NCBI GenBank assembly: GCA_017450325.1
Contig: JAFSVB010000127.1
Span: 1-38,889, forward strand
Reading direction: 5' to 3'
DNA length: 38,889 bases
From: Bacilli bacterium
GTDB taxonomy: Bacteria; Bacillota_I; Bacilli_A; RFN20; CAG-826
The notes under the pieces: generated by a model
What the model saw: only the letters and a program-made list of their open reading frames with translations
Told to the model about the DNA's origin: nothing
Database searches by the model: none
Shown: positions 1 to 38,889 of the stretch, piece by piece
Numbering within the stretch: the stretch's first letter is position 1
How the letters are laid out: every line of letters begins with the position of its first letter
Translations under genes and position numbers: made by a program

Positions 1-348
1 GCGATAGGCGCTGATGCGGAGGGTATCCAAAGTAACGTGTCCATAGATATCCGCGACCTCGTAAAACGTCGGGTCGAGGAAATCGCCAATCCGTTCGGAT
101 GGGTAGTTGTTCACAATGTCGGCGTGGATGCCCTCCAAAGCAACTTCCACATCCGAGGATTGGTTTTCCGTGACGATGGTGAACTTCGCGTTCAAATCGC
201 CATCGAACGTGAAGTTGTTCGCCGTTAAGACTTCTTCTGAAGAAGAGGGGATAAGGGTCGAGGAAAAGTCGCTCGAAGACACGTATTGCCCGCAAGAAGG
301 CAGGCTAACCATGGAAAGAATCAACACCAAGTTCTTCGCGTTCATCAT
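1..348 (-). CDS. Putative lipoprotein, N-terminal part (runs off the left edge)
   Basis: Reading the minus strand from ATG at 348 (or the adjacent ATG at 345) gives 116 open codons to the window edge. The N-terminus is a short lipoprotein signal: a few polar residues, a hydrophobic stretch, and a lipobox LPSC followed by Gly, so the Cys about 19 residues in would be lipidated and the protein held on the outer face of the membrane. A Ser-rich linker follows, then a mixed beta-like sequence (NFTFDGDLNAKFTIV and so on). I recognise no family; it may be a cell-surface or substrate-binding protein. The ribosome site is weak. It is divergent from thyA, about 100 bases away. The overlapping plus-strand frames have no coding character. 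Confidence 0.7.
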   Translation of the reverse strand, partial: MMNAKNLVLILSMVSLPSCGQYVSSSDFSSTLIPSSSEEVLTANNFTFDGDLNAKFTIVTENQSSDVEVALEGIHADIVNNYPSERIGDFLDPTFYEVADIYGHVTLDTLRISAYR

Positions 349-365
349 CACTAGTTTAGCACACC

Positions 366-382
366 GCGATTTGATAAATCGC
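366..382. promoter_or_regulatory. Inverted repeat between the divergent lipoprotein and thyA genes
   Basis: Perfect 7-base arms GCGATTT and AAATCGC separated by 3 bases. It lies 18 bases upstream of the lipoprotein start and upstream of the thyA promoter. It could be an operator for either gene; no T-tract follows, so it is not a terminator. Seen in sequence; function inferred. Confidence 0.35.
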
Positions 383-405
383 AAAACTGATTTTCCGCCA
401 TTATT

Positions 406-437
406 TTGATGTGTTTTTGCCCTGCCGCTTTTATAAT
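406..437 (+). promoter_or_regulatory. Candidate thyA promoter with -10 adjoining the start codon
   Basis: A perfect TATAAT at 432-437 ends only 7 bases before the thyA ATG at 445. The best -35 is a weak TTGATG at 406-411 with a long 20-base spacer. Transcription would begin at or next to the A of the ATG, giving a leaderless message; this fits the absence of a Shine-Dalgarno sequence. Confidence 0.45.
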
Positions 438-444
438 TCTCACC

Positions 445-1275
445 ATGAGCAAAGCAGACGAACTATTCATACAGAACATGAGGGACATCCTCGACCATGG
501 CTTCTCTGATGAAGCCTATCCCGTCCGCCCGCATTGGGAGGACGGAACCCCCGCCCATACGCGCAAGCTTTTCGGCGTCGTCAACCGTTATGATCTGCAG
601 GAAGAATTCCCGATCATGACCATCCGCCGCACCGCTTTTAAGAGCTGCCTGGACGAGATTCTTTGGATTTGGCAGAAGAAATCCAACAACATTCACGACT
701 TAAAGCCACACATTTGGGATGCATGGGCCGATGAAAACGGCTCCATCGGCAAGGCTTATGGCTATCAGTTAGCGAAGAAGTCCATCTACCCGGAAGGCGA
801 ATTCGACCAAGTGGACCGCGTTTTGTTCGACTTGAAGAACAACCCCCATTCCCGCCGCATTCTCACGAACATCTATAACTTTGAAGACCTTCACGAGATG
901 AACTTATATCCCTGTGCCTACTCGATGACGTTCAATGTATCGGGAGATACGCTTAACGGCATCCTCAACCAGCGCAGCAACGATATGCTTACCGCGAACA
1001 ACTGGAACGTCGTTCAATACGCCTTGCTCCTTCATATGTTCGCGCAGGTCTCCGGATTAAAAGTGGGCACCTTGCTCCACGTCATCGCCGACGCTCATAT
1101 TTATGACCGCCACGAAGACCTCGTTCGCAAAGTCATCGCAAAGCCGACTCACCCCGCCCCAAAGCTTTGGATCAATCCCGACGTAAAAGACTTCTATCAG
1201 TTCACCGTCGATGATTTCAAACTGATCGATTACGAATACGAAACCCTCGAGGAGAAGATTCCCGTAGCCATATGA
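445..1275 (+). CDS. thyA: Thymidylate synthase
   Basis: Makes dTMP from dUMP with methylene-tetrahydrofolate as methyl donor and reductant, releasing dihydrofolate; cytosolic. The 276-residue protein carries the nucleophile Cys in YPCAYS, the phosphate-binding QRSNDML element, and the C-terminal DAHIYDRH block. The Cys is followed by Ala rather than the common His, as I recall for the Bacillus ThyA branch. The start at MSKADELF is chosen because the upstream in-frame ATG at 406 would add 13 residues with no resemblance to the family and would lie upstream of the TATAAT. The reading frame overlaps folA by ATGA, so the dihydrofolate produced is recycled by the next gene. No SD precedes the ATG. 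Confidence 0.93.
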   Translation: MSKADELFIQNMRDILDHGFSDEAYPVRPHWEDGTPAHTRKLFGVVNRYDLQEEFPIMTIRRTAFKSCLDEILWIWQKKSNNIHDLKPHIWDAWADENGSIGKAYGYQLAKKSIYPEGEFDQVDRVLFDLKNNPHSRRILTNIYNFEDLHEMNLYPCAYSMTFNVSGDTLNGILNQRSNDMLTANNWNVVQYALLLHMFAQVSGLKVGTLLHVIADAHIYDRHEDLVRKVIAKPTHPAPKLWINPDVKDFYQFTVDDFKLIDYEYETLEEKIPVAI

Positions 1276-1775
1276 GCAAAGTAATATCCATACTTAACTG
1301 CGATAAAAAATACGGCATCGGCAAACGCAATGGCCTCCTTTTCCGCTTACCGGCCGATATGGCGTTCTTTAAGGCGTCCACCACTGGCCATGTGGTCGCG
1401 ATGGGTGAGAACACGCTCCTTTCTTTCCCAAAGCAAAAGCCGCTGCCAAACCGTACCAACATCGTTCTCTCGCAAGACCCGACCCACGAATACGAAAACG
1501 TCGTTAACGTTCATACTTTTGAGGACTTTTTAAAGAAAATATTCGACTTTTGCAGAGAAAACGACGTATTTATCATCGGCGGAGCCTCTATTTACCGCCA
1601 GATGCTTCCCTACGTGGACGAAGTCTGGCTCAACAAAGTAGACGAAGATGGCGAAGCGGAGGTCTTCTTCGAGAATCTAGATGAACGCCTCGACTATGAA
1701 CTGGTAGAAACGAAAGAACCCGTCCTCGATAACGGCTATCGGACGCAGTTACATATCTATCGTCGAAAGAAATAA
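1272..1775 (+). CDS. folA: Dihydrofolate reductase
   Basis: Reduces dihydrofolate to tetrahydrofolate with NADPH, closing the cycle opened by ThyA. At 167 residues it has the usual length. Visible motifs: N-terminal VISILNCDKKYGIG, the substrate Asp in LPADMAFFK, the NADPH-binding VAMGENTLLSFP (family: GRxTxxS), and the VFIIGGASIYRQ loop. The start overlaps the thyA stop (ATGA), which indicates translational coupling. Its TAA at 1773-1775 abuts the stop of the convergent oxidoreductase gene with no spacer, and no terminator hairpin is present between them. Confidence 0.94.
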   Translation: MSKVISILNCDKKYGIGKRNGLLFRLPADMAFFKASTTGHVVAMGENTLLSFPKQKPLPNRTNIVLSQDPTHEYENVVNVHTFEDFLKKIFDFCRENDVFIIGGASIYRQMLPYVDEVWLNKVDEDGEAEVFFENLDERLDYELVETKEPVLDNGYRTQLHIYRRKK

Positions 1776-2900
1776 TCAGGCTTGACCGAATTCTTCCGCG
1801 ACCATCGCAAGGAGGTCGCGGATTTTTAATCCCTGCGGGCACACGGACTCGCATCCGCCGCAACGAATGCATTCCTTAGGATCTCCATGGGGAGGACAAA
1901 GGACATTCGAACGATAATAAGCTGGGGCGCCCCATTCATGGAACGTTTTGCGCGCGTTGTAGGCGGCGAATGCCTCCGGAATCGCGATGTTGACGGGGCA
2001 AGCGTTCTCATCCACGCAATAACGGCAGCGCGTGCAAGGAATCGCTCTGCCAGCCATAAAGACCTCGCGAACCTGGCGGATGGCCTCTTCCTCTTGTTCG
2101 TTAAAAGGCACGAAATCTTTTGTATAGGAGAGGTTGTCCTCCATCTGCTCCAAAGTGGACATGCCCGAAAGCACCATCGCGATCTGTGGGCGTGAGAGCA
2201 CGTAACGAATCGCATAGGAAGCATAGCTTCCCCCGTGAAGATCGTCTAAGCTCTTCGCCGCATCGGGCGGCAAGTTCACCAAAGAGCCTCCTTTTACGGG
2301 CTCCATCACGATAATGGGTTTGCCATGCTTGACACAGACGTCATAGCAGGCCTGGCTTTGAACCGAAGCCGATTCAACATCGAGGTAATTGAACTGTATC
2401 TGCACCACTTCGATTTCGGGATAGGTGCTCAGGATCATGTCGAGGACTTCCGCACTGTCATGGAAGGAAATGCCCACGTGCTTGATAAGACCCTGCTTCT
2501 TCAGTTCAAACGCAGTCTCATAAGCCCTGCACTTTTGGAAATGAGGGAAGTTGCGCGAGCTTTGCGCATGCATGAGATAGTAGTCGAAATAATCAACGCC
2601 ACACGCCTCAAGCTGAGAACGAAAGAACGGAACGATGTCTTCCTGCTTGGAGAAATAGGGCTCCGTGAGCTTATTGGTTAAGGAATATGCGTCGCGCGGG
2701 TAACGCGAAGTGACCGCTTCTTTAATCGCCAGTTCCGATTTGCCGCGGATATATCCATGAGCCGTATCAAAATAGGTGAATCCCGCTGCGATGAAGGCAT
2801 CCGCCATCGCCTTGAATTGCTCAACGTCAACCTCTTCACCGATCATCGGCAAGCGCATGCAACCGAAGCCAAATCGACGATTTTGATCAAATAACTGCAT
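1776..2900 (-). CDS. Aldo/keto reductase with C-terminal 4Fe-4S domain
   Basis: Likely an NAD(P)H-linked aldehyde/ketone oxidoreductase of the Fe-S aldo/keto reductase type common in anaerobes. Residues 1-280 show the AKR barrel: GFGCMRLP, the FDTAHGY segment holding the catalytic Asp and Tyr, the Lys in LTNKL, and the His in LMHAQ. The C-terminal part holds two cysteine sets, CTRCRYC...CP and CIRCGGCESVCP, typical of a two-cluster ferredoxin domain. Length 374 is normal for this fusion. A GAGGG site lies about 9 bases before the ATG. The physiological substrate cannot be read from sequence. It is transcribed alone, divergent from the GntR operon and convergent with folA. Confidence 0.88.
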   Translation of the reverse strand: MQLFDQNRRFGFGCMRLPMIGEEVDVEQFKAMADAFIAAGFTYFDTAHGYIRGKSELAIKEAVTSRYPRDAYSLTNKLTEPYFSKQEDIVPFFRSQLEACGVDYFDYYLMHAQSSRNFPHFQKCRAYETAFELKKQGLIKHVGISFHDSAEVLDMILSTYPEIEVVQIQFNYLDVESASVQSQACYDVCVKHGKPIIVMEPVKGGSLVNLPPDAAKSLDDLHGGSYASYAIRYVLSRPQIAMVLSGMSTLEQMEDNLSYTKDFVPFNEQEEEAIRQVREVFMAGRAIPCTRCRYCVDENACPVNIAIPEAFAAYNARKTFHEWGAPAYYRSNVLCPPHGDPKECIRCGGCESVCPQGLKIRDLLAMVAEEFGQA

Positions 2901-2965
2901 AAAAGTGCCCTCATTTCTTCATAAGAATACCATGCGACATCGATTTTGAAACGCGTTTTCTACCA

Positions 2966-3018
2966 TTGCTTCTATAAAACGTAAGTAGTACAGTTAATAC
3001 ACACTGATACTCCAAGGA
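2966..3018 (+). promoter_or_regulatory. Candidate promoter and operator of the GntR-ABC operon
   Basis: TTGCTT at 2966-2971 and TACAGT at 2989-2994 form a weak -35/-10 pair with a 17-base spacer. An imperfect dyad, AGTACAGT (2987-2994) and ACTGATACT (3003-3011), covers the -10 and start region; this is where a YtrA-type repressor would act. An AAGGA ribosome site at 3014-3018 follows and decides the start of the regulator gene. Confidence 0.4.
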
Positions 3019-3027
3019 AACGTACCC

Positions 3028-3348
3028 ATATACGAAGCGGTAGCCAACCACTTCCGCAAAATGATCGCCCTAGGCGCCTTAAGGGAAGGCGATGCTCTGC
3101 CGTCGGTGCGCGAAGTCGCCATCGCCGAGAAGATCAACCCCAATACCGTCGTGCGCGCTTATGCTTTGCTCGTCGAGGAAGGGGCAATCACCTCAATCCC
3201 AAAGAAGGGCTATTTCGTCGCGAAAACGGGCACGGGGCCTTCAAAGTCCATCCTGCGCGATTCTCTAAGAGACTTGCTCGCGATGGGGTATAAGGAGGAT
3301 GATATTCTTTCGGAGTTACAAACATTAAAGGGGGAGCACCATGATTGA
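3028..3348 (+). CDS. GntR-family (YtrA-like) regulator with probable AUA start
   Basis: Short winged-helix repressor of about 106 residues, expected to control its own operon. The conserved GntR helices read IYEAVANHFRKMIALG, LREGDALPSVREVA and NPNTVVRAYALLVEEG; the C-terminal part is too short for an effector domain, as in the YtrA subfamily. Family homology begins before the first ATG (3061), which has no ribosome site and would remove helix 1. The AAGGA at 3014-3018 sits 9 bases before an in-frame ATA at 3028, and no ATG, GTG or TTG is in frame nearby. So either AUA is the start or an ATG has mutated. The end overlaps the ABC ATPase gene by 8 bases. Confidence 0.75.
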   Translation: MYEAVANHFRKMIALGALREGDALPSVREVAIAEKINPNTVVRAYALLVEEGAITSIPKKGYFVAKTGTGPSKSILRDSLRDLLAMGYKEDDILSELQTLKGEHHD

Positions 3349-4234
3349 GATACGAAGGCTCGTCAAATGCTTTGATACGACACGTGCCGTCGATGGTCTC
3401 AGCGCTTCGTTTAGCCCAGGCATCACCGGCCTTGTCGGGCAAAACGGCGCGGGCAAATCGACGCTATTCCGGCTGATTGCCGGTATTTACCAACCAGATG
3501 AAGGAGATGTCTTGGTCAATGGCATCCCCGCTACCGACCGAAAAGCAAAGGCCGACCTATTCTTCCTAAGCGATGATCCCTATGCGCCCAAAGGGGCCAA
3601 CATCGAGGCGACCTTGGACTTCTATCTTGGCCTATTCGATATCGATGTCTCGGAATTCAACCGCATCATCGACACTTTTGGCCTGCCGCGCAATAAGCCC
3701 GTCAATACATTCTCCAAGGGCATGAAAAGACAGATGTTCGTCGCATTAGCTCTAGCAATGAAAGCGAATCACCTGCTTCTAGACGAGGCGTTCGACGGGC
3801 TCGATCCGCTCGTCATCGACCAAATCCGCTCTGAGATTCTCTCTGTGGCATCAAAAGGCAAGACCATCGTCATCTCTTCACATAACATCTTCGCGTTGCA
3901 GCGGCTTGTCGACCGCTTCGTCGTCGTCAGCAAAGGCCATGTCGCCCGCGAAGGAACCAGCCAGGATATCGGCACGGAATTCATCAAATTCCAGGCCGCC
4001 TTCCGCTTACCGACAAGCGAGCAGGACCTCGCTGCAATCGGCTATCGCGTCGTCTCCTTCCGCACGGTCGGATCGGTCACCCATGCGGTATTACTCGGTG
4101 GCGAGGAAACCATCGAGGCCGTCAAGGAGCGCTTCGATCCGCTCTTCATTGAAAACGTCCCGCTCGACCCCGAAGAAATCGTGGCCCTCGAGATGATGCT
4201 CGCCAAACAAGATGGAGGAAACCAAAATGCTTAA
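3341..4234 (+). CDS. ABC transporter ATP-binding protein (YtrB-like)
   Basis: Cytosolic ATPase of 297 residues that would drive the membrane protein encoded next. Walker A is GQNGAGKST, the signature is a variant SKGMKRQ instead of LSGGQ, Walker B is HLLLDEAFDGLD, and the switch His is in VISSHN. The variant signature is common in drug/peptide export ATPases placed beside YtrA-type regulators. A GGGGGAG ribosome site precedes the ATG. The context (regulator, ATPase, permease, overlapping frames) suggests export of an antimicrobial or response to cell-envelope stress; the substrate is unknown. Confidence 0.9.
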   Translation: MIEIRRLVKCFDTTRAVDGLSASFSPGITGLVGQNGAGKSTLFRLIAGIYQPDEGDVLVNGIPATDRKAKADLFFLSDDPYAPKGANIEATLDFYLGLFDIDVSEFNRIIDTFGLPRNKPVNTFSKGMKRQMFVALALAMKANHLLLDEAFDGLDPLVIDQIRSEILSVASKGKTIVISSHNIFALQRLVDRFVVVSKGHVAREGTSQDIGTEFIKFQAAFRLPTSEQDLAAIGYRVVSFRTVGSVTHAVLLGGEETIEAVKERFDPLFIENVPLDPEEIVALEMMLAKQDGGNQNA

Positions 4235-5396
4235 GCACTACTGCATTTGGCAATTCAAGAAATGGTGGCCGATGCTCCTCATCTTTTCCATTGTTCTTAC
4301 CGTCATTTTCTCCTATGCCATCCTTTCGATTCCGCTCACTCAGAGGGTTTATCAAGATGGCACTGATTACAGCATCAACAATCTATTAAGCCAAACGGCG
4401 TCCTACATACACGCCTTCCACTACTTCCCCGCGTTGGCCATGACGTTCGTGATGCCTCTATTTATCTTCCATTACCGGACAAAACGGCAAAGCGTCGACA
4501 CTTATTATCAAGCCGCCTACGCCCCAACCACCATCAAACGCGCGCGTCTTCTCATCGGTTTGGGCATCATCGTCGCCGCCTTTATCGCCAGCGCCCTCTT
4601 AGGCACGACGCTATTCTTGCTCCGCTACTACGGAACGCCAGCGGTACAAGTGGCGGATCGGTATACCCTCTACCGCGTCACCGTGAACTGGGGTTATTAC
4701 GTCTTAGCCTTTCTCATCGGCCTATTGACCGTCGTCGCGCAATATCTCATCAATTGCTTCCTCGTGAGCTTGGGAGATTACGTCCTCGATCAGATCTTCC
4801 TGCTGATTTTCGGAAACATCTTCCTCTTCCTCTTCATCACTGCCCCGATGCTTTATCTATCCGTCTTGGCGCGGTCGAACGACATGTTCTTCACCATCGT
4901 CAGCAACATCCTTTACTATAGTCTAGGACCCATCGCGCCATCGGCTTTGCTCGTAAGCACGATTCCGGCCTTAGCCATGGGCAATGGCCTCGAAGGCACT
5001 TACTGGATCAACCAGATTATCTCCACCATCCTCTACTTCGGCTTTGCCGCGGCTTGCTGCGTCTTCAATCTCCTCATGCCCGATCCTAGCGGCGAACACG
5101 CGGATAAGGCTGGGGCGCGCAACAAAGCCATCGCCCTCATCCCCCATGGCGCAGGTGCGGTCATCGGCTTCCTCGTCGCCTGCCTTGGTGGTTTGTACGG
5201 AATTACGAATTCCCTCTTCATCATCGGCTTCCTACCCATTTTCCTCTTCATCATGTATGGCGTCGTCTATTACGCGATCCTCGCCTTATGGAGACATGGG
5301 TTTAAGATCGGGAAGCAAGACCTTATCTGCTACCTCTCGGTCATCGGTTCCGTATTGCTGTTTATCAGCTTTGCCATGATCGTCGCACCACGCTAA
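4227..5396 (+). CDS. ABC transporter permease
   Basis: Integral membrane partner of the preceding ATPase, about 389 residues with roughly ten hydrophobic segments (for example the runs near WPMLLIFSIVLTVIF at the N-terminus and SVIGSVLLFISFAMIV at the C-terminus). The protein has no ATP-binding motifs. The start at MLKHYC is preferred because GGAGG lies about 8 bases upstream; the ATG at 4212 has no such site. It overlaps the ATPase gene by 8 bases. It resembles ABC-2-like permeases of the YtrC/D type only in general architecture, so the substrate is not assigned. Confidence 0.82.
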   Translation: MLKHYCIWQFKKWWPMLLIFSIVLTVIFSYAILSIPLTQRVYQDGTDYSINNLLSQTASYIHAFHYFPALAMTFVMPLFIFHYRTKRQSVDTYYQAAYAPTTIKRARLLIGLGIIVAAFIASALLGTTLFLLRYYGTPAVQVADRYTLYRVTVNWGYYVLAFLIGLLTVVAQYLINCFLVSLGDYVLDQIFLLIFGNIFLFLFITAPMLYLSVLARSNDMFFTIVSNILYYSLGPIAPSALLVSTIPALAMGNGLEGTYWINQIISTILYFGFAAACCVFNLLMPDPSGEHADKAGARNKAIALIPHGAGAVIGFLVACLGGLYGITNSLFIIGFLPIFLFIMYGVVYYAILALWRHGFKIGKQDLICYLSVIGSVLLFISFAMIVAPR

Positions 5397-5406
5397 AAAG
5401 CCTTTC

Positions 5407-5439
5407 AAAAACGCGGAATCCTTACAGATCCGCGTTTTT
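5407..5439. terminator. Bidirectional terminator
   Basis: Perfect 11-base arms AAAAACGCGGA and TCCGCGTTTTT around an 11-base loop. It lies between the convergent permease and GGDEF genes, with T-tracts in both directions, and overlaps the stop codon of the GGDEF gene. Confidence 0.9.
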
Positions 5440-7111
5440 ATTTATGATTCTTCGCTCGCTTTTTCGCCAAATACATGGCCTCGTCCGCCCGCTTGAACAC
5501 GTCGGCGAACTCTTTATCGACCCCAGGCTGATAAGTCGCCATGCCCACCGCGAAATGGTAGGCGTCCGGGTCGCCCGTGACCGATGCCTGCGATAGCCGC
5601 AAGAACAGCGCTTCGCGGTTTTCGTAGTCCTCCCCTTCCGCGATGACGATGAATTCGTCGCCACCGATGCGGTAGACGGGAGAATGGAGGAAGGCATGAC
5701 ATAAGGCGAGACATGCCTCGCGAATCGCCTGGTCGCCGAAGGAATGGCCTTTGCTATCGTTGATCGTCTTCAAATCGTTGACGTCGCACATGACTAAGGC
5801 AAACCGTGCGTTCCCATCTTTGATCTTGCCATTGATCTCCGCGATTTTAGCCGTGTGGGCGTTCTTGTTCTTCACGCCGGTCAAGCCATCGCGGTAAGCG
5901 AGGGCATCCATCTCGGAGCGCTGGCTACGAAGAGCCTGTACCATCGAGTCAAAGCTATCCGTGAGTTCTCCGATTTCATCGTTGCTCGTGCGGTGGATTT
6001 CCACATCGAGGTCGCCGCCACGCACATTCTGAACCGCGTTGGTAAGTTGCTGGATTGGCTTCAGCCAATACCGAAGCAGGAAGAAGAGCCCAATAGACAA
6101 AGCCAAAGCGAACATCCCGTACATAATGACGGGGAGGATCGTCGCTTTTACGAAAGGATCGTAGAGTTCGTCCATGGAGACAGAAATGCCGAAGCTCAGG
6201 CTATTGCTTAGGGGAACGCTGGCGGACATGCGTCGCTTGCCTTTGTAATAATAGGAATAGACACCGTCATGTTCGGCAATGCCTTCACGCGCTTCCATAT
6301 TCTCCTGATAGGTGGAGTCCGCGCCGACATAGTGATGGTTTTCGTCAAATACTTGGACGTCTGGATGCCAAGCGATGGTGTTGTCTGCGTTAATCAAGAA
6401 AGGATAAGAATCCTCAAAATGCTTGTGCTCCGAGAGGGCATCGATGATTTCGTCGAAGTCGAGGTCGATACCCGCCGCGCCGAGCAATAAGGGCGCGGGG
6501 TCCGCGGAGAATACAGGCACGATAAAGCTGACGAGGTTTTGATCCGTGTTTCCGTTGTAATAGGGCTTCATCCATGTGCTGATGCCTTTTTTGACCTGAA
6601 TCCACCAGGAAATATGGGCAATCGCTTCCGGATCGGTCTCGTCATATGCCGTCACATTCGTGACCTTGTGGTCCTCGAAGACGGCCGAACCCTTCTGACG
6701 GACGACGAAGAAGCCAACGCCTTCCTCGTCGGTAGGAGTCGTCCCAGTATAGGCTGGGTTAAAGACCATCCAATAATTGCAGACGTATTCCGTATGGACG
6801 GCCGTCGAGGAATAGATGCGCTTGATGTCAACGAGTTTCGCGTTGTCATTGGTTAGGCCCTGAATGTCCGCGGTCGTCGGAAAATAGAGTTTGGCGATGT
6901 CGGATACTTCGGTCACGAGGTTCCGCACGGTTAAAAAGGAGCGGTCCAAAGGAGAGCCGTCCTCCATCGCGGCAATGCGTATGCTATTCTCAGCATAAGA
7001 GTTCGCGATCGTCGTATGGACGGTGTAGGTGACGCCAATGCCTGCGCCAGCGGCTAGCACCATGGCTAAGGCGGATATCACGGAGATTCGAATCGACAGT
7101 TTATTCTTCAT
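5438..7111 (-). CDS. Membrane diguanylate cyclase: Cache sensor, HAMP, GGDEF
   Basis: Makes c-di-GMP from two GTP. Domain order (numbered from the ATG at 7117): TM1 about 9-31, an extracytoplasmic dCache-like sensor about 32-325 containing the aromatic YNGNTDQNLVSF region, TM2 about 326-350, HAMP about 351-400, and GGDEF from 405. The active-site GGDEF is intact at 485-489, as are the DVNDLK and NDSKGHSFGD blocks. The RxxD product-inhibition site is absent just upstream. The ATG at 7111 is preferred to 7117 because an AGG lies 8 bases before it. The sensor likely reads a small extracellular ligand. The gene ends in the bidirectional terminator. Confidence 0.92.
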   Translation of the reverse strand: MKNKLSIRISVISALAMVLAAGAGIGVTYTVHTTIANSYAENSIRIAAMEDGSPLDRSFLTVRNLVTEVSDIAKLYFPTTADIQGLTNDNAKLVDIKRIYSSTAVHTEYVCNYWMVFNPAYTGTTPTDEEGVGFFVVRQKGSAVFEDHKVTNVTAYDETDPEAIAHISWWIQVKKGISTWMKPYYNGNTDQNLVSFIVPVFSADPAPLLLGAAGIDLDFDEIIDALSEHKHFEDSYPFLINADNTIAWHPDVQVFDENHHYVGADSTYQENMEAREGIAEHDGVYSYYYKGKRRMSASVPLSNSLSFGISVSMDELYDPFVKATILPVIMYGMFALALSIGLFFLLRYWLKPIQQLTNAVQNVRGGDLDVEIHRTSNDEIGELTDSFDSMVQALRSQRSEMDALAYRDGLTGVKNKNAHTAKIAEINGKIKDGNARFALVMCDVNDLKTINDSKGHSFGDQAIREACLALCHAFLHSPVYRIGGDEFIVIAEGEDYENREALFLRLSQASVTGDPDAYHFAVGMATYQPGVDKEFADVFKRADEAMYLAKKRAKNHK

Positions 7112-7280
7112 AGTCATCGCCTAAGGGCAACGTATTTTAGCATTATTTTGGCTCTCACAAGCGCGTTATGCGCGAATAAGTGTATAAAAATCGAACACCT
7201 TTTTCCGAAAAGCCCGCAAAAACCGTATCTTTTTATAAAACAATCCGATAGAATTCCACCTGCTATATGAGGAGAAAAAC

Positions 7281-7673
7281 ATGCACGTAACACCAGAAGG
7301 AAAGACCATCTTCGACGAAGCGATGGCGCGCACGAACAAAAACGTCGTCCGTATTATCATGAACCGGAGCGATTCTCAGGGGGCTTCTCTTCGCATGGAT
7401 CTCATCGACCAACTCGACGCCCCGCACGTAATGGATGTCGACGGCGTGCTTTTTGACTTAGACGAAGGTGCTGCGGAATACCTCGCCGAGGCGATCTTCG
7501 ACGCAGAAGGGCCGAACCTCAAAGTCATCGCCCGTCCCCATGGGTGCGGCTGCCATCATCATGACCACGGATGCGATTGCTGTGGCGATGATTGCGATTG
7601 CCACCACGAGGATGGCGGCTGTTGCCATGACGGCGATTGGAAAGAGGGCCACCACTGCCATCATAAAGCCTAA
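7281..7673 (+). CDS. HesB/IscA-like small protein with Cys/His-rich metal-binding tail
   Basis: A 130-residue cytosolic protein. Residues 1-85 resemble the HesB/IscA-like fold (MHVTPEGKTIFDEAM at the N-terminus, a DGVLFDLDEGAAEYL strand-helix pair), but the scaffold cysteines of true IscA are not visible there. The last 44 residues contain 10 Cys, 12 His and many Asp, in clusters such as HGCGCHHHDHGCDCC and GHHCHHKA. This would bind soft or borderline metals (Zn, Ni, Cu, Co) and suggests metal storage or delivery. A GAGGAG ribosome site precedes the start. It stands alone between c-di-GMP genes and has its own terminator. HypA at 10.1 kb is a possible nickel-related partner (inference). Confidence 0.75.
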   Translation: MHVTPEGKTIFDEAMARTNKNVVRIIMNRSDSQGASLRMDLIDQLDAPHVMDVDGVLFDLDEGAAEYLAEAIFDAEGPNLKVIARPHGCGCHHHDHGCDCCGDDCDCHHEDGGCCHDGDWKEGHHCHHKA

Positions 7674-7681
7674 ATGAAAAG

Positions 7682-7720
7682 GATCCGAATACGGTGATTA
7701 CCGTCAAGGGATCTTCTTTT
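7682..7720 (+). terminator. Terminator of the HesB-like gene
   Basis: Inner stem ACGGT/ACCGT (7691-7695, 7700-7704) within an outer stem GATCC/GGATC (7682-7686, 7709-7713), followed by a T-rich run TTCTTTTTT. It lies just after the plus-strand stop codon and before the convergent EAL gene. Confidence 0.7.
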
Positions 7721-9931
7721 TTATAGAAGCTTTTCGGAAACGCGGAGTTCCCCGTTTGCGATTTTTTCCTGTAAGGTCTCAAGCGGTATCGCCTTGCCAA
7801 AGAGATATCCTTGCAGCCTTTCGCAATTCGCGCTGGAGAGAAATTCCCGCTCTTGGGAGGTCTCGACGCCTTCGGTGAGGGTACGCATTCCAAGGCGTTT
7901 GGCCATCTCGATGACCGATTCGACCAATGGTCGGGCTTTTGGGTTGTTCTCAAAGCCCGAGAGGAACTTCATGTCGATTTTCATGACGTCGAAGTCGAAG
8001 TCTTTTAGGACGTTCAAGGATGAATAGCCCGAACCGAAGTCATCCAGCCAGAGGGCGTAGCCAAGGCTCTTCAGCTCCTGCACCTTCTTTGTGAGAAGGC
8101 CTTCGTCATCCGATAAGGCGGATTCAGTAATCTCGACATGAAGATAGTCTTTTGGAACGCTATATTGCTTCACATAGCCCTCTAAGACATCCACGACGTC
8201 CATCAGTTCAAAGTCCAAGCGTGAGAAGTTAATGGAGACGGGCACGATCGGCATGTTGTTGTCGAGGCAATAACGGATGTCGCGACAGACAGATTCGAGG
8301 ATGCGCGCGTCGAGTTTGTGAACGAGTTTGGTCGCCTCGAGCGTCGGCACGAATTGTCCCGGAGAGAGGAAGCCGCGCTTCGGATCGATCCAACGCGCGA
8401 GCGCTTCCACGCCACATAGCGTCCCATCCTCGGACCAGACGACCGGTTGGTAGTATGGACGGACCCACTCCTCTTTGGCCGCGATGTCGATGCTATGGAT
8501 GACGTGTTGCATCAAATGATATCCGTCGTGCATCTTCTTATCGTATTCGCGGTAACGGTTGGTCAAGTCGTTGGCCAAGGTCGTGCAGGCGTAGCGGGCC
8601 TTATCCGAGGCGCGACGGGCGTCCTCGCCAAAGACGATCCGATATCCACCAACACGAACTTGAAGCGGAATATCTTCGTCAATCCGCCCTATTTTTTGAT
8701 CTAAGTCGCTGATTTTCTTATCCAGGTCCAAGGAATCCGCGAATACGAGGAAGTGGTCATCGCTTTGCCTGCAGCATAGCGCATCTTCGCCAAAGACCTC
8801 GCTGATGACACGCCCAGCGGACTGCAGGAACTTATTTCCGGCGTCGAACCCGCGCTGGTCGTTATAGGTCTTGAAGTTCGAGATATTTACGAAAAGAACG
8901 ATCTTGCCTTCCCGCTCGTGCATGGTGTTGAGGGTACGCACGAAGTGCTGGAAGTTATAAAGGTGCGTCAATTCATCGTAGTTGGCGAGGTATTCAAGTT
9001 CCTCGTCCTTAATGGCTTCGTTACGGCGTTGGTGATAGATGGAGATGCAAACCATCGTCAGCGAGATCAAGAAGGTGATGTAGTTGACAAGGTCGCCATC
9101 TTTGACCATCGCGCCGAAGGTATAGCCTTCTGAGGCGAGGACGTCCGCGCGATATTCCGTGGGCACGGAAATGGTCGCGTTGGCCAATAAGGACCAGAAC
9201 ATAATGAAGAGCCCCGTATTCATGATGATGGAGATATAGGGACGCCAAATAAGGAGGCACGCCCCGTAAAGCACCATGGTCAGGAAGCAAATCATCTGCT
9301 TCGGGTTGGAAGATGTGTAGTCGCTATAAGAGACTTTGACGCCGAAGGTGAAAAGCATCGCCGCGAAGAGAATCATAACGGTGATGTTCCAGGCGCGAGA
9401 CTTGGATTTTGCCTTATATGCGTGGACGGAACCGGCGATGATCGTGATAGTCAACAAGGCCGCGATGACGTACAAGGTGGCCAGCAAAACGTTCGATAGG
9501 ACATAACGGACGCCCTCGCGGTTGGAGTATGGCTCAAAAAAGCCGAAGATGCAGAACCCTAAAGCGGCGCCTGAAGCAATGCAATTGGCGATGAGCCTGG
9601 CTCTTGGGCTAAGCGTCTTCGCGCGATGATACGTCAACGCGAACACCATCACCGACAAAGCCGTCAGCAAGAAGAGGAAGAATACCGAAGTATACGTCAA
9701 AAGCCATCCGTTCTTCGTCGTCGCGCCCGACTGCCACTTCGGAATGACTTCGTCATGAGTCTGACGGATGATGAGCCAGATTTCGAGGATGATGACGACG
9801 GCGGACATGAAAATGCTGCTGCGGATATTCGTGTCCGATATGTATGCGTTTACGTATTTCGAGTTCTTATGGAACCCAAGAAGGTCGGCAAAGCCCCTTC
9901 CAACTCTTTTGAAAAATGATTTTATGTTCAT
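7721..9931 (-). CDS. Membrane GGDEF-EAL protein, probable c-di-GMP phosphodiesterase
   Basis: Hydrolyses c-di-GMP to pGpG. From the start MNIKSFFKRV (736 residues): about eight hydrophobic segments up to about residue 290, a GGDEF-like domain, then EAL to the C-terminus. The GGDEF motif is degenerate (RQSDDHF), so the cyclase part is probably inactive or a GTP sensor. The EAL catalytic set is complete: GVEALARW, SINFSR, EITESA, LDDFGSGYSS, KIDMKF and TEGVET. The longer upstream frame to 10060 is not family-like. The AAGGA ribosome site lies about 16 bases from the ATG, farther than usual, so expression may be low. Opposing activity to the cyclase at 5.4 kb is expected. Confidence 0.9.
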   Translation of the reverse strand: MNIKSFFKRVGRGFADLLGFHKNSKYVNAYISDTNIRSSIFMSAVVIILEIWLIIRQTHDEVIPKWQSGATTKNGWLLTYTSVFFLFLLTALSVMVFALTYHRAKTLSPRARLIANCIASGAALGFCIFGFFEPYSNREGVRYVLSNVLLATLYVIAALLTITIIAGSVHAYKAKSKSRAWNITVMILFAAMLFTFGVKVSYSDYTSSNPKQMICFLTMVLYGACLLIWRPYISIIMNTGLFIMFWSLLANATISVPTEYRADVLASEGYTFGAMVKDGDLVNYITFLISLTMVCISIYHQRRNEAIKDEELEYLANYDELTHLYNFQHFVRTLNTMHEREGKIVLFVNISNFKTYNDQRGFDAGNKFLQSAGRVISEVFGEDALCCRQSDDHFLVFADSLDLDKKISDLDQKIGRIDEDIPLQVRVGGYRIVFGEDARRASDKARYACTTLANDLTNRYREYDKKMHDGYHLMQHVIHSIDIAAKEEWVRPYYQPVVWSEDGTLCGVEALARWIDPKRGFLSPGQFVPTLEATKLVHKLDARILESVCRDIRYCLDNNMPIVPVSINFSRLDFELMDVVDVLEGYVKQYSVPKDYLHVEITESALSDDEGLLTKKVQELKSLGYALWLDDFGSGYSSLNVLKDFDFDVMKIDMKFLSGFENNPKARPLVESVIEMAKRLGMRTLTEGVETSQEREFLSSANCERLQGYLFGKAIPLETLQEKIANGELRVSEKLL

Positions 9932-10077
9932 AGCCGTACAATTTGTTTCCTTAATCTTAGACCCCTTCGGCGAGAATGGAAACGTGCAAGCGCATATGCA
10001 TACGTAGGACCCCGCGCGAAGAAATCGGATAAACAAGGAAACTACATGGGCGTATTGCACGTGCCTTATGTCTCATT

Positions 10078-10122
10078 AAAAAAGAAAAATATGCGCGATT
10101 TGCAGAGAAACCGCGCATATTT
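10078..10122 (-). terminator. Terminator of the redox operon
   Basis: Stem AAATATGCGCG (10087-10097) with CGCGCATATTT (10112-10122), 14-base loop, followed on the minus strand by a long T-rich run. It directly follows the hypA stop codon. Confidence 0.88.
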
Positions 10123-10123
10123 G

Positions 10124-10468
10124 TCAATGTCCTTTGATTTCCGTAATCTCGAATTCGTAGCCGGTCTTCGTGTCATAGTCCTCGCAACCGCAATAGGGGC
10201 AAACCCTCTTGCATTTTGCGATAGGGAACTGTTTTTCGCAGTTATGGCACTCGCCGATGGATTCCACGTAGTTGATCACGAGTTTGCAGTCTTTGATCTT
10301 ATCGGAGTCCTCGACGGCTGCTGGCCAGCACTCCTCCATGAAGCGCGGGACGATGCCCGTCGCCTCGCCGACAGTGAGGGTAACCTCATGAATATCGGTA
10401 AGGTTGTTTTCCTCCATGAAGTCCTCGAGCGTGCGGATAATCTCTACCGCATAGCCGAGCTCATGCAT
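10124..10468 (-). CDS. hypA: HypA/HybF-type nickel metallochaperone
   Basis: Delivers nickel to hydrogenase (or urease) maturation. The 114-residue protein begins MHE, whose N-terminal amine and His bind Ni(II) in the family, and carries a zinc-ribbon with CHNC and CPYCGC pairs; the length is exactly that of the family. A GAGGG ribosome site lies about 8 bases before the ATG. It follows the large Fe-S flavoprotein gene by 3 bases, so the two are cotranscribed. No hydrogenase or other hyp gene is in the window, so the target enzyme is either elsewhere or the protein serves the adjacent oxidoreductase operon (inference). Confidence 0.9.
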   Translation of the reverse strand: MHELGYAVEIIRTLEDFMEENNLTDIHEVTLTVGEATGIVPRFMEECWPAAVEDSDKIKDCKLVINYVESIGECHNCEKQFPIAKCKRVCPYCGCEDYDTKTGYEFEITEIKGH

Positions 10469-10471
10469 CCG

Positions 10472-13210
10472 TTAGTCCCTCTTGAAGGCACCGACGGCGA
10501 TTTTCACCGCGCGCTTCACCGTATGGCCTGCGGCCTTAGGAAGAATCGCGGAGAAATCCTTTCCGTAGATGTTCGTCTTCTTGACGAGGTGAGCGGCATC
10601 GAATTGGCACTTGATGACGCATTGGCCGCATCCGACGCAGAGGTTCGGATCGACGACGGCGCGTCCACAGGAAAGGCAGCGAGCCGCCTCTTTCTTGATC
10701 TGCTCTTCCGTCAGGATGCCACGGTTATCCTTGTAGGATTTCGTGTCGACGGGGCCAACGGCAGGAATCTGACGCGGGGTGTTGTCGAAGCCAAGCTCCT
10801 CTTGGTTGAGGTTCTCGATATCGATTTGCTTGAAGTCGCGAAGGTTGCGTCCCGCCTCGAGCAATTGACCAGGCTGAACATGACGGTGCAAGGAAATAGC
10901 CGCGATTTTGCCTGTCGCGATCGCATCGATGGCGAAACGCGCGCCGTGATAGCAATCGCCACCGACGAAGATGTCGGGGTCGGCGGTCTGAAGCGTGGCG
11001 GGCTCGGCGAGCACGGTGCCGCGCGGCGAGAGGGTCACGCCCGTCCCTTCGAAGAGCTTGCCATAGTCAAAGGCCTGACCGATGGCGAGCAAGATCGCCG
11101 TGCCTTCGGCAAGCGTGGTCTCGTTTTCATCGTATTTGGGGTTAAAACGGCCATTCTCGTCTTTGACGGAAACGCACTTCTTGAAGAGCAGTCCTTTGAG
11201 GGTCTTTCCTTCGAGTTTGATTTCCTTGGGACCGAAGCCGTTATGGATGACGATGCCTTCCTCTTCCGCTTCTTTGATTTCGTCTTCGGAGGAGGGCATT
11301 TCGTTACGCTGTTCCAAGCAATAGAGGTCGACTTTGTCGGCGCCTTGACGAAGGGCGGTGCGCGCGACGTCCATCGCGACATTGCCACCGCCGACGACGA
11401 GGACGTTGCCCGAGAGCTTCTTGCCATGGCCGAGGTTGGCGTCGCGTAAGAAGTCCAAGCCGCCGACGACATCCGGATGGTCTTCGTTTTCTAAGCCGAG
11501 TTTGCGGGATTTCTGCGCGCCGACGGCAACGAAGATGCCATGCACGCCCTGTTTCTTCAGATCCGCGATGGTGATGTCCTTGCCGACTTCGCAGCCGGTG
11601 ACGAACTTGACGCCCATGTCTTTGATGATCTGGATTTCGGCGTCGACGACATCCTTCTGCAGGCGGAAGCCAGGGATGCCAAATGTCATCATGCCGCCCA
11701 CCTTTTCTTCTTTCTCATAAACGGTGATGTCATAACCATCCTGAGCAAGGTAATAGGCGCAGGTTAAGCCAGCGGGGCCGCCGCCGATAATCGCGATTTT
11801 CTTATCGTGATAGTCATGGCGCTTCCAAGGCATGAAGCGGCTTTCCGCATGGAGCTCCTGCTCCGCGACGAATTTCTTGATGTCGTCAATCGCGACGGCC
11901 TGGTCGATGCTGCCGCGGGTGCAATGAAGTTCGCAGGGATGGTAGCAAACGCGTCCGCAGACAGCTGGGAAAGGATTCTCGTGTTTGATGAGGGCGAGGG
12001 CCTCGCGATAACGGCCGTTCGCCGCCATTTTGATGTAACCCTGAACGCCGATGTGGGCCGGGCACCAGGTTTTGCAAGGCGCGGTGCCGGTTTCCTTGAC
12101 GACGTCGCTGCGGGTGAAACGATAGTCCGCATTGAACTTCGCCTTCGCGACGGTATGGGAGCCTAAGGCCTTTTGCATCTCGATTTTGGGTTCCACCTTC
12201 TGAGGGAGCTTGGTGCCAAGACGGATGGCGTTGACGGGGCAATATTCAACGCACTTACCGCAGGCGACGCAGTTCGCGACATTGATTTCACAACGATAGT
12301 TGGAGGCGACGGCTTCGTTGGTCTTGAACTCCTCGACAGGGCGCAAGCCAAAGCAAGCGCAGCCGCAGCAGTCGCAGATGGCGGTCGTATTGCCTTCGCC
12401 TAAGCCTTCGATGGAGGGGATGCAGTGCATCAAGCCCTCTTCCTCGCAGTTATGGAGGATCTCCTCGATTTCCTGACGGGAGATTTGACGGTCTTTGCCC
12501 GTGCGGACGAAGAACTTCGCGGCTTTGCCAAGCTTTAGGCAGCGGTCCGCGGCCATATGGCCACAGCCTTCGCCCATCTCCGTGCGGCAAGTACGGCAAG
12601 AGCAGGCGCCGACGGAATAATAATCATATTTATCTAAATAGAAGGAGATGGTGTCGCGCTCGTCGGGCTTCTCGCCTTTTGGTAAGGCGCGCTCGATGGG
12701 GATGACTCTCATCAAGCCATAGCCATTTGGAAGCATGGGGCCCATGGTCGAAAGGCGGTCATGGGTATATTGGTTGAAGGCGCGGCGGATTTCGGGATGC
12801 TCTTCGGCGTTGGGCGAAACGACCATGATCTCCAATAGGCCTGGGGCGAAGATCGGGCAGAAATACTCGAAGTGTCCATCGGATTCGATGAGGTCTTCGC
12901 GAATGACGCCAAGGTAGCCGAGGTGGGCGCCGACTTTATGGACTCTCTCGATGTCCCAGCCGAGTTTTTGGCTCACGTACTCGTCGGTGCGGATTTTACG
13001 CAGGCCAAGCGAGAGGATGAAGTCGCATTCCTCGTCGGAGACCGAGCCTGCAAGAGCGTAGTACTCAGGAGCGTTCGCGTCGATTTTGTTGAGCAAGCCA
13101 GAGGGGCCGCCGATCATCTTCGCGACTTTGACGATTTTCTTACGAAGGGGCTTGTCGCCATCCGCGACGGGCTTGCCTTCCCAAAGAATGATATTTTCAC
13201 CGGATTTCAT
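10472..13210 (-). CDS. Multi-cluster Fe-S flavoprotein, glutamate-synthase-small-subunit-like NAD(P)H oxidoreductase
   Basis: A 912-residue cytosolic electron-transfer enzyme. The first 300 residues form a Cys-rich region (ACSCRTC, GCGHM, CDCCGCAC) preceded by a winged-helix-like stretch. A ferredoxin pair CVACGKCVEYCP follows near 320, then the GltD-like N-terminal Cys set (CKTWCPAHI, CGRVCYHPCELHC), an FAD dinucleotide fold IIGGGPAGLTCAYYL, an NAD(P)H fold VVGGGNVAMDVART, the closing GGDCYHGARFAIDAIATGK, and a last ferredoxin CVGCGQCVIKCQ. Such fusions in strict anaerobes pass electrons between NAD(P)H and ferredoxin-linked partners; true glutamate synthase activity needs a large subunit that is not here. 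An AAGGAG site precedes the ATG. Middle gene of a three-gene operon ending in hypA. Confidence 0.85.
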   Translation of the reverse strand: MKSGENIILWEGKPVADGDKPLRKKIVKVAKMIGGPSGLLNKIDANAPEYYALAGSVSDEECDFILSLGLRKIRTDEYVSQKLGWDIERVHKVGAHLGYLGVIREDLIESDGHFEYFCPIFAPGLLEIMVVSPNAEEHPEIRRAFNQYTHDRLSTMGPMLPNGYGLMRVIPIERALPKGEKPDERDTISFYLDKYDYYSVGACSCRTCRTEMGEGCGHMAADRCLKLGKAAKFFVRTGKDRQISRQEIEEILHNCEEEGLMHCIPSIEGLGEGNTTAICDCCGCACFGLRPVEEFKTNEAVASNYRCEINVANCVACGKCVEYCPVNAIRLGTKLPQKVEPKIEMQKALGSHTVAKAKFNADYRFTRSDVVKETGTAPCKTWCPAHIGVQGYIKMAANGRYREALALIKHENPFPAVCGRVCYHPCELHCTRGSIDQAVAIDDIKKFVAEQELHAESRFMPWKRHDYHDKKIAIIGGGPAGLTCAYYLAQDGYDITVYEKEEKVGGMMTFGIPGFRLQKDVVDAEIQIIKDMGVKFVTGCEVGKDITIADLKKQGVHGIFVAVGAQKSRKLGLENEDHPDVVGGLDFLRDANLGHGKKLSGNVLVVGGGNVAMDVARTALRQGADKVDLYCLEQRNEMPSSEDEIKEAEEEGIVIHNGFGPKEIKLEGKTLKGLLFKKCVSVKDENGRFNPKYDENETTLAEGTAILLAIGQAFDYGKLFEGTGVTLSPRGTVLAEPATLQTADPDIFVGGDCYHGARFAIDAIATGKIAAISLHRHVQPGQLLEAGRNLRDFKQIDIENLNQEELGFDNTPRQIPAVGPVDTKSYKDNRGILTEEQIKKEAARCLSCGRAVVDPNLCVGCGQCVIKCQFDAAHLVKKTNIYGKDFSAILPKAAGHTVKRAVKIAVGAFKRD

Positions 13211-13220
13211 AGGTTTCTCC

Positions 13221-13490
13221 TTAGTTGACGGTCAAGACGAGCTTGCTGCCCGAAACGAGCAGATAGAGCTTGGGGCATTTGCCATTGAGGACGAAATAGG
13301 CATTGGAGCGATAGACGCGTCCGCCGATTTCAACCTCCGCCTGAATCGTGGCTTCGGTGGGCGCGATTGGGATTTCAATGACGCTTTGGTCAACCTTCAT
13401 CGTTGCCTTAGGCCGCTCGTCGAAAAGGATGGCGATATCGGAGGAGCAACCTAAAGCTCCGATTCGTTTTTCAATCGTGATAGTTTCCAT
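13221..13490 (-). CDS. Small beta-rich protein of unknown function, first gene of the redox operon
   Basis: An 89-residue protein that I do not recognise. Predicted mostly beta strands (METITIEKRIGAL, SVIEIPIAPTEATIQ, GSKLVLTVN); no signal peptide or membrane segment; only two Cys (GCS and GKC), spaced too widely for a classic metal site. The stop lies 10 bases before the Fe-S flavoprotein start, so it is very probably cotranscribed and may be an accessory subunit. It has no ribosome site, and its start lies 9 bases from a good -10 element, which points to leaderless translation. Confidence 0.6.
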   Translation of the reverse strand: METITIEKRIGALGCSSDIAILFDERPKATMKVDQSVIEIPIAPTEATIQAEVEIGGRVYRSNAYFVLNGKCPKLYLLVSGSKLVLTVN

Positions 13491-13499
13491 CTTGGCTCG

Positions 13500-13552
13500 A
13501 TTTTAGGCTTTTTCCACCAATAACTCAACAAACGCTCGAACAATATGTTCGA
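13500..13552 (-). promoter_or_regulatory. Promoter and upstream dyad of the redox operon
   Basis: On the minus strand TTGAGT (13523-13528) and TAAAAT (13500-13505) are spaced by exactly 17 bases. The -10 ends 9 bases before the ATG at 13490, so the 5' leader would be only 2-3 bases. Just upstream of the -35 is a perfect inverted repeat, TCGAACA-ATA-TGTTCGA (13536-13552), placed as an activator or repressor site. It looks like a Bacillus LexA box but the spacer between CGAAC and GTTCG is 5 rather than 4. Confidence 0.65.
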
Positions 13553-13613
13553 TAATCTTAGATAACCGCTTGTCCTTTCACTACTTTCGCCGATAAATCT
13601 CCGCAAAAGGCCC

Positions 13614-13931
13614 CTATTCGTAAAAATAACCAAACCGCGACAAATCGACTTTGCCATCTTGGACTTCAATCCCATCGAGCGTTAATCGGGCTTTTTGCCC
13701 CGCTTCTCCACCGAATGCAAACGCTTTTGAAAGCCGCCCCTTCGCATCGACGACGCGGTAGCAGGGAAAGCGTTTTCCGTCGGGATTATGGTGTAAAGCG
13801 TTGCCGATGGCCCGGGAAAGATTCTTATTCCCAAGCCGCTTGGCAATCGCGCCATAAGTCGTCACTTTTCCATCGGGTATTTCCAACAAGGTAAATAAGA
13901 CGCGCTGGCGAAAGTCTTTTTCCATGCCCAT
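13614..13931 (-). CDS. MGMT/ATL-family DNA-repair protein
   Basis: About 104-106 residues, corresponding only to the DNA-binding domain of O6-alkylguanine alkyltransferase. Motifs: VLFTLLEIPDGKVTTYGAIAKR, the arginine-finger helix region SRAIGNALHHNP, and the active loop FPCYRVVD. The acceptor Cys is kept but the usual following His (PCHRV), which activates the Cys, is Tyr. It may therefore act as an alkyltransferase-like sensor or have altered reactivity. Start candidates are ATG at 13931 and 13925; neither has an SD, and a longer frame to 14054 reads through the neighbouring terminator and is rejected. A TATCAT element touches the start region, so the message may be leaderless. Confidence 0.82.
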   Translation of the reverse strand: MGMEKDFRQRVLFTLLEIPDGKVTTYGAIAKRLGNKNLSRAIGNALHHNPDGKRFPCYRVVDAKGRLSKAFAFGGEAGQKARLTLDGIEVQDGKVDLSRFGYFYE

Positions 13932-13934
13932 ATG

Positions 13935-13990
13935 ATAACAACAAAAAGAAAAAGAACCGCGCCAGGCATAGTTGCGAGACGACGGTTCTT
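13935..13990 (-). terminator. Terminator of the HdeD-like gene
   Basis: Stem AAGAACCG (13952-13959) with CGGTTCTT (13983-13990), followed on the minus strand by TTTTTCTTTTTG. It begins 5 bases after the HdeD-like stop and ends right before the MGMT-like start. Confidence 0.82.
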
Positions 13991-13995
13991 GTGCC

Positions 13996-14520
13996 TTACT
14001 TGTGGCTCTTCTTAGGCGAACCAATGAACGCCGAGATGAGCACGAACGCGCCATAAAGGGCGATCACGATACCGACGATGATCCAGAAGGCGGTGCGGAA
14101 ATCGGGGATTCCAAGGTAGAGCGCGCTAAGCAAAACGCAAATCGCGCCGGCGACCAACTGGCCAATGCCATTGAAAACGTAGCCTTTGACAAGGAAGTAA
14201 AGACCCGTGAGCATGAGTCCGGCACCAACGCCCATGATGACCAAAACCATGAGGTTGATAAAGACGCCAAAAGACACCCAACCAGTGAATAAGCCGATGG
14301 AAACCGAGATGAGGACCGCGCCCATAAGCACATACAAAACCGGCAAGGGTAGCTTCTTCGCAATATGGAAGCAGGCGAGGATAATCGACGCGATGCCAAC
14401 CACGAGGAACACGATAGCAAAGTAAGTATCCGCGACCGCGGTGACTCCATAGATAGAAATGAGCACGCCAAGCACGAGAATGATGATGCCTTCAAGAGCA
14501 GTAGACAGCTTATTGTTCAT
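13996..14520 (-). CDS. HdeD-like (DUF308) small membrane protein
   Basis: A 174-residue protein made almost wholly of six transmembrane segments arranged as repeated hairpins, beginning LEGIIILVLGVLISIYGV and ending in a short basic tail SPKKSHK inside the cell. This matches the HdeD/DUF308 fold, whose E. coli member is linked to acid resistance; the role here is unknown. A good AAAGGAG site lies 8 bases before the ATG. The 271-base region upstream holds a TATAAT at 14664-14669 (minus strand) without a clear -35, and a 10-base palindrome GCATTAATGC at 14603-14612; otherwise I see nothing in it. Own terminator downstream, so probably monocistronic. Confidence 0.78.
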   Translation of the reverse strand: MNNKLSTALEGIIILVLGVLISIYGVTAVADTYFAIVFLVVGIASIILACFHIAKKLPLPVLYVLMGAVLISVSIGLFTGWVSFGVFINLMVLVIMGVGAGLMLTGLYFLVKGYVFNGIGQLVAGAICVLLSALYLGIPDFRTAFWIIVGIVIALYGAFVLISAFIGSPKKSHK

Positions 14521-14791
14521 TTTATGACTCCTTTCAACGGGAAAGGATTATATGCCTTTATGGAAGGGAGGGTAATAGTTTTTCTCTATTGGGGAAAAAT
14601 CCGCATTAATGCAAACATTGAAAAGATAAAAAGCGTCGCGGAAAGATGCGTTAATCAGAAAAGATTATATAAGGAAACAAAAGCGAATATCCGCCTAAAA
14701 CAAGGATAATTCGGTACTTAAAATCCCCGCAGATTTAAGAAAAACAGCGCAAAACGCCGATTTTCCATTTTATTTTTCCGTTGTTCTTCGA

Positions 14792-15511
14792 TTACTTTTT
14801 ATCGATGATCGAATAGTTCTTGCTTTCGAAGCGAACGATTTTGTTGTCCCCGATGGAGAAAGTGATGAATACGTTTGAACCAATGGTCACGTTGTTGCCG
14901 ATGACCGTATCGCCGCCAAGGATGGAGGCTCCCGAATAGATGATGACGTTGTTCTTGATGGTCGGGTGCCGTTTCTTATCGCGAAGCTCATCGGCGTGTT
15001 CCAAAGACTTCGCGCCGAGGGTAACGCCTTGATAAATGCGCACGTTATCGCCGATTTCAGCAGTCTCGCCGATGACGATGCCCGTACCATGGTCAATGAA
15101 GAAGAAATGGCCGATCTTCGCGCCTGGATGAATGTCGATGCCGGTTGAGGAATGGGCGAGTTCGCTCATCATGCGAGGCAGCAAGGGAATGCCGTGATTA
15201 TAGAATAAATGCGCGATACGATGGACCAAGATGGCATAGAAACCAGGATATGCCGTGATGATTTCCTCGCGGCTTTTCGCAGCGGGGTCACCGTTATACG
15301 CAGCCTCGACATCTTCGTCGAGCAGCGCCTTGATCGGTTGAATGTCTTTAAGGTATTCCTCAAAGCGGTAATCCGACCCTAGACCTTCCATCGCTTTGTC
15401 GAAGAAGCGAGGGAAGTCCTTTTCTTCTTCCTCGGTGTTATCCTGCAGACAGGTCCTGCCATAGAAATGACTATTGGTCCACTTGATGATACGTTTGGCT
15501 GTGCATTTCAT
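14792..15511 (-). CDS. cysE: Serine O-acetyltransferase
   Basis: Transfers acetyl from acetyl-CoA to L-serine, the first step of cysteine synthesis. The 239-residue protein has the helical N-terminal domain ([17 protein letters not shown]) and the left-handed beta-helix with hexapeptide repeats: [20 protein letters not shown] containing the catalytic His and Asp, then [20 protein letters not shown]. The C-terminal end is unusual: instead of the common GNPAR tail, whose last residues bind cysteine synthase, it ends in a charged segment closing with IIDKK. So complex formation with CysK may be lost. A strong AAAGGAG site precedes the ATG. No cysK is nearby. Confidence 0.88.
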
Positions 15512-15530
15512 GTTCGGCTCCTTTATGCGC

Positions 15531-15616
15531 CTAAGCGCTTAGATGGTCATCGAAAACATCAGGGGTTCTTAGCAAAAGACGAATAACAATTAACGCTTAT
15601 ATGACGTGCGCGCACG
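15531..15616. promoter_or_regulatory. Two 12-base palindromes upstream of cysE
   Basis: CTAAGCGCTTAG (15531-15542) lies 20 bases before the cysE ATG, and CGTGCGCGCACG (15605-15616) lies about 95 bases before it. Both are perfect. They could be operators of a cysteine or sulfur regulator; I could not match either to a known box. Confidence 0.35.
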
Positions 15617-15695
15617 CAAAGAAGACAAACAGCTTTCATTCGTGAAGCGGCATCGCCAAGGAGAGAATCGACCTAATAAAGGTTTTGATAGAGTA

Positions 15696-15742
15696 AAACG
15701 GAAAACTTTTCCTTAGGGCTCATCCGCCAGTATTTTCCGTTT
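15696..15742 (-). terminator. Probable terminator of the AbrB-type gene
   Basis: Perfect 10-base arms AAACGGAAAA (15696-15705) and TTTTCCGTTT (15733-15742) with a long 27-base loop, just after the AbrB-type stop codon. The following T-tract is short, so termination may be weak. Confidence 0.55.
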
Positions 15743-15756
15743 GCGAGGAACCTGTT

Positions 15757-16002
15757 TTATTCTTGTCCGACTTCTTCGCCTTCTTCAGCAGGCTGATCGA
15801 CGCCAAGCTGCTGCTTGAGTTCGGCGAGCTCGCGCTCCATCTCCTCAACATACTTCTTCGGCTTGATGACGATGGGGGTAACCAAAAGGGTTCCGTCTTC
15901 GTTGATGGCGATATCGAGAAGGTCGCCCTTATGAAGATTGAGCTTCTTCGCGATCTGGGGTGGAAGAGGAACAAGTAGTTTCGCTTTGATTTCAGTAGTC
16001 AT
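15757..16002 (-). CDS. AbrB/SpoVT-type transcriptional regulator
   Basis: An 81-residue DNA-binding protein. The N-terminal 45 residues are the swapped-hairpin AbrB domain: the basic first strand EIKAKLLVPLPPQIAKKL, LHKGDLLDIAI, and DGTLLVTPI. The C-terminal part is a charged helix (YVEEMERELAELKQQLG) followed by an acidic tail, suitable for multimerisation. The start MTTEIKAK at 16002 is chosen because AGGAG sits 7 bases before it; the ATG at 16008 is too close and the longer frame to 16137 is not family-like. AbrB-type proteins act as transition-state regulators or as antitoxins; no toxin gene adjoins it, so a global or autoregulatory role is more likely. Confidence 0.82.
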   Translation of the reverse strand: MTTEIKAKLLVPLPPQIAKKLNLHKGDLLDIAINEDGTLLVTPIVIKPKKYVEEMERELAELKQQLGVDQPAEEGEEVGQE

Positions 16003-16203
16003 GGTCATTCTCCTGTCGAATAAGATGTGCTTAGGGGAATGATAGTTTTTGCCGATGGTTTTGTCACGCGTCATTTGCGTGCGCGTAAAGGAGGCGAATC
16101 GTTTAAAAAAGGTCCATTTTCGTAAAAATCCGCGCAAAGGGCCATTGAATTGTTTTTATGACGGGGCTCGAGCATTTGAATTTCTTTTTGGGCACATCCC
16201 GAT

Positions 16204-16247
16204 AAAAGGCCTTTTCTTGAGGTTTAGGAGGCGTTTTCACATATAAT
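16204..16247 (+). promoter_or_regulatory. Promoter and palindrome of the LRR gene
   Basis: TTGAGG (16217-16222) and TATAAT (16242-16247) with a 19-base spacer, 23 bases before the ATG. The perfect palindrome AAAAGGCCTTTT (16204-16215) abuts the -35 and could be an operator. The rest of the region 16003-16203 shows no gene. Confidence 0.5.
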
Positions 16248-16270
16248 TAGGGGACAGGAGCATTAGGACA

Positions 16271-17746
16271 ATGATGAACGATGTGACTTGCCCGCGGTGC
16301 GGTGAAGGAAACTCCAAGGAAACGAAGCGTTGCTGGAAATGTGGTAAATTCCTTTCAGACGACCCCAAAGAAGAGTTCATCATTGATGGCGACTGCTTGA
16401 TTTCCTATAACGGCAAAGCGGAGTTCGTCCGCATCCCCGATGGCATCGTCCGCATCCAAGAACAAGCTTTTGCCCATTGCGCATTTTTAAAGGAAGTACA
16501 GTTTCCCGAAGGGCTCGAGCGCATCGATGATTATGCGTTTGAAGACTGCGCTAGCCTGCAATCCATCCGCTTGCCTGACTCCTTCTGCCATCTCGGCCTC
16601 GCCTGCTTCCGCGGCTGCTCATCCTTAGAAGAAATCACCTTAAGCCAAGAACTTCGCCATATTGCCTCGATGGCTTTTGCGAACTGCACATCCTTGCGCA
16701 TCATTCACCTAGGACCGAGCATCTCCAGCATCGGGATCGCCGCATTCTCAAAATGCACGAGCCTAACCGACATCGACGTATCGGAAGACGGGCTCTCCCT
16801 TTTCATCTACGGGCAAGCATTTGAAGACTGCTCCTCCCTTGAGGAAATCGTCTTTCCAAATAGGGTTCGAAACGCGCACGAATTTGCCTTTCAAAGGTGC
16901 AAACGCCTCAGGAGAGTCATCTTCCAAAGCGAATACGGGCATTTCAAAAAAGAATGTTTTGCCCATTGCGAACGCTTGCAGGAAATCCATTTGCCCACGC
17001 AATGCGAGGATCTTGGCATCGGCATGTTCCTAGGATGTGCCTCGCTGCGCCACGTCGATTTGCCCGTCCGAGTTCAGTTGATTCCCGCTTATATGTTTGC
17101 AGGTTCTTCTATCGAAAGCATTCAACTGCCACCATCCATCCAATGGATCGATGAGGGCGCCTTTGCAAACTGCACATCGCTTCCTAGTATCGACATTCCG
17201 CAGAATGTCGTTGGCATTGGTCCCAAGGCTTTTTATGGCTGCCTATTCGAGCATGTGGCGTTGCCACAAGGGCTTAAGCATCTTGGGTATGGCGCCTTCG
17301 AGAACTGTGCGAGGCTTCAAGAAATCGCCTTGCCTCCCCTACTGGGTGAAGTCCCAGACGGCGCGTTCGCGGGTTGTGACTCCCTTTCTTCGGTTCAACT
17401 CGGCGAAGATATCAAGACGATTCAAGCACGCGCTTTTGCCTCATGCGTTTTCTTAAAAGAAATCGCCTTGCCAAAGCGCGTCACCAAAATCATGGATAAA
17501 GCATTCTCAGGGTGCGTCTTGCTAGAAAAAGTCATCTTCCCCAAGCTTCCTTTCGTCATTCGAAACGAGGCGTTCAGCGGTTGCTCCGCCTTGAAGGCCA
17601 TCGACCTGCGCCCGGGCATCAAAGCCATTGGGCCCAAAGCATTCAACGAATGTGCAGCATTAAAAGAAACGTGGCTACCTAAGAACGTGAAAAAACTTGA
17701 TTCTACCGCTTTCGATGCAGGCGTTGTCATTCACAAAGATACATAA
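16271..17746 (+). CDS. Zinc-ribbon BspA-like leucine-rich-repeat protein
   Basis: A 491-residue protein with no signal peptide or membrane segment. Residues 4-26 form a zinc ribbon (CPRCGEGN, then CWKCGKF). From about residue 45 to the end run about 17-18 BspA/LRR_5 repeats of about 22-24 residues, each with a core like AFAxCxxLxxIxLPxxLxxI (for example AFANCTSLRIIHL and AFSGCSALKAIDL). BspA-type repeats are usually on secreted adhesins; here the missing signal and the zinc ribbon point to a cytosolic binding scaffold. AGGAG and TAGGA motifs lie before the start. The convergent neighbour begins 22 bases after the stop with no terminator between them. Target unknown. Confidence 0.85.
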   Translation: MMNDVTCPRCGEGNSKETKRCWKCGKFLSDDPKEEFIIDGDCLISYNGKAEFVRIPDGIVRIQEQAFAHCAFLKEVQFPEGLERIDDYAFEDCASLQSIRLPDSFCHLGLACFRGCSSLEEITLSQELRHIASMAFANCTSLRIIHLGPSISSIGIAAFSKCTSLTDIDVSEDGLSLFIYGQAFEDCSSLEEIVFPNRVRNAHEFAFQRCKRLRRVIFQSEYGHFKKECFAHCERLQEIHLPTQCEDLGIGMFLGCASLRHVDLPVRVQLIPAYMFAGSSIESIQLPPSIQWIDEGAFANCTSLPSIDIPQNVVGIGPKAFYGCLFEHVALPQGLKHLGYGAFENCARLQEIALPPLLGEVPDGAFAGCDSLSSVQLGEDIKTIQARAFASCVFLKEIALPKRVTKIMDKAFSGCVLLEKVIFPKLPFVIRNEAFSGCSALKAIDLRPGIKAIGPKAFNECAALKETWLPKNVKKLDSTAFDAGVVIHKDT

Positions 17747-17768
17747 AATCTCCGCAAAACCTGAATGA

Positions 17769-19796
17769 TTATTTTATTTTCTTCCGAATTATGAGGATAT
17801 TTTTATCGTCGAGCCTACGGTAGGATAACTCGTCCACAAAAGAACGAACCATATCAATCCCAAGTCCTCCGGGCTCGCTTTCGTCTCGGGGCTTGCGGTA
17901 CGTCAAAGGATTAAAGGGGATGCCTTCGTCCACGAGGATGACGCAATAAGCATCCGCTTCTTTGCGGAGAATGAGACGGCCGGGGCTCTTCATTTGCGAA
18001 TAGAAGACGATGTTCGATACGAGCTCATCGAGAACCACCTGCATCAACGCGAGGTATTCGGGATCAACGCCAAGAAGACACTCGTCGATGAATGCGGCGA
18101 CCTTGCCCACTTCTTCTTTACGCGATTCAAAGGAAATCGTGCGTTCATACCCATAATCCAAGCACACGACGCAGGCATCGTCGCTTTGCTCGGCACCTTT
18201 TACGAATTCATTAACGCGGCACATCAAAATGGGAATCGCCTCTTTGCTTGGCAACTCCGGCACCTCGTTCATGGCGGCTTGGATACGTTGCCTGCCAAAA
18301 AGCTGGCCATCTTTATCCATCGCCTCGGAAACGCCATCGGTATAAAGAATCAGACGGTCGCCCTTGGATAAACGATATTCCTCTTGGACGAACTCGAAAT
18401 CCTCCACATATCCCAGCATGAAGTTCGGGTTCTCGTTCAGCGGGGTATAGACGCCATTATGACATAGGAAAGGCGTCTCGTGGCCGCAGTTCACATAGCG
18501 GAGAATGCCCGTGGATAATTCCAAAGTCGCGATGAAAGCGGTCACGAAGTATTCCTCGGAATTGTTCTCGCAAAGCGTCTTGTTCGCCCTGGCCACATCG
18601 AGCGTGGGCGTGATGGTGCGAAGCACCGCGCATGCCTTTGCCATGAAAAGCGCGGCAGGCACGCCCTTACCGGAAACGTCGCCGATGAAGAAACCGACAT
18701 GGTCCATATCGATTTCGAAATACCCATAAAGGTCCCCGCCTACTTCACGCGCGGGTTTCATGACGCCGTTTAATTCGAAATCCGGACCCGAAAGAGGCTT
18801 CTTAGGCACCATCGATTCCTGCAGTTTCTCGGCGAGCATGAGCTCCGCTTGATAACGCTCCTCCCTCTGCGATGCCTCATGAATGGCCCCAACGTAATCC
18901 TTGATCGCTTCTTGAACGGAATAAAAGGAATTGTTTAAGTCCGAAAGCTCGTCCAAGTATTTCGCTTTCGATGGGCTGAACTCGTCTTTCGCCGCGCCTT
19001 TTTTCATCGAGTCGACATAGCGCGTCGCCGAAAGGGAGATGGCATTAATCGGGCGGATTAAGAGCCTGCCGATCAAGAAATAGGTAATCGCCGAAAGAAG
19101 CGCCAAGGCGGACAAAGCCACGATCGCGTATTGCCACGAGAAGGTGGGCCACATGGAGTAGACAAAGGATTCTTTCGTCTCTTTGATAATCCAATATTCG
19201 TTGGTCACGCTTCCCGTGAGCTTGATGCCGCTGGTGAAAAAGCGTCCATAGCTCGGGTCCTCGATGGTCTGGCCATAGAAGTCCTCACCCATCATGAAAT
19301 CTTTACGACGAAAGAAGAAACCAACATAGGAGGACGTCTTTGGCGTCGTCCCCGTCGCGGAGCCGTAACTCAGGCAAATCGCGACGAAGCGATCCATGGC
19401 CGCATCGACATAATACACGGCAAGGTAATCCGTGGAATTGCCTAAGGTCGCCATGTTGAGCATGGACTCCAACGAGAGGTAAGGCATATCGCCACCCGTG
19501 TTAGAGAAGACGTCGCGGTATTCCATCTCCGCTTGGCTTCCAGGCTCTGGCAAGGTGGCGGGCTTGTTGCTTTCGTAAGCGTCCACCACCGACCCGCAGG
19601 CCATGTCGGCTTGGTCGGCCGAGATGTTGTTCTTTATGTCCACAAGGACCTCGCGGTCGGTGGCAACCGCATCCTGGTAGGCGGTGTTGTTCATCGTGAT
19701 CACGGCCCCGATATAGGCGCCGATTTCGATGAGAAAAACAGCCAGCAGTGTTGGTAATAGAATTTTAAATGTCAGGGATCTGCGGCGATTTTTCAT
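17769..19796 (-). CDS. Membrane sensor PP2C (SpoIIE/RsbU-type) phosphatase fused to an RsbW-like kinase
   Basis: A partner-switching protein of 675 residues. TM1 about 11-34, an extracytoplasmic sensor to about 220, TM2 about 222-244, HAMP about 245-300, PP2C about 315-548, HATPase about 555-672. The metal-binding Asp residues are D355 (EVGGD), D373 (GDVSGKG), D487 (YTDG) and D539/D540. The kinase part shows N-box D590/E591/N595, D623-G625 and GGLG 643-646. It would both dephosphorylate and phosphorylate STAS proteins, an unusual pairing of opposing activities. Its start overlaps the stop of the STAS gene (ATGA), so that protein is the expected substrate. Located at the end of the NRPS-STAS string. 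Confidence 0.9.
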   Translation of the reverse strand: MKNRRRSLTFKILLPTLLAVFLIEIGAYIGAVITMNNTAYQDAVATDREVLVDIKNNISADQADMACGSVVDAYESNKPATLPEPGSQAEMEYRDVFSNTGGDMPYLSLESMLNMATLGNSTDYLAVYYVDAAMDRFVAICLSYGSATGTTPKTSSYVGFFFRRKDFMMGEDFYGQTIEDPSYGRFFTSGIKLTGSVTNEYWIIKETKESFVYSMWPTFSWQYAIVALSALALLSAITYFLIGRLLIRPINAISLSATRYVDSMKKGAAKDEFSPSKAKYLDELSDLNNSFYSVQEAIKDYVGAIHEASQREERYQAELMLAEKLQESMVPKKPLSGPDFELNGVMKPAREVGGDLYGYFEIDMDHVGFFIGDVSGKGVPAALFMAKACAVLRTITPTLDVARANKTLCENNSEEYFVTAFIATLELSTGILRYVNCGHETPFLCHNGVYTPLNENPNFMLGYVEDFEFVQEEYRLSKGDRLILYTDGVSEAMDKDGQLFGRQRIQAAMNEVPELPSKEAIPILMCRVNEFVKGAEQSDDACVVCLDYGYERTISFESRKEEVGKVAAFIDECLLGVDPEYLALMQVVLDELVSNIVFYSQMKSPGRLILRKEADAYCVILVDEGIPFNPLTYRKPRDESEPGGLGIDMVRSFVDELSYRRLDDKNILIIRKKIK

Positions 19797-20086
19797 TCCA
19801 AGGTGATTTGACGCTCAAATCCTGTTACGTGGAAAATCTCGCGGACGACGGCGTTGACGTTACGCACGATGACATGCTCTTTTCCGCCGAGTTTGCGGTT
19901 TTGCGAGAAGAGCAAGCGAAGGCCGGAAGAGGAAATGTATTGGAGCTCGCCGAAATCGAAGACGACGTCGGTGTAGCCTTCCTCTTCTTCAAGCGCGGCG
20001 CCAAGGTCACCCGAGGTGACGGTGTCCAAGCGCCCTTTGAGGGTGATATTGAGGGTCGTGCCCTCTTTCAGTTTCGAAATTTCCAT
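19793..20086 (-). CDS. STAS-domain anti-anti-sigma factor
   Basis: A 97-residue SpoIIAA/RsbV-like protein. The STAS core is ITLKGRLDTVTSGDL, VVFDFGELQYISSSGLRLL and a final helix region AVVREIFHVTGF. The serines at 52-54 in ISSSGL include the site that family kinases phosphorylate and PP2C enzymes reset. A full AGGAGG site lies before the ATG. It is 37 bases after the NRPS stop and overlaps the PP2C-kinase gene by 4 bases, so the three genes are probably one transcript. No anti-sigma or sigma factor gene is in the window; the binding partner may be the kinase domain of the next protein. Confidence 0.92.
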   Translation of the reverse strand: MEISKLKEGTTLNITLKGRLDTVTSGDLGAALEEEEGYTDVVFDFGELQYISSSGLRLLFSQNRKLGGKEHVIVRNVNAVVREIFHVTGFERQITLE

Positions 20087-20123
20087 GAATTATCCTCCTA
20101 AGTTGATTGGGTTATGGAAGCGG

Positions 20124-23100
20124 CTATTCGAAGAAGCCAAGGGTTGATAACGAAGAGATCGACCGCGCGAGGTAATTCGCATCGGTAATCGGCCACTTAT
20201 AGCCAAGACGGTATAGGGCCTTCACGGTGAAGGCATTGTCCGAGAGGATGTATTCTCTCGTAAGCGAATCCGAGGAATTATAGGAGATCAGGCAGCTGAC
20301 ATCCATGTTCCGCGATTCGTCTTTCATGAATTCCGATAACGTCGCGGAGAAGGTCGCGTCGTCCACCATGGCGATGGGATAGCCGAAATCATTCATCGCG
20401 GCGATGACGTCGCCAAGTTCGACCTCGTGGGAGTTCGCGCTGTGGAAGATGGTGTATTCCTTCGGCGTCTCAGCGAGGATCAGGATGGTCTTGGCCACCT
20501 CGTCGATCGGCGAGAAGTCGATGGTTTGGTCCGCCGCCGAGACGGGGAAGACGCCAAGCATCTTATAGGCGCGGATGCTCGCCATGAAATTGTTCGTGCC
20601 CGAGTTGACCTGGAATTCGCCATCGCGCGCCCTGCCCATCAAGTTGCCGACGCGGATGATCTTGCCTTCGAGGCCGCGGCTATTCACCGCGTCGATGATG
20701 GCTTGTTCCGCTTTGATCTTCGAGTTGATGTACTTGTTGTCGATGCTCTGGCCGAAGAAGATCTCGTTCTCGTGGATGCGGCGCTCTTTGGAGAACTTGC
20801 CGTTGACATTCTCACCCGCGACGGAGAGGGTCGATACCTGCACAAGGCGCGCCTTATGGGCAAGGGCGACCTCGATGAGGTTCTTCACGCCGCCGTAATT
20901 CACGCGCTCAATCGCGTCGGAGTTGGAGAAATGCTTCACCATCGCGGCGCAGTTGATAATGGCATCGAACTCGATGTCCTTGAGGTCCTCGAGGAGCTTT
21001 TCGCTGGTGACATCGGACTCCACGACTCGGACGCGCTGGGAAATCTTCTCTTCGAAGACGTCGTCGAAATAGTATTCCAGCAAGCCCTGCAATCGCTCGA
21101 GGCCGTTGATGTCTTTGTTGCCACGGACGAGAGCATAGACCTTCGCCTCGCCATGCTCAAGGAGTTCGTGCAAGACGTGGATGCCGAGGAATCCCGTGGA
21201 CCCCGTCAACAAAATGGAGCGGAATTTGCGGATATTTTTAGAAATATCGTCGACGAATTCCGTGCAGTTATGTTCTAGGCCTTCCGATGCCGCTTCCACT
21301 TCCTTCTCTTCGACTTCGACTTTCTTGGTGGAATTCACCATTGCGGCAAGGTCGATGACGGTCGGGTTATCGAAGACATCGGAATAGGAGATGTTCAAAC
21401 CTTTGCCAAGGGCGAGCATCGTCACCTTGGAGGCGCTTAAGGACGTGCCGCCGAGGTCGAAGAAATCGTCGTCGATGGAAAGCTCATCCACGCCGAGGAC
21501 GTGTTTGAAGATATCGAAGATCGCCTGCTGCGTTTCATTGCGCGGCAAACGGACGCCCCGCTTTTCTTCTTTCTGAACGACGGGGTCGGGCAAGGCTTTC
21601 TTATTCACCTTGCCGTTGTTGGTCATCGGGATGGTCTCGAGGTGCATGAAGACCTTCGGAATCATATAAGGCGTCAAGGTCTTGCCGAGGTGTTCTTTCA
21701 GAGCGCCCACCTCGATGGGTTCCTTGCTCAGATAATATCCGACGAGGAACTGACCCTCTTCCTTGGTTTCTTTGACCACGACGACGGCGCGGTTGAGACC
21801 CGGGAAGGTCTGCATGGCGTTTTCGATCTCGTCGAGCTCGACGCGAAGACCACGCAGCTTCACCTGGTTGTCCTTACGGCCGAAGAATTCGATGCGGCCA
21901 TCGTAATTGATGCGCGCGAGGTCGCCCGAGCGATAAGAATAGACGCCATGGAAATCGATGAATTTCTCTTTGGTGAGGTCATCGCGATGCACATAGCCAC
22001 GGGCGACGCCCTGGCCGCCGATCAGCAGTTCGCCAACCGCGCCAAAGGGGAGCCGACGGCCTTCCGCATCGATGATGAACGTCTTCACGTTGTTGAAGGG
22101 GAAGCCGATGGTAATGCGCGTACCCGTAACGGTATCCATGGTGCAGCTGACGGTCGCTTCCGTCGGGCCGTAGCCGTTATTAATGATGGCTTTCATGCCG
22201 CGCTCATGGGTTTTCTCAAGAATCGTGGCCGGAAGGGATTCCGCGCCGAGGTCGATGACGTTCAGGTTGCGGAAAGCTTCCATGACTTCCTCGATATCGA
22301 GGACGTTGTTCACGTAGCTCGGCGTCGTCGTGAGGATATCGACGCCGTATTTCTTCATCCTCTTGGCCAAGGCGACGGGATTCAGGATCTCGTCTTCGCT
22401 GGCGATCATGACACTTAGGCCGTTCGCAAGCGGGATGAATTCCTCCTGGATGGACAAGTCGAAGCTGAAGGAGGCCAGCGATGCGGCGACGCTTGCCGAT
22501 TCGACGTATTCCCGCGCGACGAGGTTGTGCGGCGTGCAAGAGACGTAGTTGGCGAGGCTATGATGCTCGATCATGACGCCTTTAGGCTTGCCGGTAGAGC
22601 CGGAGGTAAAGATGCAATACGCAAGGGCATCGCCATCGATTTTTACGTGCACGGGCTCCTTGCTTTCATTCGCGAGTATGTCTTCAAGGATCAAGAAAGC
22701 GACGGACCCGTATGTCGGTTTCTTCGCTTCGCAGAGGGCTCTGGTTGTCAAAACATACTTGGCTTCGGAGTCCTCGATGATATAGAGAATGCGCTCATCT
22801 GGGTAGGCGGGGTCGACGGGGACGAAGCATGCGCCGGACTTCATGACGCCTTCGCGGGCGACGTAGCCATTCGCGATGCGCGGAACCATGACGACCACTT
22901 TATCGTCCTTGCCTAAACCGAGCTTCAGCAAGGCGTTCGCGATTTGGTTCGTCCGTTCGTCGAATTGCTTATAGGTAAGTTCTTCGTCAATGCCCATCAC
23001 CGCGAGTTTGTCGGGATGGAGCTCAACCTGCTTCTCAAAGGCCTCAAGGTAAGTCTTCCACAAGATCGGTTCGTCCGTCTGGTTGTAGACATCCATTTCT

Positions 23101-26100
23101 TCCGCGGTGGTCTCGTCGATAAGCGGAACTTCCTTTAGGAGGTTTGCGTGCAGGAATCCCTGCGCGACCGTGTCGAAGAGGCGAGCGAAGTAGCGCGTCG
23201 TCTCCACGCGGAACAGGTTGGATGGATATTCGAAATGGAGGCGGAAGGCTTCCGGACCCTCCAAGCAGTCCACGGAGAAGTCGGCTTTGACCTCGTCGCC
23301 GTTTAGGTGGATGAGCTCGGCCTTCTCTCCTCCGATGGAATCGGGAAGGAAACCATCGCCTTGGTAGGCGAACATCACATCCGCCTTAACGCCGAAGTCA
23401 TGGCTGATTTCCGCGAAGGAGTAGAGGGTCTTTTGCTGGCTATCCTCGAGTTGCTTCGATAAGGCCTTCACGAAGTCGACGACCGATTGGTTCGGATCGA
23501 TCTTCGCATAGGCGGGAAGCGTCTTGACGAGCATGCAGACGCTGCGGGCGATGGCTGCGCTGTCGCGCCCAGAATAAATCGAGGTGAACAAGGCGTCCTC
23601 GTTGCCGTCCCATTTCGCGAGGGCAAAGGCGAATACGGCATTGAAGAATCCATTGAGATTCATGCCGTTTTTCTTCAAGAAAGCCTGCAAATCCCCCTTA
23701 TTTATCTTCAAATCGTAATCGTTCTCCAAAGGCTTTTCTTCTTTGGGGAGCTCATATTCTTTTCGCGGCAAGGCGACGCAGTCGACGCCATCGAGGAAGG
23801 AGGCATAATGGGCCTTCTGCGCTTCTTTCGCTTCTTTCGTCGCTTCCTTGCGCTCTTTCAAGGCAATCGCGAAACCATCCCTCTTCTCAGGGTCGATCTT
23901 CGCGCCGTGATAGGCTTTGTCGATGTCTTCCATCAAGACAGCCAAGGATGTGCCGTCGCTTGCGAGGTGATGGGTATCCAGGAAGAGGAAGTTCCCTTTC
24001 TCCGTCTCGTAAATGCGGGCCTGATAGAAAGGGCCTTTCATCAAGTCATAGGGCGTCAGCTTAAACGGTTCTTCCAGTTTCGGAAGGCGCTCGACGACGA
24101 CTTTGGCATCGAGCCTTGGAGCCATCCGCACATCGCCCGAAGCATCGGTGATGAGGTGTCCCTTGAGATAGGGGTGGGCATTGATCGCCTCGCGGATCGC
24201 GCTTTCTAGGCGAAAGAGGTCCACGCCCTTGCCGAGCTTATAAAGCAAAGGAATGTTATAGATGGTCGATGTCGGGTGGGAGAGGCATTCGACGTAAATG
24301 CCTTCCTGCGTCGCGGTAAGCGGATAATCCTCCAGCGTCTCGGACACTTCTTCTTCCGCATCCCCTGCCAAAGAGCAAAGGGCGCGGATTGTCGGATTCT
24401 CCTTGAGCTTGCCAATGCTAAGGTCAACGCCTAGCGCATCCGAAGCGAGGGTGATGAACTTGATGGAGGAGATGGACGTGAGGCCCGCGTTAAACAAATC
24501 CGCGGTGACGCTGACGTCGTAGCCGAGGACTTTCTTGGCCACGGCGAAGAGCTTCTCTTCTTTTTCTCCCTCAGGAGGAACGACTTCCGCCATCGAGGAT
24601 TGCAAGGTCGGGACGGGCAAGGCGCGTTTGTTGACTTTGCTATTCTGGTTTAAAGGGATGCGCTCGAGTTGCATCATCGCCTCAGGAACCATGTAGGGTG
24701 GCTTGCGCTCGCCGATGAATTTCTTGATGGCCTCGAGGTCGAGTTCGGTATCGCCGACGACATAGCCCGCCAAGAACGAGCCTCCGCTAGGCGCGGGATA
24801 GGCGTTGACGGTCGCGTCCTTGACGCCTGGGAAGTCGCGGATGACGCGCTCCACCTCGCTCATCTCGATGCGGAAGCCGCGGATCTTCACCTGGCCATCC
24901 TTACGGCCGATGAAGTCGACTTTGCCGTCTTTGAGGAAGCGGACGACGTCGCCCGTATAATACATTTTCTGCCACACGCCCCCCTCGAATGGATTTTCGA
25001 TGAAGGCTTTTTTGTTTTCTTCGGGGCGGTTCAAATAGCCGCGGGCAACCTGCGGGCCAGCCGCATAGAGATAGCCAGGGACGCCATAGGGAAGAGGACG
25101 CATCTTCTTGTCGAGGACATAGAGTTTGTTGATGGGGAAGCCCGCGCCGATAGGAACGCGGTGATATAGGCCATCCACGTCAAAGCCCGTGATGCAGATG
25201 GTGCATTCAGTCGGGCCATAGAGGTTGGAGAAACGGAAACGCGGCGGCTGGACTGGGACGAGTTTCTCGCCGCCGACCGCAAGCCACTCCAAGCTCGGGC
25301 AATCGTAGTCTTCCGCGAACTGGCGGCCGACCTGCGTCGTCATGAAGCCATGGGTGATGCCGTTATCGTTCAAATACTGGGCAAGGCGCGCGAGGTCAAG
25401 GCGCATTTCTTCGTCGATGACATACAAAGTCATGCCCGCAGTCGATGAGTTATAGACGTCGAACATCGACGCATCGAAGCCAAAGGAGGCATAAGCGAAG
25501 TATTTCTTACCCGGCTTAAGGTTGAACTCCTTGCGGCTATATTGCATGAAAGCGGAGATATTCCCACGCACGAGCTGCACGCCCTTAGGCTTGCCGGTGG
25601 AACCGGAGGTATAGAGCATGATGAAGAGATCTTCGGGCCGATATTGTGGACGGGGCAACCCTAAGGATGGAAGGGATGGAATCTCGTCGGTGAATAAGAC
25701 GGGGCCATGGTAATCGGTGATGCGGTCGATCAAATCGCGGTCGGCGATGAGCAACTTTGCTGCCGCATCGGTGATCATGAAGTTCAATCGCTCATCGGGG
25801 TAGCTCGGGTCTAGAGGCTGATAGCCGACGCCAGCCATCACGGCGCCGATCATGGAAAGCGGCATGTCGAGTGTGCGCTTGATCAGCAGGGAGACGACGT
25901 CATTTGGCTTTAGGCCATGCTGGATAAGGTAGTCGGCGATCTTACCCGAGATCTCCCCTACTTCTTTATAGGTGACTTTGTTTTCGCCCGCGACGAAGGC
26001 CAAGGTGTCTGGACGCTCATCGATATGGATTTGGATATCGGTCATCAGGTCGCGGTTTAGATCATATCCCGTAAGATCTTTCTCGTTGAACTTAAGAAGG

Positions 26101-27344
26101 AGCTTCGTATCGGTTTCGTCGCAAGGATCAATGTCTTCTATTTTCGATTTTCCCTGCAATTCACAGACGAAATGCTCAAATCTACGCATAAAGGCGCGAA
26201 TCGTATCTTCTTCATAGAGGTCCGCGCGGTATTCCGCTTCCGCGAAATAACGGTTCCCATAACGGAAGAGCTCGATGGCCATTTTTTCCTTGCCATCCTT
26301 GGTCTGAACGACTTCCACGGGCACATCCTTGCCGTCAAGGTTCGCGTGATAGTAATAATCGCCTTGGTAGCTGAAAAGGTTCTCCGCGGATACGCCGAGC
26401 TCCGATACGACGTCGGAATAAGAATAGATGGAGTGGGATATCGTGTCCTTTTGCTGGTGGTCGACGCGCGTTAGGAGCTCCGCTACGGACCCTTCGCTTA
26501 GGTCACGCACGTAGAAGGGAAGTGTCTTTACGAACATGCCGAAGCTCTTTTTCGCCTTTTCGCTGCGGCCGTTATTGACCGTTAAGAAGAAGACCTCGTC
26601 TTGGAAGGTCGCCTGGCTTAAGGTCAACGCATAAGCCGCGAGGAAGAAAGAGGAGCGCCGGACGCCCTGTTTCTTGAGCGTTTTCTGGATATCTTCGTCC
26701 TTAATGGAAGGGAGTTCCACGCGAACGCGGCCATAACGCACCGCGTCTTCTTTCTTGTCTTCGGTCAGCGAAGAATCGACGTCGAGGCTTCCGAACGTGT
26801 CCACGAAATAGGCTTTGTGCTTCGCGAAGGATTTCTCGTCCGCGCGTGCTTTAGCCTTGTCTAAGGCATCGTCGATGCAGTCATAGCTTTCCGCCGGAAC
26901 AGCATCCTTGCCTTCATAGGCGGAGACGAATTCATCGAGATACATCTTCAGGGAGAAGCCATCCATCAGAATGTGATGGAAGTCGCTGAAGAGATAATCC
27001 CCTTCCGGCGTGGAAAGATAACGGATGCGGAAGAGGCGCTGATTCAGCAAGTCAAAATGCTGAACCAGTTCTTCGCGAGTAAGCTCGTTCAACGTTTCTT
27101 TAACGAGTTCAAAAGGCTCATCGACGATCGATTTGCCCACCTCTCCGTCTTTTCCCATGGAAAGGCGCATGTTGAGGTAAGGGTGGTTTTTAAGAATCGC
27201 TGATACGGCCTCTTTTGCCTTAGCGAAGTCTCCGTTTTTCCCAAGAGGAAGAAGCAAGGGCAAATTGTACGCCAAAGTAGGTTCCTGGCAGGAAAGGAAA
27301 ATGCCAAGTTCCTCTGGCGAAATGCGAACAAAGTTTCTGTCCAT
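20124..27344 (-). CDS. Nonribosomal peptide synthetase, C-A-T-C-A-T-reductase
   Basis: A 2,406-residue enzyme predicted to make an N-acylated dipeptide released as an aldehyde. C1 about 1-415 (HHILMDG 123-129), A1 about 420-910 (YTSGSTGKPKG near 578), T1 about 925-995 (Ser957 in GLTSIS, an atypical core), C2 about 1005-1415 (HHLASDG 1125-1131), A2 about 1425-1920, T2 about 1930-2005 (Ser1968 in LGGTSL), thioester reductase about 2040-2400 (TGSTGFLG; YINSK with Tyr2205 and Lys2209). A C domain at the N-terminus suggests an acyl starter. By-eye pocket residues read D-A-F-F-A-G-L-I-C for A1 (hydrophobic) and D-L-Q-T-D-G-G-V-S for A2 (unassigned). A GGAG site lies 9 bases before the ATG. No Sfp-type activating enzyme, thioesterase or exporter is adjacent. 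Placed 90 bases after metQ. Confidence 0.93.
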   Translation of the reverse strand: MDRNFVRISPEELGIFLSCQEPTLAYNLPLLLPLGKNGDFAKAKEAVSAILKNHPYLNMRLSMGKDGEVGKSIVDEPFELVKETLNELTREELVQHFDLLNQRLFRIRYLSTPEGDYLFSDFHHILMDGFSLKMYLDEFVSAYEGKDAVPAESYDCIDDALDKAKARADEKSFAKHKAYFVDTFGSLDVDSSLTEDKKEDAVRYGRVRVELPSIKDEDIQKTLKKQGVRRSSFFLAAYALTLSQATFQDEVFFLTVNNGRSEKAKKSFGMFVKTLPFYVRDLSEGSVAELLTRVDHQQKDTISHSIYSYSDVVSELGVSAENLFSYQGDYYYHANLDGKDVPVEVVQTKDGKEKMAIELFRYGNRYFAEAEYRADLYEEDTIRAFMRRFEHFVCELQGKSKIEDIDPCDETDTKLLLKFNEKDLTGYDLNRDLMTDIQIHIDERPDTLAFVAGENKVTYKEVGEISGKIADYLIQHGLKPNDVVSLLIKRTLDMPLSMIGAVMAGVGYQPLDPSYPDERLNFMITDAAAKLLIADRDLIDRITDYHGPVLFTDEIPSLPSLGLPRPQYRPEDLFIMLYTSGSTGKPKGVQLVRGNISAFMQYSRKEFNLKPGKKYFAYASFGFDASMFDVYNSSTAGMTLYVIDEEMRLDLARLAQYLNDNGITHGFMTTQVGRQFAEDYDCPSLEWLAVGGEKLVPVQPPRFRFSNLYGPTECTICITGFDVDGLYHRVPIGAGFPINKLYVLDKKMRPLPYGVPGYLYAAGPQVARGYLNRPEENKKAFIENPFEGGVWQKMYYTGDVVRFLKDGKVDFIGRKDGQVKIRGFRIEMSEVERVIRDFPGVKDATVNAYPAPSGGSFLAGYVVGDTELDLEAIKKFIGERKPPYMVPEAMMQLERIPLNQNSKVNKRALPVPTLQSSMAEVVPPEGEKEEKLFAVAKKVLGYDVSVTADLFNAGLTSISSIKFITLASDALGVDLSIGKLKENPTIRALCSLAGDAEEEVSETLEDYPLTATQEGIYVECLSHPTSTIYNIPLLYKLGKGVDLFRLESAIREAINAHPYLKGHLITDASGDVRMAPRLDAKVVVERLPKLEEPFKLTPYDLMKGPFYQARIYETEKGNFLFLDTHHLASDGTSLAVLMEDIDKAYHGAKIDPEKRDGFAIALKERKEATKEAKEAQKAHYASFLDGVDCVALPRKEYELPKEEKPLENDYDLKINKGDLQAFLKKNGMNLNGFFNAVFAFALAKWDGNEDALFTSIYSGRDSAAIARSVCMLVKTLPAYAKIDPNQSVVDFVKALSKQLEDSQQKTLYSFAEISHDFGVKADVMFAYQGDGFLPDSIGGEKAELIHLNGDEVKADFSVDCLEGPEAFRLHFEYPSNLFRVETTRYFARLFDTVAQGFLHANLLKEVPLIDETTAEEMDVYNQTDEPILWKTYLEAFEKQVELHPDKLAVMGIDEELTYKQFDERTNQIANALLKLGLGKDDKVVVMVPRIANGYVAREGVMKSGACFVPVDPAYPDERILYIIEDSEAKYVLTTRALCEAKKPTYGSVAFLILEDILANESKEPVHVKIDGDALAYCIFTSGSTGKPKGVMIEHHSLANYVSCTPHNLVAREYVESASVAASLASFSFDLSIQEEFIPLANGLSVMIASEDEILNPVALAKRMKKYGVDILTTTPSYVNNVLDIEEVMEAFRNLNVIDLGAESLPATILEKTHERGMKAIINNGYGPTEATVSCTMDTVTGTRITIGFPFNNVKTFIIDAEGRRLPFGAVGELLIGGQGVARGYVHRDDLTKEKFIDFHGVYSYRSGDLARINYDGRIEFFGRKDNQVKLRGLRVELDEIENAMQTFPGLNRAVVVVKETKEEGQFLVGYYLSKEPIEVGALKEHLGKTLTPYMIPKVFMHLETIPMTNNGKVNKKALPDPVVQKEEKRGVRLPRNETQQAIFDIFKHVLGVDELSIDDDFFDLGGTSLSASKVTMLALGKGLNISYSDVFDNPTVIDLAAMVNSTKKVEVEEKEVEAASEGLEHNCTEFVDDISKNIRKFRSILLTGSTGFLGIHVLHELLEHGEAKVYALVRGNKDINGLERLQGLLEYYFDDVFEEKISQRVRVVESDVTSEKLLEDLKDIEFDAIINCAAMVKHFSNSDAIERVNYGGVKNLIEVALAHKARLVQVSTLSVAGENVNGKFSKERRIHENEIFFGQSIDNKYINSKIKAEQAIIDAVNSRGLEGKIIRVGNLMGRARDGEFQVNSGTNNFMASIRAYKMLGVFPVSAADQTIDFSPIDEVAKTILILAETPKEYTIFHSANSHEVELGDVIAAMNDFGYPIAMVDDATFSATLSEFMKDESRNMDVSCLISYNSSDSLTREYILSDNAFTVKALYRLGYKWPITDANYLARSISSLSTLGFFE

Positions 27345-27434
27345 AATCGCGCTCCGAAAATGATTCTGCGGATAGTTTACCCGCGAACGCGCGAAAACGC
27401 CACCATCGTACGCGTAAGATGCGCGAGAAAGGCA

Positions 27435-28298
27435 TCAAGCCCCGATGAGATTTTCGTAATGATAGACGACCGACTCGCCAAACGTGTTCGCGATATAGTC
27501 CTGCACCGCTTTGGAGGCGAACGCATCGACGAGGGCGATGGTCTTCGGCGAGTTCGCGTTCGATGGCTTCACGGCGACGCCGTTAGCGCGAAGCGATAGC
27601 GTTGCCACGGTGACTTTCTCGCCAAAGACGATGCGCTTGGCGTAGTCGTCCCCTAAGCCCGCAAGAGCGGTGTTGCCCGGGAGGATGCCGAACTGGTATT
27701 CCGGAAGCGTCGCGGCAAGGAGCGATTCTTGGATGCAGGTGATCGTGCAGTCCTTGTAGTCGTCCGCGAAGGTCACAAACGAGTTCGGCTTGGCGACATC
27801 GAAGTTCGTAAACTGCCCTTCCGCGTCGTAGCACTTGTCGGAAATTCCCTGCAAAACGCCATTATCTTTGAGCAAAAGCAATGCGCGTTCGATGTTGGAC
27901 ACATCGTTGACAATCTCGATTTTGTCGCCGTTAGCAAGCGTCTTGTGATCTAAGTTCGACGCATAGAGGCAAAGCTTCTCAAAATGGGCTTTCACGACCA
28001 TCTTGAGGGCGCCGGATTCTCCCGCGTCCTTGTTATAGGTCTCAAGGTAGGGCAAATGCTGGAAATAATTCGCGTCGTATTCGCCCCGAGCGACCGCGGC
28101 GTTTTGCTGGGTCCATTCCAGGACGCTTACTTTTAGGTCATAGCCCTTCTCTTTCAGGACGGGCTTCACGGCTTCGTTCAAAATCTTCGCATGGGGAAGC
28201 TCAGATGCGCAGATGGTGATGGTCGACTCGGAATTGCCGCAGGAAGCAAGGCTGCCCGCGAAGCAGAGGAACGGAAGTAGGAACAACGTCTTTTTCAT
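27435..28298 (-). CDS. metQ: Methionine ABC transporter substrate-binding lipoprotein
   Basis: Binds methionine outside the membrane and feeds it to MetI. The 287-residue protein has a lipoprotein signal ending in LASCG, so it is lipid-anchored, and NlpA-family features: ITICASELPHAKIL, the conserved DANYFQHLPYLETY, and NVSNIERALLLL-like central helices. Length and gene order fit the family. An AAAGGAG site lies 8 bases before the ATG. It overlaps metI by 4 bases. The 90 bases between its stop and the NRPS start show no stem followed by a T-tract, so readthrough into the NRPS is plausible. Confidence 0.92.
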   Translation of the reverse strand: MKKTLFLLPFLCFAGSLASCGNSESTITICASELPHAKILNEAVKPVLKEKGYDLKVSVLEWTQQNAAVARGEYDANYFQHLPYLETYNKDAGESGALKMVVKAHFEKLCLYASNLDHKTLANGDKIEIVNDVSNIERALLLLKDNGVLQGISDKCYDAEGQFTNFDVAKPNSFVTFADDYKDCTITCIQESLLAATLPEYQFGILPGNTALAGLGDDYAKRIVFGEKVTVATLSLRANGVAVKPSNANSPKTIALVDAFASKAVQDYIANTFGESVVYHYENLIGA

Positions 28299-28966
28299 TT
28301 TGCGATTCTCCTTTTATCTGTCTTTTTCGATAATCTTAGGCCGATTTCCTGGATGGCCTGCACCACGACGACGATCAAGGCCAAGATGACCCAAATCTCC
28401 GGGCGTGAGAGGTAATTCATCGGATGGGTGTGGTAAATGCTATAGGCACGCGCGATGAGTCCGCCAGCGGCGAAATCATAGGCAAACGCGGTATAACCGA
28501 GGATGGAGATGGTCGATAACGACGCTCCGAGGATGAGGGAGGGACGCGCTTCGCGCAAGAGGACCTTCGTCACGATTTGGAACGAAGAAGCCCCCATGGA
28601 CTTCGCCGCTTCCACCACGCCTTGGTCGACTTCATTGAGCGAGGTTTCCACCACGCGTCCGACATAGGCGAAGGAAGCGAAGAAGAGCGGGATGATCATC
28701 GCGTACCATTCCCCTGTCGCCCGACCGAAGACCGAGCGGGTCAAGGGGATGAGGATGATGATGAGGATGAGGCAAGGCACGGAGCGAAGGATGTTGACGA
28801 TGAGGCCGACGATGAAATTCACGACCTTGTTTGGGTGGAGGCCCTTCTTGCCCGTCATATAAAGCAAGATGCCTAAGGGAAGCCCTACGAGATAGGCCAA
28901 GATGGAGGCGATGATGGTCATGCCGACCGTCTCAGCGAGGGCGATGAAGAACTCATTCCATTCCAA
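28295..28966 (-). CDS. metI: Methionine ABC transporter permease
   Basis: A 223-residue membrane protein with five to six transmembrane segments and the EAA loop motif that contacts the ATPase (VEAAKSMGASSFQIVTKVLL). The sequence matches the MetI family throughout (VGLPLGILLYMTGKKG and SILGYTAFAYDFAAGGL). The start is a TTG at 28966, 9 bases after AGGAGG; the nearby ATG codons are out of frame. It overlaps metN by 14 bases and metQ by 4, so translation is coupled. Confidence 0.92.
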   Translation of the reverse strand: MEWNEFFIALAETVGMTIIASILAYLVGLPLGILLYMTGKKGLHPNKVVNFIVGLIVNILRSVPCLILIIILIPLTRSVFGRATGEWYAMIIPLFFASFAYVGRVVETSLNEVDQGVVEAAKSMGASSFQIVTKVLLREARPSLILGASLSTISILGYTAFAYDFAAGGLIARAYSIYHTHPMNYLSRPEIWVILALIVVVVQAIQEIGLRLSKKTDKRRIAK

Positions 28967-29948
28967 GGGACTTCACCTCCTCGAACTCCACGTGATGCAA
29001 CGTGAGGTATTTCGCTAGTTTTTCGCGGTCCGCGATTTCCTTGGGCCGCTTGATGACCGTCTGCCCATAGACTTTGCCATCGATGACTTTGGTGGAGGCA
29101 TAGACGACCGACACCAGAATGGAACAATGCTGAACGATGTTGGCGATGATCGGCTCGTCGGCGTTGCCGTCGAAGAGCAAGCGGATAAAATGGTGCTCGT
29201 TCAAAGCGGTATGGACTTGATCGGCATAGATGAGGGAACGGGCGATTTCCGTTTTCGGATTGAGGAATACGTCCGACATCTCCCCCACTTCCACAAGGTG
29301 CGCCTTATCGAGGATCGCCACCTTATTGCAGATGGACTCGATGACGCCGAGCTGGTGGGAGATCATGACGATGGTGATGCCGAGTTCCTTGTTGAGCGAC
29401 TTCAGCAAGGACAAGATCGACTGCGTCGTCTCGGGGTCGAGTGCGCTAGTGGCTTCGTCGCTTAGGATGACTTCTGGCTCCAAGGCGAGGGCCCTGGCGA
29501 TGGCGACGCGCTGCTTCTGCCCACCGCTAAGGGTGGAAGGGTAGGCGGAGGCATATTCGGCGAGGCCGACGCGTTCAAGGCATTGCCGTGCCTTTTGTTT
29601 CCTAGTCGCGCGGTCTTTGACCTTGGCAAACTCCAAAGCGAGTTCGACATTGCCCAGGACATCGCGTTGGTCCAACAAGTTAAATTGCTGAAAAATCATC
29701 GCAATTTTGGCACGCTTTTGTTTTTCAATGCGTTTTGTGGCAGAACAAAGAAGCTCGCCTTGATAATAGATTTCTCCGCTATCTGGAATCTCCAGCCCAT
29801 TGATGCAACGCACCAATGTGGACTTCCCTGCCCCCGATAGACCGAGCACGCCAAAGACGTCCCCTTTCTCGATGTCCAAGGAAATACCATCGAGAACGGG
29901 TTTCCCGTCAAACGACTTGCATAGGTTTTCGATTTTGATTTCGGGCAT
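28953..29948 (-). CDS. metN: Methionine ABC transporter ATP-binding protein
   Basis: The cytosolic ATPase of methionine import, 331 residues. Walker A GLSGAGKSTLV, Q-loop FQQFNLL, signature LSGGQKQRVAIARAL, Walker B VILSDEATSALDP and the switch His in VMISHQ are all present. The C-terminal NIL/ACT-like domain from about residue 255, which binds methionine and inhibits transport in the family, is intact. The start at MPEIKIEN is preferred to a GTG at 29963 because AAGGAGG lies directly upstream. First gene of the metNIQ operon, controlled by the T-box leader. Confidence 0.95.
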   Translation of the reverse strand: MPEIKIENLCKSFDGKPVLDGISLDIEKGDVFGVLGLSGAGKSTLVRCINGLEIPDSGEIYYQGELLCSATKRIEKQKRAKIAMIFQQFNLLDQRDVLGNVELALEFAKVKDRATRKQKARQCLERVGLAEYASAYPSTLSGGQKQRVAIARALALEPEVILSDEATSALDPETTQSILSLLKSLNKELGITIVMISHQLGVIESICNKVAILDKAHLVEVGEMSDVFLNPKTEIARSLIYADQVHTALNEHHFIRLLFDGNADEPIIANIVQHCSILVSVVYASTKVIDGKVYGQTVIKRPKEIADREKLAKYLTLHHVEFEEVKSLGME

Positions 29949-29976
29949 GTCCCTCCTTTCCACAAGGAGGGTAAAT

Positions 29977-30240
29977 AAAACGCCTCTCCTCGCATATCCA
30001 AGGACGAGACGCGCATTCCCGTGTTACCACCTTGATTCGCCCTCACGTCACCATGAAAGCCTTATGGGGTACGCCAAATAGAGATACCCTCGCGCGATAA
30101 CGGGCGCAACCGGTCTAAACTACATATCGCCTAGACGGCTCCAGGGCCATGTTCGGTCCGCCTTTGCCTATCCCCTTCCAGCCGATGGGGGACTCTCTCT
30201 TAGGCCAGGGTTGGACGTACTCTTCCCTTTCGTTGCCGAT
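29977..30240 (-). promoter_or_regulatory. T-box riboswitch leader, methionine-type
   Basis: On the minus strand, in order: the stem I opening motif GGGAAGAGTACG, the AGAGAG bulge motif, the GGCTGGAA distal loop, a specifier region GAACATGGCCC in which ATG (Met) is in specifier position, and the T-box AAGGTGGTAACACGGGA (30018-30034). The antiterminator tail TCGTCCTT and the terminator follow, with arms AGGACGAGACGCG and CGCCTCTCCT (29981-30013) and a T-rich end. Uncharged tRNA-Met should pair with the specifier and T-box, form the antiterminator and turn on metNIQ, and perhaps the NRPS beyond. Confidence 0.93.
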
Positions 30241-30246
30241 GGCGAA

Positions 30247-30274
30247 ATATTAGACCACCATGAGTCTTTGTCAA
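30247..30274 (-). promoter_or_regulatory. Promoter of the T-box/metNIQ transcript
   Basis: TTGACA (30269-30274, perfect) and TAATAT (30247-30252) with a 16-base spacer on the minus strand. Transcription would begin near 30240, just before the T-box stem I. Confidence 0.85.
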
Positions 30275-30277
30275 CCA

Positions 30278-30310
30278 TTTTGATCAAAAACAAAGGAGGC
30301 ATATGCCTCC
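30278..30310 (-). terminator. Terminator of the alarmone/partner-switch operon
   Basis: GGAGGC-ATAT-GCCTCC (30295-30310) forms a perfect hairpin followed on the minus strand by TTTGTTTTT. It is 8 bases after the PP2C-kinase stop. A second palindrome, TTTTGATCAAAA (30278-30289), follows it and sits just upstream of the met promoter. Confidence 0.88.
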
Positions 30311-30317
30311 CCTGTCT

Positions 30318-32189
30318 TTAGAAGTTGCGTTTTTTAATCAGCGTCAGGACATTGTGCCCGTCGACGTATTCGTATTCGACGGCATCCATGATGTTCTTGA
30401 CCATGTAGATGCCAAGCCCGCCGACCTCGCGTTCATCGCTGTTTGCATTGATCTTTGGATCGGCGCGTTCTAACGGGTTGAAGGGCCTTCCGGAATCGCG
30501 GAAGACGAAACTGATGTGATCTTGGTCGTTCGAGAGGGTGACCTCGACGACGCCATTGTCCTTATAGGCATATTTCGCGACGTTGACGAAGACTTCTTCC
30601 AAAGCGGTGTTGATCATGATGATGTCGCGTTTGGAGAAGTTGAGGATCTCGAGGAGGCTCGAGGAATAGTTGAAGAGGTTGTCGAGCTCAGCGGTATCCG
30701 CGGGGAAGGTCCTCGAGGCGGTGATGATCGCTCCCTTGCGGTACTCGACCATCAAGATGGTGATGTCATCGAATTGCTCGACGCCGCCACCAAAGGCCGT
30801 CAATTCCTCCCTGAGTTCAGGGATGAAGTCCCTCGGGGCGTCAGAGGCGTGGGCTTGGGTGAACTCAAGCAGGCGCTGCTCACCAAAAAGCCCATTGCTG
30901 GTATCGTGGGCTTCCGTGACGCCGTCGGTATAAAGGATGATCTTGTCCCCCTGCTTCAGCTTGATGGAGGTTTCCTTATAACGGGCCATCTCGATACCAC
31001 CAAGGATGACGCCATGGCGAGCCGTGAGGTATTGTGCCTTGCCCTCGGAGATGATGAGCGGGCTATTATGGCCGGCGTTGGAGAAGCGAAGCTCGCCCGT
31101 GACGGTGTCGAGGATACCAAACCAGCAGGTGACGAACATGGAGGCGTCGTTATTCGCGCAAAGGGCGACGTTACTGCGCTCTAGGATGGTCGCGGTATCC
31201 GCGTGCAAGGACGTTGCAAGAGACTTGATGAGCGCTTCGGTCTTCATCATGAACAAGGCGGCGGGAACGCCTTTGCCCGAGACGTCGGCGATGACGAAGG
31301 CAATGTGCGTGTCATCGATGAAGAAATAGTCATAGAAGTCGCCACCGACTTCTTTCGCAGGATCCATGATCGCAAAGACGCCCTCGCGGTCATTATCGGG
31401 GAACTTCGTCGGCAAAACGGAGGCTTGAATGGCTCGGGCGACTTCGAGTTCGCCCTGGATTTTCTGGTTCTGCTTGGCGACGGAAACTTCGTCTTGAAGC
31501 AACTTGAAGGAGCGGCCAGAAAGAGCAAAGCAGATAAAGGAGATGATGGTGAGGGTGGCCGCGCGCGGTAAGTAATAATAGAGGAAGGCGGTCAAATAGC
31601 GATTGTTTCCATTGGCCCGTTGCTCCGCTAAATAGGCGACCCGTTGCTCAAAAGTCACATCGCTTACTTTGAATGTTTCGCCGCCGATGGTTACTTCCCT
31701 AGCGGCATCCATCAAGTTGGCGTCCCATTCGCCATAGAGCATGCCGAGATAAAGGGCGAGGAACATGAGCACGAGCACAATCCCGAAGACGATGGATGTC
31801 GTTCGAGGACGGAAATAATGGTTCGCAAGAATCAAGCAAATCGCCCAGCCAAGCAGCGTGTGCTTTGGCAACAGGATGTTGAGCGCGAACATGACGAGGA
31901 TGTACTGGATAAGCAAGAAGTACTTGAATCCAGGGTAGGCGATGTATTTCGTCCTTTGCCAAATCAACGTCGAAAGCAAGGCGACAATCATGATGGGGAA
32001 CGAGACATAGACGTTGAGCAATACCTTTGGTCCCGCCTTAAATAGCCCTGTCGCATAAGCGATGATCAATATTATTAGCAGGATCGCCGTAGCCAAAGAG
32101 CCTTTGATTAACGCTTTGTTCGCGTCGATTTCATTCTTGCGCAAGATATCCTTGTCGACTTCGACGCGCAGGTCTCTAATAGGTGCCAT
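30318..32189 (-). CDS. Membrane PP2C (SpoIIE-type) phosphatase fused to an RsbW-like kinase
   Basis: A second partner-switching fusion, 623 residues, with a different sensor. About six transmembrane segments in residues 30-225 with one external loop (about 155-200), a short coiled linker (228-255), PP2C about 255-483, HATPase about 490-620. The PP2C metal Asp residues are D284 (EVGGD), D302 (ADVSGKG), D422 (YTDG) and D474/D475. Kinase motifs are E531/E532/N536, D565-G567 and GGLG 590-593. Start set by GGGAGG. It overlaps the preceding gene by one base (TAATG). Expected substrates are the STAS protein at 35.0 kb and perhaps the STAS domain of the upstream fusion. Confidence 0.9.
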   Translation of the reverse strand: MAPIRDLRVEVDKDILRKNEIDANKALIKGSLATAILLIILIIAYATGLFKAGPKVLLNVYVSFPIMIVALLSTLIWQRTKYIAYPGFKYFLLIQYILVMFALNILLPKHTLLGWAICLILANHYFRPRTTSIVFGIVLVLMFLALYLGMLYGEWDANLMDAAREVTIGGETFKVSDVTFEQRVAYLAEQRANGNNRYLTAFLYYYLPRAATLTIISFICFALSGRSFKLLQDEVSVAKQNQKIQGELEVARAIQASVLPTKFPDNDREGVFAIMDPAKEVGGDFYDYFFIDDTHIAFVIADVSGKGVPAALFMMKTEALIKSLATSLHADTATILERSNVALCANNDASMFVTCWFGILDTVTGELRFSNAGHNSPLIISEGKAQYLTARHGVILGGIEMARYKETSIKLKQGDKIILYTDGVTEAHDTSNGLFGEQRLLEFTQAHASDAPRDFIPELREELTAFGGGVEQFDDITILMVEYRKGAIITASRTFPADTAELDNLFNYSSSLLEILNFSKRDIIMINTALEEVFVNVAKYAYKDNGVVEVTLSNDQDHISFVFRDSGRPFNPLERADPKINANSDEREVGGLGIYMVKNIMDAVEYEYVDGHNVLTLIKKRNF

Positions 32190-33880
32190 TATCGTTTCCT
32201 CCCGAGAATCATCTCTTTAATCGCGGAAGCCATCCAGGGTTTCTGTTTGGCCTTGACGGCGAAATGCAATATGGTGAGCCCGCAATAGGGGCGGAGCAAT
32301 TGATCGAGTTCCTCTTCGCTTTGCCCAGGGAAATAGTATTGGATGAACGATTGCCAGAAGGCATAGAGGTTTTCGTTGGTCGTGTGGAAGAGGCGCTCGG
32401 GCGTCTTGTCGCCCGTATGGATACCATGGGTGACGAAATAGAGGGTGCCAATGTCGATGAGCGGGTCGCCATAGCAGAAGTCCCCCATATCGATCCATAA
32501 TGGTTCCCAGCCATTTGCCAAGATGGCGTTTCCAATATGGAAATCGCCGTGGACGCACGTCGTCACGTCGGGGAGGCCGTCGATGAACGCGATGATGCCC
32601 TGCCGCTCTTCTTCCGAAACTTCGGCAAGCTTCATCGCAAAACCGCGATAGAGCGTTTTCGCGTTCGGGAAGACGACGGTGTTGCATGGCGTCTGATGGA
32701 GTTTCTTGGATAATTCGGCAAAGCTCTTGGCGAGCTCTTCGCGCTTCTCGAGGTGGTTCGCATACTCCCTCGCGAATGATACTTTCTGATGAATTCTTTC
32801 AAAAATGATGCCGGTTTTGCCGCCGATTTTTATTAAATCTCCGCAAATTGGGGATGGGACACCCATGCGCAAAGCAACGGTCGCGTAACGCTTTTCGCGT
32901 TCCACTTCCCGTGGATTCATGAATTCGTAATATAGCTTAGCCATGCCATCGCCGTCGCTGGTGTAATAGCTCACGGCCGTATAGCCATCGCCAAACTGCT
33001 CCAGGTCATCCATATCATGGGCGACCGGGGCGCGGACGACGCTTATGGCGGCGCTAACGCCGGTAACATCCAGGGCGCGCGCGACGGATTCGGATGCTTC
33101 GCGAATGACAAAGTCATACCCTAGTTCCTTGAGTTCCAGCAAGGCTCGTAGACCCGCGAAGTTGATCTCTTGCACGTCGACGAAATCGAAAAGATAGGAT
33201 TCGTCTTTGTTCAAGGCCTTCTTAAGCGATGCGAGAGCCTCGCCATCGAGAAAGCCGTGAAGATGCACTTCCCCTTCCTCCACTTGGAAGGTGAACGGCA
33301 CTTTCCTCTTGGGGAACGTCTCATCGATGAGGCGAATGAATTCTTGATAGGCGTCATATTCGGATAGCTCGCTTAATGCCTGAGCCAACGCGCGATAATG
33401 CCATTCGTGTAAAGCGGGGTCTTGAACGTGGAAACGCTGCCAGAGTTCATCGCCAAACTTACGGAAATCCGAACGAATGGCCCTCATATTGGAAAGCTTA
33501 TCGCCAAGGGCGACGATTTTAGAATCATGGGAGCTCTTCGCAAGACGATCGATCGCGGCTTCTTTGCGTGCCTTCCAGGATTGCTCCATCGATAGGGACG
33601 GGACGGGCTCCTCGCTTTCGGACAGGACGAGTTTGGCCACGCGCTCCCCGAATTCAGAAAGAATTTCCTCGTAGGTGACGGCCGTGTCTTCAAGGACATC
33701 GTGCAGGACCGCCGCGGCGATGAGCTCTTGATCCTCCGTCATGGTCGCGACGATTGAAGCGGCCTCCATCGGGTGGAGGATGTAGGGAAGATGATTTCCT
33801 TTTCGGTAAGTACCACTATGGGCTTTTGTGGCAAAGGCGATTGCCTTATCCACGATCAAAGTGTTTGGATTATTCGCCAT
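32189..33880 (-). CDS. HD alarmone-hydrolase / STAS / APH-like kinase fusion
   Basis: A 563-residue three-domain protein. Residues 5-185 are a Mesh1/SpoT-like HD hydrolase with the full residue set: R26, H36, H60-D61, E64-D65, D127, N131 (LHDVLEDT, GDKLSNMR). Residues 195-283 are a STAS domain in which the usual SS(A)G core is INFAG, so it cannot be phosphorylated there. Residues about 300-555 are an aminoglycoside-phosphotransferase-like kinase fold with HGDFHIGN (444-451) and D464 in WIDMGD. HD would hydrolyse (p)ppGpp; the STAS part would dock on the PP2C/kinase partner; the APH part may phosphorylate a small molecule or protein. Start chosen at 33880 because AGGAG lies 6 bases upstream; it overlaps the synthetase gene by 11 bases. 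Confidence 0.85.
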   Translation of the reverse strand: MANNPNTLIVDKAIAFATKAHSGTYRKGNHLPYILHPMEAASIVATMTEDQELIAAAVLHDVLEDTAVTYEEILSEFGERVAKLVLSESEEPVPSLSMEQSWKARKEAAIDRLAKSSHDSKIVALGDKLSNMRAIRSDFRKFGDELWQRFHVQDPALHEWHYRALAQALSELSEYDAYQEFIRLIDETFPKRKVPFTFQVEEGEVHLHGFLDGEALASLKKALNKDESYLFDFVDVQEINFAGLRALLELKELGYDFVIREASESVARALDVTGVSAAISVVRAPVAHDMDDLEQFGDGYTAVSYYTSDGDGMAKLYYEFMNPREVEREKRYATVALRMGVPSPICGDLIKIGGKTGIIFERIHQKVSFAREYANHLEKREELAKSFAELSKKLHQTPCNTVVFPNAKTLYRGFAMKLAEVSEEERQGIIAFIDGLPDVTTCVHGDFHIGNAILANGWEPLWIDMGDFCYGDPLIDIGTLYFVTHGIHTGDKTPERLFHTTNENLYAFWQSFIQYYFPGQSEEELDQLLRPYCGLTILHFAVKAKQKPWMASAIKEMILGRKR

Positions 33881-34973
33881 CGTCGTCTCCTGTATCATTC
33901 TTGGTTAGGCCCATGTGCTGGCCGATTTGGGCCAATCGATGGGCGCGCCTTGCGTTAGATTTCCGTTCCCCAAGGGCAGCGTCGAGCAGCATCTTGACGA
34001 CCGGCTCACCCATGCCCATGGAAAGGACATAGACGACGCATAAGGTCATCGGGGCGGTCGCGGAGGTGATGATATCGACGTCTTTCCCATCGAATTCGCG
34101 GAAAGCAAATCGATACGCCAGATCCGAATATTTCTTGTATAAATCGTCCAAATCCTTAATGGTTTGGAGACCGAGGTTTTTGAAAATCGGCAGGAAATTG
34201 CGCAGGGAAATCTCTTCGATCTCCATGTTGTTGATCGATGCGATGCGCTCATTTAACTTACGGAAGCCGCCGTTTTCAAGATAGGCTTCAAAGGCGTCGA
34301 TGTTCAGTTCGATGGCGGAGAGGTCGCCATCGCGGACCAACTGCTTAACCCGGAAGCGGTATTGGTTGATGGAATCGCGAATCTGGCAGAAGTTCTCATC
34401 CGCTAACTCAAGAAGCCCTGCGAGGCGGTTGAGGCCGCGAAGGTACTCCGCGGGAACTTCGACATCGCTTTTATAGCCGGTGTCGTGGGCGATGTTGGCC
34501 CATGCGTCCTGCAAGGTCGTCCTCAGCTGAATCTCGAATTTGAACTGGTTGATTTCAGGATGCCCTTCATCTTTATAAAGGTGTTCGGGAATCGAGCAAA
34601 TATAATGAAGGGACGTGTATCCGAATTGATCGACGTGCAAGAGCTTTCCTTTGTCGACGGAGTTGTCCCAATCGATATCGAAAGTGCTCTCGACTTTGGC
34701 GGCGAACTTTTCGATGTGGTCGGAGAAAAAGACGACAATGCGCCCGCCGACGATATCGGTAATGCTTTTGATATCCGCGTATTTATCGCCCTTTAACGCA
34801 AGTTTTCCCGCAAGGGATTCGCGCGTCTTTACACGGACGGAGACCTTACTGACAAGAAGGCCAGCTTCCTTCACGAAGGACTGCAGGGTCTCTTTTACAA
34901 ACGTTGCGATCGTTTGATATGCCGGAAGATAGTGATCGTACTGGAGTAGTATGGAATCGCTATGGGCGCTCAT
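33870..34973 (-). CDS. RelA/SpoT-type small alarmone synthetase with C-terminal helical extension
   Basis: Expected to transfer pyrophosphate from ATP to GDP/GTP, making (p)ppGpp. From the start MSAHSDS (367 residues), synthetase motifs are RVKTRES 47-53, DIVGGR 73-78, GYTSLHY 118-124 and EIQLRT 147-152. The following WAxxEH block reads WANIAHDTGYK, with Ala for the usual Glu. There is no HD, TGS or ACT domain; residues about 200-367 are mostly helical and unassigned. The ATG at 34973 has GAGGA 6 bases upstream; the ATG at 34979 is too close to it. The start overlaps the STAS stop and the end overlaps the HD fusion, which may reverse its action. A toxic synthetase (toxSAS) with its hydrolase antitoxin is an alternative reading. 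Confidence 0.88.
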   Translation of the reverse strand: MSAHSDSILLQYDHYLPAYQTIATFVKETLQSFVKEAGLLVSKVSVRVKTRESLAGKLALKGDKYADIKSITDIVGGRIVVFFSDHIEKFAAKVESTFDIDWDNSVDKGKLLHVDQFGYTSLHYICSIPEHLYKDEGHPEINQFKFEIQLRTTLQDAWANIAHDTGYKSDVEVPAEYLRGLNRLAGLLELADENFCQIRDSINQYRFRVKQLVRDGDLSAIELNIDAFEAYLENGGFRKLNERIASINNMEIEEISLRNFLPIFKNLGLQTIKDLDDLYKKYSDLAYRFAFREFDGKDVDIITSATAPMTLCVVYVLSMGMGEPVVKMLLDAALGERKSNARRAHRLAQIGQHMGLTKNDTGDDDGE

Positions 34974-34975
34974 GC

Positions 34976-35278
34976 TCATTCCTCAATATTCAGGAAGCTG
35001 GAGAAACCCGTCATGTCGAGAATTTCCATCACCTCGTCGCAAGGGTATTTGATGACGAAGTTCCCGCCTTTTGCCGCCATGGTCTTATGGAGTAGCAAAA
35101 GGACGCGAAGGCCGGCGCTGGAAATATAGGCGAGGCCTTTCATGTCGAGGGTCAAGCTCGTGATGCCTTCGATTTGATCGAGAATCTGTTTCTCAAGAAC
35201 AGGCGCTGTGTTGGTGTCGAGACGTTCCGAAACGGCGACGTTCAAGGCATTGTCGGATTTAGTAATGGATACTTGCAT
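34976..35278 (-). CDS. STAS-domain anti-anti-sigma factor
   Basis: A 100-residue SpoIIAA/RsbV-like protein, first gene of the alarmone/partner-switch operon. Core elements are AVSERLDTNTAPVLE, LTLDMKGLAYISSAGLRVLL and a final helix EVMEILDMTGF. Serines 53/54 in ISSAGL are the expected phosphorylation site. AAGGAG precedes the ATG. It overlaps the synthetase gene by 4 bases. It resembles the STAS protein at 19.8 kb in motif but is clearly a different sequence, so the two PP2C-kinase fusions likely have separate partners. Confidence 0.93.
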   Translation of the reverse strand: MQVSITKSDNALNVAVSERLDTNTAPVLEKQILDQIEGITSLTLDMKGLAYISSAGLRVLLLLHKTMAAKGGNFVIKYPCDEVMEILDMTGFSSFLNIEE

Positions 35279-35325
35279 GGGATCTCCTTATTACGATTAT
35301 CGAGAAAAGGTTACTACAGAAGTAG

Positions 35326-35344
35326 AAAAAATCATTGATTTTTT
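35326..35344. promoter_or_regulatory. 9-base palindrome upstream of the alarmone operon
   Basis: AAAAAATCA-T-TGATTTTTT, a perfect inverted repeat with a 1-base centre, 48 bases before the STAS start. The centre is too short for an RNA hairpin, so a protein-binding site is more likely. A second short dyad, CTAC-AGAA-GTAG, lies at about 35314-35325. I see no strong -35/-10 pair in the region. Confidence 0.4.
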
Positions 35345-35485
35345 TCCTACGCACGAGCACGGAAAGCGGTTGAAATAAATTCGTTTACTTAAAAAATCCA
35401 CCGCAAAACCCCGTTTATTTTCAAAATAGATCGATATTTAATCACCGCATCATTTATCTCGCGCGTGCGCGTGTACTATAAATAT

Positions 35486-35586
35486 AAAACCGCAAAATCC
35501 CCTCGCCAGCTTCACCCGTGCTTCGCGAAGCGGCTAAGAGGGGTTTAAGCGGTCTAAGAAAAAAGCTGGAAGAACCAGCCTTTTTC
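35486..35586 (+). ncRNA. Candidate structured small RNA
   Basis: TATAAA-like elements near 35478-35488 precede a compact set of complementary segments: CCCCTC (35499-35504) with GAGGGG (35538-35543) enclosing the perfect hairpin GCTTCGCGAAGC (35520-35531), then a terminator hairpin with T-tract (35565-35585). CCAGCTT (35506-35512) can also pair with AAGCTGG (35563-35569), which would break the terminator stem. No protein frame fits. It matches no RNA family I know, and the -35 is poor. Confidence 0.3.
35559..35585. terminator. Terminator of the uracil permease gene
   Basis: GCTGG (35565-35569) pairs with CCAGC (35575-35579), with A6 on one side and T5 on the other, so it works on both strands. 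It lies 3 bases after the permease stop codon on the minus strand. Confidence 0.85.
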
Positions 35587-35588
35587 AA

Positions 35589-37094
35589 CTACTTATCTTC
35601 CGAAACGACTTCCGGGGAGGGCGTGGCCGAATCATCGGATTTTTTCTTTCGAGCGATGTTGACGACAACGTTGACGAGGATGCCGAGGATGAGCGCGCAG
35701 GCAACTTCCGTCAAGGTGACTTTACGAATCGTGAGAGAGAGTCCGCCAATGCCCGCGATGAGAATGACGGAGACGACGAAGAGATTGCGGTTATCGCCAA
35801 GGTCGGTGTTCTGAATCATCTTCAAGCCGCTGACGGCGATGAAGCCGTACAAGGCGATGCAGACGCCACCCATGACGCAAGAAGGAATCGTGGCGAGGAA
35901 GGTGGAGAAGGGAGCGATGAACGCAAGGGCCATCGCAAGGAACGCCGTGACGACGATCGTGCGGACGGACGCGTTGCCCGAAATGGCGACGGTACCAACG
36001 GATTCACCATAAGTCGTGTTGGGGCAGCCGCCGAAGAAGGCGCCCGCCATGGAGCCAACGCCATCTCCAAGAAGGGTGCGATGGAGGCCAGGTTCTTGAA
36101 GCAAGTCGCGTCCGATGATCGAACCGAGGTTCTTATGGTCAGCGATGTGCTCGGCGAAGACGACGAAGGCGACAGGGACGAAGGCGACGACAAGCGTGCC
36201 GAAGTAGCCGAAGAATTCGCCCGCATCCGCGAAGTCCTTGAAGCTCTTGAACGCTTCGATGAAGGTGAACTTAGGGAGCCATTCCATATTCTGGAACTTG
36301 GTGAAGTCGATGACTTTCAAGGCATCGTTGTTCGCGGCATAACCGATACCAGTGAAGATGGCAGCGACGATATAGCCCGAGATGATGCCGATGATGAGGG
36401 GAATCATCTTCAACGTCTTCTTGCCATAGGTGGAAACGCAGATGGTCGAGAAGAGCGTCACAAGGCCGCAGACCAAAGCGACCCAAATGTTCGTGGAAAC
36501 GACCGTGGTGTTATAGGTGATCGCATACTGGCCCGAGGCGAGCTTGATGGATTCGATTAAGGAATAACCGGCAAGATCGGCTTCCGCGACGATCGCGGTC
36601 GCGGTCGAGGGAACATAGTAGGAACCAGAGAGCAAATCGCCGATGGCGTTGCCCGCGAGCGAAAGGCCGATGATGGCGACCGTGGGGCCGATGACGATGG
36701 CCGGCATCAACTTCGTGATCCATGCAGTGCCGACGAACTTAACGACGATGGCGATGACCACATAGACGAGACCGGCGAGAAAGGCGCCGATGATGAGACC
36801 GAGATAGCCAGCCGAAACGGAGACCGCGCCGGCGAAGGCGGCGAACATAGAGCCGATGAAGGCGAACGAGCTGCCCAAGAAGACCGGGCTTTTGAATTTG
36901 GTGAAGAGCAAGTAGACCAGCGTGCCGGCGCCTGCGCCGAACAAAGCGGCCGACGGGCTCATGCCATGGCCGATGATGGCAGGGACCGCGATGGTAGCGG
37001 CCAAGATGGCGAGCAGCTGTTGGAACGCGAAGATGAACGTTTTACCCCATGCGGGCTTATCTTCGACGTTATACGTAAGATTTGTTTGCGACAT
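35589..37094 (-). CDS. uraA: Uracil/xanthine permease (NCS2 family)
   Basis: A 501-residue secondary transporter with about 14 transmembrane segments. Family marks are the N-terminal FQQLLAILAATIAVP, the substrate-binding Glu in VFAEHIADH, and the second-half signature GCPNTTYGESVGTVAIS with its NTTYGE core. These point to uracil rather than purine transport, though UraA and PyrP types cannot be separated by eye. The extra length compared with UraA (about 430) is mainly a loop near residue 170-205 and a charged C-tail. AGGAGG precedes the ATG. It lies 118 bases after the nucleoside permease gene on the same strand, with a hairpin-rich leader between. Confidence 0.9.
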   Translation of the reverse strand: MSQTNLTYNVEDKPAWGKTFIFAFQQLLAILAATIAVPAIIGHGMSPSAALFGAGAGTLVYLLFTKFKSPVFLGSSFAFIGSMFAAFAGAVSVSAGYLGLIIGAFLAGLVYVVIAIVVKFVGTAWITKLMPAIVIGPTVAIIGLSLAGNAIGDLLSGSYYVPSTATAIVAEADLAGYSLIESIKLASGQYAITYNTTVVSTNIWVALVCGLVTLFSTICVSTYGKKTLKMIPLIIGIISGYIVAAIFTGIGYAANNDALKVIDFTKFQNMEWLPKFTFIEAFKSFKDFADAGEFFGYFGTLVVAFVPVAFVVFAEHIADHKNLGSIIGRDLLQEPGLHRTLLGDGVGSMAGAFFGGCPNTTYGESVGTVAISGNASVRTIVVTAFLAMALAFIAPFSTFLATIPSCVMGGVCIALYGFIAVSGLKMIQNTDLGDNRNLFVVSVILIAGIGGLSLTIRKVTLTEVACALILGILVNVVVNIARKKKSDDSATPSPEVVSEDK

Positions 37095-37111
37095 TTTCTT
37101 TCCTCCTGAAT

Positions 37112-37170
37112 GATTCCCGTTAAAGCGGTTGGAATCCTTTTCCGCCTGAGAGAGTTCTTGAAAATCTCAG
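37112..37170 (-). promoter_or_regulatory. Hairpin-rich leader of the uracil permease gene
   Basis: On the minus strand CTGAGA...TCTCAG (37146-37170) forms a 6-base stem, followed by GATTCC...GGGAATC (37112-37136), which sits directly before the AGGAGG site. Neither has a T-tract. The second hairpin could control access to the ribosome site. I could not match it to the PyrR-binding loop or to any riboswitch. Confidence 0.35.
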
Positions 37171-37212
37171 CAGATCGACGTTATTTAGGTTGATTTTCCT
37201 GTCTTTTTCACG

Positions 37213-38187
37213 TTAACGATCCTCCCTAAAGTACGAAACACCAAGGTTTGCGGGCGCTTGGTTTTTCTTATCCAAAACGGAGACGACGATAAGCACGACA
37301 ATCGTCGCTACGTAAGGAACCATCTTGAGCAGGTACGTGACGTACCCAGCGCTGCCTAAATAAGGCGAGAAGAATGTGGGGGCGATGGACAAGGCGGCAA
37401 AGAGGAAGGAAGCGCCAATGGCGAGGGCGGGCTTCCAAAGCGAGAAGATGACGATACAAAGAGCAAGCCAGCCAAAGGCATCGATGCCATCGGCGACATT
37501 GAACATGCCCTTGACGTTATCGAGTTCAAAGAAGGCGCCGCCGATACCCGCGATCGCCCCACCGACGATGGTAGCGAGGTAGCGGTACTTCGAGACGTTG
37601 ATGCCCGCGGAATCCGCCGCGGAGGCATTCTCGCCTACCGCGCGGACATTAAGACCGACGCGGGTGAACTTCAAGATGAGCGCGGCCGCGATGGCGACGA
37701 CGACTCCTAAGTAAGTAAACCAGCTTTGCGAGAGGAAGATCTCGCCGAACCATCCGAGGTTTTCATATCCGGAGAAAGCATGTTGCAACGCTAAGCCAGC
37801 CACCGCCATGCGGTCCGTGTTCATCGTGCCGATGAAGAAGCACGCTAAGCCGACGCCGAAGGTGGTAAGCGTCAAGCCGGTGACGTTTTGGTTGCAATGA
37901 AGCGTCACGGTGAAGAACGAGAAGATGAGCCCGCCTACTCCGCCAAACATTAGGGCGAATATTACGGGAATAAAGACAATCGCGAAAGGATTCAGGGCCG
38001 CCTCCGCAGGGATGGAATCCAAGTAGATGCGTTCCCCGATGATTCCACCAAGCGCGCCGAGGTACATGATGCCAGGCGTGCCCATGTTCAGGTGGCCCGA
38101 TTTCTGGTTGATGATTTCGCCCGTCGCCCCGAAAAGGAAGACGGTCGCGAACTTAATCGCGGTGGCAAAGAAGGTAACGATGTTCAT
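37213..38187 (-). CDS. nupQ: Nucleoside-type ABC transporter permease
   Basis: A 324-residue membrane protein of the NupQ/YufQ type (BPD_transp_2), which pairs with a NupP-like permease and a BMP-family lipoprotein receptor for nucleoside uptake. Recognisable stretches are the N-terminal ATGEIINQKSGHLNMGTPG, the loop VGLNVRAVGENASAADSAGI that contacts the ATPase, and about eight to nine transmembrane segments. The start at MNIVTFF is chosen because AAGGAGGTG lies upstream; it overlaps the preceding permease by ATGA. The ATPase and receptor genes are presumably beyond the right edge. Confidence 0.88.
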   Translation of the reverse strand: MNIVTFFATAIKFATVFLFGATGEIINQKSGHLNMGTPGIMYLGALGGIIGERIYLDSIPAEAALNPFAIVFIPVIFALMFGGVGGLIFSFFTVTLHCNQNVTGLTLTTFGVGLACFFIGTMNTDRMAVAGLALQHAFSGYENLGWFGEIFLSQSWFTYLGVVVAIAAALILKFTRVGLNVRAVGENASAADSAGINVSKYRYLATIVGGAIAGIGGAFFELDNVKGMFNVADGIDAFGWLALCIVIFSLWKPALAIGASFLFAALSIAPTFFSPYLGSAGYVTYLLKMVPYVATIVVLIVVSVLDKKNQAPANLGVSYFREDR

Positions 38188-38889
38188 AACGACTCCACCT
38201 CCTTCTTTTTCTGACGGTGTACGCGGATGCGGTAATTCGAGAAGAACTCGCAAGCGATGATGATAAAGAAGAAAGCGCCCGTGCAGATCGCGGAGAACTG
38301 CGTCGCCGAGATGTTGACCGCAGAGGCAGCCGTCGAGGTGCCTTGCTCCATGATCGCGGAAAGGAAGGCGAACAAAGCGATTTCAAACGGCTGGAAGTGG
38401 CCTAGCCACGCGACCAAGACACCGGTGAAGCCCTTGCCGCCGACGATGGATTCGGAAAGACTGCGGGAGACGCCGCAGACGATGAAGAAGGCGATCACCC
38501 CAAAGAGCACCCCACATAAGGCCATCGTGCGAATGGTGACTTTCTTCGGGTTGATACCCACGTAACGGGCGGTGTTGGCCGATTCTCCAAGAACGCTGAT
38601 TTCATAGCCATGCTTGGACTTATTGAGATAGAAATACATGCCGATGAACAATGCGACCGCAAAGGGGATCACCAAGAATCCCGTAGAGCCGAGGATGCGC
38701 GGGAAGGTGCCCTGCGACAAGACGCCGAAGGACATGGAGCCCGACTTAATCCAAAGGGAGATCGACATCGTTACCGCGATCATCGCCACGTAATTGAGCA
38801 TCAAGGTAAAGAGGGTCTCGTTGGTGTTGAACATGGCCTTGAAGAAGGCGGGAATCAAGCACCAGACGACGCTTGCGCCAATCGCGCCC
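38184..38889 (-). CDS. nupP: Nucleoside-type ABC transporter permease, C-terminal part (cut by the right edge)
   Basis: 235 codons of a NupP/YufP-like permease; the frame stays open to the window edge, so the first 100 or so residues lie outside. The visible part opens GAIGASVVWCLIPAFFKA and NETLFTLMLNYVA, then the ATPase-contact loop GYEISVLGESANTARYVGI, and ends in a basic cytoplasmic tail. An apparent TTG start at 38858 is internal, since family sequence continues upstream of it. It is coupled to the next permease gene by an ATGA overlap. Confidence 0.88.
   Translation of the reverse strand, partial: GAIGASVVWCLIPAFFKAMFNTNETLFTLMLNYVAMIAVTMSISLWIKSGSMSFGVLSQGTFPRILGSTGFLVIPFAVALFIGMYFYLNKSKHGYEISVLGESANTARYVGINPKKVTIRTMALCGVLFGVIAFFIVCGVSRSLSESIVGGKGFTGVLVAWLGHFQPFEIALFAFLSAIMEQGTSTAASAVNISATQFSAICTGAFFFIIIACEFFSNYRIRVHRQKKKEVESL

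Follow-up and report, generated by a model that had tools for sequence, protein, structure and literature searches.

The window, a stretch of 38,889 nucleotides from a Bacilli bacterium (contig JAFSVB010000127.1), contains a minus-strand operon of four genes in which the predicted enzymes of alarmone synthesis and alarmone hydrolysis are joined to the parts of a partner switch. Judged from its sequence, the operon could be a switch of the SiaABCD type with the two alarmone-cycle enzymes as its outputs, a reading given an even chance of being correct. The locus comprises the following features:

34976..35278, minus strand: discrete STAS protein of the anti-sigma-antagonist type, 100 aa (PF01740, 1e-16; TIGR00377, 4e-19)
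33870..34979, minus strand: predicted small alarmone synthetase, 369 aa (PF04607, RelA_SpoT, 4.7e-17)
32189..33898, minus strand: HD-STAS-APH fusion protein, 569 aa (HD_4 PF13328, 5.6e-19; APH PF01636, 8e-12; TIGR02172, 4.8e-55)
30318..32189, minus strand: TM-PP2C-HATPase membrane protein, 623 aa (SpoIIE/PP2C, 3.9e-52; HATPase_c_2, 2.6e-21)
35279..35588, minus strand: upstream intergenic region, with a terminator-like hairpin of the permease gene and then a leader with a ribosome-binding site
29997..30317, minus strand: downstream boundary, with a promoter-like site and the T-box leader of the next unit

The four intact open reading frames run from 35278 to 30318 with successive overlaps of 4, 29, and 1 bp, and both the frames and their domains are present as the initial annotation had described them (ORF check and Pfam matches). 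Because homologs of the HD protein begin at its Met7, the true start of the fusion is probably 33880, which would leave an overlap of 11 bp with the synthetase gene. By its sequence signals, the four-gene unit is bounded upstream by the terminator-like hairpin that follows the permease gene (35579-35565, read on the minus strand), and downstream by a promoter-like TTGACA (30274) and a T-box leader (30242-29997) preceding a methionine-type ABC transporter. The ribosome-binding site AAGGAG lies in the leader, 5' of the discrete STAS start.

The sequence features of a partner switch (PP2C metal motifs, an RsbW-like HATPase, and a STAS serine) are all present in the operon. The membrane protein has at least four hydrophobic stretches within residues 23-156 (hydropathy), a PP2C/SpoIIE phosphatase domain (about 241-484), and an RsbW-like HATPase domain (about 487-621); its solved relatives are Rv1364c and the 'putative serine phosphatase' 6k4e. 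The acidic metal motifs of the phosphatase (DVSGKG, DGVTEA, and DDIT) are conserved in six sequences, and Glu532, Asn536, and GGLGI, which belong to the N-box and G motifs of the HATPase, are invariant in six. The discrete STAS protein carries the motif SSAGL, in which Ser53 and Ser54 are invariant in eight relatives (alignment), and is the predicted phospho-acceptor. The internal STAS domain of the fusion (about residues 205-290, between the HD domain at 1-200 and the APH-type kinase at 295-565) is degenerate; its Pfam score falls below the cut-off (0.0036), but profile comparison supports it (hhalign probability 97% versus 0.4-0.6% for three control profiles). The SSAG serine pair of the discrete proteins is absent from it (alignments); it thus probably escapes phosphorylation at that position and probably serves for docking. 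Phosphorylation control of STAS, as originally proposed, would fit the SSAGL motif kept by eight discrete proteins but probably does not extend to the fused domain.

With their motifs, the PP2C, HATPase, and STAS domains resemble those of the SigB and SigF switches (RsbU-RsbW-RsbV and SpoIIE-SpoIIAB-SpoIIAA). The HATPase might accordingly be thought a classical anti-sigma factor for a sigma factor encoded elsewhere, with the alarmone genes as mere operon-mates; the RsbU/RsbW/RsbV domain layout is compatible with this, and gene sharing is possible. Nevertheless, such an arrangement is very unlikely. The operon lacks a sigma factor, and none of the SigB/SigF type (about 250 aa) was found in the draft genome, which is 95.8% complete, in agreement with the absence claimed initially; the sigma factor ORFs of the genome (PF04542) are one sigma70 of 446 aa and four of 100-180 aa with sigma region 2. 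Besides, the same gene combination recurs, in differing order, in six genera.

The closest analog of the operon is SiaABCD from Pseudomonas aeruginosa, in which the PP2C phosphatase SiaA, the kinase SiaB, the STAS-like SiaC, and the diguanylate cyclase SiaD form a partner switch that directly controls the nucleotide second-messenger enzyme of its own operon (PMC7647112, PMC8457831). Its existence contradicts the initial statement that known partner switches reset sigma factors. Both systems contain a membrane PP2C phosphatase, a kinase, a STAS-like switch protein, and a nucleotide enzyme in the operon, and among curated families the phosphatase matches SiaA best (NCBIfam, 1.5e-20). In place of the c-di-GMP output of SiaABCD, the operon is predicted to make and hydrolyze alarmone, with both halves of the cycle encoded; the phosphatase and kinase are fused, and a degenerate STAS domain and an APH kinase are added. 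A domain search found no GGDEF domain in the operon; GGDEF/EAL genes are present elsewhere in the window. Partner-switch genes are also attached to enzymes in the NRPS clusters of Methanobrevibacter ruminantium, which carry genes for a serine phosphatase and an anti-sigma antagonist (PMC2812497), although the output enzyme differs. The window has an NRPS cluster with partner-switch genes as well (17769-27344).

The synthetase combines a RelQ/RelP-like catalytic domain (about residues 1-205) with a conserved C-terminal region of about 160 aa. It shares the catalytic domain and motifs of RelQ and RelP, but differs from these single-domain enzymes (about 200-250 aa) in the extra residues, which bring it to 369 aa, and in its STAS linkage. 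Its nearest solved structures are the SP1097-type enzyme, RelP (YwaC), and RelQ (YjbM), at 2e-17 to 2e-13. The motifs RxK..S..K, D-x-x-G-x-R, GY.S.H, and E-x-Q-x-R are invariant in eight operon synthetases. In these proteins, the lysine of the RelQ-type KxSGY motif corresponds to an invariant aspartate (Asp117), at a position that varies in orphan synthetases too and therefore points to no particular substrate. By nearness to RelQ/RelP, we infer that the product would be (p)ppGpp and not (p)ppApp or a pyrophosphorylated tRNA. The HD domain is predicted to be a small alarmone hydrolase (SAH) of the MESH1 type: Arg32, His42, His66, Asp67, Glu70, Asp71, Asp133, and Asn137 are invariant in nine HD proteins (alignment), and the nearest solved relatives (7qoe, 7qoc, and 4yf1; 1e-23 to 1e-18) are stand-alone hydrolases. 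The catalytic motifs are those of MESH1-type enzymes, whereas the fusion to STAS and APH and the location in a partner-switch operon are not. The catalytic residues pointed out in the initial annotation thus prove invariant across relatives.

The operon-type synthetase occurs in eight of the 279 genomes of the order, in six genera; the close hydrolase (scored at 1e-64 or better) occurs in eight of 273, and these are the same eight, which rules out a strain-specific gene assembly. In all of them the two genes are adjacent and a STAS gene lies beside them, so the claimed placement of both alarmone-cycle halves inside a partner-switch set holds beyond one strain. The PP2C-HATPase gene is within the operon in six of the eight. 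In genome G011 the contig breaks off too early to show it, while G046 keeps STAS, synthetase, and HD, with APH absent and no PP2C-kinase within the 15 kb examined, which speaks against the SiaABCD-like reading in that the sensor is not always local. In G179, APH is separate and on the opposite strand; synthetase and HD still stand together with STAS. Gene content is therefore shared by the eight genomes, but the single order of the four domains anticipated earlier is not: gene order is shuffled, the fusion is split in places, and the flanks are unrelated. Overall dN/dS values of about 0.06-0.17 indicate strong purifying selection (0.064-0.078 for G142/G148; 0.088-0.111 for G207/G208; 0.094-0.165 for synthetase and STAS in G000/G011, where the fusion is saturated). 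Such selection, together with recurrence in six genera, rules out chance or misread domains. Half-modules exist as well: nine Oscillospirales genomes encode the hydrolase with partner-switch genes in an operon devoid of the synthetase, and G1150 has a HATPase-STAS-synthetase arrangement, with an RsbW-like kinase and no hydrolase. Each enzyme is thus associated with the switch on its own.

This independence bears on an alternative that is considered unlikely, namely that the switch governs a toxin-antitoxin-like pair, in which the small alarmone synthetase (SAS) is toxic, the HD protein is a neutralizing hydrolase, and a cue, e.g., phage attack, makes the switch set the toxin free; the same account, with no better prospects, would have the SAS make (p)ppApp or pyrophosphorylate tRNA. 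The gene of the toxSAS FaRel adjoins that of an SAH antitoxin (PMC11782079), just as an SAS gene lies beside an SAH gene here. Compatible with a toxin origin, related synthetases of ~340-360 aa are carried by prophages, by a filamentous phage, and by a phage-like plasmid, and both the match to the PADLOC candidate PDC-S33 (3.8e-14) and the patchy spread (8/279 genomes) point the same way. However, RelQ and RelP are far closer to the synthetase (2e-17) than the 'RelA/SpoT family protein' structures 7ztb and 9erv (0.002 in the search of solved structures). A partner switch is present here and not in FaRel/ATfaRel, and each enzyme is also found with the switch in the absence of the other, a pattern hard to reconcile with a toxin-antitoxin pair; the pair is constant in the window's own family, but toxSAS-like pairing breaks down across relatives (G1150, Oscillospirales). 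The STAS-linked synthetases group together, separate from the orphan and phage ones (clade support 1.000), and have WASIxHDTGYK in place of their WAEIEHDxGYK; the genes are retained in six genera with dN/dS of about 0.1. A viral origin was rejected: profile A1 detected no relative among viral contigs, and no plasmid or phage match exceeds 72% coverage of the protein or about 37% identity.

The initial annotation offered no role for the APH kinase, though related alarmone-free switches have STAS-APH as their most frequent partner. Within the family, sets that combine STAS-APH, PP2C-HATPase, and STAS and carry no alarmone gene outnumber those that have one; the chief output may therefore be the kinase and not the alarmone. 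The STAS-APH kinase would then act on a small molecule with the alarmone enzymes as accessories, which seems improbable; that these would supply or remove a kinase-modulating nucleotide, or that HD would act on, e.g., NADPH, is similarly doubtful. HD adjoins STAS-APH in the Oscillospirales partner-switch operons wherever the contig lets the neighbor be seen, and bacterial SAHs can hydrolyze NADPH and several alarmones (PMC9765508). Yet in G046, where APH is missing, and in G179, where it is split off, synthetase and HD stay with STAS. Moreover, the fused STAS lacks the phospho-serines, and the switch would therefore no longer act through it in the usual way.

In the preferred SiaABCD-like reading, the membrane protein would sense a cue, its PP2C domain dephosphorylating and its RsbW-like domain phosphorylating the discrete STAS at the SSAGL serines. 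Unphosphorylated STAS would leave the kinase domain and bind the synthetase, probably via the extra C-terminal region, thereby turning on, or less probably shutting down, the synthesis of alarmone. As a fixed docking domain, the fused STAS might hold both the hydrolase and the APH kinase in this complex, and alarmone making and removal would thereby be set reciprocally at the membrane. Predicted structures, with a mean pLDDT of 37 (single-sequence) and 42 (3-sequence), were too poor to use. Direct setting of the alarmone level by a membrane switch, through phosphorylation-controlled binding of STAS to a dedicated synthetase and hydrolase, is proposed tentatively, with slightly less than even confidence. 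No firmer is the part of this reading in which a stringent-type response to an external cue would have neither ribosome nor sigma factor in its path. Phosphorylation-dependent protein binding is described in a summary as tuning alarmone enzymes in Rsd-SpoT from E. coli and EIIANtr-SpoT from Caulobacter (PMC10704370); there the targets are long RSH enzymes and the control runs via HPr/PTS proteins, as opposed to the PP2C-RsbW-STAS set of the operon. No published description of alarmones or ppGpp linked to STAS or a partner switch was found, in a literature coverage that excludes most subscription papers and preprints.

Known inputs to alarmone synthesis are starved ribosomes, induced transcription of small synthetase genes, and certain protein partners. 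The gene set suggests an unreported route from an outside cue to a (p)ppGpp signal. The analysis also names an Oscillospirales family of STAS-APH-linked hydrolases. If the reading is true, a membrane receptor tied to a dedicated synthetase-hydrolase pair would open a new way into the stringent response, and the principle of SiaABCD, a partner switch acting on a second-messenger enzyme, would be extended to a second class of nucleotides.

The initial annotation described four overlapping genes, and the overlaps are indeed present:

35278 to 30318, minus strand: run of four ORFs, overlapping by 4, 29 and 1 bp
First ORF, minus strand: STAS protein, 100 aa
Second ORF, minus strand: synthetase, 369 aa (RelA_SpoT domain, 4.7e-17)
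Third ORF, minus strand: HD.STAS.APH fusion, 569 aa (HD_4, 5.6e-19; STAS, weak match; APH, 8e-12)
Fourth ORF, minus strand: membrane protein, 623 aa (SpoIIE-type PP2C, 3.9e-52; RsbW-like HATPase, 2.6e-21)
29997-30242, minus strand: T-box leader (Rfam RF00230, 103 bits), ahead of the methionine-type ABC transporter operon (29963-27435)

Met7 (33880) is the probable start of the HD protein, because homologues begin there; the hydrophobic stretches of the PP2C.HATPase protein lie within residues 1-160. Bounded upstream by a terminator-like hairpin belonging to a permease gene, and downstream by a promoter-like site and the T-box leader ahead of the transporter, the four-gene unit appears to form a separate operon. 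Elsewhere, the window encodes a second partner switch (17769-20086, minus strand), consisting of STAS (20086-19793, SSSGL) and PP2C-HATPase (19796-17769). Immediately upstream of this switch is an NRPS of 2406 aa (20124-27344, minus strand) that has two modules and ends in a reductase-like (NAD_binding_4) domain, an arrangement resembling Methanobrevibacter ruminantium clusters of NRPS, serine phosphatase and anti-sigma antagonist (PMC2812497). Two c-di-GMP enzymes, dCache-HAMP-GGDEF (5438-7117) and GGDEF-EAL (7721-10060), occupy 5438-10060 of the minus strand.

The catalytic residues claimed initially were found to be invariant or conserved across relatives: R49, K51, S55, K59, D75, G78, R80, G120, Y121, S123, H125, E149, Q151 and R153 of the synthetase (eight relatives); R32, H42, H66, D67, E70, D71, D133 and N137 of HD (n=9); SSAGL of the discrete STAS; and the PP2C and HATPase motifs (n=6). 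Together with low dN/dS (0.064 to 0.165 wherever computable, three genome pairs; dS is saturated for the fusion in the pair G000/G011), these motifs indicate that all four genes are maintained as functional proteins.

The arrangement is not confined to this strain. Among 279 genomes of the order, eight match the synthetase strongly (1e-105 or better, six genera, the window counted) and one weakly (1e-13); among 273, the hydrolase identifies the same eight genomes (1e-64 or better) and one weaker match (5e-26), these figures describing sampled, mostly draft assemblies. The synthetase adjoins the hydrolase, with the STAS gene in the run, in all eight. Gene content recurs across six genera, with the gaps shown for G011 and G046; the order varies:

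Window: STAS-synthetase-HD.STAS.APH-PP2C.HATPase
G207, G208, G142, G148: STAS-PP2C.HATPase-synthetase-HD.STAS.APH
G179: as the preceding four, but HD stands alone and APH is encoded separately, on the opposite strand
G011: STAS-synthetase-HD.STAS.APH, up to the contig end
G046: STAS-synthetase-HD alone, no PP2C within the stretch fetched

Only generic ABC ATPases are common to the flanks between genera. A core that stays constant despite reshuffling, fission and loss argues for a functional unit.

Outside the order, half-modules occur. Stand-alone relatives of the HD protein were found in 12 of 295 genomes from the order of an Oscillibacter-labelled genome (E 5e-25 or better), in nine beside partner-switch genes. 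STAS-APH adjoins HD in eight of these nine; in the ninth, G684, PP2C.HATPase and STAS come first and the contig breaks off within the HD gene. Five of the nine have PP2C.HATPase, and two (G611, G639) have an RsbW-like kinase that stands alone. The nine operons contain no synthetase, and most of these genomes encode long RSH only. Conversely, in a single genome (G1150) among 378 of the same phylum, genes for an RsbW-like kinase, STAS and the synthetase stand in a row, with a hybrid histidine kinase next and no HD. Annotation E-values are inflated because the profiles were built from these same loci; plain BLAST gave the same main-case assignments. Two hydrolase-bearing partner-switch operons of Oscillospirales also encode a protein with a MatE transporter domain and a C-terminal RsbW-like HATPase (L085:5303-7057, minus strand, HATPase clear; L090:4375-6144, minus strand, HATPase weaker).

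STAS-linked synthetases, that of G1150 included, form one clade (support 1.000) with the signature HDTGYK preceded by WAS/WAT/WAN/WAQ; orphan and phage synthetases mostly show WAEIEHDxGYK or close variants at this position. The remaining relatives either are orphans or come from records of prophage or plasmid type. A toxSAS-antitoxin pair under a switch appears unlikely. An 8.1 kb filamentous Vibrio phage (PQ189320.1) has, apparently as cargo, a RelA/SpoT-type gene (L151:2444-3454, plus strand) whose product is 36% identical to the window's synthetase.

The initial proposal of phosphorylation-controlled STAS remains plausible for the discrete protein, where S53 and S54 of the invariant motif are candidate acceptors; aligned to SpoIIAA, the residue right before GL is alanine. 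It probably does not extend to the fused domain. Profile comparison supports a STAS domain between HD and APH (97%; controls under 1%). Over 40 proteins, discrete STAS or STAS-APH, carry (S/T)SAGL or SSVGL/SSSGL, whereas all six HD.STAS.APH fusions have lost the serine pair (NFAGL, DFSGI, DAESV, DVESV and, twice, SFGAM), which makes phosphorylation at the usual position unlikely. For the APH part, the TIGR02172 match (4.8e-55) is under the curated cut-off. That APH is the main output appears as unlikely as the toxSAS reading: in G046 the core has HD alone. STAS-APH plus PP2C-HATPase, often with discrete STAS, is a common module in the window's family and order, with a TIGR02172-like APH-type kinase and without alarmone genes (L106, L107, L110, L111, L113, L116, L121); L117:435-2012 (plus strand) fuses HATPase, STAS and APH in one protein.

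Although the domains are those of a partner switch, a classical sigma switch is very improbable: a SigB/SigF-size sigma factor is absent from the draft genome, which fits a non-sigma output. The nearest precedent for the proposed switch is SiaABCD. There, the phosphorylation state of SiaC depends on the PP2C SiaA and the kinase SiaB, and SiaC binds to the diguanylate cyclase SiaD and activates it (PMC7647112, PMC8457831). Long RSH enzymes also have partners with phosphorylation-dependent binding, namely Rsd-SpoT and EIIANtr-SpoT (PMC10704370). Each domain, and the logic of a switch controlling a second-messenger enzyme, is already known. No combination of alarmone synthesis with a partner switch was found in the literature searchable, where subscription papers and preprints are mostly missing; within it, the application of this logic to alarmones and the joint packaging of both enzymes are not described. 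All functional statements here are drawn from sequence; the best model for the operon is a partner switch that would have an alarmone cycle as its target.
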